The notes under the pieces are model-generated. The model saw nothing but the letters and a program-made list of their open reading frames with translations. It was not told the DNA's origin and ran no database searches. The position numbers and the translations under genes are program-made. Positions 1 through 44,617 of a stretch of DNA of 44,617 nucleotides are shown here, one piece after another. How positions within the stretch are numbered: the first letter of the stretch is position 1; every line of letters begins with the position of its first letter. The stretch comes from Thermoplasmata archaeon (GTDB taxonomy: Archaea; Thermoplasmatota; Thermoplasmata; Methanomassiliicoccales; Methanomethylophilaceae), in contig SUSW01000006.1 of assembly GCA_015063235.1 (NCBI GenBank), positions 1 through 44,617 of the forward strand, given 5' to 3'.

Positions 1-772
1 CGAGTGTCCTTGCGGATCCGATTGCACGGGTGACTGCAGAGTAGGTCCTCTGGACATCCTGGTCGAGCATTCCTCCTGCCATGAACATCGAGGTGTTTGC
101 TCCGGAACAGTTGGTGTCTCCTCCTGCTACGACTTTGTTCTTCTTAGCAATGTTGACGAACTCTTTCCATACGTATTCCATATCGATGGATCCGAGGTAT
201 CCGATTCCGAAGAGGAATGCAACAATGTCTCCATTGGTTGTTGCGTAGTCTCCGATCTCCTTTCCTCCGAGTGTCTCACATGAGAGGACATCTGCTCCGT
301 TCTCACAAGCGACCTCTGCACACTGGAACAGGTGCTCGGGGTAGCTGTGCTTTCCGCCCATACCGGGCCTGTATCCCTCTTCTGCCTCACGCTGGTCGGG
401 GATTGTCTGCCTTACTGCACAGTTGATTCCATATTCCTCGTGGAATTTCTCACAGATCGCTCTCTGTCCCTCTACGACGGGTGTTGACATCTTGGGGTCT
501 CCCATCTGAGAGATCCACTCTGTCTCCAGCTGGACATCGGGGAATCCGAGTGTTACGCACCTGTTGAGAACATCCTTGGAGATGTAGTCGACGTACTCTT
601 TCCTGAGTTTCTCGGGTGATGCCTCAGATCCGGGCCTGGGTCCGTAGTTGAGCTCAGGGATAACCCTGCCGGCTCCGACCTTAATTCCGAATCCGTAGGA
701 TACGGGCTCCTTTGCGTGTCCGAATACCATCTCATCCGCACTGCTGTATGCCATCTTTGTGTACTTTGCCAT
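1..772 (-). CDS. mtaB: Methanol:corrinoid methyltransferase MtaB, C-terminus beyond the window
   Basis: MtaB is the zinc enzyme that moves the methyl group of methanol to the cobalt of the corrinoid on MtaC, in the cytoplasm, as the first step of methanol methanogenesis. The frame is open from an ATG at 772 to the left edge (257 codons), so the C-terminal part is missing. The N-terminus reads MAKYTKMAYSSADEMVFG, followed by a GAGRVIPELNYGPRPG segment typical of MtaB. Residues fitting the family's zinc ligands are the Glu in the SCETLGGKE segment and the Cys in GGDTNCSG; the third ligand would lie outside the window. The gene starts 5 bases after the mtaC stop, so the two form one mtaCB operon, the usual order. 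No in-frame TAG was seen, as expected since MtaB lacks pyrrolysine. Confidence 0.93.
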   Translation of the reverse strand, partial: MAKYTKMAYSSADEMVFGHAKEPVSYGFGIKVGAGRVIPELNYGPRPGSEASPEKLRKEYVDYISKDVLNRCVTLGFPDVQLETEWISQMGDPKMSTPVVEGQRAICEKFHEEYGINCAVRQTIPDQREAEEGYRPGMGGKHSYPEHLFQCAEVACENGADVLSCETLGGKEIGDYATTNGDIVAFLFGIGYLGSIDMEYVWKEFVNIAKKNKVVAGGDTNCSGANTSMFMAGGMLDQDVQRTYSAVTRAIGSARTL

Positions 773-777
773 TGTAA

Positions 778-1557
778 TCACGCTCCTACTATGTGGTCCC
801 ACTCGTCCCTGATCTTCTTCCAGTCGTATCCTTCGAGGACTTTGTCCGCGATCGGGGGTGTCTGAGGTGCCTTCTCTGAGTAGATACCGAGATCGAAGGA
901 CTCTGCGAAGTCCCTGTTAACTGCTCCTCCAGCTGCCATGAACGGGATGTTGATTCCTGCTGCGACGAGCTTGCTTGCTGCGCGCGGGAATGCGGTCATG
1001 GTTGTGGTCATCAGAGCGGTTCCGGTTACCATGAAGGGCTTGACTTCCTTCACCTTGGCGACGACATCGTCAACTGCGACATCCTTACCCATGTCGACAA
1101 CTGTGTATCCGGATGACCTCATCATAACGGCTGCAATGTTCTTTCCAATGTCGTGGGGGTCTCCCTCGGCTGCGTGCATGACAACAGTTCCCTTTGTGGA
1201 CCTTCCACCGGGGATCTGCTTCTCTGCGAGAGCGATTCCGATCTCCATTGTCTTTGCTGCCATCATGATCTCGGGCAGATAGTAGATGTGTTCTGCGTAC
1301 AATTTGGCAACGCACTCCATTCCAACGACGAGTCCGTTGTTGATGATATCCAAAGCGTCTTTGGTTTTCAGCGCCTCTGCTGTTGCGGGTCCAACGTCCT
1401 TGAACTTCATGTACAGGACGCACTCTGCGACCTTGTACAGGACGGGGTCTTTCGGAAGCATTGTCTTTGCAACTGCCTCGGGTGTTGTTTCATTCTGACC
1501 CTCGACGTCGTAACGCCTGAGGATCTTGCTGAAATCCACTTTCGAATAATCAATCAT
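778..1557 (-). CDS. mtaC: Methanol corrinoid protein MtaC
   Basis: This 259-residue protein carries the cobamide that shuttles the methyl group from MtaB to the CoM methyltransferase MtaA. An N-terminal helical cap (about residues 1-120) precedes a B12-binding Rossmann domain. The base-off motif EGDPHDIGKN is at residues 131-140, with His135 as the expected lower cobalt ligand. A GTALMTTTM stretch and a later GGAVN loop match the rest of the corrinoid site. The ATG at 1557 is preceded by an AAAGGAGG ribosome-binding site. It is the first gene of mtaCB and is transcribed away from ramA through a shared 259-base upstream region. Length and motifs are normal for the family. MtbC/MttC-type corrinoid proteins are related, but the adjacent mtaB settles the identity. 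Confidence 0.95.
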   Translation of the reverse strand: MIDYSKVDFSKILRRYDVEGQNETTPEAVAKTMLPKDPVLYKVAECVLYMKFKDVGPATAEALKTKDALDIINNGLVVGMECVAKLYAEHIYYLPEIMMAAKTMEIGIALAEKQIPGGRSTKGTVVMHAAEGDPHDIGKNIAAVMMRSSGYTVVDMGKDVAVDDVVAKVKEVKPFMVTGTALMTTTMTAFPRAASKLVAAGINIPFMAAGGAVNRDFAESFDLGIYSEKAPQTPPIADKVLEGYDWKKIRDEWDHIVGA

Positions 1558-1667
1558 TCGTGTTTCCTCCTTTGCTTTCGGTGACAGTTTCCCACCACCT
1601 ACTGTGAGTGATATTGAATCATTGACTATTTATTTGGTTGGATGGATGGATGCATTGTCCAAGCAAG

Positions 1668-1676
1668 TATATAAAT
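1668..1676 (-). promoter_or_regulatory. Probable TATA box of mtaCB
   Basis: Read on the minus strand the bases are ATTTATATA, a good archaeal TATA box about 110 bases before the mtaC start, which leaves a leader of roughly 80 bases. A second AT-rich block at 1685-1710 on the other side could serve the divergent ramA. No operator is evident between them. Confidence 0.5.
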
Positions 1677-1816
1677 GCGGGATACTTATATTATATATTA
1701 TAACGTATACAATACTGTTTAGTCAATAAAATTAAATGATTTGTCAACAAAGTTATTGGTAAGTTTTTCAAACAATTTTTATGCCTAGAGACAGTTCCCC
1801 AAAACAGGAAGATAAG

Positions 1817-3433
1817 ATGGCTTACGGTATTTCTTTAGATATCGGTACCAGCGGTACCAGAGGCCATGCGGTTGACCTGTCGAATGGGAAGATCCTTTCG
1901 ACATCGGTCACCGAATGCCACCCGCTGCCCGGCGCGAACATCATGGACCACCTAACGTTCTGCATCAACGCAGGGACGGAAACGGCCCACAAGATCCTCA
2001 TAGATACGGTCAACAAGCTAATCGCAACACTCGGCATCGACCTGAAGCAGGTCGAGAGGGTCAGCATCTGCGGTAACCCCATACAGCTATCCCTGTTCCA
2101 GGGGATACCTGTAGATGATCTCGCATTCGCGGGAGAGAACGCCCACAAGGCGAGAGGCATCGTGGATCAGAAGAGGGATGCGGGAGTTTTCTCGGCGGTG
2201 GATGTCGGATTGAACGTCAAGGACGGATGCGAACTGTGCGTCCCTCCTGCGATCAGGCACGAGATCGGAGCCGATGCGTTGGCCATGATGTACAAGAGCG
2301 GTTTCCTCGAGCAGAAGGAGAACTGCCTCGTAACGGATTACGGTACCAACGCTGAGATGGCATTGAAGATAGGGGACGACATCTACACGGGATCCGCAGC
2401 TGCGGGACCTGCAATGGAAGGTCAGTCCATCAAATGCGGAATGCTCGCAGGGCCCGGAGCCATATCGGATCTCGAGTATGACTTCCAATACATCTGTAAG
2501 GTACTCAACGACGACATCATCCCCGAGAACGGCGCCAGGGTCGACTTGGCGCTCGAGACCGTAACCGACGAGGGGCCCATGTCCGGTAAGGCCACGGGAA
2601 TCACCGGAACCGGAGTCGTCGCTGCCGTGTCCGCGGTCATGTCGAGCCACCTCTGGAGGAAGGGAAAGCTCACGACCTCCGACGGACTGCTCCATCTCCA
2701 GGACGGAGTGTACATCGACTCGCACGACATCTCCGAGGCTATGAAGGCCATCGGAGCTATGAGGGCCGGACACTTCACACTGCTCGAGCATGCAGGCATC
2801 AAGTTCGACGAACTCGACATCATGTACATGGCCGGAGCATCCGGAACATACGTCGATGCGGAGAAGGCAAGGGAAGTGGGACTGCTTCCGCCTTCCTGCA
2901 ACACGATCTACCAGTACGGGAACACCTCTCTGGCCATGGCGACAGACATTCTCAGGAACCCCGAGCTCCTCGACGAGCTCCAAGATATCGCCAACGGCAT
3001 CAGGGCCAACCATATCATGTTCGCCGGAGACAAAATCTTCGAGCAGATCTACACCCAAGAGCTCGCAGTGTGCGACGAGGGTATGAGCATGGAGATGTAC
3101 AACAGGAACAACGCCCTTGTCGGCATCCAGGAGCTCCCCAAGCCCAGAGGAAAACCCACCATCCACAGGATGGTGCAGCGTGACATCCCCGATCTGGGAG
3201 AGAGGGGACTGTACATCTTGCACGACATAGGAACCGAGCTCCGCGGATACATGGACGGATGCATCGGATGCAAGAAGTGCGAGCAGGAGTGCCCCGAGCA
3301 TGCGCTCACGGTCCAGGATGACAACGAGATCGTAGTCAAGACCAAGAACTGCCTCGGAACTGCATGCTACAGATGCCAGTTCAGCTGTCCGAAGAAGGTA
3401 TATAAGTACGACAACCTCAAGCTTACATTCTGA
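1817..3433 (+). CDS. ramA: RamA-type reductive activator of corrinoid methyltransferases
   Basis: RamA-type proteins use ATP to reduce inactive Co(II) corrinoid proteins back to the methyl-accepting Co(I) state. The 538-residue length fits. The N-terminus (YGISLDIGTSGTRGHAVDL) has the ASKHA-like phosphate loop; middle motifs include VTDYGTNAEMAL and AGASGTYVD. The C-terminus holds two [4Fe-4S] motifs, CIGCKKCEQECP near residues 480-492 and CLGTACYRCQFSCP near 515-530. An in-frame ATG exists at 1781, but the one at 1817 follows a GGAAG site and begins right at the conserved domain, so it is preferred. It is divergent from mtaCB, so MtaC is the likely client, although RamA homologues can act on several corrinoid proteins. 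The CobW-like GTPase gene begins 9 bases downstream. Confidence 0.9.
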   Translation: MAYGISLDIGTSGTRGHAVDLSNGKILSTSVTECHPLPGANIMDHLTFCINAGTETAHKILIDTVNKLIATLGIDLKQVERVSICGNPIQLSLFQGIPVDDLAFAGENAHKARGIVDQKRDAGVFSAVDVGLNVKDGCELCVPPAIRHEIGADALAMMYKSGFLEQKENCLVTDYGTNAEMALKIGDDIYTGSAAAGPAMEGQSIKCGMLAGPGAISDLEYDFQYICKVLNDDIIPENGARVDLALETVTDEGPMSGKATGITGTGVVAAVSAVMSSHLWRKGKLTTSDGLLHLQDGVYIDSHDISEAMKAIGAMRAGHFTLLEHAGIKFDELDIMYMAGASGTYVDAEKAREVGLLPPSCNTIYQYGNTSLAMATDILRNPELLDELQDIANGIRANHIMFAGDKIFEQIYTQELAVCDEGMSMEMYNRNNALVGIQELPKPRGKPTIHRMVQRDIPDLGERGLYILHDIGTELRGYMDGCIGCKKCEQECPEHALTVQDDNEIVVKTKNCLGTACYRCQFSCPKKVYKYDNLKLTF

Positions 3434-3442
3434 GATGATAGA

Positions 3443-4039
3443 ATGGACGTGCTGATAATCGGAGGATTCCTGGGAAGCGGAAAGACCACCATGCTGCTGA
3501 GCCTGGCGAAGGTCTTCACCGACAGGAAGCTGAAGACCGCGATCATAGTGAACGAATCAGGAGAGGTCGGAGTCGACGGTGCCACCATCAAGGCCGAGGG
3601 ATACAGCGCGACGGAGCTGCCGGAGGGATGCATATGCTGCACCCTGGTCGGTACCCTCCAGGCTGCCCTCAGGAACATCAAGAGGGACATCGACCCCGAT
3701 ATGCTCATCATCGAACCGACAGGACTGGCGCTCCCCCACAAGGTGAAGAACTTCGTCCACACAGCGATGATCGACGAGGACTCCTGCAGGATAATCGGAC
3801 TTGCGGATGTGGAGAGGTTCGACCTCCTCATCGAGAAGAAGGAGGAGTTCTACAAGATGCAGATGTCCGCAGCTGACATCGTCCTGATCAACAAGATAGA
3901 TATCGCACAGCCCGGACAGGTCGAGCACATCACGGAATGGTTCAAGCAGAACTATCCTAAAAAGCCTGTCATCCCCGTATCGGCGAAGACTGGCGAGAAC
4001 ATGGATTGCGTGTACGAATTCGCTTTCAGCAAGGAATGA
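3443..4039 (+). CDS. CobW/HypB/UreG-family (G3E) GTPase
   Basis: G3E GTPases act as metal chaperones or as chaperones for metallocofactor loading. This 198-residue protein has the P-loop GFLGSGKTT at residues 8-16, the metal-binding GCICCT motif with Cys63, Cys65 and Cys66, an EPTG switch motif and the base-specificity motif NKID. It ends shortly after the GTPase domain and lacks the C-terminal domain of full-length CobW or YjiA. It lies 9 bases after ramA and is probably co-transcribed. By analogy with MeaB and other G3E proteins near B12 enzymes, a role in loading or repairing the corrinoid protein is plausible, but this is inference from position. A hairpin terminator follows directly. Confidence 0.85.
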   Translation: MDVLIIGGFLGSGKTTMLLSLAKVFTDRKLKTAIIVNESGEVGVDGATIKAEGYSATELPEGCICCTLVGTLQAALRNIKRDIDPDMLIIEPTGLALPHKVKNFVHTAMIDEDSCRIIGLADVERFDLLIEKKEEFYKMQMSAADIVLINKIDIAQPGQVEHITEWFKQNYPKKPVIPVSAKTGENMDCVYEFAFSKE

Positions 4040-4043
4040 AACA

Positions 4044-4075
4044 GACGGCCTTCGGGCCGTCGTCTTTCCCTTTTT
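4044..4075 (+). terminator. Hairpin terminator after ramA and the GTPase gene
   Basis: A perfect 7-bp stem GACGGCC/GGCCGTC with a TTCG loop (4044-4061) is followed by a pyrimidine run with five T. It lies between convergent genes and may serve the opposite strand too. Confidence 0.75.
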
Positions 4076-4085
4076 CATCCACAGA

Positions 4086-4472
4086 TCAGAACACGAACGG
4101 CGACGTTCCGAACCAGTAATACTTGAGGGATATCGCGATTATGGAGCCGAGGCATATCCCCATGAACACTCCGGCAGCTATGCTGTACTTCCTCATCGGT
4201 ATTATCAAAGGGAAGCACAGGAACAGGAACGAGAACCTCCAGAAGTATGTTATCGAGAAGCATATCGCCGCCGATGCGATCAATGCGACGTAGAACCATT
4301 TGTCCTTGAATATCAGGGAGACGAGATCCACCTGCTTCCTGGAAGGCATCTCCGAGAATCCGGAAACGTATTCCTTCTGCGGCGGTTCGCGCACAGCGTA
4401 ACCGCACTCGGGACAGTTGTACACGCCTTCTCCGTAATAGCATCCGCACCTTGGACAGAAGTCCTTCGCCAT
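4086..4472 (-). CDS. Zinc-ribbon membrane protein of unknown function
   Basis: This 128-residue protein begins with a zinc-ribbon (Cys6-x2-Cys9 and Cys20-x2-Cys23) followed by a short charged linker. Two or three hydrophobic segments then cover about residues 60-125. The layout, a cytoplasmic zinc finger tethered to the membrane, is common among archaeal proteins of unknown function. No ribosome-binding site is visible before the ATG at 4472. A TATA-like AT-rich stretch about 20 bases upstream suggests a leaderless transcript. It is convergent with the GTPase gene and lies downstream of cobN in the same direction with a 61-base gap, so it may have its own promoter. No function is assigned. 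Confidence 0.6.
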   Translation of the reverse strand: MAKDFCPRCGCYYGEGVYNCPECGYAVREPPQKEYVSGFSEMPSRKQVDLVSLIFKDKWFYVALIASAAICFSITYFWRFSFLFLCFPLIIPMRKYSIAAGVFMGICLGSIIAISLKYYWFGTSPFVF

Positions 4473-4533
4473 GGTCGTAATAGTTGATTAAGATATAGAT
4501 AAGGATGTCTGAAAGAATTTCAGATGTGTTGCA

Positions 4534-7500
4534 TCATCTGTCCTGCAGCTCCTCTATCCTCTCCTCCAGATCCATGAAGAGATCCTTCAGCTTCTCGATC
4601 GTCTCCGGCTTGGCATCCCACATACCTCTGTCGTAGGCTTCCATAAGGCGGTTGATCATCTCCATCATCGCATGGGGGTTGTTCTCCTCCATCCACTTCC
4701 TGGTATCCGGGTCGAAGAGATACTTCTCCGCTAGGCCTTCATACATCCAATCGTCGGCGATATCGGAGGTCGCATCCCACCCGAACGTGAACTCAGTGAG
4801 CTTCGCCACCTCGGCGACGCCTCTGAAGCCGTGGTTCTTCAGTCCGGAGATGTATTTCGGATTCAGGGCCTTGCTTCTATAGACGAACTGCAGCTCCTGC
4901 TTGGAATCCCTGATCTTCACCTTGTCCGGATCGGAGCCGTCACCCATGAACGACATGGCATCCTTGTTGCCGTAGGCCTTCACGAATGCGTTGAGTCCCC
5001 CAAGATAGGAATAGAAGTCATCCACGTCGAGCACATCGATCTCACGGTCCGGCACGTTCTTCACCGTCACACCCACTTTGCCGAACCTCTTGACGAACTG
5101 CTCCTTCATCGCAACGCCTGACAGTCCCCTTCCGTACCCGTAGCTTCCCCATTCGATGTACAGATCGGCCAGGTCCTGAACGGATTTCCAGTCACTGTTC
5201 TCTATCGCGTGATTGACGCCTGCTCCGTACGCTCCGGGCGGACATCCGAATATGCGGACGGAGTTCTTCTTCCTGGCCTCGTCGACGGTCATCCCGTTGG
5301 CCATGGATTCGACTATGTCCCTGCGCAGATTCGCTGCCAGGTAGTTATCGTTCTCATCCTCGTCCAGTTCGGCCACCATCTTCACGGCATCGTCTATCAG
5401 ATCGATGAGATTGGGGAAGGCGTCCCTGAACAGTCCGGTGATGCGCACAGTGACGTCTATCCTGGGCCTTCCCAGCTCGGATATCGGGATGACCTCCAAT
5501 CCGTTCACCTGGCCGTTCCTGCCCCATACCGGCCTGACCCCCATCAGCCAAAGAATGTATGCGACATCGTCGCCGTTGGTCTTTATCGTGTCAGTGGCCC
5601 ATATGATGAATCCCACTTCCTTGGGATATATCCCTTTGTCCTCGATATAACGCTGGATCATCTGATCCGCCATCTTCTTTCCGATCTCCCAGGATGCCCT
5701 GGGAGGGACGATGTCCGGATCTATGCCATAGTAGTTCCTTCCCATCGGGAGGATATGGGCGTTCCCCCTCATGGGTGCCCCGGAGGGCCCCGGCAGCACA
5801 TAGCCGCCGTCGCATGCGTGCATCATGTTGTCCATCTCGTCGGTCATCTTCATGACGTTCTTGGACACCTCGTCGCATACGTATTCGATCGCCTCCCTCA
5901 GGTCTTCGGTCATATTCAATCCTTTGACCGAATCTGCATCATATCCCGATTCCCTAAGATGGGCCAGCAGCTCCATCAGTTGTCCGTCGGTCCTGTCGAT
6001 TATGACGCTATTCAGTTCACCGCCGGTCATCGAGGATGGATTCTCCAGCATGGAATCCAGATCGTATCCCAGCGATGCGTAGTATGCTCCTCTCAACGAA
6101 GGTACATCCCCGTTCCTCAGCCTGGTCAGACCGTAGATCGTCTCGTCCAGCAGTTCGCCTTCGGGCGCCCTTCCCAATATGTGAAGACCGTCCCTGATGA
6201 GCGCATCCTTGATCTCCATGATGTAATCGTGGACATCCTCCAGATGCTCCTCGAACCCTTCCGCCGTTATATCCTCCGGAAGGCTCAGGTCCTTCAGCAT
6301 ATCCTGTCTGCGTACCGCTTCAAGGACCTCTCCGATGACTGCCTCCTTCCTGTCACCGGACAATGAGGCTTTGAACTTGAAGTACTCCTGCAAAGGAGCG
6401 TCTATGGCCTCGATATCGTCATAGCTGCCGGCGCGGGTCATCGTCGGGCACATATGCCCTATGAGGACGGCCTCGGACCTGCGCTTGCACTGCACCCCCT
6501 CTCCGGGATCGTCGATGATGTACGGATACACGTTTGGTATCCCGTCCAGCACCAGGTCGGGGAAGCATTTGGATGATAGACCATGGCTCTTCCCAGGCAG
6601 CCATTCCACCGTGCCGTGGGTTCCGATATGGAACACCACATTAGTTTTGAAATCATTCTTGAGCCATCTGTAGAACTCGATATACTGATGCGGACACGGT
6701 ATGACCGGATCATGATACACGGCCTCCATCTGCTCCGCCCAGCCTCTCAGAGGCTGGAAGCCGATGTAGATGTTGCCGTTGACTATCCCTGGGATGACGA
6801 ACTTGCCGTTGTCCACGGAGATCTTCCCGGGGGGCTTGCCCCAGCTCTCCTCGATGGTCCTGCGGTTGAATTCCGACAGCTTCTCGTACTCCTTTAAGTA
6901 ACACGAATTGTCGATTAGTGCTACTGCCTTGTCCCTTATGCGCTGCGAGGACGACCACTCCAGATCGTTGGTGATGTTGTCTATTATCTCTTTCACCAGC
7001 TCGGTGCCGTTCTCGGGGACGTGGTCCAATGTGTAACCTTCCTTGGCGAACCTCTTCAGCATGTCGCATACGCTCTCGATCGAATCCAATCCTGCGGCTC
7101 CGCCTATGCGGCCCGTATCCGGACGCGACTGATACATCAGGATGGCAATCTTCCTCTCCGAACGGGGTATGCTGGATATGACGGCCCAGTTCTTTATCAT
7201 CCTGCACAGATGGTCGATACGGTCATCCAGCGGGGTGTATTTCTTCATCTTCTTCCCGCCTTCACCGCTCGCTATCGGCACGGTGATTATCTGTCCGTCC
7301 AGCTCGGGCCAGATTACGCCCATGTTGAACTCGGATTTGCTCAGACCCTCTGCAGTCTCCTCGTAATCCGCATAATGGCCAGAGACCTGCATGACCTGCA
7401 TGACGGGAACGTCGGTCATGGTATGGAAGAAGTTCTGTTCATCCGGTGTATATATGCCGTAGCAGTCCCTTGAATTGTTTATCTGTGAGAACGAGGAGCA

Positions 7501-8262
7501 CATCGCAATAGCGTTAACTCTGCATTTGTCCCCGTCCATGAAGTATTTCTGAACAATCGCAGCGGTACCTGACTTACCGTCCATATTGTGGACCAGAGCG
7601 CTGAAGAACACTGGGATGACGTTCATCTCCAGCTCCTCCATCTTTCTGATCAGGCTGATGATGTGCATCTGATTGTCGTAGATCCATAGATTGGCAGTAT
7701 ACAATATCCCTATGGTCGGTCTTCCCGGGATCAGATGATCTAGGTATTCCTCCAATGTGATATCCCTGCTGAAATCGGGATGGAATATCCCGCTCTCCCT
7801 GGATGTCACGGGCTCCGGCACGCTGCCCTCCCCCGTCAGCTTATGGTTGAGCCAATGGAGGATCGAGACGTCGTTCTCCCTGTCGCGGTTGATGAGATAC
7901 GTCCTGAGAAGCAGGAATTCCTCATCGGTCCCTTTGAAATAATCCCTGTAGAGCAGGCCGACATCGGCGCTGGGAAGATGGATCATCACATATCCCTTGC
8001 ATTCCCTCAGCACCTCCTCGTACCTTTCGAACCTCTTCATCCTGGTAGGGTCGGCCATGCATCTTATGATGATGAGATCGGCCTCTTTGGACCTCAGGAC
8101 CAGTTCGTGATAAATCAGCGGATCGTCGTCCACCGCTTCGCCGTTGACATGGAACAGATCGACTGGATTCCCGGTTCTCTCCTGATACAGGTCGGTACCT
8201 GTCCTGAACGTGCTGGAATCCGAGCTCTGGATGGAGATGTAGACGACCTTGAGGGGAGTCAT
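4534..8262 (-). CDS. cobN: CobN/BchH-family metal chelatase large subunit
   Basis: CobN-type proteins are the tetrapyrrole-binding subunit of ATP-dependent chelatases: cobalt into hydrogenobyrinic acid diamide (CobN) or magnesium into protoporphyrin (BchH/ChlH). At 1242 residues the length is full. The diagnostic core HIGTHGTVEWLPGK is near residue 547, followed by a region that includes VYPYIIDDPGEG, and C-terminal segments such as IFGCPPGAYG and WATDTIKTNGDD are also present. The protein is cytoplasmic with no signal peptide. The AAA+ partner subunits (CobS/CobT or ChlI/ChlD) are not in this window. Cobamide synthesis for MtaC is the simplest role, but a chelatase for another tetrapyrrole cannot be excluded given the nitrogenase-like genes 10 kb away. 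The ATG at 8262 was chosen because homology begins there. Confidence 0.9.
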   Translation of the reverse strand: MTPLKVVYISIQSSDSSTFRTGTDLYQERTGNPVDLFHVNGEAVDDDPLIYHELVLRSKEADLIIIRCMADPTRMKRFERYEEVLRECKGYVMIHLPSADVGLLYRDYFKGTDEEFLLLRTYLINRDRENDVSILHWLNHKLTGEGSVPEPVTSRESGIFHPDFSRDITLEEYLDHLIPGRPTIGILYTANLWIYDNQMHIISLIRKMEELEMNVIPVFFSALVHNMDGKSGTAAIVQKYFMDGDKCRVNAIAMCSSFSQINNSRDCYGIYTPDEQNFFHTMTDVPVMQVMQVSGHYADYEETAEGLSKSEFNMGVIWPELDGQIITVPIASGEGGKKMKKYTPLDDRIDHLCRMIKNWAVISSIPRSERKIAILMYQSRPDTGRIGGAAGLDSIESVCDMLKRFAKEGYTLDHVPENGTELVKEIIDNITNDLEWSSSQRIRDKAVALIDNSCYLKEYEKLSEFNRRTIEESWGKPPGKISVDNGKFVIPGIVNGNIYIGFQPLRGWAEQMEAVYHDPVIPCPHQYIEFYRWLKNDFKTNVVFHIGTHGTVEWLPGKSHGLSSKCFPDLVLDGIPNVYPYIIDDPGEGVQCKRRSEAVLIGHMCPTMTRAGSYDDIEAIDAPLQEYFKFKASLSGDRKEAVIGEVLEAVRRQDMLKDLSLPEDITAEGFEEHLEDVHDYIMEIKDALIRDGLHILGRAPEGELLDETIYGLTRLRNGDVPSLRGAYYASLGYDLDSMLENPSSMTGGELNSVIIDRTDGQLMELLAHLRESGYDADSVKGLNMTEDLREAIEYVCDEVSKNVMKMTDEMDNMMHACDGGYVLPGPSGAPMRGNAHILPMGRNYYGIDPDIVPPRASWEIGKKMADQMIQRYIEDKGIYPKEVGFIIWATDTIKTNGDDVAYILWLMGVRPVWGRNGQVNGLEVIPISELGRPRIDVTVRITGLFRDAFPNLIDLIDDAVKMVAELDEDENDNYLAANLRRDIVESMANGMTVDEARKKNSVRIFGCPPGAYGAGVNHAIENSDWKSVQDLADLYIEWGSYGYGRGLSGVAMKEQFVKRFGKVGVTVKNVPDREIDVLDVDDFYSYLGGLNAFVKAYGNKDAMSFMGDGSDPDKVKIRDSKQELQFVYRSKALNPKYISGLKNHGFRGVAEVAKLTEFTFGWDATSDIADDWMYEGLAEKYLFDPDTRKWMEENNPHAMMEMINRLMEAYDRGMWDAKPETIEKLKDLFMDLEERIEELQDR

Positions 8263-8312
8263 TGGACGAGATATCCATTACGTCATTAATCAAACTATTG
8301 CGATTAGCATCT

Positions 8313-8332
8313 CCAAGTACTGCCTAACTTGG
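8313..8332. promoter_or_regulatory. Inverted repeat between cobN and the MNT gene
   Basis: CCAAGT and ACTTGG are separated by 8 bases in the divergent region. The repeat lies directly beside the MNT-gene TATA box (8334-8343) and about 50 bases before cobN, so it could be an operator for either gene. The arms are short and may be chance. Confidence 0.3.
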
Positions 8333-8333
8333 G

Positions 8334-8343
8334 TTTTATATAA
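8334..8343 (+). promoter_or_regulatory. TATA box of the MNT gene
   Basis: TTTTATATAA ends 21 bases before the ATG at 8365, the spacing expected for a leaderless archaeal transcript. Confidence 0.5.
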
Positions 8344-8364
8344 CAAACTGCCGATAATAATACT

Positions 8365-8679
8365 ATGTCATCCAGCAACGGAATGAATCAAAGGAACTTT
8401 ACGTTGGAAGAGATGGCAATATTAATACAACCGATTGCCGAACAATATAATGTGATTGGTGTTTCACTTTTTGGTTCCAGAGCCAGAGGCGATTTTGATG
8501 AGGATAGTGATTACGATCTGTTGATCGATGTCACGGATCAATTCAGTTATGGAGATTATGGTGCGTTCATCATTGACGTTTCTGATGCCCTGAAAACCAA
8601 CGTTGACGTTGTAACTCGCAGAAGCATAACAGGCGAATTCAAAAGAACAGTTTTGGAGGACGAAATCCATGTCTTCTAA
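8365..8679 (+). CDS. MNT-type minimal nucleotidyltransferase, antitoxin of a HEPN/MNT pair
   Basis: The 104-residue protein has the polymerase-beta-like nucleotidyltransferase signature GSRARG at residues 37-42, with the DYD metal-binding pair at residues 49-51 and a third acidic position near the VDVV strand. In HEPN/MNT modules this protein is the antitoxin; known members AMPylate the HEPN RNase toxin. Its reading frame overlaps the start of a HepT-like frame at 8669, the usual operon arrangement, but that partner is broken here. Base composition is richer in A and T than the neighbours and codon use is less biased, which suggests recent acquisition. All catalytic residues look present. Confidence 0.85.
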   Translation: MSSSNGMNQRNFTLEEMAILIQPIAEQYNVIGVSLFGSRARGDFDEDSDYDLLIDVTDQFSYGDYGAFIIDVSDALKTNVDVVTRRSITGEFKRTVLEDEIHVF

Positions 8680-9062
8680 ACAAAACACTGTTGAACTGGC
8701 ATTACAACAAATCAAATCTTTCTGCCTGGACATTATAGAAGCCAGGAAAGTATTTGGGAACGCAGAGGAGTTCGCTCTAAACAGACTGTATCAAAATACA
8801 GTGCTATACAGTTAAGAGCATATAGGCGAATATGCTAGTTGGATCGACTTGTGGTTACAGCGTGAGATTCCGCAAATACCTTGGAAAAAGGTGATAGGTT
8901 TTTAGGGTTGTATCGGCTCACATCTATCATGACATGGATTTCGCATCGGCATGGTATACGGTCGAGAACGATATCCCTTTCCTTCTGGAAACCTTGGAAA
9001 GTCTAGGGCCGATAAGGGTTGAAGAAGACGAAGTTATTCGCTCTCCGCCTACAACACGGTAA
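8669..9062 (+). pseudogene. Decayed HepT-like (HEPN/DUF86) toxin gene
   Basis: From the ATG at 8669 the translation (SSKQNTVELALQQIKSF...) looks like an N-terminal HEPN/DUF86 segment but hits an in-frame TAA after NTVLYS. Homology-like sequence continues in the same frame (EHIGEYASWIDLW..., PQIPWKKVIGF). The frame then shifts by one base at a run of five T near 8900, after which it reads VVSAHIYHDMDFASAWYTVENDIPFLL, close to the DUF86 C-terminus, and ends at TAA 9060-9062. One nonsense change and one single-base insertion therefore separate it from an intact toxin. The His of the HEPN Rx4-6H motif is still visible (SAHIYHD). Confidence 0.75.
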
Positions 9063-9659
9063 TCAGAGTGTCATACCGTCTCTGGCGATTACGACCTCTT
9101 TGACGGATATGCACTTCCCGGACATCGTCACCGCCGACGTGACGATCCTGGTTAGTGCGCTGCAGCAGGGGACCTCCATCCTGACGACCTCGACAGATTC
9201 TATGGGATTATTCCTGAAAATCTCGGTGAGCTTGTCGAATCTCGCACGGTCGTCGAGCTTCGGACATCCTATGACCAGAGGATTGCCCCCCACGAATCTT
9301 TGTTTGAAATTATCGACCTTGAACGCGGTGCAGTCCGCTGCGATGACCAGTCTGCCTTTGAGAACATCGGACATCGGAGATACAAGAGCCAACTGGATCG
9401 GCCACTGTACTCCGGGAACGGACATATTAGGATGCGCCATGAGAGGCTGCATCGGGTTCCTCTGAACAGGTTCTGATTCCTTGAAAGAGATGGCATCCTG
9501 GGGACAAGCGGGAAGACAATCTCCCATTCCGTCACAGAAGTTAGGTCTGACGAGTTTCGCTTTCCCGTCCACGAGAGCGAGCGCACCCTCATGGCATGCC
9601 TTTACGCAGAGTCCGCATCCGTCGCACTTGGATTCATCGATTACTATCGTCTTGACCAT
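9063..9659 (-). CDS. Ferredoxin-like protein with C-terminal cysteine domain
   Basis: This 198-residue protein opens with a two-cluster ferredoxin domain. Cluster 1 has Cys12, Cys15, Cys18 and Cys22 (CDGCGLCVKAC). Cluster 2 reads CDGMGDCLPACP, so the second position of the usual CxxCxxCxxxCP is Met45, leaving three cysteines there. The remaining 140 residues contain further cysteines (AADCTAF, IGCPKLDD, PCCSAL) and resemble the domain found behind such ferredoxins in other anaerobes. It probably carries electrons in the cytoplasm; partner unknown. The ATG is at 9659. The gene ends at the very edge of the HepT remnant and is convergent with it. It is 58 bases before the importer permease gene and in the opposite transcription order, so it is not clearly part of that operon. 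Confidence 0.75.
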   Translation of the reverse strand: MVKTIVIDESKCDGCGLCVKACHEGALALVDGKAKLVRPNFCDGMGDCLPACPQDAISFKESEPVQRNPMQPLMAHPNMSVPGVQWPIQLALVSPMSDVLKGRLVIAADCTAFKVDNFKQRFVGGNPLVIGCPKLDDRARFDKLTEIFRNNPIESVEVVRMEVPCCSALTRIVTSAVTMSGKCISVKEVVIARDGMTL

Positions 9660-9716
9660 GCTAGTACGAAGTATTTGAGCGTATTAATACAGGCCAGTTT
9701 CTGAATCGAAAGCGGT

Positions 9717-10790
9717 TCAGAAGTTCTTGTTGGCCCTTTGCCTGAACAGGAAGTACAGGAACAGCGGACTGCCGATCAGCGCAGTTATGACTCCGGCCGG
9801 TAGACCTCCGGGAAGCATCCTCACGATTATGTCTCCTACAAGGATCAATAATGCTCCAGATATGGCGGATAACGGAATAAGCAGCTTGTTGTTATTTCCG
9901 GTGAACAGCCTCGTTATATGGGGTGCCACCAAACCTACGAAACCTATTGTTCCTGAATAGCAGACACAAACTGCGACACCTAAGGAAACCAGAACGAAAC
10001 TTATTATCCTCAGTTTAAACGGATTTACACCCAGGCTTTGACAGACCTTATCTCCGGACATCAGGACATTCAGACGACCTGACAGGATGTAGAAAGCAAC
10101 GATGATCAGAACGGCCGTGATGCTTAAAGGAACTAATTCACTCCATCCGATCTTTCCTACAGTCCCTATGCTCCAAATGTAGATCTCCTGAAGACTTTCC
10201 TCCGTTGCATTGAATTTTATCAATGTCGTAAAAGCAGAGAATACATACATCATTCCAATTCCAATCAGCACCATCATGTTCGGAGTGAGCTTCCTGAATG
10301 TCGTTGCCAATACGATAACCAATGCAGGTATCAATGCAAAGATGAACGCATTAGTCGCTATAGCGGCATCCTTTCCCAAACCCGGTATCACTGACATCCC
10401 TAACGCTATCGAGATAGTCACTCCGAATAGAGCAGCCGAAGAGATCCCTATGGTGTAAGGTTCTGCCAGAGGATTGTGGGTTACAGTCTGCATAACCGCC
10501 CCGGATATTGCCAATATCGTACCTATCGCCAAAGCTCCGAAAGCACGGGGCATATCCACCTCCATAACAACATAATCGATCATCTTCTCAATGTATGTCT
10601 GCGGTTCCACCCCGTTGATCCTGTTTATGATTACCTGAATAGACTCTTCGAACGTGACCTTGAAACTGTTTACTGATAAGGAATATACTATCAAGGCTGC
10701 CAATATCGACAAGAGTATCGTGACTACACATATCTGCATCTTGCGCTTAGACAGGTACTCATCACGGTGGGCAGAACGATATTTGGCCAT
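9717..10790 (-). CDS. FecCD/BtuC-family ABC permease (second permease)
   Basis: A 357-residue membrane protein with about nine hydrophobic segments and the FecCD-family hallmarks: GAVMQTVTHNPLAEPYTIG in the first third and GTIGFVGLVAPHITRLF near the C-terminus, the latter contacting the ATPase. The family imports iron-siderophores, haem, cobalamin and metal chelates. The ATG at 10790 follows a GGTGATAAG site, 4 bases after the previous permease stop, so the two are translationally linked. A C-terminal GGLPAGVITALIGSPLFLYFL segment is typical. As the last gene of a four-gene importer operon it probably forms a heterodimer with the adjacent permease. The substrate cannot be read from the sequence. 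Confidence 0.9.
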   Translation of the reverse strand: MAKYRSAHRDEYLSKRKMQICVVTILLSILAALIVYSLSVNSFKVTFEESIQVIINRINGVEPQTYIEKMIDYVVMEVDMPRAFGALAIGTILAISGAVMQTVTHNPLAEPYTIGISSAALFGVTISIALGMSVIPGLGKDAAIATNAFIFALIPALVIVLATTFRKLTPNMMVLIGIGMMYVFSAFTTLIKFNATEESLQEIYIWSIGTVGKIGWSELVPLSITAVLIIVAFYILSGRLNVLMSGDKVCQSLGVNPFKLRIISFVLVSLGVAVCVCYSGTIGFVGLVAPHITRLFTGNNNKLLIPLSAISGALLILVGDIIVRMLPGGLPAGVITALIGSPLFLYFLFRQRANKNF

Positions 10791-10794
10791 CTTA

Positions 10795-11856
10795 TCACCA
10801 TATACTCCTTTTCTGCCTTATTATGAGGTATAAGAAAATGGGGGCACCGATTGCGGATGTTATTACACCCACAGGAATGGTCGCTCCGATATCAATCGCC
10901 CTCGATATGATGTCGCATCCGAGAAGGAAGAATGCTCCGAAGACCGCCGAAGCCGGGATCAGATACTTGTTGTCGGAACCCATCAGTATACGGATAATAT
11001 GCGGGATGACCAGACCTACGAAACCTATTATACCTACATAACTGACGACTACTGCGGTCATACCTCCCAGTACCACCAAACACAGAACCCTTAACCTCTC
11101 CACATCCACTCCCAGGGATTTGGCATCCTTATCATCCAAGGCCATGATGTTGAGCTTGCTTGCCAGCGGCAACAGGATGACCAATCCGATAAGCGTCATG
11201 GCCGTGGATAACGGCAGGACATCCCAATTAAGCTCCGATAATGTCCCTACCATCCAATGGTATACAACTGCCAAGGTTGCAGAATCGGTAGAGACCATCA
11301 GCAGAGATGTGAGCGAATTGAAAAGGAAAGATACGGCGACTCCTGAAAGAATCAAAGTGGCCGGAGATCTACGGAAGAACGGTGCCATTAGAACAATGAC
11401 CCCGATCGGAATCATCGAAAATATCAGTGCATTGAAAACGACTGCAAAACTACCTGTCCCTGCAATGGAAAACCCTAGAATCATAGCAACGGCAGCACCC
11501 AGCATGGCACCGGATGAAACTCCGGTTGTATACGGGTCTGCCAACGGATTCTTCATCACACTCTGCATGACAGCTCCGCCTACGCTGAGCGCCACACCCG
11601 CTACTATTGCGAATAGTGCACGGGGCACCCTAAAGTTCCATATTATATTGTCACTGTATTTCGTATCAGGATCGTCAGGCAGAGTTCCCATTATATGATC
11701 GATGAAAAGCTGATACACTTCTTGCAAAGACAATTTCAAAGTACCTATACTGAGCGATACGAAGAAAAGCAGTACGACTAAGAGCGAAAAAACCACTATG
11801 AATAGAAACTTGCGGTAGGTATATCTCGAATACTCTTCCTTGAAATCCTGTTCCAT
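10795..11856 (-). CDS. FecCD/BtuC-family ABC permease (first permease)
   Basis: This permease of 353 residues carries the same family signatures as its neighbour: GGAVMQSVMKNPLADPYTTG and GIIGFVGLVIPHIIRIL, with about nine membrane segments and a C-terminal IPVGVITSAIGAPIFLYLI block. Two different permeases side by side point to a FecC/FecD-type heterodimer rather than a BtuC homodimer. An in-frame GTG at 11868 is possible, but the ATG at 11856 has a purine-rich GAGTGGGCG site in front of it and is preferred. A strong hairpin separates it from the binding-protein gene upstream. Confidence 0.88.
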   Translation of the reverse strand: MEQDFKEEYSRYTYRKFLFIVVFSLLVVLLFFVSLSIGTLKLSLQEVYQLFIDHIMGTLPDDPDTKYSDNIIWNFRVPRALFAIVAGVALSVGGAVMQSVMKNPLADPYTTGVSSGAMLGAAVAMILGFSIAGTGSFAVVFNALIFSMIPIGVIVLMAPFFRRSPATLILSGVAVSFLFNSLTSLLMVSTDSATLAVVYHWMVGTLSELNWDVLPLSTAMTLIGLVILLPLASKLNIMALDDKDAKSLGVDVERLRVLCLVVLGGMTAVVVSYVGIIGFVGLVIPHIIRILMGSDNKYLIPASAVFGAFFLLGCDIISRAIDIGATIPVGVITSAIGAPIFLYLIIRQKRSIW

Positions 11857-11879
11857 CTTTTCGCCCACTCATTATAAAT

Positions 11880-11895
11880 GCCGGGTTTCCCCGGC
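11880..11895 (-). terminator. GNRA-capped hairpin between binding protein and permease genes
   Basis: On the minus strand the RNA would read GCCGGG-GAAA-CCCGGC, a perfect 6-bp stem with a GNRA tetraloop, placed 10 bases after the binding-protein stop and about 24 before the permease ATG. The downstream sequence is only moderately U-rich, so it may be a partial terminator or an mRNA-stabilising hairpin that keeps binding protein more abundant than permease. Confidence 0.6.
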
Positions 11896-11904
11896 TAAAA
11901 AATT

Positions 11905-13998
11905 TCAGGCCATTGCTGCCTTCATCGCATCTTCCATAGCCTGGATGAAAACTGTCAATTCACCGGTGAAGTATGCAAGTACCTCTTCCTTAGACTTGTC
12001 GTAAAGACTCTCATCGAAGCTATAGTAACTGAAGTATGAAGGCGCGTTGTTATACAGGACCAGATTCTTGTAATACGCTGTCATGTAGACAGTAGATCCT
12101 GAATAATCCTTACCATCGGTATGAGATCCTGAGTATCTGATGCAGAAATCGTTGTCCTCTGTTGATCCGATTATTTCAGAAGCGTCGAAATCATAACTGG
12201 ACTTTGGTTTAACCTTCTCTGAATATGCATCAAAAGCAGCTTTTGCATCCTCTACCGTGTCATAATACTCGAAATACAGATCGTATGACTTGTCCGTGTG
12301 GTTATAATACTCATTCACGAAGTGAATTGCTCCCGGTTTCTCAACGTTAGCTACGCCATTCTGCATGTACACCTTGCCGTTGTAAGACTTTACAAGCTCG
12401 TCTGCAACCTTGTTCAATGCTTCGAGAATAGAGTTCTCGATGTACTGGGCGTTGACATTGTTGATTACAGCAAACTTTCCCTTGTCGATGGAACTTCCGG
12501 AAACAATGAGTGTCTTAGAATCCGAATGAACTCTCTCTTTGATGTTCAGCGTAGTTCCGTATGCGAACTTCTCTCCGCTTTCTACCTCTCTTCCGCTCAT
12601 ATCAGTGACAAGAACGTCATCGGAAATGGTCACGGTGTACTCATAAGATGTAAGTGCGAGAGTCTTGTTTGCTTTCGATATGTCTGCGTCATAGTACGCC
12701 TCGAACGCGGTCAGGATTGATTTTGCCCAATCTTCGGAAAGTTCAGGGGCGACATCATTGTAAATCGCATAAGCTGTGTAAGCTACTCTGGCAGGAACAG
12801 GGATCACCCCACTGATAAGGACCTGGCCGTCATAGACGTGTTCCCAAAGGCTCATTGCGTTTGCATACTCTGCCCAATAATCTGCTACCTGCGCAGGTGT
12901 AGAGCTGTAGGAAAGTGCAGTCCTGAGGTGTACGATGTTATCAATCTTGTACTGACGTGTATCGAAAATTGCAAGATTATCTGGTTCGATATAGATTGAG
13001 GCAGATCCTCCGAAATCATATCCTTCGAGTGCAAACTTTGCACCGGCAGCCTCAACGACGGCAGTATAATCTGAATCTCCGGAAGAAACTGATCCGGTCA
13101 TTGATGAGGCGACAGCATTCCTGATGTTTTCCTTATCGAGTGCGGAAACCGCCTCGGTAATTTCCTCTTTGGTCTGATCATATATCTCTAAGATTGTGTT
13201 AGCCTGATCCTCGACATCGAATATAAGTCCCATGAGCATCAGACTGTGTGTGTATACTTCCTTGTCGAAGGAAGCGGTAGCGATCCTGACAACATCCACA
13301 CCGACACTCTCATAAGTCTGCCAGTTCTCAATATACGACCTGTTCCAATCGGTTACAAGACAGGTAATATTCTTTTCCTTGATTACCTGAGCAGACCCTT
13401 GCTCGTCATCCTCATAAGGAATCGATGTTGCAGAATTTCCGCCCACTTTCTTAACAAGATCGGTATTCAGATATGTCTTTCCGTAAAGGGTTTTATCATT
13501 GGTAGATCCGTATGCTGCTGCTTTTACAACGTCTCCTGCCTTAATGTCCAACAGGTCGAAGTACATAAGTGAGTTAGCAGACGCAGTCATCATAGCTGAG
13601 GTAACTGGCACGACAGTTGAATCAAGGACCTTATCCATTGTCCCGTTTCCGTCCTTGTCGTAATAGTTAACATGCCAAATTGTCTCTTTGTTTCCTTTGA
13701 TGACATTATCGATAACAGCCAGATCCTTATCATCTAAAGCTCCATCGTTGTTCGCATCGGCCAACTTGTTGTCCTTGACCGATTTTCCGTCATCTATCAA
13801 TTTTTTAACAGCGTCATAGTCAGCCTTATCGAGATCATTGTCTTTATCGACATTTCCCAATACTTTGAGGCCGACACCATCGAAATATGCCAAAGGATCT
13901 TCGCTGCTCTTATCCTGATTCATGATCATGAAGGCAGCGACACCTGCAATGGCAACAACTGCAACAACTGCGATTGCAGCAATCATCTTGTTATCCAT
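11905..13998 (-). CDS. ABC importer substrate-binding protein with dockerin-like calcium repeats
   Basis: The 697-residue protein starts with an uncleaved-looking membrane anchor (residues 4-26) and no lipobox cysteine. Two EF-hand-like dockerin loops follow, DKDNDLDKAD at 51-60 and DANNDGALDDKD at 81-92, with a third Asp-rich loop DKDGNGTMD at 114-122. A FecB/BtuF-type binding domain spans roughly 125-450 (VTSAMMTASANSLMYFD, then a long linking helix). The last 240 residues form an extension rich in Tyr, Asp and Ser that I cannot place; they are open and well conserved in style with the rest, so not an artefact. It is exported and membrane-anchored. It sits between ATPase and permease genes of the same importer. 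FecB-family proteins are usually about 300-380 residues, so this one is about twice the normal size. Confidence 0.85.
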   Translation of the reverse strand: MDNKMIAAIAVVAVVAIAGVAAFMIMNQDKSSEDPLAYFDGVGLKVLGNVDKDNDLDKADYDAVKKLIDDGKSVKDNKLADANNDGALDDKDLAVIDNVIKGNKETIWHVNYYDKDGNGTMDKVLDSTVVPVTSAMMTASANSLMYFDLLDIKAGDVVKAAAYGSTNDKTLYGKTYLNTDLVKKVGGNSATSIPYEDDEQGSAQVIKEKNITCLVTDWNRSYIENWQTYESVGVDVVRIATASFDKEVYTHSLMLMGLIFDVEDQANTILEIYDQTKEEITEAVSALDKENIRNAVASSMTGSVSSGDSDYTAVVEAAGAKFALEGYDFGGSASIYIEPDNLAIFDTRQYKIDNIVHLRTALSYSSTPAQVADYWAEYANAMSLWEHVYDGQVLISGVIPVPARVAYTAYAIYNDVAPELSEDWAKSILTAFEAYYDADISKANKTLALTSYEYTVTISDDVLVTDMSGREVESGEKFAYGTTLNIKERVHSDSKTLIVSGSSIDKGKFAVINNVNAQYIENSILEALNKVADELVKSYNGKVYMQNGVANVEKPGAIHFVNEYYNHTDKSYDLYFEYYDTVEDAKAAFDAYSEKVKPKSSYDFDASEIIGSTEDNDFCIRYSGSHTDGKDYSGSTVYMTAYYKNLVLYNNAPSYFSYYSFDESLYDKSKEEVLAYFTGELTVFIQAMEDAMKAAMA

Positions 13999-14008
13999 AA
14001 TATCGCCT

Positions 14009-14041
14009 CTTCCCTATAAGGAAGATATTGGACGTATCTTC
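14009..14041. promoter_or_regulatory. Two overlapping inverted repeats before the binding-protein gene
   Basis: CTTCC-CTATAA-GGAAG (14009-14024) overlaps a perfect 7-bp repeat GAAGATA-N7-TATCTTC (14021-14041), 11-43 bases before the ATG at 13998. An AT-rich TATA-like stretch (14050-14065) lies just upstream. The position suits a repressor site for the importer; the central CTATA resembles palindromes before other transport genes in the window. Confidence 0.45.
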
Positions 14042-14113
14042 CATTTTGTATTTATTATTATACAATTGACAACAGAAAAATTCGTACAGAATTATAGTCG
14101 AATCAATTAATTA

Positions 14114-14965
14114 TCAATTCGAACAATCCATTACAGAATCGTCATCTGGCACTCTAGAAATTAATTCTCCCGATACCGTCTTTTCGACCTTTGGTTCTTT
14201 GATTGAATCCTTAAGAATTACATGCGGTGAACCATCATCGTCGATTACCTTGCAAACGACATTGTACACCGTTCTGAGATTCTCCTCGGTTATAACTTCC
14301 TTAGGAGTTCCAACGTCAAAGATCGTGCCTTCATGCATCAATATGATCTCATCCGAGTACTTCGCGGCGATATTGATGTCATGGCAGATCATGATTACAA
14401 GGATCTGTTTCTGAACAGAAAGATCCTTCAGAAGCTTTGCCACATCTATCTGATGACGAACATCGAGATTGGATGTAGGCTCATCGAGCAAAAGAATCTG
14501 CGGCTGCTGGGCCAAGCCTCTGGCAAGCATGACTTTCTGGTGCTGACCGGCAGACAGCTCATTGAATGGACGCATGGCCAGATCCTGAATCTCCAGCAAC
14601 TCCAGTGTGTCATATACGATGTCGAGATCCTCATCCAGAGAGCCTCTGTGGCTGTGGGGATGCCTCCCCATGAGCACTGTATCGACGACAGTGAGCGGGA
14701 ATGTATCGTTGGAAGAATAGGGGACATACCCTACGATCTTGGACATCTCCTTGATCGTGATTTCCTTGACGTCTTTGCCGTCAATCATCACTACACCCTG
14801 TCTGGGCGAGAGAATCTTATTGATACAATGGATCAAGGTTGATTTTCCGACACCATTGGGCCCGAGAATCGATACGAACTTAGGACCTTCTATCTTCACA
14901 GTCACGTTCTTGAGTACCGATTCACTGGAATAGCCGAACTCGATGCCGTTGATATCTATGATCAT
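14114..14965 (-). CDS. FecE/BtuD-family importer ATPase
   Basis: The 283-residue ATPase powers the FecCD-type importer. Walker A GPNGVGKST is at residues 35-43, the Q-loop region reads GYVPYSSND, the signature is LSAGQHQKV and Walker B is ILLLDEPTSNLD, followed by the H-loop in MICHDINIA. The C-terminus extends about 30 residues beyond the core with no known motif. Longer in-frame starts exist up to 15079, but the ATG at 14965 begins the conserved domain and has a GGAG site 10 bases before it. The gene is first in the order ATPase, binding protein, permease, permease, unlike the usual order with the binding protein first. A 115-base gap with its own promoter-like sequence separates it from the binding-protein gene. 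Confidence 0.88.
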   Translation of the reverse strand: MIIDINGIEFGYSSESVLKNVTVKIEGPKFVSILGPNGVGKSTLIHCINKILSPRQGVVMIDGKDVKEITIKEMSKIVGYVPYSSNDTFPLTVVDTVLMGRHPHSHRGSLDEDLDIVYDTLELLEIQDLAMRPFNELSAGQHQKVMLARGLAQQPQILLLDEPTSNLDVRHQIDVAKLLKDLSVQKQILVIMICHDINIAAKYSDEIILMHEGTIFDVGTPKEVITEENLRTVYNVVCKVIDDDGSPHVILKDSIKEPKVEKTVSGELISRVPDDDSVMDCSN

Positions 14966-15132
14966 GCGTATGGCGCTCCGGATTGGTCCATACATCCATA
15001 TTCTCGTATTTGAAGACGCTTCTCTGTCAGAAGAACAATCCCTCAGTTCAGAATTCCCGTCAAGATACCACTCATACACTTTTTTTCCTCTACGAGTTCA
15101 TTATATTGATAATGGACAACGGATAATCATTA

Positions 15133-15144
15133 ACCCTATAGGGT
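15133..15144. promoter_or_regulatory. Perfect palindrome ACCCTATAGGGT
   Basis: A 12-base perfect palindrome lies 17-28 bases before the small gene at 15161 and in the divergent region upstream of the importer ATPase. Related sequences occur before the binding-protein gene at 30722 (ACCTATAGGGAA, 30729-30740) and, less exactly, at 14009-14024 and 27026-27038. It could be an operator shared by transport genes. Confidence 0.45.
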
Positions 15145-15160
15145 ATAGCGAGGGATTGAA

Positions 15161-15481
15161 ATGAAAGTGAAAAAGAACGATTTGGTGATGCCCGGAAACT
15201 TCACTGAGATGAACAATCTCGAGATATGCCTCACCGGAGGAGACCCCGGTGCTATGAACGCATACATCGAAGAGAACTTCGGCAGTGCGTTCCTCAAGGA
15301 ATTCGACGAGGTACAGCCCATCGTCCCAATAATGGAAGAGGAAGGCGCCGCTGCCGCTGGTGCAGAAGCTGCAGCGGCTGCGGGAATGAAGAGCGCGTCC
15401 GGCGGACAGGATGCAATGTGCGCCGTCATGGTCCTCCAGACCGTCACCAGCATAGTCCAGGATGCCAAAAAGATGATGTGA
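15161..15481 (+). CDS. Small orphan protein with Ala-rich linker
   Basis: A 106-residue protein that I do not recognise. It has an acidic first half (GGDPGAMNAYIEENFGSAF), an Ala/Gly-rich flexible stretch at about residues 65-85, and a C-terminal helix containing MCAVMVLQTVTSIVQDAKKMM. No signal peptide or clear membrane segment is seen. The ATG at 15161 has a GAGGG site 6 bases upstream. Codon use resembles the highly expressed genes of the window. It is divergent from the importer ATPase and separated by 227 bases from the next gene, so it appears monocistronic. The palindrome at 15133-15144 probably regulates it. Function unknown. Confidence 0.6.
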   Translation: MKVKKNDLVMPGNFTEMNNLEICLTGGDPGAMNAYIEENFGSAFLKEFDEVQPIVPIMEEEGAAAAGAEAAAAAGMKSASGGQDAMCAVMVLQTVTSIVQDAKKMM

Positions 15482-15707
15482 AGGATCACTTAGAAGCTTT
15501 GCATACCGCGAGATTCAGCTCCCAAAGTATGCAAGGCTGCAACCTCTTACCTAACCATTTCAAACCTAAATTCCGAATTTTAGGGAATATGTCTCTCTGA
15601 AATCCGGAGCAATTGATTATTTCCTGATGTGGCGAATCGATATTTTCGTATCAAAACCGACCGATTCATAGCTTAGCTTTTATCTTTGCTCGCTTCTCTA
15701 AGGAACC

Positions 15708-16724
15708 ATGACCTCATTCATCCTCAAATTCACATTGGATGGTTCGAAACCCGCAATATGCAGGAAGATGGCCGTTCCTGACATCTCCACATTCTACGAC
15801 CTGCACCGCAACATACAGGACTGTATGGGATGGACCGATATCCACCTTCACGAATTCATCGCTGGGAAGGAGAGGAGACAGATAGGTCCGGCAATGCTGC
15901 CGGATGTCGAGGATGAGAGGGAGATTCTGATCTCGGACTTCAAGGATGAACCCATCCATTACAACTACGATTTCGGTGACAGATGGGAGGTCACGGTGGA
16001 ATGGGAGGGCGAATCCGACAGCATCATACCGGAGCTGCTGGACTTCCAAGAGGTCTGTCCGGTGGATGATTCCGGTGGACTGCAGGGCTTCAAGATGATG
16101 CAGAAGATCCTCAACGATCCCAACAATTCCGATTATGAGGAGACCAAGGCCTGGATGGATAACTATCCTCCGCGCACCCGCGACTATGCGGAATTCGCCG
16201 TCGCCACATACATACCTTCAGGTAAGAGGGACGGACGCAGGAGCGTAAACGTGAGCATGGTCGGCGCAATGAGCCAGATGTTCTCGATACCCTCATCTGG
16301 AACGCTGTATCTAGACATCGAGAATTCAAAGGTCTGTGAGCTTGTGGATTCGGTGAAACAGAAATCCAGATTCACCAAGGTGACCAAGAATCTGCTAGGC
16401 TCGGACCCGGACCGCTTCGTGAAGATCGCATTCACCTTCGACGGCCTCGACTCCATGGCAGAAAAGATGGCCCCGCATTTCGGGATCGACAAGAAAAGAA
16501 AGATTACCTCTGTGGAGGATGTCTTGGCGATGTCCACCGAAGACAAAACGGAATGGATGACGTACTCCATCACATATTACATCAAGCAGCTATTGGACGA
16601 GAACGGCCTCTACATAGATTACGGATACGGCGGATACAACCCTGTAGAGCTGACATTCCGCAAACTCCAGAACGACCCGGCAGCGCTGAACAGCGTCCTG
16701 GATCAGTTCCGCGATAAAGAGTGA
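15708..16724 (+). CDS. Plasmid pRiA4b ORF-3-like protein
   Basis: The first 190 residues match the pRiA4b ORF-3 family: SFILKFTLDGSKPAICRKMAV, the LH..IQ..MGW segment (DLHRNIQDCMGWTDIHLHEF) and the core NYDFGDRWEV, followed by PVDDSGGLQGF. The family is widespread, often next to mobile elements, and has no proven activity. The C-terminal 150 residues (338 in total) are not part of the core domain and are of unknown role. The ATG at 15708 follows AAGGAACC. The gene stands alone between the small orphan and the ABC-2 pair; no transposase or att site is seen nearby, so mobility is not supported here. Confidence 0.75.
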   Translation: MTSFILKFTLDGSKPAICRKMAVPDISTFYDLHRNIQDCMGWTDIHLHEFIAGKERRQIGPAMLPDVEDEREILISDFKDEPIHYNYDFGDRWEVTVEWEGESDSIIPELLDFQEVCPVDDSGGLQGFKMMQKILNDPNNSDYEETKAWMDNYPPRTRDYAEFAVATYIPSGKRDGRRSVNVSMVGAMSQMFSIPSSGTLYLDIENSKVCELVDSVKQKSRFTKVTKNLLGSDPDRFVKIAFTFDGLDSMAEKMAPHFGIDKKRKITSVEDVLAMSTEDKTEWMTYSITYYIKQLLDENGLYIDYGYGGYNPVELTFRKLQNDPAALNSVLDQFRDKE

Positions 16725-16872
16725 CAGACAGCGACGGAGCGCCTTACCATAGCCGGTACGATGGAGATTTCATCTGCATACTGGCTATTTAGTCTGCCTT
16801 AAATTTGGATGATAAATCCTATATATCGAAATCAAGGTCCTAAGATATCTAGGACGTGATTGTACGGGCACG

Positions 16873-17721
16873 ATAATCAAAATAGTCGACCTTGTCAAGA
16901 AATACGGGGAGAAGGTCGCCGTCGACGGCATCAGCTTCGATGTTGAAGAAGGGGAACTGTTCGGATTCCTCGGACCCAACGGGGCGGGCAAGACCACCAC
17001 CGTGAGATGCATCTCCACGCTCACCAACATAACTTCCGGAGAGGTTTATGTCAACGGAGTCAACGTGGTCAAGGACCAGATCAAGGCCAAGAAGTACATG
17101 GGAGTCATACAGCAGCAGATCTCCCTGGACAAGGACCTGACCATCAAGGAGAACATGATCTCCCATGCCATGTACCACGGAATGGGCAAGAAGGAGAGGG
17201 ACCAGAGGATTCAGGAGCTCTCTGACTATTTCGGTCTGGAGGAATATCTCAACAAGCCCGTCGATTCGCTTTCCGGAGGATGGAAGAAGAGGGCGGCCAT
17301 AGTATGCGCCATGCTCCATCAGCCCAAGGTCCTTTTCCTAGATGAACCGACATCCGGACTGGATATCAACGCCAGACGTCTCCTCTGGGACGTGGTCAAG
17401 AAGCTAAACCAGAGCGGAACCACCATCGTCCTGACCACCCACTACATCGAGGAGGCCGAGGCGCTTTGCGACAGAGTAGGAGTCATCGACCACGGTAAGA
17501 TCATCGCTCTGGACAAACCATCGGTGCTCATCGAGCAGACAGGAAAGACGGCTGTCGAATACATGGAAGGGGAGAAGACATGCTACAGATACTTCCGCAG
17601 CATGGATGATGCCCAGGCTTTCGTCCATGACAGCGGATTCGAGGATGTGACCATCAGGAAGACCAACCTGGAGGATGTGTTCGTAGAGCTCACCGGTAAG
17701 AAAGTAGGTGATCAGAAATGA
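16873..17721 (+). CDS. ABC-2 type exporter ATPase, start codon unclear
   Basis: A DrrA/CcmA-type ATPase. The coding frame gives IIKIVDLVKKYGEKVAVDG, Walker A GPNGAGKTT, signature LSGGWKKRAA and Walker B VLFLDEPTSGLD, then an H-loop in LTTHYIEEAE. The conserved domain starts at about 16876, yet the frame between the upstream stop (TAA 16813-16815) and a GTG at 17002 inside the Walker A region contains no ATG, GTG or TTG. The start used must be a rare codon such as ATA at 16873, or the sequence has a single-base error or a mutation near 16856-16875, where a GTG lies one frame off. It overlaps the permease gene by ATGA, so the pair is translationally coupled. The substrate is unknown (drug, lipid or similar). 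Confidence 0.8.
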   Translation: MIKIVDLVKKYGEKVAVDGISFDVEEGELFGFLGPNGAGKTTTVRCISTLTNITSGEVYVNGVNVVKDQIKAKKYMGVIQQQISLDKDLTIKENMISHAMYHGMGKKERDQRIQELSDYFGLEEYLNKPVDSLSGGWKKRAAIVCAMLHQPKVLFLDEPTSGLDINARRLLWDVVKKLNQSGTTIVLTTHYIEEAEALCDRVGVIDHGKIIALDKPSVLIEQTGKTAVEYMEGEKTCYRYFRSMDDAQAFVHDSGFEDVTIRKTNLEDVFVELTGKKVGDQK

Positions 17722-18497
17722 GCGAGACAGTGTACAAGAGGAACACCGGATTCTTCCACCAGGTGTATCACGTCGCTTGGTCGGACCTGATGTTCCTCAA
17801 ACACAATTTCATCAATACGGTGATCATGACAATCATGGGTCCGATACTGTATCTGATAGCGTTCGGATACGGACTCAGATCGGGGGAGACAGATATCGGC
17901 GTATCATACGTTGCCTTCGTCATCCCCGGTATAATGGCGCTGACATCTCTGTCGGGGTCGTTCGCATCCACATCCACAAGGATCAACGTCCAGAGGCTGT
18001 ACTACAAGAGCTTCGATGAGATGATGATGTGCCCCTTGAGCAACGGTGCCATCGTTTTGGGGAAGAGCATGCTAGGATTGGTAAGAGGGTTGATGGGATG
18101 CTTCCTGATGTACGCGATAGGGCTCGTCCTCGCACCTGAGCTGGAACTCACCCCGCTTGCGGTGATATCGATCGTCCTTAGCTGCATGGTATTCTCGATG
18201 CTGGGCATGCTGGCAGCTCTGCTCGCGAAATCGCACCAGAGCATGGCCACTTTCAACAGCCTGATCATCCTGCCGATGACCTTCCTGTGCGGTACGTTCT
18301 TCTCCGTATCCGACCTGGATCCAATCTTCCAGGGAATACTCTACTGCCTGCCTCTGACCCACTCAAGCCTTTGCGTAAGAGCAGCGTGCCTGCCTGGATA
18401 TCTCGACTTCCCATGGATATCGCTTCTCGTACTGTTCCTGTTCGGAGTTGTGGTGTTCCTGCTAAGCTATCACATGCTCAGAGTGAGGAAGATCTGA
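17718..18497 (+). CDS. ABC-2 type exporter permease
   Basis: A 259-residue membrane protein with about six hydrophobic segments, fitting the ABC2_membrane family (DrrB/NodJ-like). Typical parts are YVAFVIPGIMALTSLSGSF, the FDEMMMCPLSNGAIVLGK coupling region and a C-terminal LPLTHSSLCVRAACL segment. Its ATG overlaps the ATPase stop as ATGA. The gene is convergent with the NifK-like gene: TGA at 18495-18497 is directly followed by the other stop on the opposite strand, so no base separates the two genes and no terminator is seen between them. Confidence 0.87.
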   Translation: MSETVYKRNTGFFHQVYHVAWSDLMFLKHNFINTVIMTIMGPILYLIAFGYGLRSGETDIGVSYVAFVIPGIMALTSLSGSFASTSTRINVQRLYYKSFDEMMMCPLSNGAIVLGKSMLGLVRGLMGCFLMYAIGLVLAPELELTPLAVISIVLSCMVFSMLGMLAALLAKSHQSMATFNSLIILPMTFLCGTFFSVSDLDPIFQGILYCLPLTHSSLCVRAACLPGYLDFPWISLLVLFLFGVVVFLLSYHMLRVRKI

Positions 18498-19772
18498 TCA
18501 GCTTCCGCGGACACCGTGAAGTATCTCGTCAAGGATGTATCTGGTCCCCTGGATCCCGTAAATGGGACGGGGGATCACATCATCCAGGCCCATCGAGGAA
18601 TGTCCGATGGGTATGCCTATGCAGCATTCTCCGTTTATCTTCATGGTAAGCGCAGTTATCCCTTCGCACAGAACGATGTCCGACCCCTTCTTAGGCTCGA
18701 CACCGAATGATTCCGAATAATCGATGGAATCCAGGAATGCCTTCAGCTTCTCCACTTCCGTCTCATCGGATCCCAGATCCACATCCACTGCTATGGGTGC
18801 TGTGGCAAGATACTCGTACATCCACTTTGTCAGCGGCCTGATTACCGAGGCGATCCCCGCCGCGGAGAATTTCAGTCCCTTAATACGCAATGCGTTGTAC
18901 TTCATGCCGACGAACTTCTGATAGATCTTGTCACGGGCCTTTTGGACCTTCGAGATAGGGGCGGATGCATCCTTGCCGGTGATTGCTCCGATATTTCTGT
19001 ACCACTCCTCGGTTGCATCGAAACCAACGGGGGCTCCCGCTTCGGAGCGTATGATCTTCAGCCCTTTGGATTCGTAATAATCACATAAAGATGCGCATGC
19101 CTCCGGGCATACCACGATGCAGTATTCGGAATTGAGCGAGTCCTTGAGATCGTCAAGCTCCGCTCCGGCCCCGGGAACGCACCTCACCTTCAGGCCCATG
19201 GACTCCAGATTCTCCGTGAATTCTTCAACGGCCGCCATCCAATCCTTATCCAGGACTGTCATGCCCACGAGATTGACAGTATCCTTCTCGGGCCTGTCCC
19301 TGACCGGCTTCAGGTGCTCCACAATCTGCCTCAGGGTATGGTCGTATCCTTGGGTCATCGGTATGGAGACTAACGATTCATCCATGTAAATCGCCCTGTC
19401 TTCCATCCCTGCCTCGCGGATCGCCTTCTCGTGGTTATCCCCTATGAGCCCTGCTCCGGGCGAATTGATCACCACTACCAATCCGGGCTTCTTGGAATCG
19501 ACTATCGGGAGTCCTTCCTCCAGTTTGTAGAAGGCCCCATTTATGTAATCATACTCGTCAAGAAATGTTGCTGGCACTCTTGGATACCCGCAGAAATAGG
19601 GAACGAAATAGGAATCATTCTCTTCGAGCGTCATCCTAGGGAATACTGCACTGGAATAGACCATGAACCTGACCCTGCATCCTCCCGGACCGTGCAGGAA
19701 TACCATCGCATCGGTGATACTTTCGACGGCCATTACCGCGCCGACGAATCCATCCGGAAGCGTCCTCTTCAT
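18498..19772 (-). CDS. NifK/NifN-like subunit of a nitrogenase-like reductase
   Basis: This 424-residue protein belongs to the nitrogenase component 1 (NifD/K/E/N, BchN/B, CfbD) superfamily. Near the N-terminus are LHGPGGCRVR with Cys32 and YFCGYPRVPATF with Cys61, at positions expected for Fe-S cluster ligands. The third ligand position, TTC...IGDD in relatives, reads INSPGAGLIGD, so a Cys is replaced and only two of three usual ligands remain. Later regions show the Rossmann folds of the family (LVGMTVLDKDWMAAVEEF, YCIVVCPEACASL). The ATG at 19772 is preceded by AAAGGAGGG and overlaps the stop of the fusion gene as ATGA, which indicates tight co-translation and a 1:1 complex. Conserved NifD ligands of FeMo-co are not seen, so it is not a nitrogenase proper. 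Confidence 0.88.
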   Translation of the reverse strand: MKRTLPDGFVGAVMAVESITDAMVFLHGPGGCRVRFMVYSSAVFPRMTLEENDSYFVPYFCGYPRVPATFLDEYDYINGAFYKLEEGLPIVDSKKPGLVVVINSPGAGLIGDNHEKAIREAGMEDRAIYMDESLVSIPMTQGYDHTLRQIVEHLKPVRDRPEKDTVNLVGMTVLDKDWMAAVEEFTENLESMGLKVRCVPGAGAELDDLKDSLNSEYCIVVCPEACASLCDYYESKGLKIIRSEAGAPVGFDATEEWYRNIGAITGKDASAPISKVQKARDKIYQKFVGMKYNALRIKGLKFSAAGIASVIRPLTKWMYEYLATAPIAVDVDLGSDETEVEKLKAFLDSIDYSESFGVEPKKGSDIVLCEGITALTMKINGECCIGIPIGHSSMGLDDVIPRPIYGIQGTRYILDEILHGVRGS

Positions 19773-21919
19773 ATTATCCCTCCTTTCTTCCATCCTTCAT
19801 TGTTGGGAAGACGCATTATGTTCTCCAGATATTCCACATAATCCAGAGAGGGTTTCAGCCCCAGACCTATCTTGCCCACCCTTGCGAATCTGACGCCGTC
19901 CGTGGGCATCATAATATCCGATATTATCAGGTCCGGCCTGTTCTCACTGATATCCTTCTTAAGATTGTCCGAATCATAATCCTGCGTGATGAGGCCTATA
20001 TGGCGGGACACAGCTGCCAGCTGCTTCCTTCTGGGATTTGGCTGGCATGCTATCCTTACGAAATCCACCTTGAGGTCCAGCAACATGTCGATAAGCCAAT
20101 CTATGTTATACGACAGCTTGTTCAGCAGAATGACCTTCTTCCCTTCGAAGCGGTGGCGGTGAGCATCGATGAATGCTGCGTACTCAGATTCCACAGAACC
20201 GATCTCCTCTTCGGCCTCTTCTCTCTTCCCTGTGAGGTCCCCCATCCTGTCCAGCCATTCCTCATAATCGTAACGGCCCACCGGGAGAGGTACAGGGAAC
20301 AGCTCCCTTCCAGTCCTCTGATGTATCATATCGCAGAGCTCCCTATTGTTGGCGGTGTCCGTCAGTAGCATGTCATAGGTACCTTTGCAGAAGTTCTGTA
20401 TGGTGGACGACGTGGTCTCGTCTATGAATCTGCAGTTCACCTTGAGACCGAACCTATCCAGCATCCTCTCGAGCTCCTGCATATGCTTCTTCGAATGTAA
20501 ATCGAAGAAGGATGTGGCGATAAGATTGATTGAATTCGATTCCGGAACGACTGACGGGTCGATCATCTGGACGATGTTCGAGGCGGCCATCATGAAACCA
20601 TCGGTGTAATCGCCGACAACATCCCCGTCTGTGGGAACGTACTGAATGTCGACATCAGGATACTGCTTCATCTTCCTGTCGATGACGCTGACGCAGTCAT
20701 CGCCGATTATCCCGGGCATACATGTGGTGACCACGGCGATCCTGCTGAATCCGTCCGCGACCGTATCATCGATCGCTTTCTCCAGATACTTCACGCCTCC
20801 GAATATGGAGACGGCGTCGTCCATCATGGTGCATCTCACATTCTGAGCCGGGGCCACATCGAATATCTCTCTGTCGTACAGCTCCAATACGGCCTTGCTG
20901 CGGGATGTGTTCATGAAATACAGACAGCTTTCCGGACCGTGCAGCACCACGGCGAAATCGTTCATCTTCATGTAGGCCGCCAGTGCTCCGTATGCGGCAC
21001 ATGACATCATTATGCGCGTATCCTTGATGGATCTCTTAGCGCATCCTGTACATCCGCCGCACGGATGTCGCGTGACGCCTGAAGCTCCTCCGGGACGTAT
21101 CTCCCTTCCTGCGGCCAGATCCGATAGCTGATCGTCATCCAACGGGTGTGGGTAGACGCATTCCACCTTTCCCTCAGATACGTCGATGATGCGCTGCGCT
21201 ATCTCATCCACAGCCTTGGAGATGTCTGAATCGGGGTATAACTCCCTGACGGTGTGGCCCTTGCCTTCGGCATCCGCGAACAGCTTGTCGCGCGGCATCA
21301 CGGCGATTACCTCCGTACCTGTGGCAGCGGCGAATCTCCTTACCAGTTCCTCCTCTCCGACGACCCCGCGGGAGTTCAGGAGGATACCGATAAGACGCGG
21401 CGAGCCCGTATCGAAATTGGAAAGTCCTTTCATAATGTTGTTCGCAGCGTACATGGCCATGAACTCACCGGATGTTACGAGGATTATCCCGTCCGCGTAT
21501 TCGCCTCTGAGAGGAACGGCGAATCCTCCGCATACGACATCCCCCAGGACGTCGTAGACCTTGACATCCACATCCAGACCGTCCGCACCCAGCTTCTTCA
21601 GCGTATCGAAAGTCGTCAGGATTCCTCTTCCGGCACAGCCGATGCCGGGTTCCGGCCCTCCTGCCTCCGTGCATATCACGCCTTCGGTACCGGTCATGAT
21701 CACATCGTCAAGCTTCCTCTTGGCAATCGGGGTGTTCCTGACGTAGTCCAGAACGGTACTCTGGGCCTTGCCTCCCAGCAGAAGCCTAGTGGAATCGTGC
21801 TTGGGATCGCAGCCTATCTGCATCACCTTGAGACCTTTCTTGGCCAGCGCTACCGAGATGTTGGCGGCCATGGTGGATTTTCCGATGCCGCCCTTTCCGT
21901 ACATGGCTATCTGATACAT
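19769..21919 (-). CDS. NifH-NifD-like fusion protein of a nitrogenase-like reductase
   Basis: A single 716-residue chain joins a full NifH domain to a NifD-like domain. The NifH part (about 1-265) has the P-loop GKGGIGKST at 9-16, DPKHDSTRL, the cluster ligands Cys95 (GIGCAGRG) and Cys130 (GDVVCGGF), and an ASGE-like TSGEFMAMYAANNI helix. A linker at 265-300 contains CGGCTGC (Cys287, 290, 293). The NifD-like part follows, with Cys332 (HGPESCLYF), Cys363 (NVRCTMMDD) and Cys400 (TTCMPGIIGDD) in the places of cluster ligands. The ATG at 21919 starts the P-loop domain; a longer frame to 21991 exists. In the relatives I know (NifHDK, BchLNB, CfbCD) the reductase and catalytic parts are separate proteins. 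The substrate is unknown. Confidence 0.9.
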   Translation of the reverse strand: MYQIAMYGKGGIGKSTMAANISVALAKKGLKVMQIGCDPKHDSTRLLLGGKAQSTVLDYVRNTPIAKRKLDDVIMTGTEGVICTEAGGPEPGIGCAGRGILTTFDTLKKLGADGLDVDVKVYDVLGDVVCGGFAVPLRGEYADGIILVTSGEFMAMYAANNIMKGLSNFDTGSPRLIGILLNSRGVVGEEELVRRFAAATGTEVIAVMPRDKLFADAEGKGHTVRELYPDSDISKAVDEIAQRIIDVSEGKVECVYPHPLDDDQLSDLAAGREIRPGGASGVTRHPCGGCTGCAKRSIKDTRIMMSCAAYGALAAYMKMNDFAVVLHGPESCLYFMNTSRSKAVLELYDREIFDVAPAQNVRCTMMDDAVSIFGGVKYLEKAIDDTVADGFSRIAVVTTCMPGIIGDDCVSVIDRKMKQYPDVDIQYVPTDGDVVGDYTDGFMMAASNIVQMIDPSVVPESNSINLIATSFFDLHSKKHMQELERMLDRFGLKVNCRFIDETTSSTIQNFCKGTYDMLLTDTANNRELCDMIHQRTGRELFPVPLPVGRYDYEEWLDRMGDLTGKREEAEEEIGSVESEYAAFIDAHRHRFEGKKVILLNKLSYNIDWLIDMLLDLKVDFVRIACQPNPRRKQLAAVSRHIGLITQDYDSDNLKKDISENRPDLIISDIMMPTDGVRFARVGKIGLGLKPSLDYVEYLENIMRLPNNEGWKKGGII

Positions 21920-21965
21920 GGATGTCTTTTGCGAATATCTCGTCCTCACGATAAAAATGATTGGA

Positions 21966-22006
21966 ACATCTGTCCAATATGCACCTGGCATATTTCGACA
22001 TTTGTC
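21966..22006. promoter_or_regulatory. Repeated ACATYTGTC motif before the nitrogenase-like operon
   Basis: ACATCTGTC (21966-21974) recurs as ACATTTGTC (21998-22006), 32 bases apart, about three helical turns. Both are imperfect palindromes of GACA/TGTC type and lie between the divergent fusion gene and the cysteine-rich orphan. A similar GGACA-N8-TGTCC repeat precedes sufC. Confidence 0.35.
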
Positions 22007-22073
22007 TAATCAAGACAGCGAAGATTCATTAACCTAGATGCAGATACTTCTTTGTTCGCTCTGAGGTATTATT

Positions 22074-22796
22074 ATGGGAATCAACATCGGAATATGCGAA
22101 ATGGAAGCCAAGAACTCAATGTGCAAAGACCTCAGGTCCGAGATTATAAAGGTCCATGTCAGCGATCCGGCAGGATTCGAGGACATAGTCCAATACGAAG
22201 ATGTAGTGGACCTCGAGACAGCAAAGAAGAAGGTCGGCGACTGGGAATCATTCATCAAGAGAAACAGGATCAATCCCGAGACCGATGCCGTCTACATGAG
22301 CAAGGTGAAGAAAGACGAAGACATCGCACTCCTGGCACCTGTGTCCAAGAAGGTCTGCACCGGATGGATTATGATGGATGGTCTTTCCGATGACGTAAAG
22401 AAGAAAATCCTGGACAAAGCGAACGGTGATGACATCATATCCGGCTGGGACCAGCTCGAGTTCGACGAGATGAACGAACTCTGCTCCAAGTGCCCCCTGT
22501 CATGGGATAAAGGGCGCGGATGCATCGGTGCATTCGGACCAGACACCAGCAAGCTTCCGGAGATCGCAGCGAAGTACAGCTGTCCCATAACAGCTTCGGC
22601 ACCTGTCGCAGCCAAATCCCATAAGAAGTTCACTCCTGAAGATGCAGAGAACCTTCTGAAGGAGATCGAGATCCTGAAGACAGCCCTCCCCAAGGAAGGA
22701 AAGGTCTTCGTGAACCGCTACAAGGGCCCCGTCGAGAGGATGGAGGCAGTGGCCAAGATCTCGATAGCAGAAGGCTGCGGCTGGTACTTCTTCTGA
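22074..22796 (+). CDS. Cysteine-rich orphan protein divergent from the nitrogenase-like operon
   Basis: A 240-residue soluble protein I do not recognise. It contains several cysteines that could bind an Fe-S cluster or metal: Cys8 and Cys17, a KKVCTGW site, CSKCPLSWDKGRGC near the middle, KYSCPITA, and EGCGWYFF at the C-terminus. The ATG at 22074 follows a GAGGT site at good spacing. No membrane segment is seen. It shares the 154-base upstream region with the fusion gene, so it may be co-regulated. It is convergent with the flavoprotein gene, whose stop lies immediately adjacent. No function is assigned; a cluster donor or assembly role is only a guess from context. Confidence 0.6.
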   Translation: MGINIGICEMEAKNSMCKDLRSEIIKVHVSDPAGFEDIVQYEDVVDLETAKKKVGDWESFIKRNRINPETDAVYMSKVKKDEDIALLAPVSKKVCTGWIMMDGLSDDVKKKILDKANGDDIISGWDQLEFDEMNELCSKCPLSWDKGRGCIGAFGPDTSKLPEIAAKYSCPITASAPVAAKSHKKFTPEDAENLLKEIEILKTALPKEGKVFVNRYKGPVERMEAVAKISIAEGCGWYFF

Positions 22797-23378
22797 TCAG
22801 GCAAAACCATTCAGACGGAGAAGGAGCTGTGACATGTTCCTGACAAGGGCATGCACACCCTTCATCCCTTTCTTATCATCCTCGTACTGAGGGGAATTCA
22901 GAGCATGCACTATGGGCAGAGGATTCGAACCGCATACGTTCACACCGTTGCGGAGCAGGAAATCCACCACCTGGTTGTAGACCATCGAACCGCCGTCGTG
23001 GCCACAAACGGCTATCGCGCCGCCGACCTTTCCGTTGAGACCCAGATCGCCCTTTTCATACACAAGCTGGGCCCTTTCGAGGAATGTCTGAAGAACACTG
23101 GGGCACGCGTTGGAATAGGTGGGCGAGGCGATTAGGATGCCGTCTGCCTCCCTGAGCCTGTCCAGAATGTCATTGAGCCCGTCATCCTCGTCCATGCATC
23201 TTCCGTCACCGCGGATCTCGCATGTGAGACAGACGTTGCAGTTCACCAGAGTGTACTCATAGATGTTGATAATCTCCATCTCGATGCCTTCCTTCTCGAA
23301 CTGATCCTGCACCTCATTGAGTATGTTGCTGGTATTGCCGATAGGGCGGGGGCTTCCGTTGATGGCGATTATCTTCAT
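22797..23378 (-). CDS. Iron-sulfur flavoprotein / NAD(P)H-dependent FMN reductase family
   Basis: The 193-residue protein has the flavodoxin-like FMN-binding loop GSPRPIGNTS at residues 8-17 and a compact cysteine motif NCNVCLTCEIRGDGRC with Cys47, Cys50, Cys53 and Cys61, as in iron-sulfur flavoproteins (Isf). A second flavin-contact stretch reads SPTYSNACPSVLQTFLER. Isf proteins of methanogens reduce O2 or H2O2 with ferredoxin electrons; others of the family reduce quinones or metals. The gene is monocistronic or last of a minus-strand unit, with 127 bases before the HAD gene. Assignment to the family is firm; the exact electron donor is not known. Confidence 0.85.
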   Translation of the reverse strand: MKIIAINGSPRPIGNTSNILNEVQDQFEKEGIEMEIINIYEYTLVNCNVCLTCEIRGDGRCMDEDDGLNDILDRLREADGILIASPTYSNACPSVLQTFLERAQLVYEKGDLGLNGKVGGAIAVCGHDGGSMVYNQVVDFLLRNGVNVCGSNPLPIVHALNSPQYEDDKKGMKGVHALVRNMSQLLLRLNGFA

Positions 23379-23505
23379 GGAACGTCATCCGTGGACACAC
23401 TAATAGATTTTGCCGATAGACCCGTTTTGAAATGATAGCCATTCGTCTGTAGAACTGCAGGGCATCAGTGACCCTAACGCACCCACTGAAAACCATCCTT
23501 CGCCG

Positions 23506-24063
23506 TCAGAGTATCCATTCGGTCACGACGCCATCCTTGACCTTATACGCCTTCTCAGCTATCTCCGCCATAGGCCTGTCATGATCCTCATCCGAGTAGA
23601 ACGCCTCCACCTCGGTGTCCCCGTAGATCTCCCTGAAGCGCCTGACCTTCTCCTCGTCCCTGCAATTGGGTCCGAGGCATCTTCCGGTCCCCGTATCCAC
23701 CTGGGATGCGATGAAGTACTTTATCCCCAAACGCGAGCATGCCTCGCGGATATGGAATTCAGGGGAGGCAGATATAACGAGATCGTCTTCCTTCTGCTGC
23801 TCGAGATACCAAGGGAATATCCTGTCCATATGGCTGTCCCAAAACTGCTTGGACATCTCCTCTACGTCCACATATTTGAAGAACTTGTAGTACCTCTGCT
23901 TCATGGCCCTGATATCGAGCTTTCCTCTTCTGTGCCCCCACCATCCGGTGAACTGCCACGGGAAACATATGATCATGTACGGCTTTCTTTTAAGGCAAAA
24001 CTTGTAGAAATCGACCATGCAGTCGCCGTCATACAGCGTACCGTCGAAATCGTAGACGTTCAA
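23506..24063 (-). CDS. HAD-superfamily phosphatase (PSP/SerB-like, subclass IB)
   Basis: HAD motif I is DFDGTLYDGD at the very N-terminus (nucleophile Asp and general acid two residues later), motif II the Ser in SASPEFHIREAC, and motif IV the acidic YSDEDHDRPM. A helical cap lies between motifs I and II. The 185-residue size fits IB phosphatases such as phosphoserine or lipid-phosphate phosphatases. The substrate is not evident. The start is uncertain: no ATG precedes motif I, but a TTG at 24063 follows a GGTGG site by seven bases and an earlier TTG at 24087 is also in frame. The former is preferred. Confidence 0.8.
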   Translation of the reverse strand: MNVYDFDGTLYDGDCMVDFYKFCLKRKPYMIICFPWQFTGWWGHRRGKLDIRAMKQRYYKFFKYVDVEEMSKQFWDSHMDRIFPWYLEQQKEDDLVISASPEFHIREACSRLGIKYFIASQVDTGTGRCLGPNCRDEEKVRRFREIYGDTEVEAFYSDEDHDRPMAEIAEKAYKVKDGVVTEWIL

Positions 24064-24192
24064 CTTCTCTCCACCGTTCCGCCCCAAAATCGATGCCTTT
24101 GCTAAAAAGTCTATCGTTCAGGCTCTGATTGGGAAAGAACTGCCGATTCTGAGGCATAAACGCTTTATCCGAACTAGACCGTCTTTCCGTTG

Positions 24193-24213
24193 TGCGGAAC
24201 ATCATTTTCCGCA
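24193..24213. promoter_or_regulatory. Perfect inverted repeat TGCGGAA-N7-TTCCGCA
   Basis: A 7-bp perfect repeat with a 7-base spacer lies in the 182-base region between the divergent HAD gene and the small gene at 24246, 33-53 bases before the latter. The 7-N7-7 layout matches the repeat at 14021-14041 in form but not in sequence. It could be an operator or an RNA hairpin. Confidence 0.35.
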
Positions 24214-24245
24214 TCGAGCCTTGATAGAACCAAGGAGGCGAACCG

Positions 24246-24524
24246 TTGGATAACCGCTTGAGAAGGGAAACCCCCAGCAATCACACCGCAGGAACATTCC
24301 TGGCCATCGTAATGATTGCATCGGGCCTCATGATGCTGATCAACCGCATCAGCAGCTTCAGATTGCTGCTGAAAGGGATATGGACAGATACCTGCGACAT
24401 AGGTTCATGCAATCTGGTCAGAATCTACGGGAAGGATGGTTTCTTCATCCAGCTGATCGTAAAGGATGACGGGGACGCCATCACCGAGAATTGTTCAGAA
24501 TCTGACGATTCTGACGAGATATGA
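24246..24524 (+). CDS. Small membrane protein with RIYG motif, unknown function
   Basis: This 92-residue protein has one hydrophobic segment (about residues 16-33, GTFLAIVMIASGLMMLI) and then a soluble part with LVRIYGKDGFFIQLIVKDD. The same pattern (YLRIYGDTGYFVKLRVTDE) appears in the orphan at 33819-34232, so the two share a small domain. The C-terminus is acidic. The start is a TTG at 24246 behind AGGAGG, which sits 6 bases away. The gene is short and its existence rests on the ribosome-binding site and the shared motif. Function unknown. Confidence 0.55.
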   Translation: MDNRLRRETPSNHTAGTFLAIVMIASGLMMLINRISSFRLLLKGIWTDTCDIGSCNLVRIYGKDGFFIQLIVKDDGDAITENCSESDDSDEI

Positions 24525-24526
24525 AC

Positions 24527-24555
24527 GGCCTCCGGCCAATCGGACATCCCTTTTT
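24527..24555 (+). terminator. Weak hairpin followed by T-run
   Basis: GGCC-TCC-GGCC (24527-24537) is followed 14 bases later by CCCTTTTT. The stem is short, so this is a tentative terminator of the small gene. Confidence 0.35.
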
Positions 24556-24560
24556 ACTTA

Positions 24561-24596
24561 GGACAGTTAGACTTGTCCGTGCGCGTTAATATATAC
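24561..24596 (+). promoter_or_regulatory. sufCB promoter with inverted repeat
   Basis: GGACA-N8-TGTCC (24561-24578) precedes a TATA box TTAATATATA (24586-24595), 37 bases before the sufC ATG. The repeat lies just upstream of the TATA box, where an archaeal regulator could bind. The regulator is unknown. Confidence 0.45.
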
Positions 24597-24631
24597 GTCC
24601 ACATTATCGCTCAGACATCAAAGGTGTAGAC

Positions 24632-25351
24632 ATGACCGACATGCTGAAGATTACCGACCTCCACGCAGAAGCCGGCGGCAGAGAGATCCTCAAAGGGGTG
24701 AATCTGACAATCAGGGAGGGCGAGACCTGTGTCCTTTTCGGAGCCAACGGTTCCGGGAAATCCACATTGCTCGCCTGTATCATGGGATACAGCTCCATAA
24801 CGGTAACTAAGGGAAGGATCGAGTTCAAGGGACAGGACATAACTGACCTGCCCGTGGACGAGCGTGCGAAGCTCGGTATAGGGATGATGATGCAGAGGCC
24901 CCCCAATGTATACGGGGTGAAGCTTTGCGACCTTATCAAGGCGTCATCCTCGGATGCGGAGAAGGTCCTCGCCGACGCAAACGTGTTCCACATGGACAGA
25001 TTCCTGGACAGGGAGATCAATGTCGGATTCTCCGGAGGGGAGATCAAAAGGTCCGAGCTCCTGCAGTTGACAGCCCAGAAACCGGAATTCATCCTTCTAG
25101 ACGAACCTGAATCGGGAGTGGATCTCGAGAGCATCGACCTTATCGGAAGGAAAGTCCATGACCTGTTATATTACAACGCCGAATCCAACGACAGCAGACA
25201 CGTTTCGTCTCTTGTCATCACACACACCGGTCAGATCATGGACTACATCGGTGCCGAGACGGCGTACGTCATGAAAGAGGGCAGGATCGCAAGGTCCGGA
25301 AAGCCCTTCGAGCTCCTGAAGGAGATCAGGGAATTCGGTTACGGAGAGTGA
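24632..25351 (+). CDS. sufC: Fe-S cluster assembly ATPase SufC
   Basis: SufC is the ABC-type ATPase of the SUF scaffold and energises cluster assembly on SufB. The 239-residue sequence has Walker A GANGSGKST at 37-45, a Q-loop at MMMQRPPNV, signature FSGGEIKRSELLQL and Walker B FILLDEPESGVD, with the SufC-typical EPESGVDLESI continuation. The ATG at 24632 is preceded by AAAGGTG. The sufB ATG is 4 bases after the sufC stop. Only sufC and sufB are present, as in many archaea, without SufD, SufS or SufU. A window with an Fe-S-heavy nitrogenase-like complex and ferredoxin proteins makes an adequate local demand, but the gene is housekeeping. Confidence 0.93.
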   Translation: MTDMLKITDLHAEAGGREILKGVNLTIREGETCVLFGANGSGKSTLLACIMGYSSITVTKGRIEFKGQDITDLPVDERAKLGIGMMMQRPPNVYGVKLCDLIKASSSDAEKVLADANVFHMDRFLDREINVGFSGGEIKRSELLQLTAQKPEFILLDEPESGVDLESIDLIGRKVHDLLYYNAESNDSRHVSSLVITHTGQIMDYIGAETAYVMKEGRIARSGKPFELLKEIREFGYGE

Positions 25352-25355
25352 AGAG

Positions 25356-26558
25356 ATGCCGGAAAGTCAGACAGTTAGGGAAGCGCTGAACAAGAAAGGC
25401 GCATACGGAAAGGACCTGGATCTCGAGCACTACGATGTCAGGGCGGACGAGACCATCGAGGTAGACGACCTTGAGAAATCCGAATACAGGAAATACATGG
25501 AGAACGTCGGTGTCGTGGCCAACGAGATCGAGCGTTCCGGTACGATGATGTTCATCGACAACAATCCCAGCCACTGCTCCCCCAAGATACAAGAGGGGTT
25601 GGAGGTCATGTCCGTGAAGGACGCCATGAAGAAATACGACGGCCTCACAGACTACTACTGGAAGGCAGTGGAGCCCACCAAGGACAAGTACACCGCCAAG
25701 ACCTATCTCGAGGACGGCAACGGCTACTTCGTCAGGGTCAAGGCCGGATACCATATCAAATATCCTCTCCAGACCTGCATGCTCATGAACATGAATAGGT
25801 CCATTCAGAACGTCCACAACATCGTCATCGTCGAGGATAACGCATCGCTCGAGATGATCACCGGATGCTCCACCGCTCACGCGGACGATTCACTGCACGT
25901 CGGCGTATCGGAGATATTCATCGGAGACAACTCCAGCCTCTCATTCAGCATGATACACAGCTGGGGCAAGCAGACTGGAGTGCGTCCCAGGACCGGTACG
26001 ATCGTTGGGAAGAACTCCAACTACGTCAACAACTATGTCATCCTGAACCCGGTCGGATCCCTTCAGAGCTTCCCCGCAGCATACCTCAGCGACGGTGCTT
26101 CGGCTACCTACAACACTATGTGCATCGCACATGAGAACTCGGAGGTCGATACCGGAGGGCTCGTTTATCTGAACGGAAGGAAATCCAAAGCGGAGATAAT
26201 GAGCAGGTCCATCTCCATGGGCGGAAAGCTTACCGCACGCGGACGCATGGTCGGCAACGCACCTGAGGCAAAAGGACACCTGGAATGCAGGAGCATCATC
26301 CTTAAGGACGGCGGCTCCACCATGGCCATCCCAGAGCTCGAAGCTCATATTGCAGATGTGGAGATGACCCATGAGGCTGCGGTCGGAAAGATCGCTAGGG
26401 ATCAGATAGAATACATCATGTCAAGAGGTCTCTCTGAGGACGAGGCAGTCAGCATGATTGTCAAAGGATTCCTCTCGGGAGGATCCATCAACGGACTCCC
26501 GCCTGAGCTGAAGAAAGAGCTCGACGAGGCCATCGCCGCAGCGAATGTGGGCGACTGA
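25356..26558 (+). CDS. sufB: Fe-S cluster scaffold SufB (SufB/SufD family)
   Basis: A 400-residue beta-helix scaffold protein on which clusters are built with SufC. Recognisable pieces are the N-terminal YGKDLDLEHYDV segment, the core LIVV-type strand region (NVHNIVIVEDNASLEMITGC), GLVYLNGRKSKAEIMSRSI and the C-terminal helical end EYIMSRGLSEDEAVSMIVKG that contacts SufC. In the archaeal two-gene system this protein replaces both SufB and SufD. It is translated from an ATG next to a GAAGAG site at the end of sufC. A hairpin terminator closes the operon. Confidence 0.92.
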   Translation: MPESQTVREALNKKGAYGKDLDLEHYDVRADETIEVDDLEKSEYRKYMENVGVVANEIERSGTMMFIDNNPSHCSPKIQEGLEVMSVKDAMKKYDGLTDYYWKAVEPTKDKYTAKTYLEDGNGYFVRVKAGYHIKYPLQTCMLMNMNRSIQNVHNIVIVEDNASLEMITGCSTAHADDSLHVGVSEIFIGDNSSLSFSMIHSWGKQTGVRPRTGTIVGKNSNYVNNYVILNPVGSLQSFPAAYLSDGASATYNTMCIAHENSEVDTGGLVYLNGRKSKAEIMSRSISMGGKLTARGRMVGNAPEAKGHLECRSIILKDGGSTMAIPELEAHIADVEMTHEAAVGKIARDQIEYIMSRGLSEDEAVSMIVKGFLSGGSINGLPPELKKELDEAIAAANVGD

Positions 26559-26567
26559 AACAGTAAC

Positions 26568-26597
26568 GAAGGGGTCTCCCCCTTCTTTCATCTTTTA
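26568..26597 (+). terminator. Terminator of sufCB
   Basis: A 7-bp stem GAAGGGG/CCCCTTC with a TCTC loop (26568-26585) is followed by TTTCATCTTTT. Confidence 0.75.
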
Positions 26598-26695
26598 TCA
26601 GTTGATAAAAACAATAACCAAAAGTGTGCTGGGTTGGGGGAACCCAGCATTTGGATGGCGCAAACCACATTGATCTTTCTTGAAAGATGCTCCTC

Positions 26696-26959
26696 TCAGT
26701 AAAGCATCGGGTCTTTAAGTATACCTCTGTGTTCCAAATAGATCAGGGATCCGATGAATGCCACTGCGCCAAAGAGAGCGATATAGCCCCAATAGCTGTA
26801 ATCAGAGGCTTCCATTCCCTGCGAAGTTCCATCTAGGACTGCTGGATCTTTCTGAGTCTCAACAACCGAATCGGCTTCGGCAGAGAATGAATCGTGAAGG
26901 GGTACGATCAACGCTGCGATAGCCGCTATGGCGAATAACAAAACTATTGCTTTCTTCAT
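26696..26959 (-). CDS. Small exported or membrane protein
   Basis: An 87-residue protein with an N-terminal signal-like segment (KKAIVLLFAIAAIAALIV, residues 2-19), a short extracellular linker and a second membrane segment near residue 55-75 (YWGYIALFGAVAFIGSLIYL), ending in a short basic tail. It resembles an anchored small subunit or accessory of a transporter, but nothing specific is recognised. The ATG at 26959 follows GGAGAGATACA. The upstream ACCCATAGGGGGT (27026-27038) resembles the palindrome at 15133. It is convergent with sufB. Confidence 0.6.
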   Translation of the reverse strand: MKKAIVLLFAIAAIAALIVPLHDSFSAEADSVVETQKDPAVLDGTSQGMEASDYSYWGYIALFGAVAFIGSLIYLEHRGILKDPMLY

Positions 26960-27093
26960 TGTATCTCTCCACACCATCGGAAGATGGATGCAATTACTAT
27001 ATACGCTAGTGTAGTATTTATTGTTACCCATAGGGGGTATAGGTATAGGCATAATCATCCAACAATGCCACTTTAACTGAACAACTAAAGTAG

Positions 27094-27495
27094 TCAAAAC
27101 TGGAATGGAGCCTTCGTCTCGATGAGATGGATGATGTTAGCATCATCATCACGGATAGAACAGAATGTGCCGAACGGTCCGCGCTTCGGCTCCTGCACGA
27201 AAATGACACCTTCGTCGATCAGGCGCCTGCGGGTATTGTACGGAGAATCTACTCCGAAATACAATCCGGTGTCTATCCCGCATACCTCGGATCTCTTCAG
27301 AATGATCCTGCAATTTCCTCTTACAAGATATGCGGAATCATCATCCTTCGCTAAGACTTCCATATGCAGGACATCTGCATAGAATGAAACAGAACGGGAA
27401 ACATCTCTGACGGGTATCGTACACACATATATGGATTCGGGAAGACCTTCTACAGTATATTCGAAGTTAGCTCCATGTGGATCCCCTAAAGGCAT
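27094..27495 (-). CDS. VOC-family (glyoxalase/dioxygenase fold) protein
   Basis: A 133-residue protein with the two beta-alpha-beta-beta-beta repeats of the vicinal oxygen chelate fold: CTIPVRDVSRSVSFYADVLHMEV at the start of repeat one and the LYFGVDSPYNTRRRLIDEGV block in repeat two, ending DDDANIIHLIE where a metal-ligand Glu is expected. The class contains glyoxalase I, fosfomycin resistance and dioxygenase members; none can be chosen here. The ATG at 27495 is used. The upstream 110 bases hold the tRNA promoter of the opposite strand. Confidence 0.75.
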   Translation of the reverse strand: MPLGDPHGANFEYTVEGLPESIYVCTIPVRDVSRSVSFYADVLHMEVLAKDDDSAYLVRGNCRIILKRSEVCGIDTGLYFGVDSPYNTRRRLIDEGVIFVQEPKRGPFGTFCSIRDDDANIIHLIETKAPFQF

Positions 27496-27573
27496 GGACA
27501 GAGTATCTGAAGGCTGGATTATAAATCATGACAGGGAGATGCTGGATACACAGTGAGTGCCCGTCCCTAAGAG

Positions 27574-27580
27574 TTAAATA
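27574..27580 (+). promoter_or_regulatory. TATA-like box of the tRNA gene
   Basis: TTAAATA lies about 29 bases before the 5' end of the tRNA, the normal distance for an archaeal promoter. Confidence 0.45.
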
Positions 27581-27605
27581 CATCCCCATTATACACTGGA
27601 ATGTT

Positions 27606-27678
27606 GCCCTGGTAGTGTAGCGGCCTATCATGAAGCCCTGTCGAGGCTTCGACACGGATTCGAATTCCGTCCAGGGCG
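27606..27678 (+). tRNA. tRNA-Asp (anticodon GTC)
   Basis: The cloverleaf folds fully: acceptor GCCCTGG/CCAGGGC, anticodon stem AAGCC/GGCTT with loop CTGTCGA (anticodon GTC), and T-arm ACGGA-TTCGAAT-TCCGT. The discriminator is G, as expected for tRNA-Asp. The CCA end is not encoded. No intron is present. Confidence 0.93.
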
Positions 27679-27782
27679 CTCATCTTTCTAAATCACTAAC
27701 AATCTTGTGTTTCTGCTGTTCTCCACATCATTTCGGATGACCTTCCACAAATCAATTTAGTAACACGAATTTAATATTAGTG

Positions 27783-28592
27783 TTACTGTTCTTGCTTCTT
27801 CAGACGTTTGGAGGAACCGTGCAGGAACACTGTGTTCTCGTTGGTCTTCTCATCAAAGACCAATTCCGCATCCACTCCGAACACCAAGTCCATGTTCTCC
27901 GGAGTCAATACCTCTTCAGGAGTGCCAAGGGCCATGATATCAAAGTTATGAATCATGAGAATACGGTCGCAGTATCTCGCAACCATTCCGAGATCGTGGG
28001 ACACTATTACCACTGTGAGTCCGTCCTCTTTAGAGAGGTCTCTTACAAGATCCAGAACATCGAACTGCGAATTAATGTCCAGATGTAGCGTGGGTTCATC
28101 CATCAGCAGGATCTTCGGAGTCTGTGCAAGAGCCCTTGCTATGATGACCCTCTGACGCTCCCCTCCGCTCATCGTGTTGATGTGTCTCTCCCCGAAGCCT
28201 GCCAGACCTACACGTTCCAGGGCACGATCGACGATCTCGTCGTCTGAGTGGGACATTCCCTCCATAAGGCCTTGGAAAGGTATTCTCCCCATCGAAACAA
28301 TGTCCCTTACCGTGAAGGAGAAATGGACCTCGTTGGTTTGAGGGACCACTGCCACCCTCTTAGCGATATCCCTCTTGGTGATGACCTCCAAATCCACCCC
28401 ATCCAGAAGGATGTGTCCTCCCTGCGGGGAGAGATTCTTGTTGAGATGCTTCAGCAGAGTAGTCTTTCCGCATCCGTTGGGACCTAATATGCCCAATATC
28501 TCGCCTTCCCTCACCTCCAGCGACAGATCCTTCAGCAGCGTATAATCGCGGTAGCCATAATCTACATTCCTGAGTTCCAGCGTCAACTCCAT
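27783..28592 (-). CDS. FecE/BtuD-family importer ATPase
   Basis: The 269-residue ATPase of the second importer. Walker A GPNGCGKTT is near residues 37-45, followed by VVPQTNEVHF (Q-loop), signature MSGGERQRVIIARALAQ, Walker B ILLMDEPTLHLD and H-loop VSHDLGMVA. The ATG at 28592 overlaps the permease end by 10 bases and is preceded by AAGGAGGTGG; an in-frame extension to 28730 exists but lies inside the permease gene. It is the last gene of the operon binding protein, permease, ATPase, and one of four genes in the window that end in TAA. Confidence 0.9.
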   Translation of the reverse strand: MELTLELRNVDYGYRDYTLLKDLSLEVREGEILGILGPNGCGKTTLLKHLNKNLSPQGGHILLDGVDLEVITKRDIAKRVAVVPQTNEVHFSFTVRDIVSMGRIPFQGLMEGMSHSDDEIVDRALERVGLAGFGERHINTMSGGERQRVIIARALAQTPKILLMDEPTLHLDINSQFDVLDLVRDLSKEDGLTVVIVSHDLGMVARYCDRILMIHNFDIMALGTPEEVLTPENMDLVFGVDAELVFDEKTNENTVFLHGSSKRLKKQEQ

Positions 28593-29614
28593 CCCACCTC
28601 CTTCTTCCTTCTGAGCAGCAGATAGATAAACAGCGGTGCTCCGACCAGTGCGGTCACGACACCTATCGGCAATGTTCCGTAGTAAGGTGCGATGATATGT
28701 GTGAAATAATCGCAAATCAGAATGAAACATGCTCCTGCGAACACGCTGAGGGGCATGATTACCCTGTTGTCCGGACCAAGGATGATCCTGAGGATGTGGG
28801 GTATGACCAGACCTATGAATCCGATCACTCCTACGAAAGATACCGCGGAAGCCACTATCACGGTTGTAAGGATCAGTATGAACTGCCTAGTTCTCTTGAC
28901 GTCTATACCGAGATCCATTGCGTGTGCATCCCCCAACATCATAACGTTGAGATTCTTTGCCTGCGTCACCAGCAGTATCGATGCGATGGTTATGAGAGGT
29001 GCTGCGAAGATGACCTCTCCCCAATCGGCATTTCCCAGATTTCCCATGGTCCAGAAAACGATCCCTTCCAGCTTCTCTCCTGCAATGAACGTCAGGAATG
29101 AGACCAGTGCCGCCAACAATGAGGATACCGCTACTCCCGACAGTATGAGGGTCTCCGGCCTCACCACGCCTCCCGAACGTGCCATCGCATAGACAAGGAA
29201 CATTGTCAGAAAACAGGTTGCGAATGCCAGCACCGGTGTGCATATAGCTGCGGGAATGAAAGATACCACGAACACTATGCTGATGGCTGCTCCGAGGGAT
29301 GCGCCGGATGAAAGACCCAGTATGTACGGTGAAGCCAAAGGATTCCTGAAAACCCCCTGCATCGCGGCGCCCGCCACCGCAAGCCCCCCTCCTACGAACA
29401 GTCCGATGACCACACGGGGCGCGTTGATCTCACGGACGATAATATTAGAGGACCATGTTCCGTTGCCCATCAGAGCGTCGATGACCTCTTGGAACGAGTA
29501 CGAGAGGTCCGCAGATACCCATGACAGATCGAGTAGGACACAGATTACAGTCAAGATGAGAATGAGAACCAGCGTGAGGACGACCTTCTTCTTGGACAAT
29601 ATCTTTCCACTCAT
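28583..29614 (-). CDS. FecCD/BtuC-family ABC permease
   Basis: A 343-residue permease with about nine membrane segments. Family marks are GAAMQGVFRNPLASPYILG, GVIGFIGLVIPHILRI near the ATPase contact, and GTLPIGVVTALVGAPLFIYLLL at the end. Only one permease is present, so it probably forms a homodimer as in BtuC, in contrast to the two-permease importer at 9.7-11.9 kb. The ATG at 29614 has AGAGGTGAG in front and is 4 bases from the binding-protein stop. Substrate class: cobalamin, haem or iron chelate. Confidence 0.9.
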   Translation of the reverse strand: MSGKILSKKKVVLTLVLILILTVICVLLDLSWVSADLSYSFQEVIDALMGNGTWSSNIIVREINAPRVVIGLFVGGGLAVAGAAMQGVFRNPLASPYILGLSSGASLGAAISIVFVVSFIPAAICTPVLAFATCFLTMFLVYAMARSGGVVRPETLILSGVAVSSLLAALVSFLTFIAGEKLEGIVFWTMGNLGNADWGEVIFAAPLITIASILLVTQAKNLNVMMLGDAHAMDLGIDVKRTRQFILILTTVIVASAVSFVGVIGFIGLVIPHILRIILGPDNRVIMPLSVFAGACFILICDYFTHIIAPYYGTLPIGVVTALVGAPLFIYLLLRRKKEVGWS

Positions 29615-29618
29615 CGTC

Positions 29619-30722
29619 TCACCTCTGCGGCCTCATGTAATAATATGCTACACACAGCAGAACCGCAGATGCGATTACGCTGGAGATCGCGTACATCGTT
29701 ATGTCACTGTCCGAAGTCCCTCCTGAAGGCATATCGCCGTCGAAATAATCAGGATACATGGAACCGGCCATGGCCCATACACCCTTGGCGCTCTCTATCG
29801 AGAAGTTATTCCATATGCCTTTGAGCCCCTTGACCGTGATATCATTGCCGACTTGGGTCCTCAGACTCTTCATCAGGTCCTCACTGTTAAAGACCTGGCT
29901 GTCAGCGAATATCATCGCATTCGGATGCTTGGAGACCAGATCCGTGAGATTTACCTCTATAGTGCTCTCGCTTTTCGAATCATCCTTGGTGATCACAATC
30001 CCGCCGGCTGCTTCTATCATCGCAGTCGTGATCGATTTCGTATTGCCGACCTTGAATACCCCTGAAGAATGAGTAACGTAGAACGCCTCGATCCTCTCAG
30101 GCTGCTCCTGCGAGAGGGTGACGTCTATCTTCTCCACAACGGCCCTCATCGTGGCTGCGTTGTGATCCACCTTTCCGTTGCAAACTATGGAGATCGTCTC
30201 TACGAAATCTATGATGTCTCCGTAAGTGCTCACATCTCCCCAGTACATTACATTCTTGAACCCTTCCTCCTTGAGGAAGCTGAGATTGCCTCTGTACGAG
30301 GGGGATACCACGGCGAAAATAACATCCTTCTCACGGTCGAAATGGCCTTCTCTCGTAGGTTCGGATGCCGTGATGATGTCCGTCCTCAGCTGTTCCTTCC
30401 CGGAATCGTAGATCGTACCGTTGGCTGCGATACGGCCTTCGTCCACATATTTCCTCAGATCGTCGAAGAGCGGATCCCCGTTGGTCTTCGAATATCTGTC
30501 ACAGACCAGGATCTTATCCAATGCGCCGACGCCTATCGCAGTCGCGGTGGTGCCGACGCCTATCGTGATTATCCTCTCCGCAGGACCGTCCAGCGTGAAT
30601 ATGGTGCCGTCGCCGTCCCTCACCAGAATGGATGCGTCGGAAGGATTTGCTGCCGCTACCGCCGTCAGAGAAGATGCTACCAGAAGCGATACGAGAATGA
30701 ACGCGGGTATTTTTGATCTCAT
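29619..30722 (-). CDS. FecB/BtuF-type substrate-binding protein, C-terminally anchored
   Basis: A 367-residue exported protein with a signal peptide (about residues 1-25, LVSLLVASSLTAVAAA), a binding domain with AERIITIGVGTTATAIGVGALDKIL and a long connecting helix, and a C-terminal membrane segment (YAISSVIASAVLLCVAYYYM) that anchors it after a short Gly/Ser stretch. The C-terminal anchor, rather than a lipid cysteine, is common in archaea. The ATG at 30722 follows AGGTG. It is the first gene of the importer operon and has the palindrome-like ACCTATAGGGAA at 30729-30740 just upstream, beside a TATA-like GGATATATGG. Size is normal for the family, in contrast to the doubled protein at 11.9 kb. 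Confidence 0.88.
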   Translation of the reverse strand: MRSKIPAFILVSLLVASSLTAVAAANPSDASILVRDGDGTIFTLDGPAERIITIGVGTTATAIGVGALDKILVCDRYSKTNGDPLFDDLRKYVDEGRIAANGTIYDSGKEQLRTDIITASEPTREGHFDREKDVIFAVVSPSYRGNLSFLKEEGFKNVMYWGDVSTYGDIIDFVETISIVCNGKVDHNAATMRAVVEKIDVTLSQEQPERIEAFYVTHSSGVFKVGNTKSITTAMIEAAGGIVITKDDSKSESTIEVNLTDLVSKHPNAMIFADSQVFNSEDLMKSLRTQVGNDITVKGLKGIWNNFSIESAKGVWAMAGSMYPDYFDGDMPSGGTSDSDITMYAISSVIASAVLLCVAYYYMRPQR

Positions 30723-30728
30723 CCGGAC

Positions 30729-30740
30729 ACCTATAGGGAA
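30729..30740. promoter_or_regulatory. Palindrome-like ACCTATAGGGAA before the second importer
   Basis: One arm matches the perfect palindrome ACCCTATAGGGT at 15133-15144. It lies 7-18 bases before the binding-protein start and next to a TATA-like stretch, so it would cover the transcription start. Confidence 0.4.
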
Positions 30741-30891
30741 ACTCTATCCATATATCCAATAATAATACCTTTCAAATATTCGTAACATGAAATGGCACCC
30801 GATCCATCCTGCGTGTTACTGACATACGAATAGGGTGCCCTGAAGGATATAACGCAGCCGAGAAAATAGGCCAAAAGAATGATGGAATAGG

Positions 30892-32136
30892 TCAGAGGAT
30901 CTTCTTCGAGAGCTCCGAGATCTTCACCAAAGTCTGTTCTCCGGTGGCCATGTCCCTCAGCGTCACTGAATCCTCTTCGAGCTCCTTCGCACCGACGATC
31001 ACCGCATACTTCGCCCTGACGGATGAGGCGTACTTCATCGCCTTGGCCATCTTACGGCCCATGATGTCGATATCTGAGGATACTCCCTCGCTGCGCAGCA
31101 TCGCAACTATCTCGGCCGCCTTGAGCCTGACATCATCAGATACCGGCACGACATAAGCCCCTATGCCTTTGGGCTCGTAAACCTGCCCCTCCTTCTCGAT
31201 CGCGAGGAGTATCCTGTCAAATCCGATGGCGAATCCTGTGGAGAACACCTTCTCCCCACCGAACAGCTCGGAAAGGGTGTAGGATCCTCCTCCGCAGATC
31301 TGCTTCTCCGCACCGAGAGCCGGAGCCTCTGCCTCGAAGACCATCCCTGTATAATAGTCCAATCCGCGTACGACTCCGAGGTCTATGTCGAAGTTGTGAA
31401 CACCCATGGCATGCATGTAGGCGGTGACCTGTCTGAGGTAATCCCCGGCATCTCCTGGAACCTTCTCGAGAACCTCCTCTCCCCCGACGGTCTCTGTGAG
31501 GGTGAAGATGCTGTCTATCGTCGATGGATCCACATTCATATCCTCGAGAAGTGGCCTTGCCTCATCGTACAGCTTCTTGTCGAGCTTCTGGAGGACCTCC
31601 GCAGTCCTCTCCTTAGGGACCCCGGCATCGGCTATGGCCTGCCTAAGGACGCCTATGTGACCGATGTGGATCTTGTAGTCCTTCAGTCCTAGCTGTTTGA
31701 TCATGGCGGCCGCCATGCAGATGACCTCCGCGTCGGTCTCGGGTGTGGCGGAACCTATCAGCTCCGCGCCGAACTGGAAGAACTCCCTGTACCTTCCACT
31801 CTGTGGCCTCTCGTACCTGAAGCATTGTCCGAAATAGAATATCTTGATAGGTTTGGGATCGTTGCTCATACCGTTGACGAACATCCTGATCGCGGGTGCC
31901 GTCATCTCCGGACGCAGTGCGATATCCCTGTCGCCCTTGTCCTTGAAGGCGTAGAGCTCCTTGAGGACGTTGGGTCCTGACCTGAGGATGAATAGCTCCG
32001 CATCCTCGAAGATAGGGGTCTCGATCTCCCTGAAGCCGAATGTCTGAGCGGTATGCCTGAGCTTGTTCTCGTAGAACCTGCGTTTCTCCATCTCATCAGG
32101 GAGGAAGTCCCTTGTACCGCGCGGACATTGAATCAT
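30892..32136 (-). CDS. hisS: Histidyl-tRNA synthetase
   Basis: A class II synthetase of 414 residues that charges tRNA-His. Motif 1 region reads GTRDFLPDEMEKRRFYENKLR, motif 2 has FRYERPQSGRYREFFQFGAE, the histidine-specific sequence is GLDYYTGMVFE, and motif 3 is GFAIGFDRIL. The C-terminal anticodon-binding domain (GAYVVPVSDDVRL...) is complete. A TATA box (minus strand CTTATATA, 32159-32166) sits 26 bases before the ATG, so the mRNA is probably leaderless or nearly so. It stands alone between the importer and the stomatin gene. Confidence 0.96.
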   Translation of the reverse strand: MIQCPRGTRDFLPDEMEKRRFYENKLRHTAQTFGFREIETPIFEDAELFILRSGPNVLKELYAFKDKGDRDIALRPEMTAPAIRMFVNGMSNDPKPIKIFYFGQCFRYERPQSGRYREFFQFGAELIGSATPETDAEVICMAAAMIKQLGLKDYKIHIGHIGVLRQAIADAGVPKERTAEVLQKLDKKLYDEARPLLEDMNVDPSTIDSIFTLTETVGGEEVLEKVPGDAGDYLRQVTAYMHAMGVHNFDIDLGVVRGLDYYTGMVFEAEAPALGAEKQICGGGSYTLSELFGGEKVFSTGFAIGFDRILLAIEKEGQVYEPKGIGAYVVPVSDDVRLKAAEIVAMLRSEGVSSDIDIMGRKMAKAMKYASSVRAKYAVIVGAKELEEDSVTLRDMATGEQTLVKISELSKKIL

Positions 32137-32206
32137 GCGACTCGCATCACTGGATTGGTATATAAGGACAATCTGAGGATGGGGCTAGAATCTAAAGACG
32201 ATGAAT

Positions 32207-32224
32207 GGAGGGGATCCCCCCTCC
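32207..32224 (-). terminator. Hairpin after the stomatin gene
   Basis: GGAGGGG-ATCC-CCCCTCC forms a perfect 7-bp stem just 4 bases past the stomatin-family stop, with weakly T-rich sequence following on the minus strand. Confidence 0.6.
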
Positions 32225-32228
32225 GGTT

Positions 32229-33299
32229 TCAGAACTTCTCGGGAGGGATGTCCTCATTTTCCAGGGATTCCACTTCCTTGTTGATGATCTCGGTCTCCTT
32301 GGCCATCTCCTCGACGGTCGGAATCGGTCCGAGGATATCATCCGGATCGCCTACGGCGTTGCGAATGGACTCCACATCCGAAACTTCTCTGTCCGGAACG
32401 TTCTTCGCGGTCCCGACATACTCGGAGATGCCCTCGACAAGTTTGGTAACCTCCATCGGGAAGAATATCTTGGAGGATTCTCCCTCTCCGACCTTCTGAA
32501 GGGTCTGCATTGACAGGACCGACAAAGCCTTTGAATCCATGGTCGCGGCCCCTACGGAAAGGATCCTCAGCTTCTGGGCCTCTCCCTGCCCTTCAAGAAT
32601 CGTAGCTAGCCTCTTACCTTCGGCTTCAAGGATCATTGACTGCCTTAGACCTTCCGCCTCGAGGATACGGGACCTCTTCTTTCCCTCGGCCTCCAGGATT
32701 GCAGCCCTCTTCTGTCCGTCCGCCTCGAGGATGGCCGCACGCCTCTTCCTCTCAGCGGAGGTCTGCTCCTCCATGGAGTCCTTGACCTTCCTGGCAGGAT
32801 TGACCTCCCTTATCTCGACAGCCTCTATCTTGACACCCCACTTGTCGGTATTCTCGTCGAGGATATCCCTCAGGCTGACATTGATCTTCTCTCTCGATGA
32901 CAGGATCTCATCGAGCTCCATGTCTCCGATGATGGACCTCAATGTGGTCTGCGCCAGATTGACCGTTGCGAACCTGTAGTCGGTGACCTCGAAGAACGCG
33001 TTCTTCGGATCGGTGACCTTGATGTAGATGACCGCATCCACATCTACAGGCGAGTTATCCTTAGTGATGACCTCTTGTTTAGGAACATCCAATACTTCTG
33101 TACGGAGATCCATCTTGACCACTTTGTTTATCAGCGGACAGACGACATTCAGACCCTGGTTGAGGACTCTGACGAACTTTCCCAACCTCATGTAGATGGC
33201 CTGTTCGTAAGGCTGCACAATCTTCACTCCGCTGGTGATCGTTATGACGACGGCGACGATAACGACCACTGTCAGGATAATTATAATGGTAGAATCCAT
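32229..33299 (-). CDS. Stomatin/SPFH (band 7) membrane protein
   Basis: A 356-residue SPFH protein. One membrane segment at residues 4-22 is followed by the band 7 domain (VQPYEQAIYMRLGKFVRVLNQG and REVNPARKVKDSMEEQ). The region near 185-240 contains five tandem 11-residue units (ILEAEGKKR-like), a coiled-coil typical of these oligomers but longer than usual. The partner is the NfeD-like gene 9 bases upstream, the classic NfeD/stomatin pair, probably in a membrane protein quality-control or raft-like complex. The C-terminal 90 residues are acidic and not recognised. Confidence 0.9.
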   Translation of the reverse strand: MDSTIIIILTVVVIVAVVITITSGVKIVQPYEQAIYMRLGKFVRVLNQGLNVVCPLINKVVKMDLRTEVLDVPKQEVITKDNSPVDVDAVIYIKVTDPKNAFFEVTDYRFATVNLAQTTLRSIIGDMELDEILSSREKINVSLRDILDENTDKWGVKIEAVEIREVNPARKVKDSMEEQTSAERKRRAAILEADGQKRAAILEAEGKKRSRILEAEGLRQSMILEAEGKRLATILEGQGEAQKLRILSVGAATMDSKALSVLSMQTLQKVGEGESSKIFFPMEVTKLVEGISEYVGTAKNVPDREVSDVESIRNAVGDPDDILGPIPTVEEMAKETEIINKEVESLENEDIPPEKF

Positions 33300-33308
33300 C
33301 TGAACACC

Positions 33309-33752
33309 TCAGATTCTGCGTACGTGGACGTGCACGCCTTCGCTGCTCTCCACGATTACTTCCGTTCCCGCTTCGATAGGCTCGTCGGAAGTGGCCGACC
33401 ATGTGTCGTTACCTATCTTCACCTTGCCTTTCATGTTATCCAGCTCTGTTGGTACCATCACCTTGCCGGTCCTGCCGACCAGTGAATCGGCCACTGTCGT
33501 AGCCGGCGGTTCCGGCTTGGCCAGATGCTGATAGAGCTTCAGCGTCAGCAATGTGACCGGCACCGCTACGACCAACGCGATCACGGGGGCCCAGACGCTC
33601 ATGAGGAGGTCGGGGGCCAGAAGACCAATCGCACCCATGACCAGAAGCACTATCCCTGGTATGAGCATGAATCCGCCCGGTACGAAGGCCTCATAGATTA
33701 CGAATGCCGCACCAGCTATCAACAGGATACAGGAAATTAGGAACGGGTCCAT
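33309..33752 (-). CDS. NfeD-like membrane protein (short form)
   Basis: A 147-residue short NfeD: two or three membrane segments in the first half (ISCILLIAGAAFVIYEAF, LIPGIVLLVMGAIGLLAP, APVIALVVAVPVTLL) and a C-terminal OB-fold domain (SLVGRTGKVMVPTEL...VKIGNDTWSATSDEPIEAGTEVIV). The protease domain of long NfeD is absent. The ATG at 33752 begins the first membrane segment; an upstream in-frame ATG at 33785 is less likely. It lies directly before the stomatin gene, in the usual order. Confidence 0.88.
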   Translation of the reverse strand: MDPFLISCILLIAGAAFVIYEAFVPGGFMLIPGIVLLVMGAIGLLAPDLLMSVWAPVIALVVAVPVTLLTLKLYQHLAKPEPPATTVADSLVGRTGKVMVPTELDNMKGKVKIGNDTWSATSDEPIEAGTEVIVESSEGVHVHVRRI

Positions 33753-33818
33753 GGTACGAGTATGCAGGAACAAAAAGATAAACATATGTTCCCGTGCTTC
33801 GTGCGGCTGACAGAACGG

Positions 33819-34344
33819 TCATCCGTTTTCTACTTCATAGATATCGTCGTTAAGACTCTCTCCTTCCACATCGTCGCGGCGGAGCAGACCTTTGAATCCA
33901 TTCTTAGGCTCAGGTTCATCCGTGACTCTCAGCTTGACGAAATATCCCGTATCGCCGTATATACGGAGGTAATCGCCGGATTCCGTGCTGTCGATCCTGC
34001 ATCCTCTCATGGGGACCGCTCTTCCGAATGATTCCGTCTTAAGCTCCTGATCCAGACCCATCCAGATACCTTTCTCGCCCTTCCATTTCCTGCATATGAT
34101 GTAGAATCTCTTCTTACCGTCCCTGAAAGGGATGCAGAAGCGTGACTCGATAGGACATCCCCCTGTTCTTTCTCCCATAACGACGGATCGTTTCTGACGA
34201 ATGCTTCCGCATCCTTCCGATAGATTTGTCACTGGTGAATCCGCATCCCGTGATGGTTAGTTCGCCGTTCTCATCGATGTTCCGTTCGTAATCGCCCAAT
34301 GGCTGCTTGTTCCTGCTGAACCATCCCTTGGTTCGTAGATGTTA
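33819..34344 (-). pseudogene. Frameshifted orphan protein with RIYG domain
   Basis: Two overlapping minus-strand frames seem to be pieces of one gene. The upstream frame (from about 34344, no ATG; first usable start a TTG at 34299) reads WFSRNKQPLGDYERNIDENG, then TITGCGFTSDKSIGR, and stops at 34114. The second, open to 34232 and ending at 33819, continues with GGCPIESRFCIPFRDGKKRFY and ends with YLRIYGDTGYFVKLRVTDE and an acidic tail. The RIYG part is shared with the small protein at 24246. A single-base shift around 34140-34200 would explain both halves. The second frame alone could still be a functional protein from an ATG at 34178. Family unknown. Confidence 0.45.
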
Positions 34345-34369
34345 TGGGACTTCGATAAACATATTGCGA

Positions 34370-36124
34370 TTACTCCGAATCGAACTGACTCTCATACAGC
34401 TCCCTGTACGGGCCGTTCCTCGATATCAGATCCCTATGCGTTCCGGTCTCGACGATAGACCCGTTCTTCACGACCAGTATCAGATCCGCATCGATTATCG
34501 TTGAGAGCCTGTGCGCGATTATGAATGATGTCCTTCCTTCCATCATACGGTCTGTGGCATCCTTGATCTGCTTCTCCGTGAGCGGATCGACAGAGCTTGT
34601 AGCCTCATCGAGAATAACCATGGACGGACTGTCTACCATGGCCCTTGCGATGGCCACCTGCTGCCTCTGTCCTACGGACATGGAATCGCTGTCACCGATG
34701 CGGGTATCGTAACCGTCGGGAAGCGATGACACGAAATGATGCAATCCAACCGCCTCGCATATCCTGTCTAGATCTTCATCCTTCACATCGGTCCTGTTGA
34801 ACACTATATTCTCTCTGAGAGTGCCTTCGAACATCCACGTCTCCTGCAGAACCATACCGAACAGACCTCTCACCTGCTGACGGGTCATTCTGCTAATGGG
34901 AATGTCGTCGATGGTTATCTCTCCGGAATCCACATCGTAGAATCTCATAAGGAGATTGATCAGAGTGGTCTTACCTGCACCCGTGGGACCTACGATCGCA
35001 ACCTTCTGTCCCGGCTGCACCCTTATGGACAGATTGTGGATGATCTCTTTCCCGGGATCGTAGCCGAAGCACACATCCTTGAATTCTACCTTGCCCTTGA
35101 TGTCGCCGAGCGTTACCGTCTCCTTTTCTTCGGACATCTCTTCATAGCCTAGGAATATGAACACGCGCTCTGCGGATGCCGCCACCGACTGCATGCTCAC
35201 TATCGCAGAAGAGATCTGACTGAAGGCTCCGGTGAACAGCTTCACATATATCATGAAGGCTACGATCACACCGAAGGTTATGCTTCCTCCCATGTACAGC
35301 ATCGCTCCGCATACACAAATCAGCACATAACCCACATTGCTGATGAGTCCGCTCAGATGGCTGGAGATACCTCCCAGGAACTGCGATCTGAAGGCAGTGT
35401 GCCCCAATTCCTCGTTGATCTCATCGAACCTCAGCAAAGCCTCTTTCTTCCCTGCATAGATCGAAACGACTGTGTGTCCCGTGTACTGCTCCTCCACCAG
35501 ACCGTTCATCGCTCCGAGGTTCTTCTGCTGTGACTTGAAGTACTTCTGCGTACGCTTCGCGATAGACTTGATAATCGCGAATCCGACCACTGCGATGGCT
35601 ACAGACAGCAGTGTGAGCGGGATGTTAAGGAACGCCATCAGGATGAATGCGAAGACGAGAGAAGTCGTCGCGCTCACCATCATTCCGATGCATTGATTCA
35701 TCGACATCCCCAATGTGTCCACGTCGTTCGTGACACGACTCATCACATCGCCTTTGGAGGACCTGTCGAAATAGCTCAGCGGTATGTGGTTCATCTTCCT
35801 TGAAATGTCCTTACGCAGCATCTGTGCGCATCTCTGCGACACCGTCGCCATCATATAGTTCTCTGCGAACGTCAGAAGACCGCTCACTATGTAGATGATA
35901 ATCAGGATCTCTCCCAACTGCTTGATGGCGTCGATATCCATGTCAGCGGACAAACCGTCGTGAATGAGATCCGTCATCTCGCTGAGAATGTATGGGCCTA
36001 TCAAGGCTAATGCCGATGCGACCGCTGAAAATACTGCTGTGAGAATGAACATCATGCGGTAGCGCTTGATGTATCTGAAAATATCGGACCAGGCCTTCCT
36101 GAAGTCATCGGGCTTCTTGGACAT
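34370..36124 (-). CDS. ABC exporter half-transporter (type IV, catalytically complete NBD)
   Basis: A 584-residue protein: six-helix exporter membrane domain (about 20-320), then an ATPase domain with Walker A GPTGAGKTT, Q-loop MVLQETWMF, signature MSVGQRQQV (LSGGQ changed to MSVGQ), Walker B VILDEATSSVD with the catalytic Glu, and the H-loop in IIAHRLSTI. Together with the gene 2 bases upstream it forms a heterodimeric exporter in which this subunit supplies the catalytic Glu and the partner the intact signature. Such pairs export drugs, lipids or peptides. The ATG at 36124 begins SKKPDDFRK; ends in TAA. Confidence 0.9.
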   Translation of the reverse strand: MSKKPDDFRKAWSDIFRYIKRYRMMFILTAVFSAVASALALIGPYILSEMTDLIHDGLSADMDIDAIKQLGEILIIIYIVSGLLTFAENYMMATVSQRCAQMLRKDISRKMNHIPLSYFDRSSKGDVMSRVTNDVDTLGMSMNQCIGMMVSATTSLVFAFILMAFLNIPLTLLSVAIAVVGFAIIKSIAKRTQKYFKSQQKNLGAMNGLVEEQYTGHTVVSIYAGKKEALLRFDEINEELGHTAFRSQFLGGISSHLSGLISNVGYVLICVCGAMLYMGGSITFGVIVAFMIYVKLFTGAFSQISSAIVSMQSVAASAERVFIFLGYEEMSEEKETVTLGDIKGKVEFKDVCFGYDPGKEIIHNLSIRVQPGQKVAIVGPTGAGKTTLINLLMRFYDVDSGEITIDDIPISRMTRQQVRGLFGMVLQETWMFEGTLRENIVFNRTDVKDEDLDRICEAVGLHHFVSSLPDGYDTRIGDSDSMSVGQRQQVAIARAMVDSPSMVILDEATSSVDPLTEKQIKDATDRMMEGRTSFIIAHRLSTIIDADLILVVKNGSIVETGTHRDLISRNGPYRELYESQFDSE

Positions 36125-36126
36125 GC

Positions 36127-37869
36127 TCACTGTCTCACCCCCGTGTACTCCTGGATCTCGGCCATCTCCCTGTAGATGCTGCATCCGGACATCAGCTCTT
36201 CGTGCTTTCCGGATCCCACTATCCTTCCGTCCGCGATGACGATTATCCTGTCAGCATCCGCTATCGTGCCTATCCTCTGTGAGACTATGATTGTGGTCGA
36301 ACCTTTCGTGGCGCGTTTAAGGTTGCTGCGTACCGTTGCATCCGTCTTGAAATCCAATGCCGAGAATGTATCGTCGAAGATGTAGATCTCCGGTCTCTTG
36401 CATACCGCACGTGCGATGGACACGCGCTGCTTCTGACCTCCGGAAAGGTTAGCGCCTAACTGCTCGATCACCGTGTCCAAACCTTCATGCTCTTCCAGAT
36501 ACGAATCGATGCACGCTATGCGTGCAGCTTCCATCATGTCATCGTCCGTACAGCCGGAGGTACCGTAGCCTATGTTGAATCCTACGGTTCCTGAGAACAG
36601 CATGGGCTTCTGCGTAGCGTAACCTATCTTGGAACGCAACACGTCGAGATCGTATTCCTTCACATCTACCCCATCTACGATGACCGATCCTTCCGTCGCG
36701 TCAAACAGACGGGGTATCAGATTGACCAAGGATGTCTTTCCCGAACCGGTCTGTCCGATTATCGCTACGGTCTCTCCCCTCTTCACATCGAAATTAACTC
36801 CGGTGAGCGTATCGCCAGAACTTTCCGGATATGCAAAGGAAACATCCCTGAACGAAATGCAGACATCGGTATCCTCCGATTCCTTCCTATCCCCGTTGAC
36901 GATCCTCGGCTCCGTGCATATAACCTCATTGATACGGCGTGCGGAGACTATGGCCCTGGGCAACCCCATCGCAACGTGAGCGAGAAGTATGAATGACGAT
37001 ACGACATAGAGGATATACGACGAGAACACGACCATATTCGAGAACACATTGAGGGCATCTTCCTCAGTAGCGGCAGCGAGTATAAGCTCCGCACCGATGA
37101 GGTAGATCATGACTGTAAGGATATTCTGCACAACGCCGTTGAACGGACGCGTGAAAGCTAGAAGGCGCGAAGCGAACAGATTGTTCTCCGTAAGCGCTTC
37201 GTTGGCATCGTCCGATTTCTTGTTCTGATAGTCCTCTGCGTTGAAAGCGCGGATTACCCTTGCCCCGGACATCCCCTCGCGGACCGTGCGGTTCATACCG
37301 TCGGTGAACCACTGGACCTTCCTGTAGCGGGGGATGACGTAACAGAGAGCGAACGTCTGTACGATGACGATCGCGACGATGCCCACCGCGGTGACCTCGG
37401 ACCATTCCCAGCTTCCCGTAGCGACTTTCGTCAGAGCTATATAGACCATCACAGGCACCTTGACGATGAGCTGCGACGTTCTGGCGACTGCGTTCTGCAC
37501 CTGCGTCACATCGTTCGTGGAACGCGTGATCAGACTGTATATGTTGAACCTGCCCATCTCTTCCGGCGAGAAAGACTGAACCTTCAGGAACTGCTCCCTG
37601 CGGAGTATCTTCGCGAACTCCGATGCGACATAGGCCGCCAAACCTCCGGCGCAGATCGAACATGCAACGCTGCCCACGGAGTACAGAATCATCCACAGAC
37701 CCTCCTCCATTATGGCCTCCGGAGGGCTTCCATCGTTGAGAAGGACGGTTATCCTGGACATGCATCCCGGGATCTCGAGATCGAACCACACCTGAAGCGA
37801 TATGAGACACGCCATCGCCGCGATGAGCAGCCAATGCTTCGCGGTCAGGAAACGGAGAATCGATTTCAT
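36127..37869 (-). CDS. ABC exporter half-transporter (degenerate catalytic site)
   Basis: A 580-residue partner of the next gene. Six membrane helices, then Walker A GQTGSGKTS, Q-loop ATQKPMLF, canonical signature LSGGQKQRV and Walker B IYIFDDTFSALD, where the catalytic Glu is an Asp. The H-loop position reads VSQRIGTI, so the switch His is Gln. These changes mark the non-catalytic site of asymmetric heterodimers such as TM287/288. An ATG at 37869 starts the first helix; in-frame ATGs upstream (37899) have no ribosome-binding site. The two genes form an operon with a 2-base gap. Confidence 0.88.
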   Translation of the reverse strand: MKSILRFLTAKHWLLIAAMACLISLQVWFDLEIPGCMSRITVLLNDGSPPEAIMEEGLWMILYSVGSVACSICAGGLAAYVASEFAKILRREQFLKVQSFSPEEMGRFNIYSLITRSTNDVTQVQNAVARTSQLIVKVPVMVYIALTKVATGSWEWSEVTAVGIVAIVIVQTFALCYVIPRYRKVQWFTDGMNRTVREGMSGARVIRAFNAEDYQNKKSDDANEALTENNLFASRLLAFTRPFNGVVQNILTVMIYLIGAELILAAATEEDALNVFSNMVVFSSYILYVVSSFILLAHVAMGLPRAIVSARRINEVICTEPRIVNGDRKESEDTDVCISFRDVSFAYPESSGDTLTGVNFDVKRGETVAIIGQTGSGKTSLVNLIPRLFDATEGSVIVDGVDVKEYDLDVLRSKIGYATQKPMLFSGTVGFNIGYGTSGCTDDDMMEAARIACIDSYLEEHEGLDTVIEQLGANLSGGQKQRVSIARAVCKRPEIYIFDDTFSALDFKTDATVRSNLKRATKGSTTIIVSQRIGTIADADRIIVIADGRIVGSGKHEELMSGCSIYREMAEIQEYTGVRQ

Positions 37870-37972
37870 CTGGGCACATCCGGGATTGGATATCGGCATA
37901 TCATGTTGCTGAGATTTAATCCTCGTCAGCAACCCCCAGAACAGACCATCTGCCCGAACCTCGGATAGCAAC

Positions 37973-37981
37973 ATATAAAAA
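37973..37981 (+). promoter_or_regulatory. Probable thrS TATA box
   Basis: ATATAAAAA lies about 80 bases before the thrS ATG at 38055 and is the best TATA-like sequence in the intergenic region. Confidence 0.4.
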
Positions 37982-38054
37982 AGAGAAAGCATACCGCCCC
38001 TTACCAAATAATCCCAGCCGGCGTACGTATGTCGACGGGTCGAAAGTGATTAAC

Positions 38055-39809
38055 ATGAAAGCTTTGTACAGCGACGGAAGCGTACAGGAGTGCGAGGACG
38101 GATTGAAGGTCCTCAGGCACACTGCTTCCCACGTAATGGCTCAGGCGGTGCAGAGGCTGTACCCCGGAACCAAATTGGCAATTGGACCAGCGATAGATGA
38201 CGGATTCTACTACGATTTCGACAAGGAAGGGGGATTCGTTCCCGAGGACCTCGAAAAGATCGAAGCCGAGATGAAGAAGATCATCAAGGAGAACCTCAAG
38301 CTGGAGACATACACCCTGTCCAGACAGGAAGCCATAGACTATCTGAAATCCAGAGGGGAAATCTACAAGGTACAGCTCGTAGTCGACCTCCCTCAGGACG
38401 CCAGGATCAGCTTCTACAAGCAGGGAGAGTTCGTGGACCTCTGCGCAGGACCCCACGCCCTCTACACCAAAGCGGTCAAGGCATTCAAGCTCACAACCAT
38501 CGCAGGAGCATACTGGAGAGGAGACGAGAAGAACAAGATGCTCTCCCGTATCTACGGTACCGCATGGGAATCCAAGGAGGACCTTGAGAAGTACCTTAAC
38601 ATGCTCGAGGAAGCGAAGAAGAGGGACCACAGGAAGCTCGGAAAGGAGCTGGGCCTCTTCGCCATCATGGAAGAGGGACAGGGATTCCCGTTCTACCTCC
38701 CTAAGGGAATGATCCTCAGGAACAACCTTATCGAATACTGGAGGGAGCTCCACACCCGTGAGAATTACCATGAGATCTCCACTCCCATGATCCTGGACCA
38801 GAAACTCTGGCTCAGATCCGGACACTGGGACCACTACAAGGAGAACATGTATACCACCGTCATCGACGATGAGCTCTACTGCATCAAACCCATGAACTGT
38901 CCCGGATGTATACTTGTATACAGGAACGAGAACCATTCCTACAAGGAGCTCCCCCTCAGGATGGGAGAGCTCGGTACCGTTCACAGGCACGAGAGGTCCG
39001 GAACCCTGCACGGTCTGTTCAGAGTAAGGTGCTTCACCCAGGACGATGCGCACATCTTCATGACCCCGGAGCAGATCCCCCAGGAGATCGCCGGCGTCGT
39101 CAGGCTTGTGGACGAGGTATACAGCAAATTCGGATTCAAGTACCACATCGAGCTTTCCACCAGACCCGAGAACTCCATGGGTTCCGACGAGGACTGGGAG
39201 ATGGCCACCAACGGACTGAAGAACGCCCTTGACAGCCTCGGACGCGAGTATGCGATCAACGAAGGAGACGGGGCATTCTACGGACCCAAGATCGACTTCC
39301 ACCTGGAGGACTCACTCGGAAGGACCTGGCAGTGCGGAACGATCCAGCTGGACTTCCAGCTGCCTCAGAGATTCGACCTGAACTACATCGGGGCCGACGG
39401 AGAGAAGCACAGACCCATCATGATCCACCGCGTGATCTACGGATCCATCGACAGATTCATGGGAATCCTCATCGAGCACTACGGAGGAAAGTTCCCCACC
39501 TGGCTCGCACCCGTTCAGGTAAGAGTGCTGTCCGTTTCCGAGAAATCGTTCGACTATGCCGAGCAGGTCGCCAACAAGCTGAAGGCCGCAGGCATCAGAG
39601 AAAAGCTGGACAACAGGGGCGAGAAGATCGGATACAAGATCCGTGAGGCACAGCTCCAAAAGGTCCCGTACATGCTGGTCATCGGAGAGAACGAAGCCCA
39701 GGACGGAACCATCGTCACCGTCAGATCAAGGGACGGAAAGGACATCGGTACCGTCAAACTGGATGACTTCATCGCGATGGTCCAGAAAGAAACTGCCGAC
39801 AGAATCTGA
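38055..39809 (+). CDS. thrS: Threonyl-tRNA synthetase, bacterial type without TGS domain
   Basis: This 584-residue enzyme charges tRNA-Thr. It begins almost at the editing domain (LRHTASHVMAQAVQRL with the HxxxH zinc motif and later DLCAGPHAL), then has the class II catalytic core (motif 2 RVRCFTQDDAHIF, zinc Cys in NCPGCILVY, motif 3 GSIDRFMGILIEHY) and the C-terminal anticodon domain. The N-terminal TGS domain of about 60 residues found in bacterial ThrS is missing. The editing domain is the bacterial N2 type, not the DTD-like one of most euryarchaea. A GTG at 38046 is in frame, but the ATG follows a GTGATT site and is preferred. A hairpin terminator follows. Confidence 0.94.
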   Translation: MKALYSDGSVQECEDGLKVLRHTASHVMAQAVQRLYPGTKLAIGPAIDDGFYYDFDKEGGFVPEDLEKIEAEMKKIIKENLKLETYTLSRQEAIDYLKSRGEIYKVQLVVDLPQDARISFYKQGEFVDLCAGPHALYTKAVKAFKLTTIAGAYWRGDEKNKMLSRIYGTAWESKEDLEKYLNMLEEAKKRDHRKLGKELGLFAIMEEGQGFPFYLPKGMILRNNLIEYWRELHTRENYHEISTPMILDQKLWLRSGHWDHYKENMYTTVIDDELYCIKPMNCPGCILVYRNENHSYKELPLRMGELGTVHRHERSGTLHGLFRVRCFTQDDAHIFMTPEQIPQEIAGVVRLVDEVYSKFGFKYHIELSTRPENSMGSDEDWEMATNGLKNALDSLGREYAINEGDGAFYGPKIDFHLEDSLGRTWQCGTIQLDFQLPQRFDLNYIGADGEKHRPIMIHRVIYGSIDRFMGILIEHYGGKFPTWLAPVQVRVLSVSEKSFDYAEQVANKLKAAGIREKLDNRGEKIGYKIREAQLQKVPYMLVIGENEAQDGTIVTVRSRDGKDIGTVKLDDFIAMVQKETADRI

Positions 39810-39824
39810 TTCTCAAACTTCAAA

Positions 39825-39856
39825 CCGCATCCTCCGGGATGCGGCTTCTATCTTTT
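39825..39856 (+). terminator. Terminator of thrS
   Basis: A perfect 8-bp stem CCGCATCC/GGATGCGG with a TCCG loop (39825-39844) is followed by CTTCTATCTTTT. Confidence 0.8.
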
Positions 39857-40350
39857 CGCTACCGTCATGACAATGATGTATTCACATGTGCAAACAGGTG
39901 AATGCCGATATCAAACCGCTCCTGTCTCAGAAGGTTGCTGAACTAATCGATCAACCCCCTTTCGACCCTAGGATTTCGAATATCCGCGTCTTAACTAGTC
40001 AAAACTTGAATGCTTGAATATCAGCTACCGATTTCCCGGAAATAATCGTAAATGAAGCAAACAGCCGCAAATATATCGCTTCTGCGATTTTCACGAGGAA
40101 GAACTGCCTGCTTCTTCGACCTGTTTTTAATCCCGAACAATCCTGTTTCCGATGATTCGGACCATTAATCCATCATTAAAATAAATGATAAGTTTAGTCA
40201 AACGTTGTTTATCAAAGAATATGTTGAATATATTACGTATTCACTGTTATATTCTACTAATTACATTATATTTTCACCGAATTTCGTAAAATTACTGATA
40301 ATCATTATAATAAGACACAGGCCTTCGTTTTTCACATAAGGGGTCATATT
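39857..40350. other. AT-rich intergenic region without a recognisable gene
   Basis: About 490 bases between thrS and nhaC contain no credible frame. An interrupted inverted repeat ATTCAC-N12-GTGAAT (39880-39903) encloses a small palindrome CACATGTG. The second half is very AT-rich and should hold the antiporter promoter; TATA-like stretches occur at 40225-40270. No tRNA, hairpin RNA or repeat array was seen. Confidence 0.5.
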
Positions 40351-42012
40351 ATGGCAGCTTCTACGAAAACAACAGCGATTACTGTCGTTGTAGTGCTGGT
40401 CATCGTCATCGCCCTTCTGGCAATCTTCAAGCCGGAGAAGGAGTTCATCTTCATCGATGACGATCACCAGGGAGAGTCCTATATGCTATGGGGTCTCTTG
40501 GCACCGGCAATCGCTATCGGACTTGCACTTATAACCAGGAGAGTTTATACATCTCTATTCGTCGGAATCCTCTGCGGAGTTCTCATCTATTCCATGCTGG
40601 ATCCCGATATCGCCTTCCAGGCCCTCTTCACGGGAAACGGCGAAGAGGCTCAGGGACTTGCCGCGACGCTGGGCAGCCTTGACAATATCGGAATCTGTGT
40701 CTTCCTTATCGTCCTTGGAGCATTCGTCTACCTGATGAGAAGAGCAGGAGGGACATCCGCCCTAGCTCAATGGGCTAGGAACAAACTCAAGACACGTGAA
40801 CAGTCTCAGCTCATGACCATGCTTTTCGGAATGATCATCTTCATCGACGATTACTTCAACTGCCTGACGGTCGGAAGCGTTATGAAGCCCGTCACCGACG
40901 AGTACAGGGTCTCGCGTGCCAAGCTCGCATACCTCATCGATGCGACCGCTGCCCCGATCTGTATCATCGCACCCGTCTCCTCATGGGCAGGTGCGGTATC
41001 TGGATACATCGAGGGAAAGGGAGCGTTCGAGACATTCATTAACACGATCCCATACAACTTCTACGCACTTCTGACCGTCGTATTCGTCATCACAATCATC
41101 CTTCTGAAGTTCGACTTCGGACCCATGAAGAAATACGAGAAGAACGCCATAGAGACGGGAGACCTGTTCTCCGGCGCCAATATCGGAACTGCCCCGGTCG
41201 ACACTGACATCAGCGACCACAAGGGAACCGTCACCGATCTCGTGGTACCTATCATCCTGCTCGTCATATGCTGTGTAGCAGGAATGCTCTACACGGGATA
41301 CCTCGCAGGAGGGACCGACTTCTACAGCATGATCAGCGACTGTGACGCGTGTATCGGACTTCCCCTCGGATCGTTCTTTGCATTCATGTTGACTCTTGCA
41401 TTCTACTACTACAGGAAGGTCATCGTGTTCGATGATGTATGGGCATCGATCCCTGAAGGGTTCAAGGCAATGTTCCCTGCGATCATGATCCTTATCCTTG
41501 CATGGACCCTCAAGGGAACCATCGACCTGATGGGTGCAGACCTGTACGTTGCAAACCTCGTACAGACCAACGCAGCCGGATTGGAATACCTCATCCCCCT
41601 CGTAGTCTTCGTCGTGGCGATGCTTCTCGCATTCTCCACCGGAACCTCATGGGGAACCTTCGGAATCCTCATCCCCATCTGTATGGCTCTGTTCCTAACC
41701 GACATGACCATGATGATCATCAGCATGTCTGCATGTATGGCAGGTGCCGTATTCGGAGACCACTGCTCACCCATCTCGGATACCACCATCATGGCGAGTA
41801 CCGGAGCGGAATGCGAACTCATGACGCATGTCAGCACACAGTTCCCTTACGCTTTGTTTGTAGCTGCAGTATCTGCTGTCTGTTTCCTTATAGCAGGAAT
41901 CGTTCAGAACGCATACGTACCTCTCCTCGTCGGAGTCGCGCTCATCATCGGCGGACTGTTCGTTATGAGGATGATAGTCAGGAGCAAAGAAGCAGCACCG
42001 GCATCCGAATGA
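40351..42012 (+). CDS. NhaC-family Na+/H+ antiporter
   Basis: A 553-residue membrane protein with about twelve hydrophobic segments. The NhaC signature parts are present: FIDDYFNCLTVGSVMKPVTD near residue 170, GTSWGTFGILIPI and GAVFGDHCSPISDTT in the C-terminal half, the last containing residues for ion binding. The N-terminus has one extra helix (ITVVVVLVIVIALLAIF) before the family core. It may exchange sodium for protons, or an organic solute such as malate for lactate in related members. The ATG at 40351 follows AAGGGG. It stands alone and ends with its own terminator. Confidence 0.88.
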   Translation: MAASTKTTAITVVVVLVIVIALLAIFKPEKEFIFIDDDHQGESYMLWGLLAPAIAIGLALITRRVYTSLFVGILCGVLIYSMLDPDIAFQALFTGNGEEAQGLAATLGSLDNIGICVFLIVLGAFVYLMRRAGGTSALAQWARNKLKTREQSQLMTMLFGMIIFIDDYFNCLTVGSVMKPVTDEYRVSRAKLAYLIDATAAPICIIAPVSSWAGAVSGYIEGKGAFETFINTIPYNFYALLTVVFVITIILLKFDFGPMKKYEKNAIETGDLFSGANIGTAPVDTDISDHKGTVTDLVVPIILLVICCVAGMLYTGYLAGGTDFYSMISDCDACIGLPLGSFFAFMLTLAFYYYRKVIVFDDVWASIPEGFKAMFPAIMILILAWTLKGTIDLMGADLYVANLVQTNAAGLEYLIPLVVFVVAMLLAFSTGTSWGTFGILIPICMALFLTDMTMMIISMSACMAGAVFGDHCSPISDTTIMASTGAECELMTHVSTQFPYALFVAAVSAVCFLIAGIVQNAYVPLLVGVALIIGGLFVMRMIVRSKEAAPASE

Positions 42013-42023
42013 CAAATTATTTA

Positions 42024-42052
42024 CCGGGGGTTATCCCCGGAACCCTTTTTTC
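42024..42052 (+). terminator. Terminator after the NhaC antiporter gene
   Basis: CCGGGG-GTTAT-CCCCGG (42024-42040) followed by AACCC and six T. Confidence 0.8.
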
Positions 42053-42093
42053 TCCCATCCCAGCGTTTATAACCAGGAGGCAGATGTTACATC

Positions 42094-43446
42094 ATGACGG
42101 CGGAGGACAGAGTATCGATTCTTCTGGGGAATCCCAGGAATGCCGTCATGATCATGGCGATACCTCTGATTCTCTCGCTCCTGGTCTCTCAGGTCAACGT
42201 CATAGCCGACCGTGCCTGGTGTGCAGAGCTGGGCGACGATGCCATGTCCGCCATCGCCGTAGTGACCCCTGTCTACATGACCGTCGTCGGTTTAGGCAGC
42301 GGGATCGGAGTGGGAGCATCCGCTGTAATCTCCAGGATGATCGGTGCCGGAAACAAGGAGAAGGCATCATCCACCGTGGTCCAATCGGTGATCTTCGGGC
42401 TCCTCTTCGGTCTGGTACTGACGCCCATCCTTGTCCTGGGACAGGACAGCCTACTGTCTGTAATTAGCAAGGATAACATCCTCGGCATCTCCGAGGAATA
42501 CATGCTCTCGTACAGCATATTCACGATAGTGATAGTTTTCAACGGAGTCATCTCGGGCATACTGAACGGACAAGGTGCGACTCATTACTCCATGTACCTC
42601 ACCGTGATACAGGCTCTGGTGAACATCGCCCTCGATCCCCTTTTCATCTACGGGTTGGATCTGGGCCTCCAGGGGGCTGCGATCGCCACCGTCATAGCGA
42701 CGATGGTATCGATGGTGTTGGGCTGCATCCTCATCATAAGCAAGAAGACATATCTGCCTATAACCCGCCCCTCGATGAGATATGACGGCGAATGCATGAG
42801 GATGCTGCTCAAGGCAGGCGTGCCGCAGATGCTCGAATATGCGGTCCTGTGGTTCATGGATGCGGTCCTCAACTGCATAGTCCTGATGTCCCCCGAGGGC
42901 TCGCATGCGCTCACCGTATACTCTGTGCCGGACAACCTGATGATGCTTGTTGTCATCCCCGCCATGGCCATCGGTTCGGCATTGGTCCCCGTAGCATCAT
43001 CCGCATTGGGACAGAGGGACCAGGAAAGGATGGGACAATCCTTCAGATTCTCCCTCAAGGTCGGTGTATTGGTGGTGTTCGCCCTTGCAATGGTCGTGGA
43101 GCTGTTCCCTGAACAGTTCCTCTACATATTCTCATATTCCGGGGAGATGCTGGACAACCGTCCGGAGATGGTGGCGATGCTGAGGGTGATGTGTTTCTAC
43201 ATCGCATTCTTCGCATTCAACCCCATCTGTTCCGGATATATGCAGGCCATGGGACATCCCAATAGGTCTCTATTGATAGCTCTATGGAGGAACGCGCTGC
43301 TGATCACGTTCTATCTTATAGCCATACAGCAGGATGAGCTCACCGCGATAGGTTATGCACTGATATGCGGACATGCCATAGCTGCAGGTTCCAACATCCT
43401 CCTGACCCTGTGGACCGAGAGGAACGTCAGAAGGAAACTTGCATAA
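42094..43446 (+). CDS. MATE-family multidrug exporter
   Basis: A 450-residue membrane protein with twelve expected helices in two homologous halves. The N-terminal half has IPLILSLLVSQVNVIADRAWCAELGDDAMSAIAVV and the second half LLKAGVPQMLEYAV and SGYMQAMGHPNRS, matching MATE (DinF/NorM-like) proteins that expel cationic compounds with Na+ or H+. The ATG at 42094 has an AGGAGG site 13 bases away, slightly long. The TetR regulator gene is convergent 16 bases beyond the stop, so it could regulate this exporter. Ends in TAA. Confidence 0.9.
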   Translation: MTAEDRVSILLGNPRNAVMIMAIPLILSLLVSQVNVIADRAWCAELGDDAMSAIAVVTPVYMTVVGLGSGIGVGASAVISRMIGAGNKEKASSTVVQSVIFGLLFGLVLTPILVLGQDSLLSVISKDNILGISEEYMLSYSIFTIVIVFNGVISGILNGQGATHYSMYLTVIQALVNIALDPLFIYGLDLGLQGAAIATVIATMVSMVLGCILIISKKTYLPITRPSMRYDGECMRMLLKAGVPQMLEYAVLWFMDAVLNCIVLMSPEGSHALTVYSVPDNLMMLVVIPAMAIGSALVPVASSALGQRDQERMGQSFRFSLKVGVLVVFALAMVVELFPEQFLYIFSYSGEMLDNRPEMVAMLRVMCFYIAFFAFNPICSGYMQAMGHPNRSLLIALWRNALLITFYLIAIQQDELTAIGYALICGHAIAAGSNILLTLWTERNVRRKLA

Positions 43447-43462
43447 CGGTGCAACCCTGAAA

Positions 43463-43999
43463 TCATAGACGGTAGAGCCTGGTAAAGAGATCCATGACCT
43501 CTTCTATGCTGCAATCGCTGTTCATCCACCATCTTACGGTCTCGCTGAAACCGGATACCAGGTAATGCCGATAGTAATCCTTCGGAACTCCTTCAGGAGC
43601 CTCTCTGACCTCGTTCTCGAACACATTGGTAAGATTCTCTCTGAAGTAACGCATGAAGACCTCCCCTCCGTCGCTGGATAGGATGCTCCTGATGTAACCC
43701 TTCTTCTCATCGAGATGGTAAAGGATGTGTGTGAGATCGGATCTGAGATCTCTCGCCTTCGAGAAATCGTGCGTGGGTTCAGTCATCAGATGTTCAGAGA
43801 ACACATGATCGAATATCTCTGTACAAAGGACGTTCAGAAGATCCTCCTTGGTCTGGAAATGCGAATAGAATGTGCTCCTTCCGATATTTGCCTCATCAAT
43901 GATGTCCTGAATCGTGATGGAGCTGTAGGTCTTGGACTCGAGCAGTGAAGTGAAAGCGCGATATACTGCTTCTCTGGTCTTCAGCTGACGGCGATCCAT
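43463..43999 (-). CDS. TetR/AcrR-family transcriptional regulator
   Basis: A 178-residue regulator with an N-terminal helix-turn-helix (TREAVYRAFTSLLESKTYSS, then IGRSTFYSHFQTKEDLL, residues about 5-50) and a C-terminal ligand-binding helical domain. The recognition helix is well preserved. The start is uncertain: ATG at 43999 is used; a GTG at 44020 is also in frame and could be leaderless. It is convergent with the MATE gene and divides it from cstA. The ligand is unknown; the usual roles are control of exporters. Confidence 0.85.
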   Translation of the reverse strand: MDRRQLKTREAVYRAFTSLLESKTYSSITIQDIIDEANIGRSTFYSHFQTKEDLLNVLCTEIFDHVFSEHLMTEPTHDFSKARDLRSDLTHILYHLDEKKGYIRSILSSDGGEVFMRYFRENLTNVFENEVREAPEGVPKDYYRHYLVSGFSETVRWWMNSDCSIEEVMDLFTRLYRL

Positions 44000-44155
44000 A
44001 TGACCGTGAGGACAATCCACGGATAATAAGAATTCGATGATTCAAACTGTGTTCAGCAATTCAGGTTATCTCTGATTTTGAGTGGACCGATCATGTGAGT
44101 GCAATAGCGACGTGATTGCACGTAATACGGCTGTGCAAGGGCCAAGTAATTTTGA

Positions 44156-44617
44156 TCATTGACCGCTGTACTGCTCTTTGACAGGTTCTGCAGACATATA
44201 TGCTCTAAGATAGAAGAATGCAAGCACAATTGTCACGATAGCTCCTATCACCATGGCAATTTCGTAATCCAAATTCAATCCCCGGCTCCAATTCATGATG
44301 AATGATGATACCACAAGGGTCATGAACATCGCAGGGATGGCTGTAATCAAAGAGTAAATCCTCCTCTTCGTTACCTTTAGCAGGAACGCGGTACAGGTCC
44401 AGAGCGTGAAACATGCCAGGGTCTGGTTCAGCCATGACATGTAATACCACAATGATTGGAAGTCCAACAAACACAGTGCAATCATAATAAATGCCGCAAC
44501 GAGTGTTATTCCGATCGCAATACGCTTGTCTTTGGAATCATATCCTCTGTCGTCCTGTATCAGCAATCTGATCGCCCTGATGGCGGTATCTCCGCTGGTT
44601 ATGGGGCACACAACGAC
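44156..44617 (-). CDS. CstA-type carbon starvation protein, C-terminal part
   Basis: The frame runs in from the right edge and ends at 44156; 153 residues are visible. The start of the visible part, VVVCPITSGDTAIRAIRLL, is the conserved CstA (peptide/pyruvate transporter) block, followed by four hydrophobic segments. CstA family members are about 500-700 residues, so roughly three quarters lie outside. Whether the missing part is intact cannot be seen. It reads away from the TetR gene's 5' end in the same direction, with a 135-base gap. Confidence 0.82.
   Translation of the reverse strand, partial: VVVCPITSGDTAIRAIRLLIQDDRGYDSKDKRIAIGITLVAAFIMIALCLLDFQSLWYYMSWLNQTLACFTLWTCTAFLLKVTKRRIYSLITAIPAMFMTLVVSSFIMNWSRGLNLDYEIAMVIGAIVTIVLAFFYLRAYMSAEPVKEQYSGQ

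Follow-up and report, generated by a model that had tools for sequence, protein, structure and literature searches.

The 44.6-kb stretch of DNA that we analyzed (the window) contains a single stop-free frame on the minus strand, at 19769–21919, that encodes a protein of 716 amino acids. A profile search assigned PF00142 to residues 3–270 (300.6 bits) and PF00148 to residues 307–670 (181.3 bits), which, together with the translation, bears out an earlier note on this DNA that described a complete NifH domain and a NifD-like domain in one 716-residue frame. The NifH domain contains a P-loop, C95 and C130; a linker begins at about residue 271, and the NifD/E-like domain contains C307, C332 and C400. 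An alignment of 31 fusions showed that C95 and C130 in the NifH domain and C332 and C400 in the D domain are invariant, and that C307 is at least 90% conserved. The earlier note had named Cys332, Cys363 and Cys400 in the D domain. The first and the last of these were confirmed, whereas the C363 column holds Cys in only 12 of 32 rows and is not conserved; the conserved third cysteine is C307.

The gene 3′ of the fusion (18498–19772, minus strand) encodes a NifK/N/BchB-like partner of 424 residues, counted from the ATG at 19772 (PF00148, 141.9 bits). The two frames overlap by ATGA at 19772–19769, as had been claimed. Because AGGAGGG lies five bases before the overlap ATG, the start of this gene is most likely at 19772 rather than at 19793, where the first ATG occurs; the corresponding frames of the close relatives at loci L038 and L068 start at the same Met. 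Profile search and alignments located one cluster-type Cys in this subunit, in the motif HGPGGC at the place of NifK Cys95. In a single-sequence search, the top PDB match was the BchB chain 3aet_B (E 2e-9), whose HGPQGC aligned with this motif; 3aet is a structure of DPOR with the cluster-ligand mutation D36C. With a NifH-type P-loop ATPase that has two cluster cysteines and with PF00148 subunits, the fusion and its partner belong to the nitrogenase superfamily.

The nearest genes to the fusion encode an ABC-2 exporter, a 240-residue protein and an FMN reductase. The exporter genes on the plus strand (ABC ATPase, 17002–17721; ABC-2 permease, 17718–18497) are convergent with the NifK-like gene. 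The 240-residue protein (22074–22796, plus strand) is divergent from the fusion, had no Pfam or NCBIfam match and has relatives in 4 of the 40 neighborhoods described below; it is followed by an NADPH-dependent FMN reductase family protein (22797–23378, minus strand). Two importers are encoded on the minus strand. The first comprises an ATPase (14114–15079), two FecCD-type permeases (9717–10790 and 10795–11868) and a presumed substrate-binding protein (11905–13998), which was assigned by clustering and by a Peripla_BP_2 match of 24 bits, just under the cut-off of 27.5. The second (27783–30722), whose gene order is kept in L038 and L068, comprises an ATPase (27783–28730), a FecCD permease (28583–29614) and a presumed binding protein (29619–30722) that had no Pfam match and whose role is a guess from its position. 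A CobN/Mg-chelatase H-type subunit of 1242 residues (4534–8262, minus strand; TIGR02257, 889 bits, over the cut-off) lies about 10 kb from the fusion, and we infer its link to the fusion only from relatives.

Distribution of the fusion

In a sample of 120 genomes of the order, 108 matched the fusion, many by NifH alone. Rows spanning both domains, counted by hand from the printed matches, occurred in at least 66 of the 120 genomes among the matches listed, the genome of the window included; in three of these (G084, G085 and G098) the both-domain row was seen only with an in-frame stop. The fusion is often multi-copy, with seven copies in one genome, and it also occurs in Methanosarcinia. The carriers are many gut and sediment methanogens plus a few bacteria, and methanogens prevail in the distribution seen, that is, in the genomes of the order and in the top 80 of the 383 stretches confirmed by a contig scan. 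An apparent further relative, L207/G374, was left out of the counts because its Mar-like pair is not fused and has a separate NifH. In 107 unique fused genes the linker between the two domain profiles varied from 13 to 109 residues (median 25), which rules out an assembly artefact.

The fusion is neither isolated nor newly seen. Dos Santos et al. (2012) described nifH fused to nifE and followed by a nifN-like gene in Archaea, Firmicutes and Deltaproteobacteria, which is exactly the gene layout found here (PMC3464626). That description takes up one sentence, with data not shown and the fused sequences filtered out of the tree, and the passages concerned describe neither the ligands nor the gene context nor a function of the fused proteins (PMC3464626). 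A table entry "fused nifH/nifE" appears in PMC4153887.

Gene context

We compared 40 neighborhoods from Methanomassiliicoccales, namely the window and 39 stretches of 16–20 kb (L038–L076), with 20 control stretches from seven of the genomes. The neighborhoods are not independent, as L051/L052 and L058/L059 overlap and several share one genome. FecCD importers occurred in 25 of the 40 fusion neighborhoods, CobN in 8 and an ABC-2 permease in 11, versus none of the 20 controls in each case. CbiZ (3/40 versus 0/20, p 0.29), BtuF (5/40, p 0.12) and ChlI (6/40, p 0.077) were not significantly enriched, and the FMN reductase was rejected as a partner (5/40 versus 3/20). Most neighbors were recognized only by similarity to about fifteen chosen proteins, and flank length varies by locus, so that a missing neighbor is weaker evidence than a present one.

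A cobalamin riboswitch or a linkage with CbiZ/BtuFCD, as would be expected of a corrinoid acquisition regulon, is present at nine Methanosarcinia loci, at L055/L056 and at three of eight bacterial loci, and absent at the window locus. The nine Methanosarcinia loci contain CbiZ (9/9; Pfam-confirmed in six, and in L213, L214 and L215 recognized by phmmer alone), FecCD (7/9), CbiK (6/9), CobN (3/9) and ChlI/D (3/9), and in L212 and L213 the importer-ATPase and NifHD frames overlap by 4 nt. At L055/L056, genes for a binding protein, FecCD, an ATPase, CbiZ, ChlI-like and ChlD-like proteins, NifHD and NifK follow one another, with CobN nearby. Cobalamin riboswitches were found upstream in the bacterial loci L143 (117 bits), L147 (89.8 bits) and L205 (70.8 bits; a partial match that other genes separate from NifHD, some 3.7 kb further on). 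These three loci come from a Holophagaceae genome, a Syntrophobacteraceae genome and another genome of the phylum that includes Syntrophobacteraceae. L205 also carries a CobT-family gene, a binding protein and DUF4465, described as a B12-binding domain (PMC13398666). The riboswitch search found none in the window or in L119, L134 and L212–L215; no CbiZ lies beside the window's own clade; five bacterial loci (L157, L159, L162, L164 and L206) had no riboswitch and no recognized CbiZ alongside; and eight loci that we grouped with Methanosarcina L129 by their longer linker had no CbiZ, FecCD, CbiK or CobN. In L157 (Oscillospiraceae), NifK is followed by a PALP-family (cysteine-synthase-like) enzyme and an aminotransferase, an arrangement suggestive of a different role. 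Of 14 carriers tested, 13 have CbiD, the L205 genome being the one in which it was not found, which indicates that salvage is not the sole route.

FecCD importers also transport siderophores and haem, which weighs against a corrinoid reading of this context. The fusion might instead reduce metal complexes imported by FecCD, such as Fe(III)-chelates or haem, and so release the metal. The enrichment of FecCD but not of CbiZ in Methanomassiliicoccales and the window's own surroundings, with neither CbiZ nor riboswitch nearby, are consistent with this explanation, and many paralogues could correspond to many chelates. However, the CbiZ, CobN, ChlI/D and CbiK neighbors in Methanosarcinia and in Methanomassiliicoccus-type loci, as well as the three bacterial riboswitches, point to corrinoids, and Fe(III) reduction needs no ATP-driven low-potential electrons. 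We regard a siderophore or haem reductase as unlikely, though worth keeping in mind.

Cluster ligands and cofactor type

In the alignment of the D domain, equivalents of C62, C88 and C154 are present in 31, 32 and 32 of 32 fusion rows, respectively. The equivalent of Cys275 occurs in 1 of the 32, versus 7 of 7 rows labeled NifD, NifE or MarD, and is absent in ChlN and in three CfbD; His442 has an equivalent in none of the 32. The K subunit has one Cys at the place of NifK C95 in 57 of 57 rows, some genes being included twice, and its remaining two P-cluster positions are mostly occupied by Asp (51/57) and Pro (50/57). Because there are three Cys in D and one in K and no equivalents of Cys275 and His442, the D/K pair probably holds one [4Fe-4S] site and no FeMo-co or L-cluster, as in the tetrapyrrole-reducing relatives. 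DPOR (BchLNB/ChlLNB) and COR (BchXYZ) likewise combine an Fe-protein with a D/K-type heterodimer, hold one cluster by three alpha cysteines and one beta ligand, lack FeMo-co ligands and have a chelatase (H/I/D) in the pathway. The fusion has the same three-plus-one set, but its beta ligand is Cys instead of the Asp of DPOR, its reductase is joined to the alpha subunit, and its gene context is that of corrinoids and not of chlorophyll.

The overall profile similarity points in another direction. The D profile is nearer NifE/NifD than BchN, its top PDB matches being chains of NifE and NifD, followed closely by MarD, and the top PDB match of the K profile is MarK, followed by BchB. This similarity would suit an enzyme related to nitrogenase or to methylthio-alkane reductase (MarHDK, a homologue of NifHDK without nitrogen-fixing activity) that acts on a small substrate by means of a complex Fe-S cofactor, as would the PALP-family neighbor in L157; [8Fe-9S-C]-type clusters are known in methanogens (PMC12176620). 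However, the P-clusters of Mar have six Cys and its cofactors are [8Fe-9S-C] clusters, whereas DPOR and CfbCD have only [4Fe-4S] clusters and tetrapyrrole sites (PMC12552129), and the fusion system has four cluster cysteines in all. Its K subunit retains one P-cluster Cys, versus three in the NifK rows and two in MarK as aligned here (three as described in PMC12552129). The fusion therefore has neither the FeMo-co ligands Cys275 and His442 of nitrogenase (Nif/Vnf/Anf), nor the three Cys per subunit (D and K) that form the P-cluster of nitrogenase and Mar, nor the Cys that anchors the [8Fe] cofactor of Mar. We reject a Mar or nitrogenase identity on these ligands despite the profile similarity, and a complex cofactor of this kind appears improbable. 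The missing residues are a stronger argument than the lack of nearby nifE, nifN, nifB or molybdenum genes invoked in the earlier note, which carries little weight.

Phylogeny and relation to CfbCD

Reference labels in the trees were assigned from gene order and search scores; among the Mar references, L167 was labeled MarD from its PDB match 9fmg_A and the other two by similarity. The H, D and K parts of the fusion system each form their own clade. H and D lie outside the CfbC and CfbD clades, D is not inside the MarD clade, and the fusion forms its own clade in a tree that contains one ChlN and one ChlB, both long-branched, and no BchXYZ. The trees thus support the earlier proposal of a separate group of nitrogenase-like enzymes.

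CfbCD, the Ni-sirohydrochlorin a,c-diamide reductive cyclase, is a methanogen tetrapyrrole reductase that also lacks FeMo-co ligands, and the top model for the NifH half of the fusion is CfbC, with 321 bits, under its cut-off of 402. Together with the prevalence of methanogens among the carriers, this could suggest a second reductase of the F430 pathway, for example for a modified F430. However, catalysis in CfbCD falls to CfbD alone, in which two of the three D cysteines are present, and CfbC is separate, whereas the fusion has a K partner. The genome of the window (87% complete) contains one fusion, a separate CfbC-like NifH (C36:3962) and a CfbD-like gene (C36:6791). These separate genes and the trees rule out a CfbCD duplicate, as had been predicted, and with bacterial loci under cobalamin riboswitches among the carriers, a second F430 reductase is very unlikely. 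A scaffold or maturase without catalysis, like NifEN, would match the NifE-like D profile but is the hardest to credit, given a fused and fully conserved Fe-protein ATPase, a lost cofactor anchor and, in the PF00148 search, no catalytic NifDK partner in this genome that it might serve.

Proposed function

Because it lies beside vitamin-B12 uptake genes in several lineages, the fusion probably does not fix nitrogen but uses ATP to reduce B12-like pigments. The lack of FeMo-co ligands and this corrinoid context make a tetrapyrrole, which the earlier note had considered, the likeliest substrate. We propose an ATP-driven tethered reductase for imported corrinoids or related tetrapyrroles, in which the Fe-protein is covalently tied to the catalytic alpha subunit, and give this reading a probability of about 0.58. 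Such a two-component enzyme would operate in the manner of DPOR, COR and CfbCD. In sequence, the NifH half keeps its P-loop and both cluster cysteines, and the D/K pair keeps its four. The subunits would assemble into an (HD)2K2 heterotetramer, whose tethered NifH halves would pair, hydrolyze ATP and deliver electrons one at a time to the D/K cluster, from which they would reach a macrocycle at the interface of D and K. Where the context speaks, the substrate would be a corrinoid, or its breakdown product or analogue, taken up by a BtuB/BtuFCD-type importer and handled jointly with CbiZ and metal chelatases. The likeliest steps would be reduction of the ring in an imported tetrapyrrole that is damaged or non-standard, or the reduction of Co(II) to Co(I) after chelation by CobN/ChlID or CbiK. 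The latter would make the fusion an anaerobic counterpart of CobR, the flavin-dependent Co(II)-corrinoid reductase, with which it would share a role after CobN-type chelation.

The multi-copy expansion in Methanomassiliicoccales, often by FecCD importers, suggests that individual paralogues are specialized for distinct tetrapyrroles or chelates that the cell takes up. A broader scheme, which we put forward only tentatively, is a previously unrecognized step, controlled by cobalamin riboswitches, of corrinoid acquisition. In this scheme, the tethered nitrogenase-type reductase would work with CbiZ and with CobN/ChlID or CbiK to rescue or re-metallate imported corrinoids, would have expanded in gut methanogens to serve several tetrapyrroles, and in some pyrrolysine-using species would be governed by a junction amber codon that lets the ribosome make either the Fe-protein by itself or the whole tethered protein.

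The cycle in which the Fe-protein docks and undocks is central to electron gating in nitrogenase-type enzymes, and a natural covalent tether kept in archaea and bacteria offers a ready-made test of the need for full dissociation. The corrinoid context, if true, would add a third tetrapyrrole branch of nitrogenase-like chemistry after chlorophylls and F430, and possibly a missing reductive step in B12 handling by methanogens, whose methyl-transfer metabolism relies on corrinoids. It would also give a testable role to CobN/ChlI/ChlD-type genes where CbiD of the anaerobic corrin route is also present.

With regard to the domain junction itself, four genes from pyrrolysine-using lineages have an amber codon exactly between NifH and NifD.

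A NifH-NifD fusion and its partner gene

Translation of the minus strand at 19769-21919 gave a stop-free frame of 716 residues, in which a profile search placed a NifH domain (PF00142) at residues 3-270 and a nitrogenase component-1 domain (PF00148) at residues 307-670. The next gene, the NifK-like partner (K), likewise matched PF00148. Its start is most likely at 19772, within the fusion stop codon (ATGA); AGGAGGG precedes this position by five bases, and the same Met opens the K frames of two close relatives (loci L038 and L068). The earlier note's single NifH and NifD-like frame, overlapped at ATGA by a NifK-like gene, was thus confirmed. A gene at 22074-22796, divergent from the fusion, encodes a 240-residue protein that contains a cysteine-rich stretch and matched no Pfam or NCBIfam family; the gene is kept beside some close relatives.

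Cluster ligands

The earlier note had assigned cysteines 332, 363 and 400 to the NifD-like part (D). C332 and C400 were borne out, and the conserved third is C307, not 363; these three P-cluster-site cysteines (C307, C332 and C400 in the window) are kept in 31/32, 32/32 and 32/32 fusion rows. The equivalent of the FeMo-co ligand Cys275 occurs in 1 of the 32 rows and that of His442 in none. Cys275 is kept in all seven NifD, NifE and MarD rows and is absent from ChlN and three CfbD rows. K has a single cysteine in 57/57 rows, some genes being entered twice, and the other two P-cluster places are mostly Asp and Pro. This three-plus-one ligand set resembles that of DPOR and COR. The best single-sequence PDB match of the window K was the BchB chain 3aet_B, whose HGPQGC aligned on HGPGGC of K; 3aet is the D36C mutant of the DPOR cluster ligand. 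However, whole-profile searches ran counter to this likeness, with D nearest NifE and NifD, and K nearest MarK and then BchB. For the nature of the cluster we give more weight to the ligand set, and for the substrate to the gene context.

Phylogeny and distribution

In trees where ChlN and ChlB were each represented by one long-branched sequence, BchL/X by a single long one and BchXYZ by none, and where reference labels were assigned within this analysis, the H parts (94/89), D parts (98/100) and K parts (100/100) each formed one clade, all outside the CfbC/D, Nif/Vnf, Mar and Chl references. The placement of H and D upholds the proposal of a distinct nitrogenase-like group. A look elsewhere in the window's genome (87% complete, 54 contigs), as the earlier note had suggested, found a separate CfbC-like NifH gene and a CfbD-like gene, both on contig 36, and the fusion is therefore unlikely to be the F430 reductase of its genome.

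The fusion is a family and not an oddity. The protein was matched in 108 of 120 genomes of the order, and at least 66 of the 120, the window's genome included, have rows that span the two domains with 30-80% identity to the window; genome G086 has seven two-domain rows among the matches listed, of which two contain an in-frame TAG. When 84,980 species genomes were scanned, 383 stretches were confirmed, and among the best 80 (L100-L179) fused and unfused loci split cleanly: H and D share one frame in 55 of the 65 loci L100-L164 (D-profile 287-512 bits), whereas none of L165-L179 (0/15; 148-171 bits; NifD/E- or Mar-like) is fused. Among the ten non-intact loci, eight (L103, L105, L113, L118, L126, L151, L156 and L162) hold only a partial gene, as far as can be seen because of a contig end. 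In the other two, L161 (8745-12276) and L106 (8914-11254), the frame is interrupted inside H or D or between them, by frameshift, decay or a true split.

Within these best 80 of 383, the fused set beyond Methanomassiliicoccales includes the archaea Methanolobus, Methanococcoides, Methanomethylovorans and Methanosarcina and, in bacteria, one Holophagaceae, one Syntrophobacteraceae and Oscillospiraceae. Among 199 genomes from the class to which the Methanococcoides locus belongs, at least 21 have fused copies (in nine the match is a single row, in twelve it is split over two rows of the same frame of about 760-810 residues); among 297 from the phylum that contains the Syntrophobacteraceae locus, 3 do (its own, G169 and G210). 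Another genome sampled from that phylum carries, at 6680-13381 of locus L207, two unfused Mar/Nfl-like D-K pairs and a separate NifH adjoining binding-protein-dependent transporter genes.

In one sentence, with data not shown, Dos Santos et al. 2012 (PMC3464626) mention a fused nifH/nifE followed by a nifN-like gene in Archaea, Firmicutes and Deltaproteobacteria, sequences that they filtered out of their tree, and "fused nifH/nifE" is a single table entry in PMC4153887. Among the open-licence papers listed, no title or opening of an abstract dealt with the function of the NifHD fusion or its linkage to B12; because the search covered such papers only, this silence is weak evidence of novelty.

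Gene neighbourhoods

In Methanomassiliicoccales, 40 fusion loci, not all independent, were compared with 20 control stretches from seven of the fusion genomes. FecCD permeases (25/40), presumed binding proteins (13/40), ABC-2 permeases (11/40) and CobN (8/40, p 0.03) were each found in 0/20 controls, and importer-type ATPases in 27/40 versus 5/20. BtuF (5/40), CbiZ (3/40), ChlI (6/40) and the 240-residue protein (4/40), each against 0/20, were not significantly enriched, nor was FMN reductase (5/40 versus 3/20). L056 and L055, the latter being the Methanomassiliicoccus record of L119, share the gene run binding protein, FecCD, ATPase, CbiZ, ChlI-like, ChlD-like, NifHD and NifK, with CobN nearby. 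The window holds two FecCD importers, and within about 20 kb of its fusion lie CobN and, side by side at 778-4039, a corrinoid-protein gene (B12-binding domains), a RACo-type corrinoid activator with a ferredoxin domain and a CobW GTPase. Neither CbiZ nor a riboswitch was found near the window fusion; the window's genome has two CbiZ matches, both on contig 39 and not near the neighbour types sought.

Across nine Methanosarcinia loci (L121, L134, L136, L137 and L212-L216), CbiZ was present in 9/9, FecCD in 7/9, CbiK in 6/9, and CobN and ChlI/D in 3/9 each; in two of them, L212 and L213, the frame of the importer ATPase shares four bases with that of NifHD. The Holophagaceae locus L143 runs from a cobalamin riboswitch (117 bits) through CbiZ, TonB receptor and TonB to NifHD and NifK, and the Syntrophobacteraceae locus L147 from a riboswitch of the same class (89.8 bits) through TonB receptor, NifHD and NifK to a binding-protein gene, with a binding-protein-CbiZ fusion further on. 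In L205 a cobalamin riboswitch (70.8 bits, with part of the model matched) sits some 3.7 kb ahead of NifHD on the same strand, separated from it by a radical-SAM gene and a DUF4465 gene, a domain that binds B12 according to PMC13398666. NifK follows, cut off by the contig end; further on come additional riboswitches, a binding protein and a CobT-family gene. A search for CbiD in the L205 genome found none. A neighbour-gene search found no CbiZ, FecCD, CbiK or CobN in eight longer-linker loci like Methanosarcina L129 (L128, L129, L208-L211, L217 and L218), and neither a cobalamin riboswitch nor a recognisable CbiZ was found in three Oscillospiraceae loci, L206 and one Clostridia fragment. In the Oscillospiraceae locus L157 (12479-14669) the genes immediately after NifK, which differ from the B12-related neighbours of other loci, encode a PALP-family enzyme and an aminotransferase.

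Proposed mechanism

Beyond the domains, ligands, two-gene coupling and context, which are established, the enzyme is probably an (HD)2K2 assembly whose two NifH halves would pair and pass electrons one at a time to a [4Fe-4S] cluster of D/K and from there to a macrocycle. According to a review (PMC7242693), cobalt is inserted by a CobN-type enzyme, and CobR then reduces Co(II) to Co(I) ahead of adenosylation. In anaerobes the place of CobR might be taken by an ATP-driven reductase encoded next to CobN/ChlID or CbiK; alternatively, the fusion enzyme might act on the ring itself and reduce it, in the manner of CfbCD and DPOR. The tether would raise the local Fe-protein concentration and hold reductase and catalyst in a fixed ratio, with one NifH half for each D/K half.

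Amber codons

When stops were counted in 107 unique fused genes, with the last 25 residues of each match excluded, eight genes had one internal stop, in every case TAG; a TGA at position 697 in L076 and one in a G098 genome row were uncounted under this rule. Comparison proteins of the same loci (ten families, about 94,000 residues) had a single TAG, a single TAA and, within one gene, two TGA. An internal stop was apparent in six of 94 K genes (TGA in four, TAA in one and TAG in one), some of which may stem from alignment beyond the true end.

Four of the eight TAG codons lie at the H/D junction, 272-280 positions from the H match start (L101, L042 (=L115), L264 and L022 (=L153)). In three of these genes the next ATG, GTG or TTG is past the first D cysteine, and an intact D therefore needs TAG read as sense. 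PylS scored above the cut-off in all ten genomes tested, the four junction-TAG genomes among them. Most simply, the linker tolerates pyrrolysine; a bolder explanation, which is possible, is that the production of free or of tethered Fe protein is regulated. The other four TAG codons, in the fusion paralogues of L040, L047, L062 and L265, reflect either pyrrolysine insertion or early decay; in L265 the K gene also carries a TAG.
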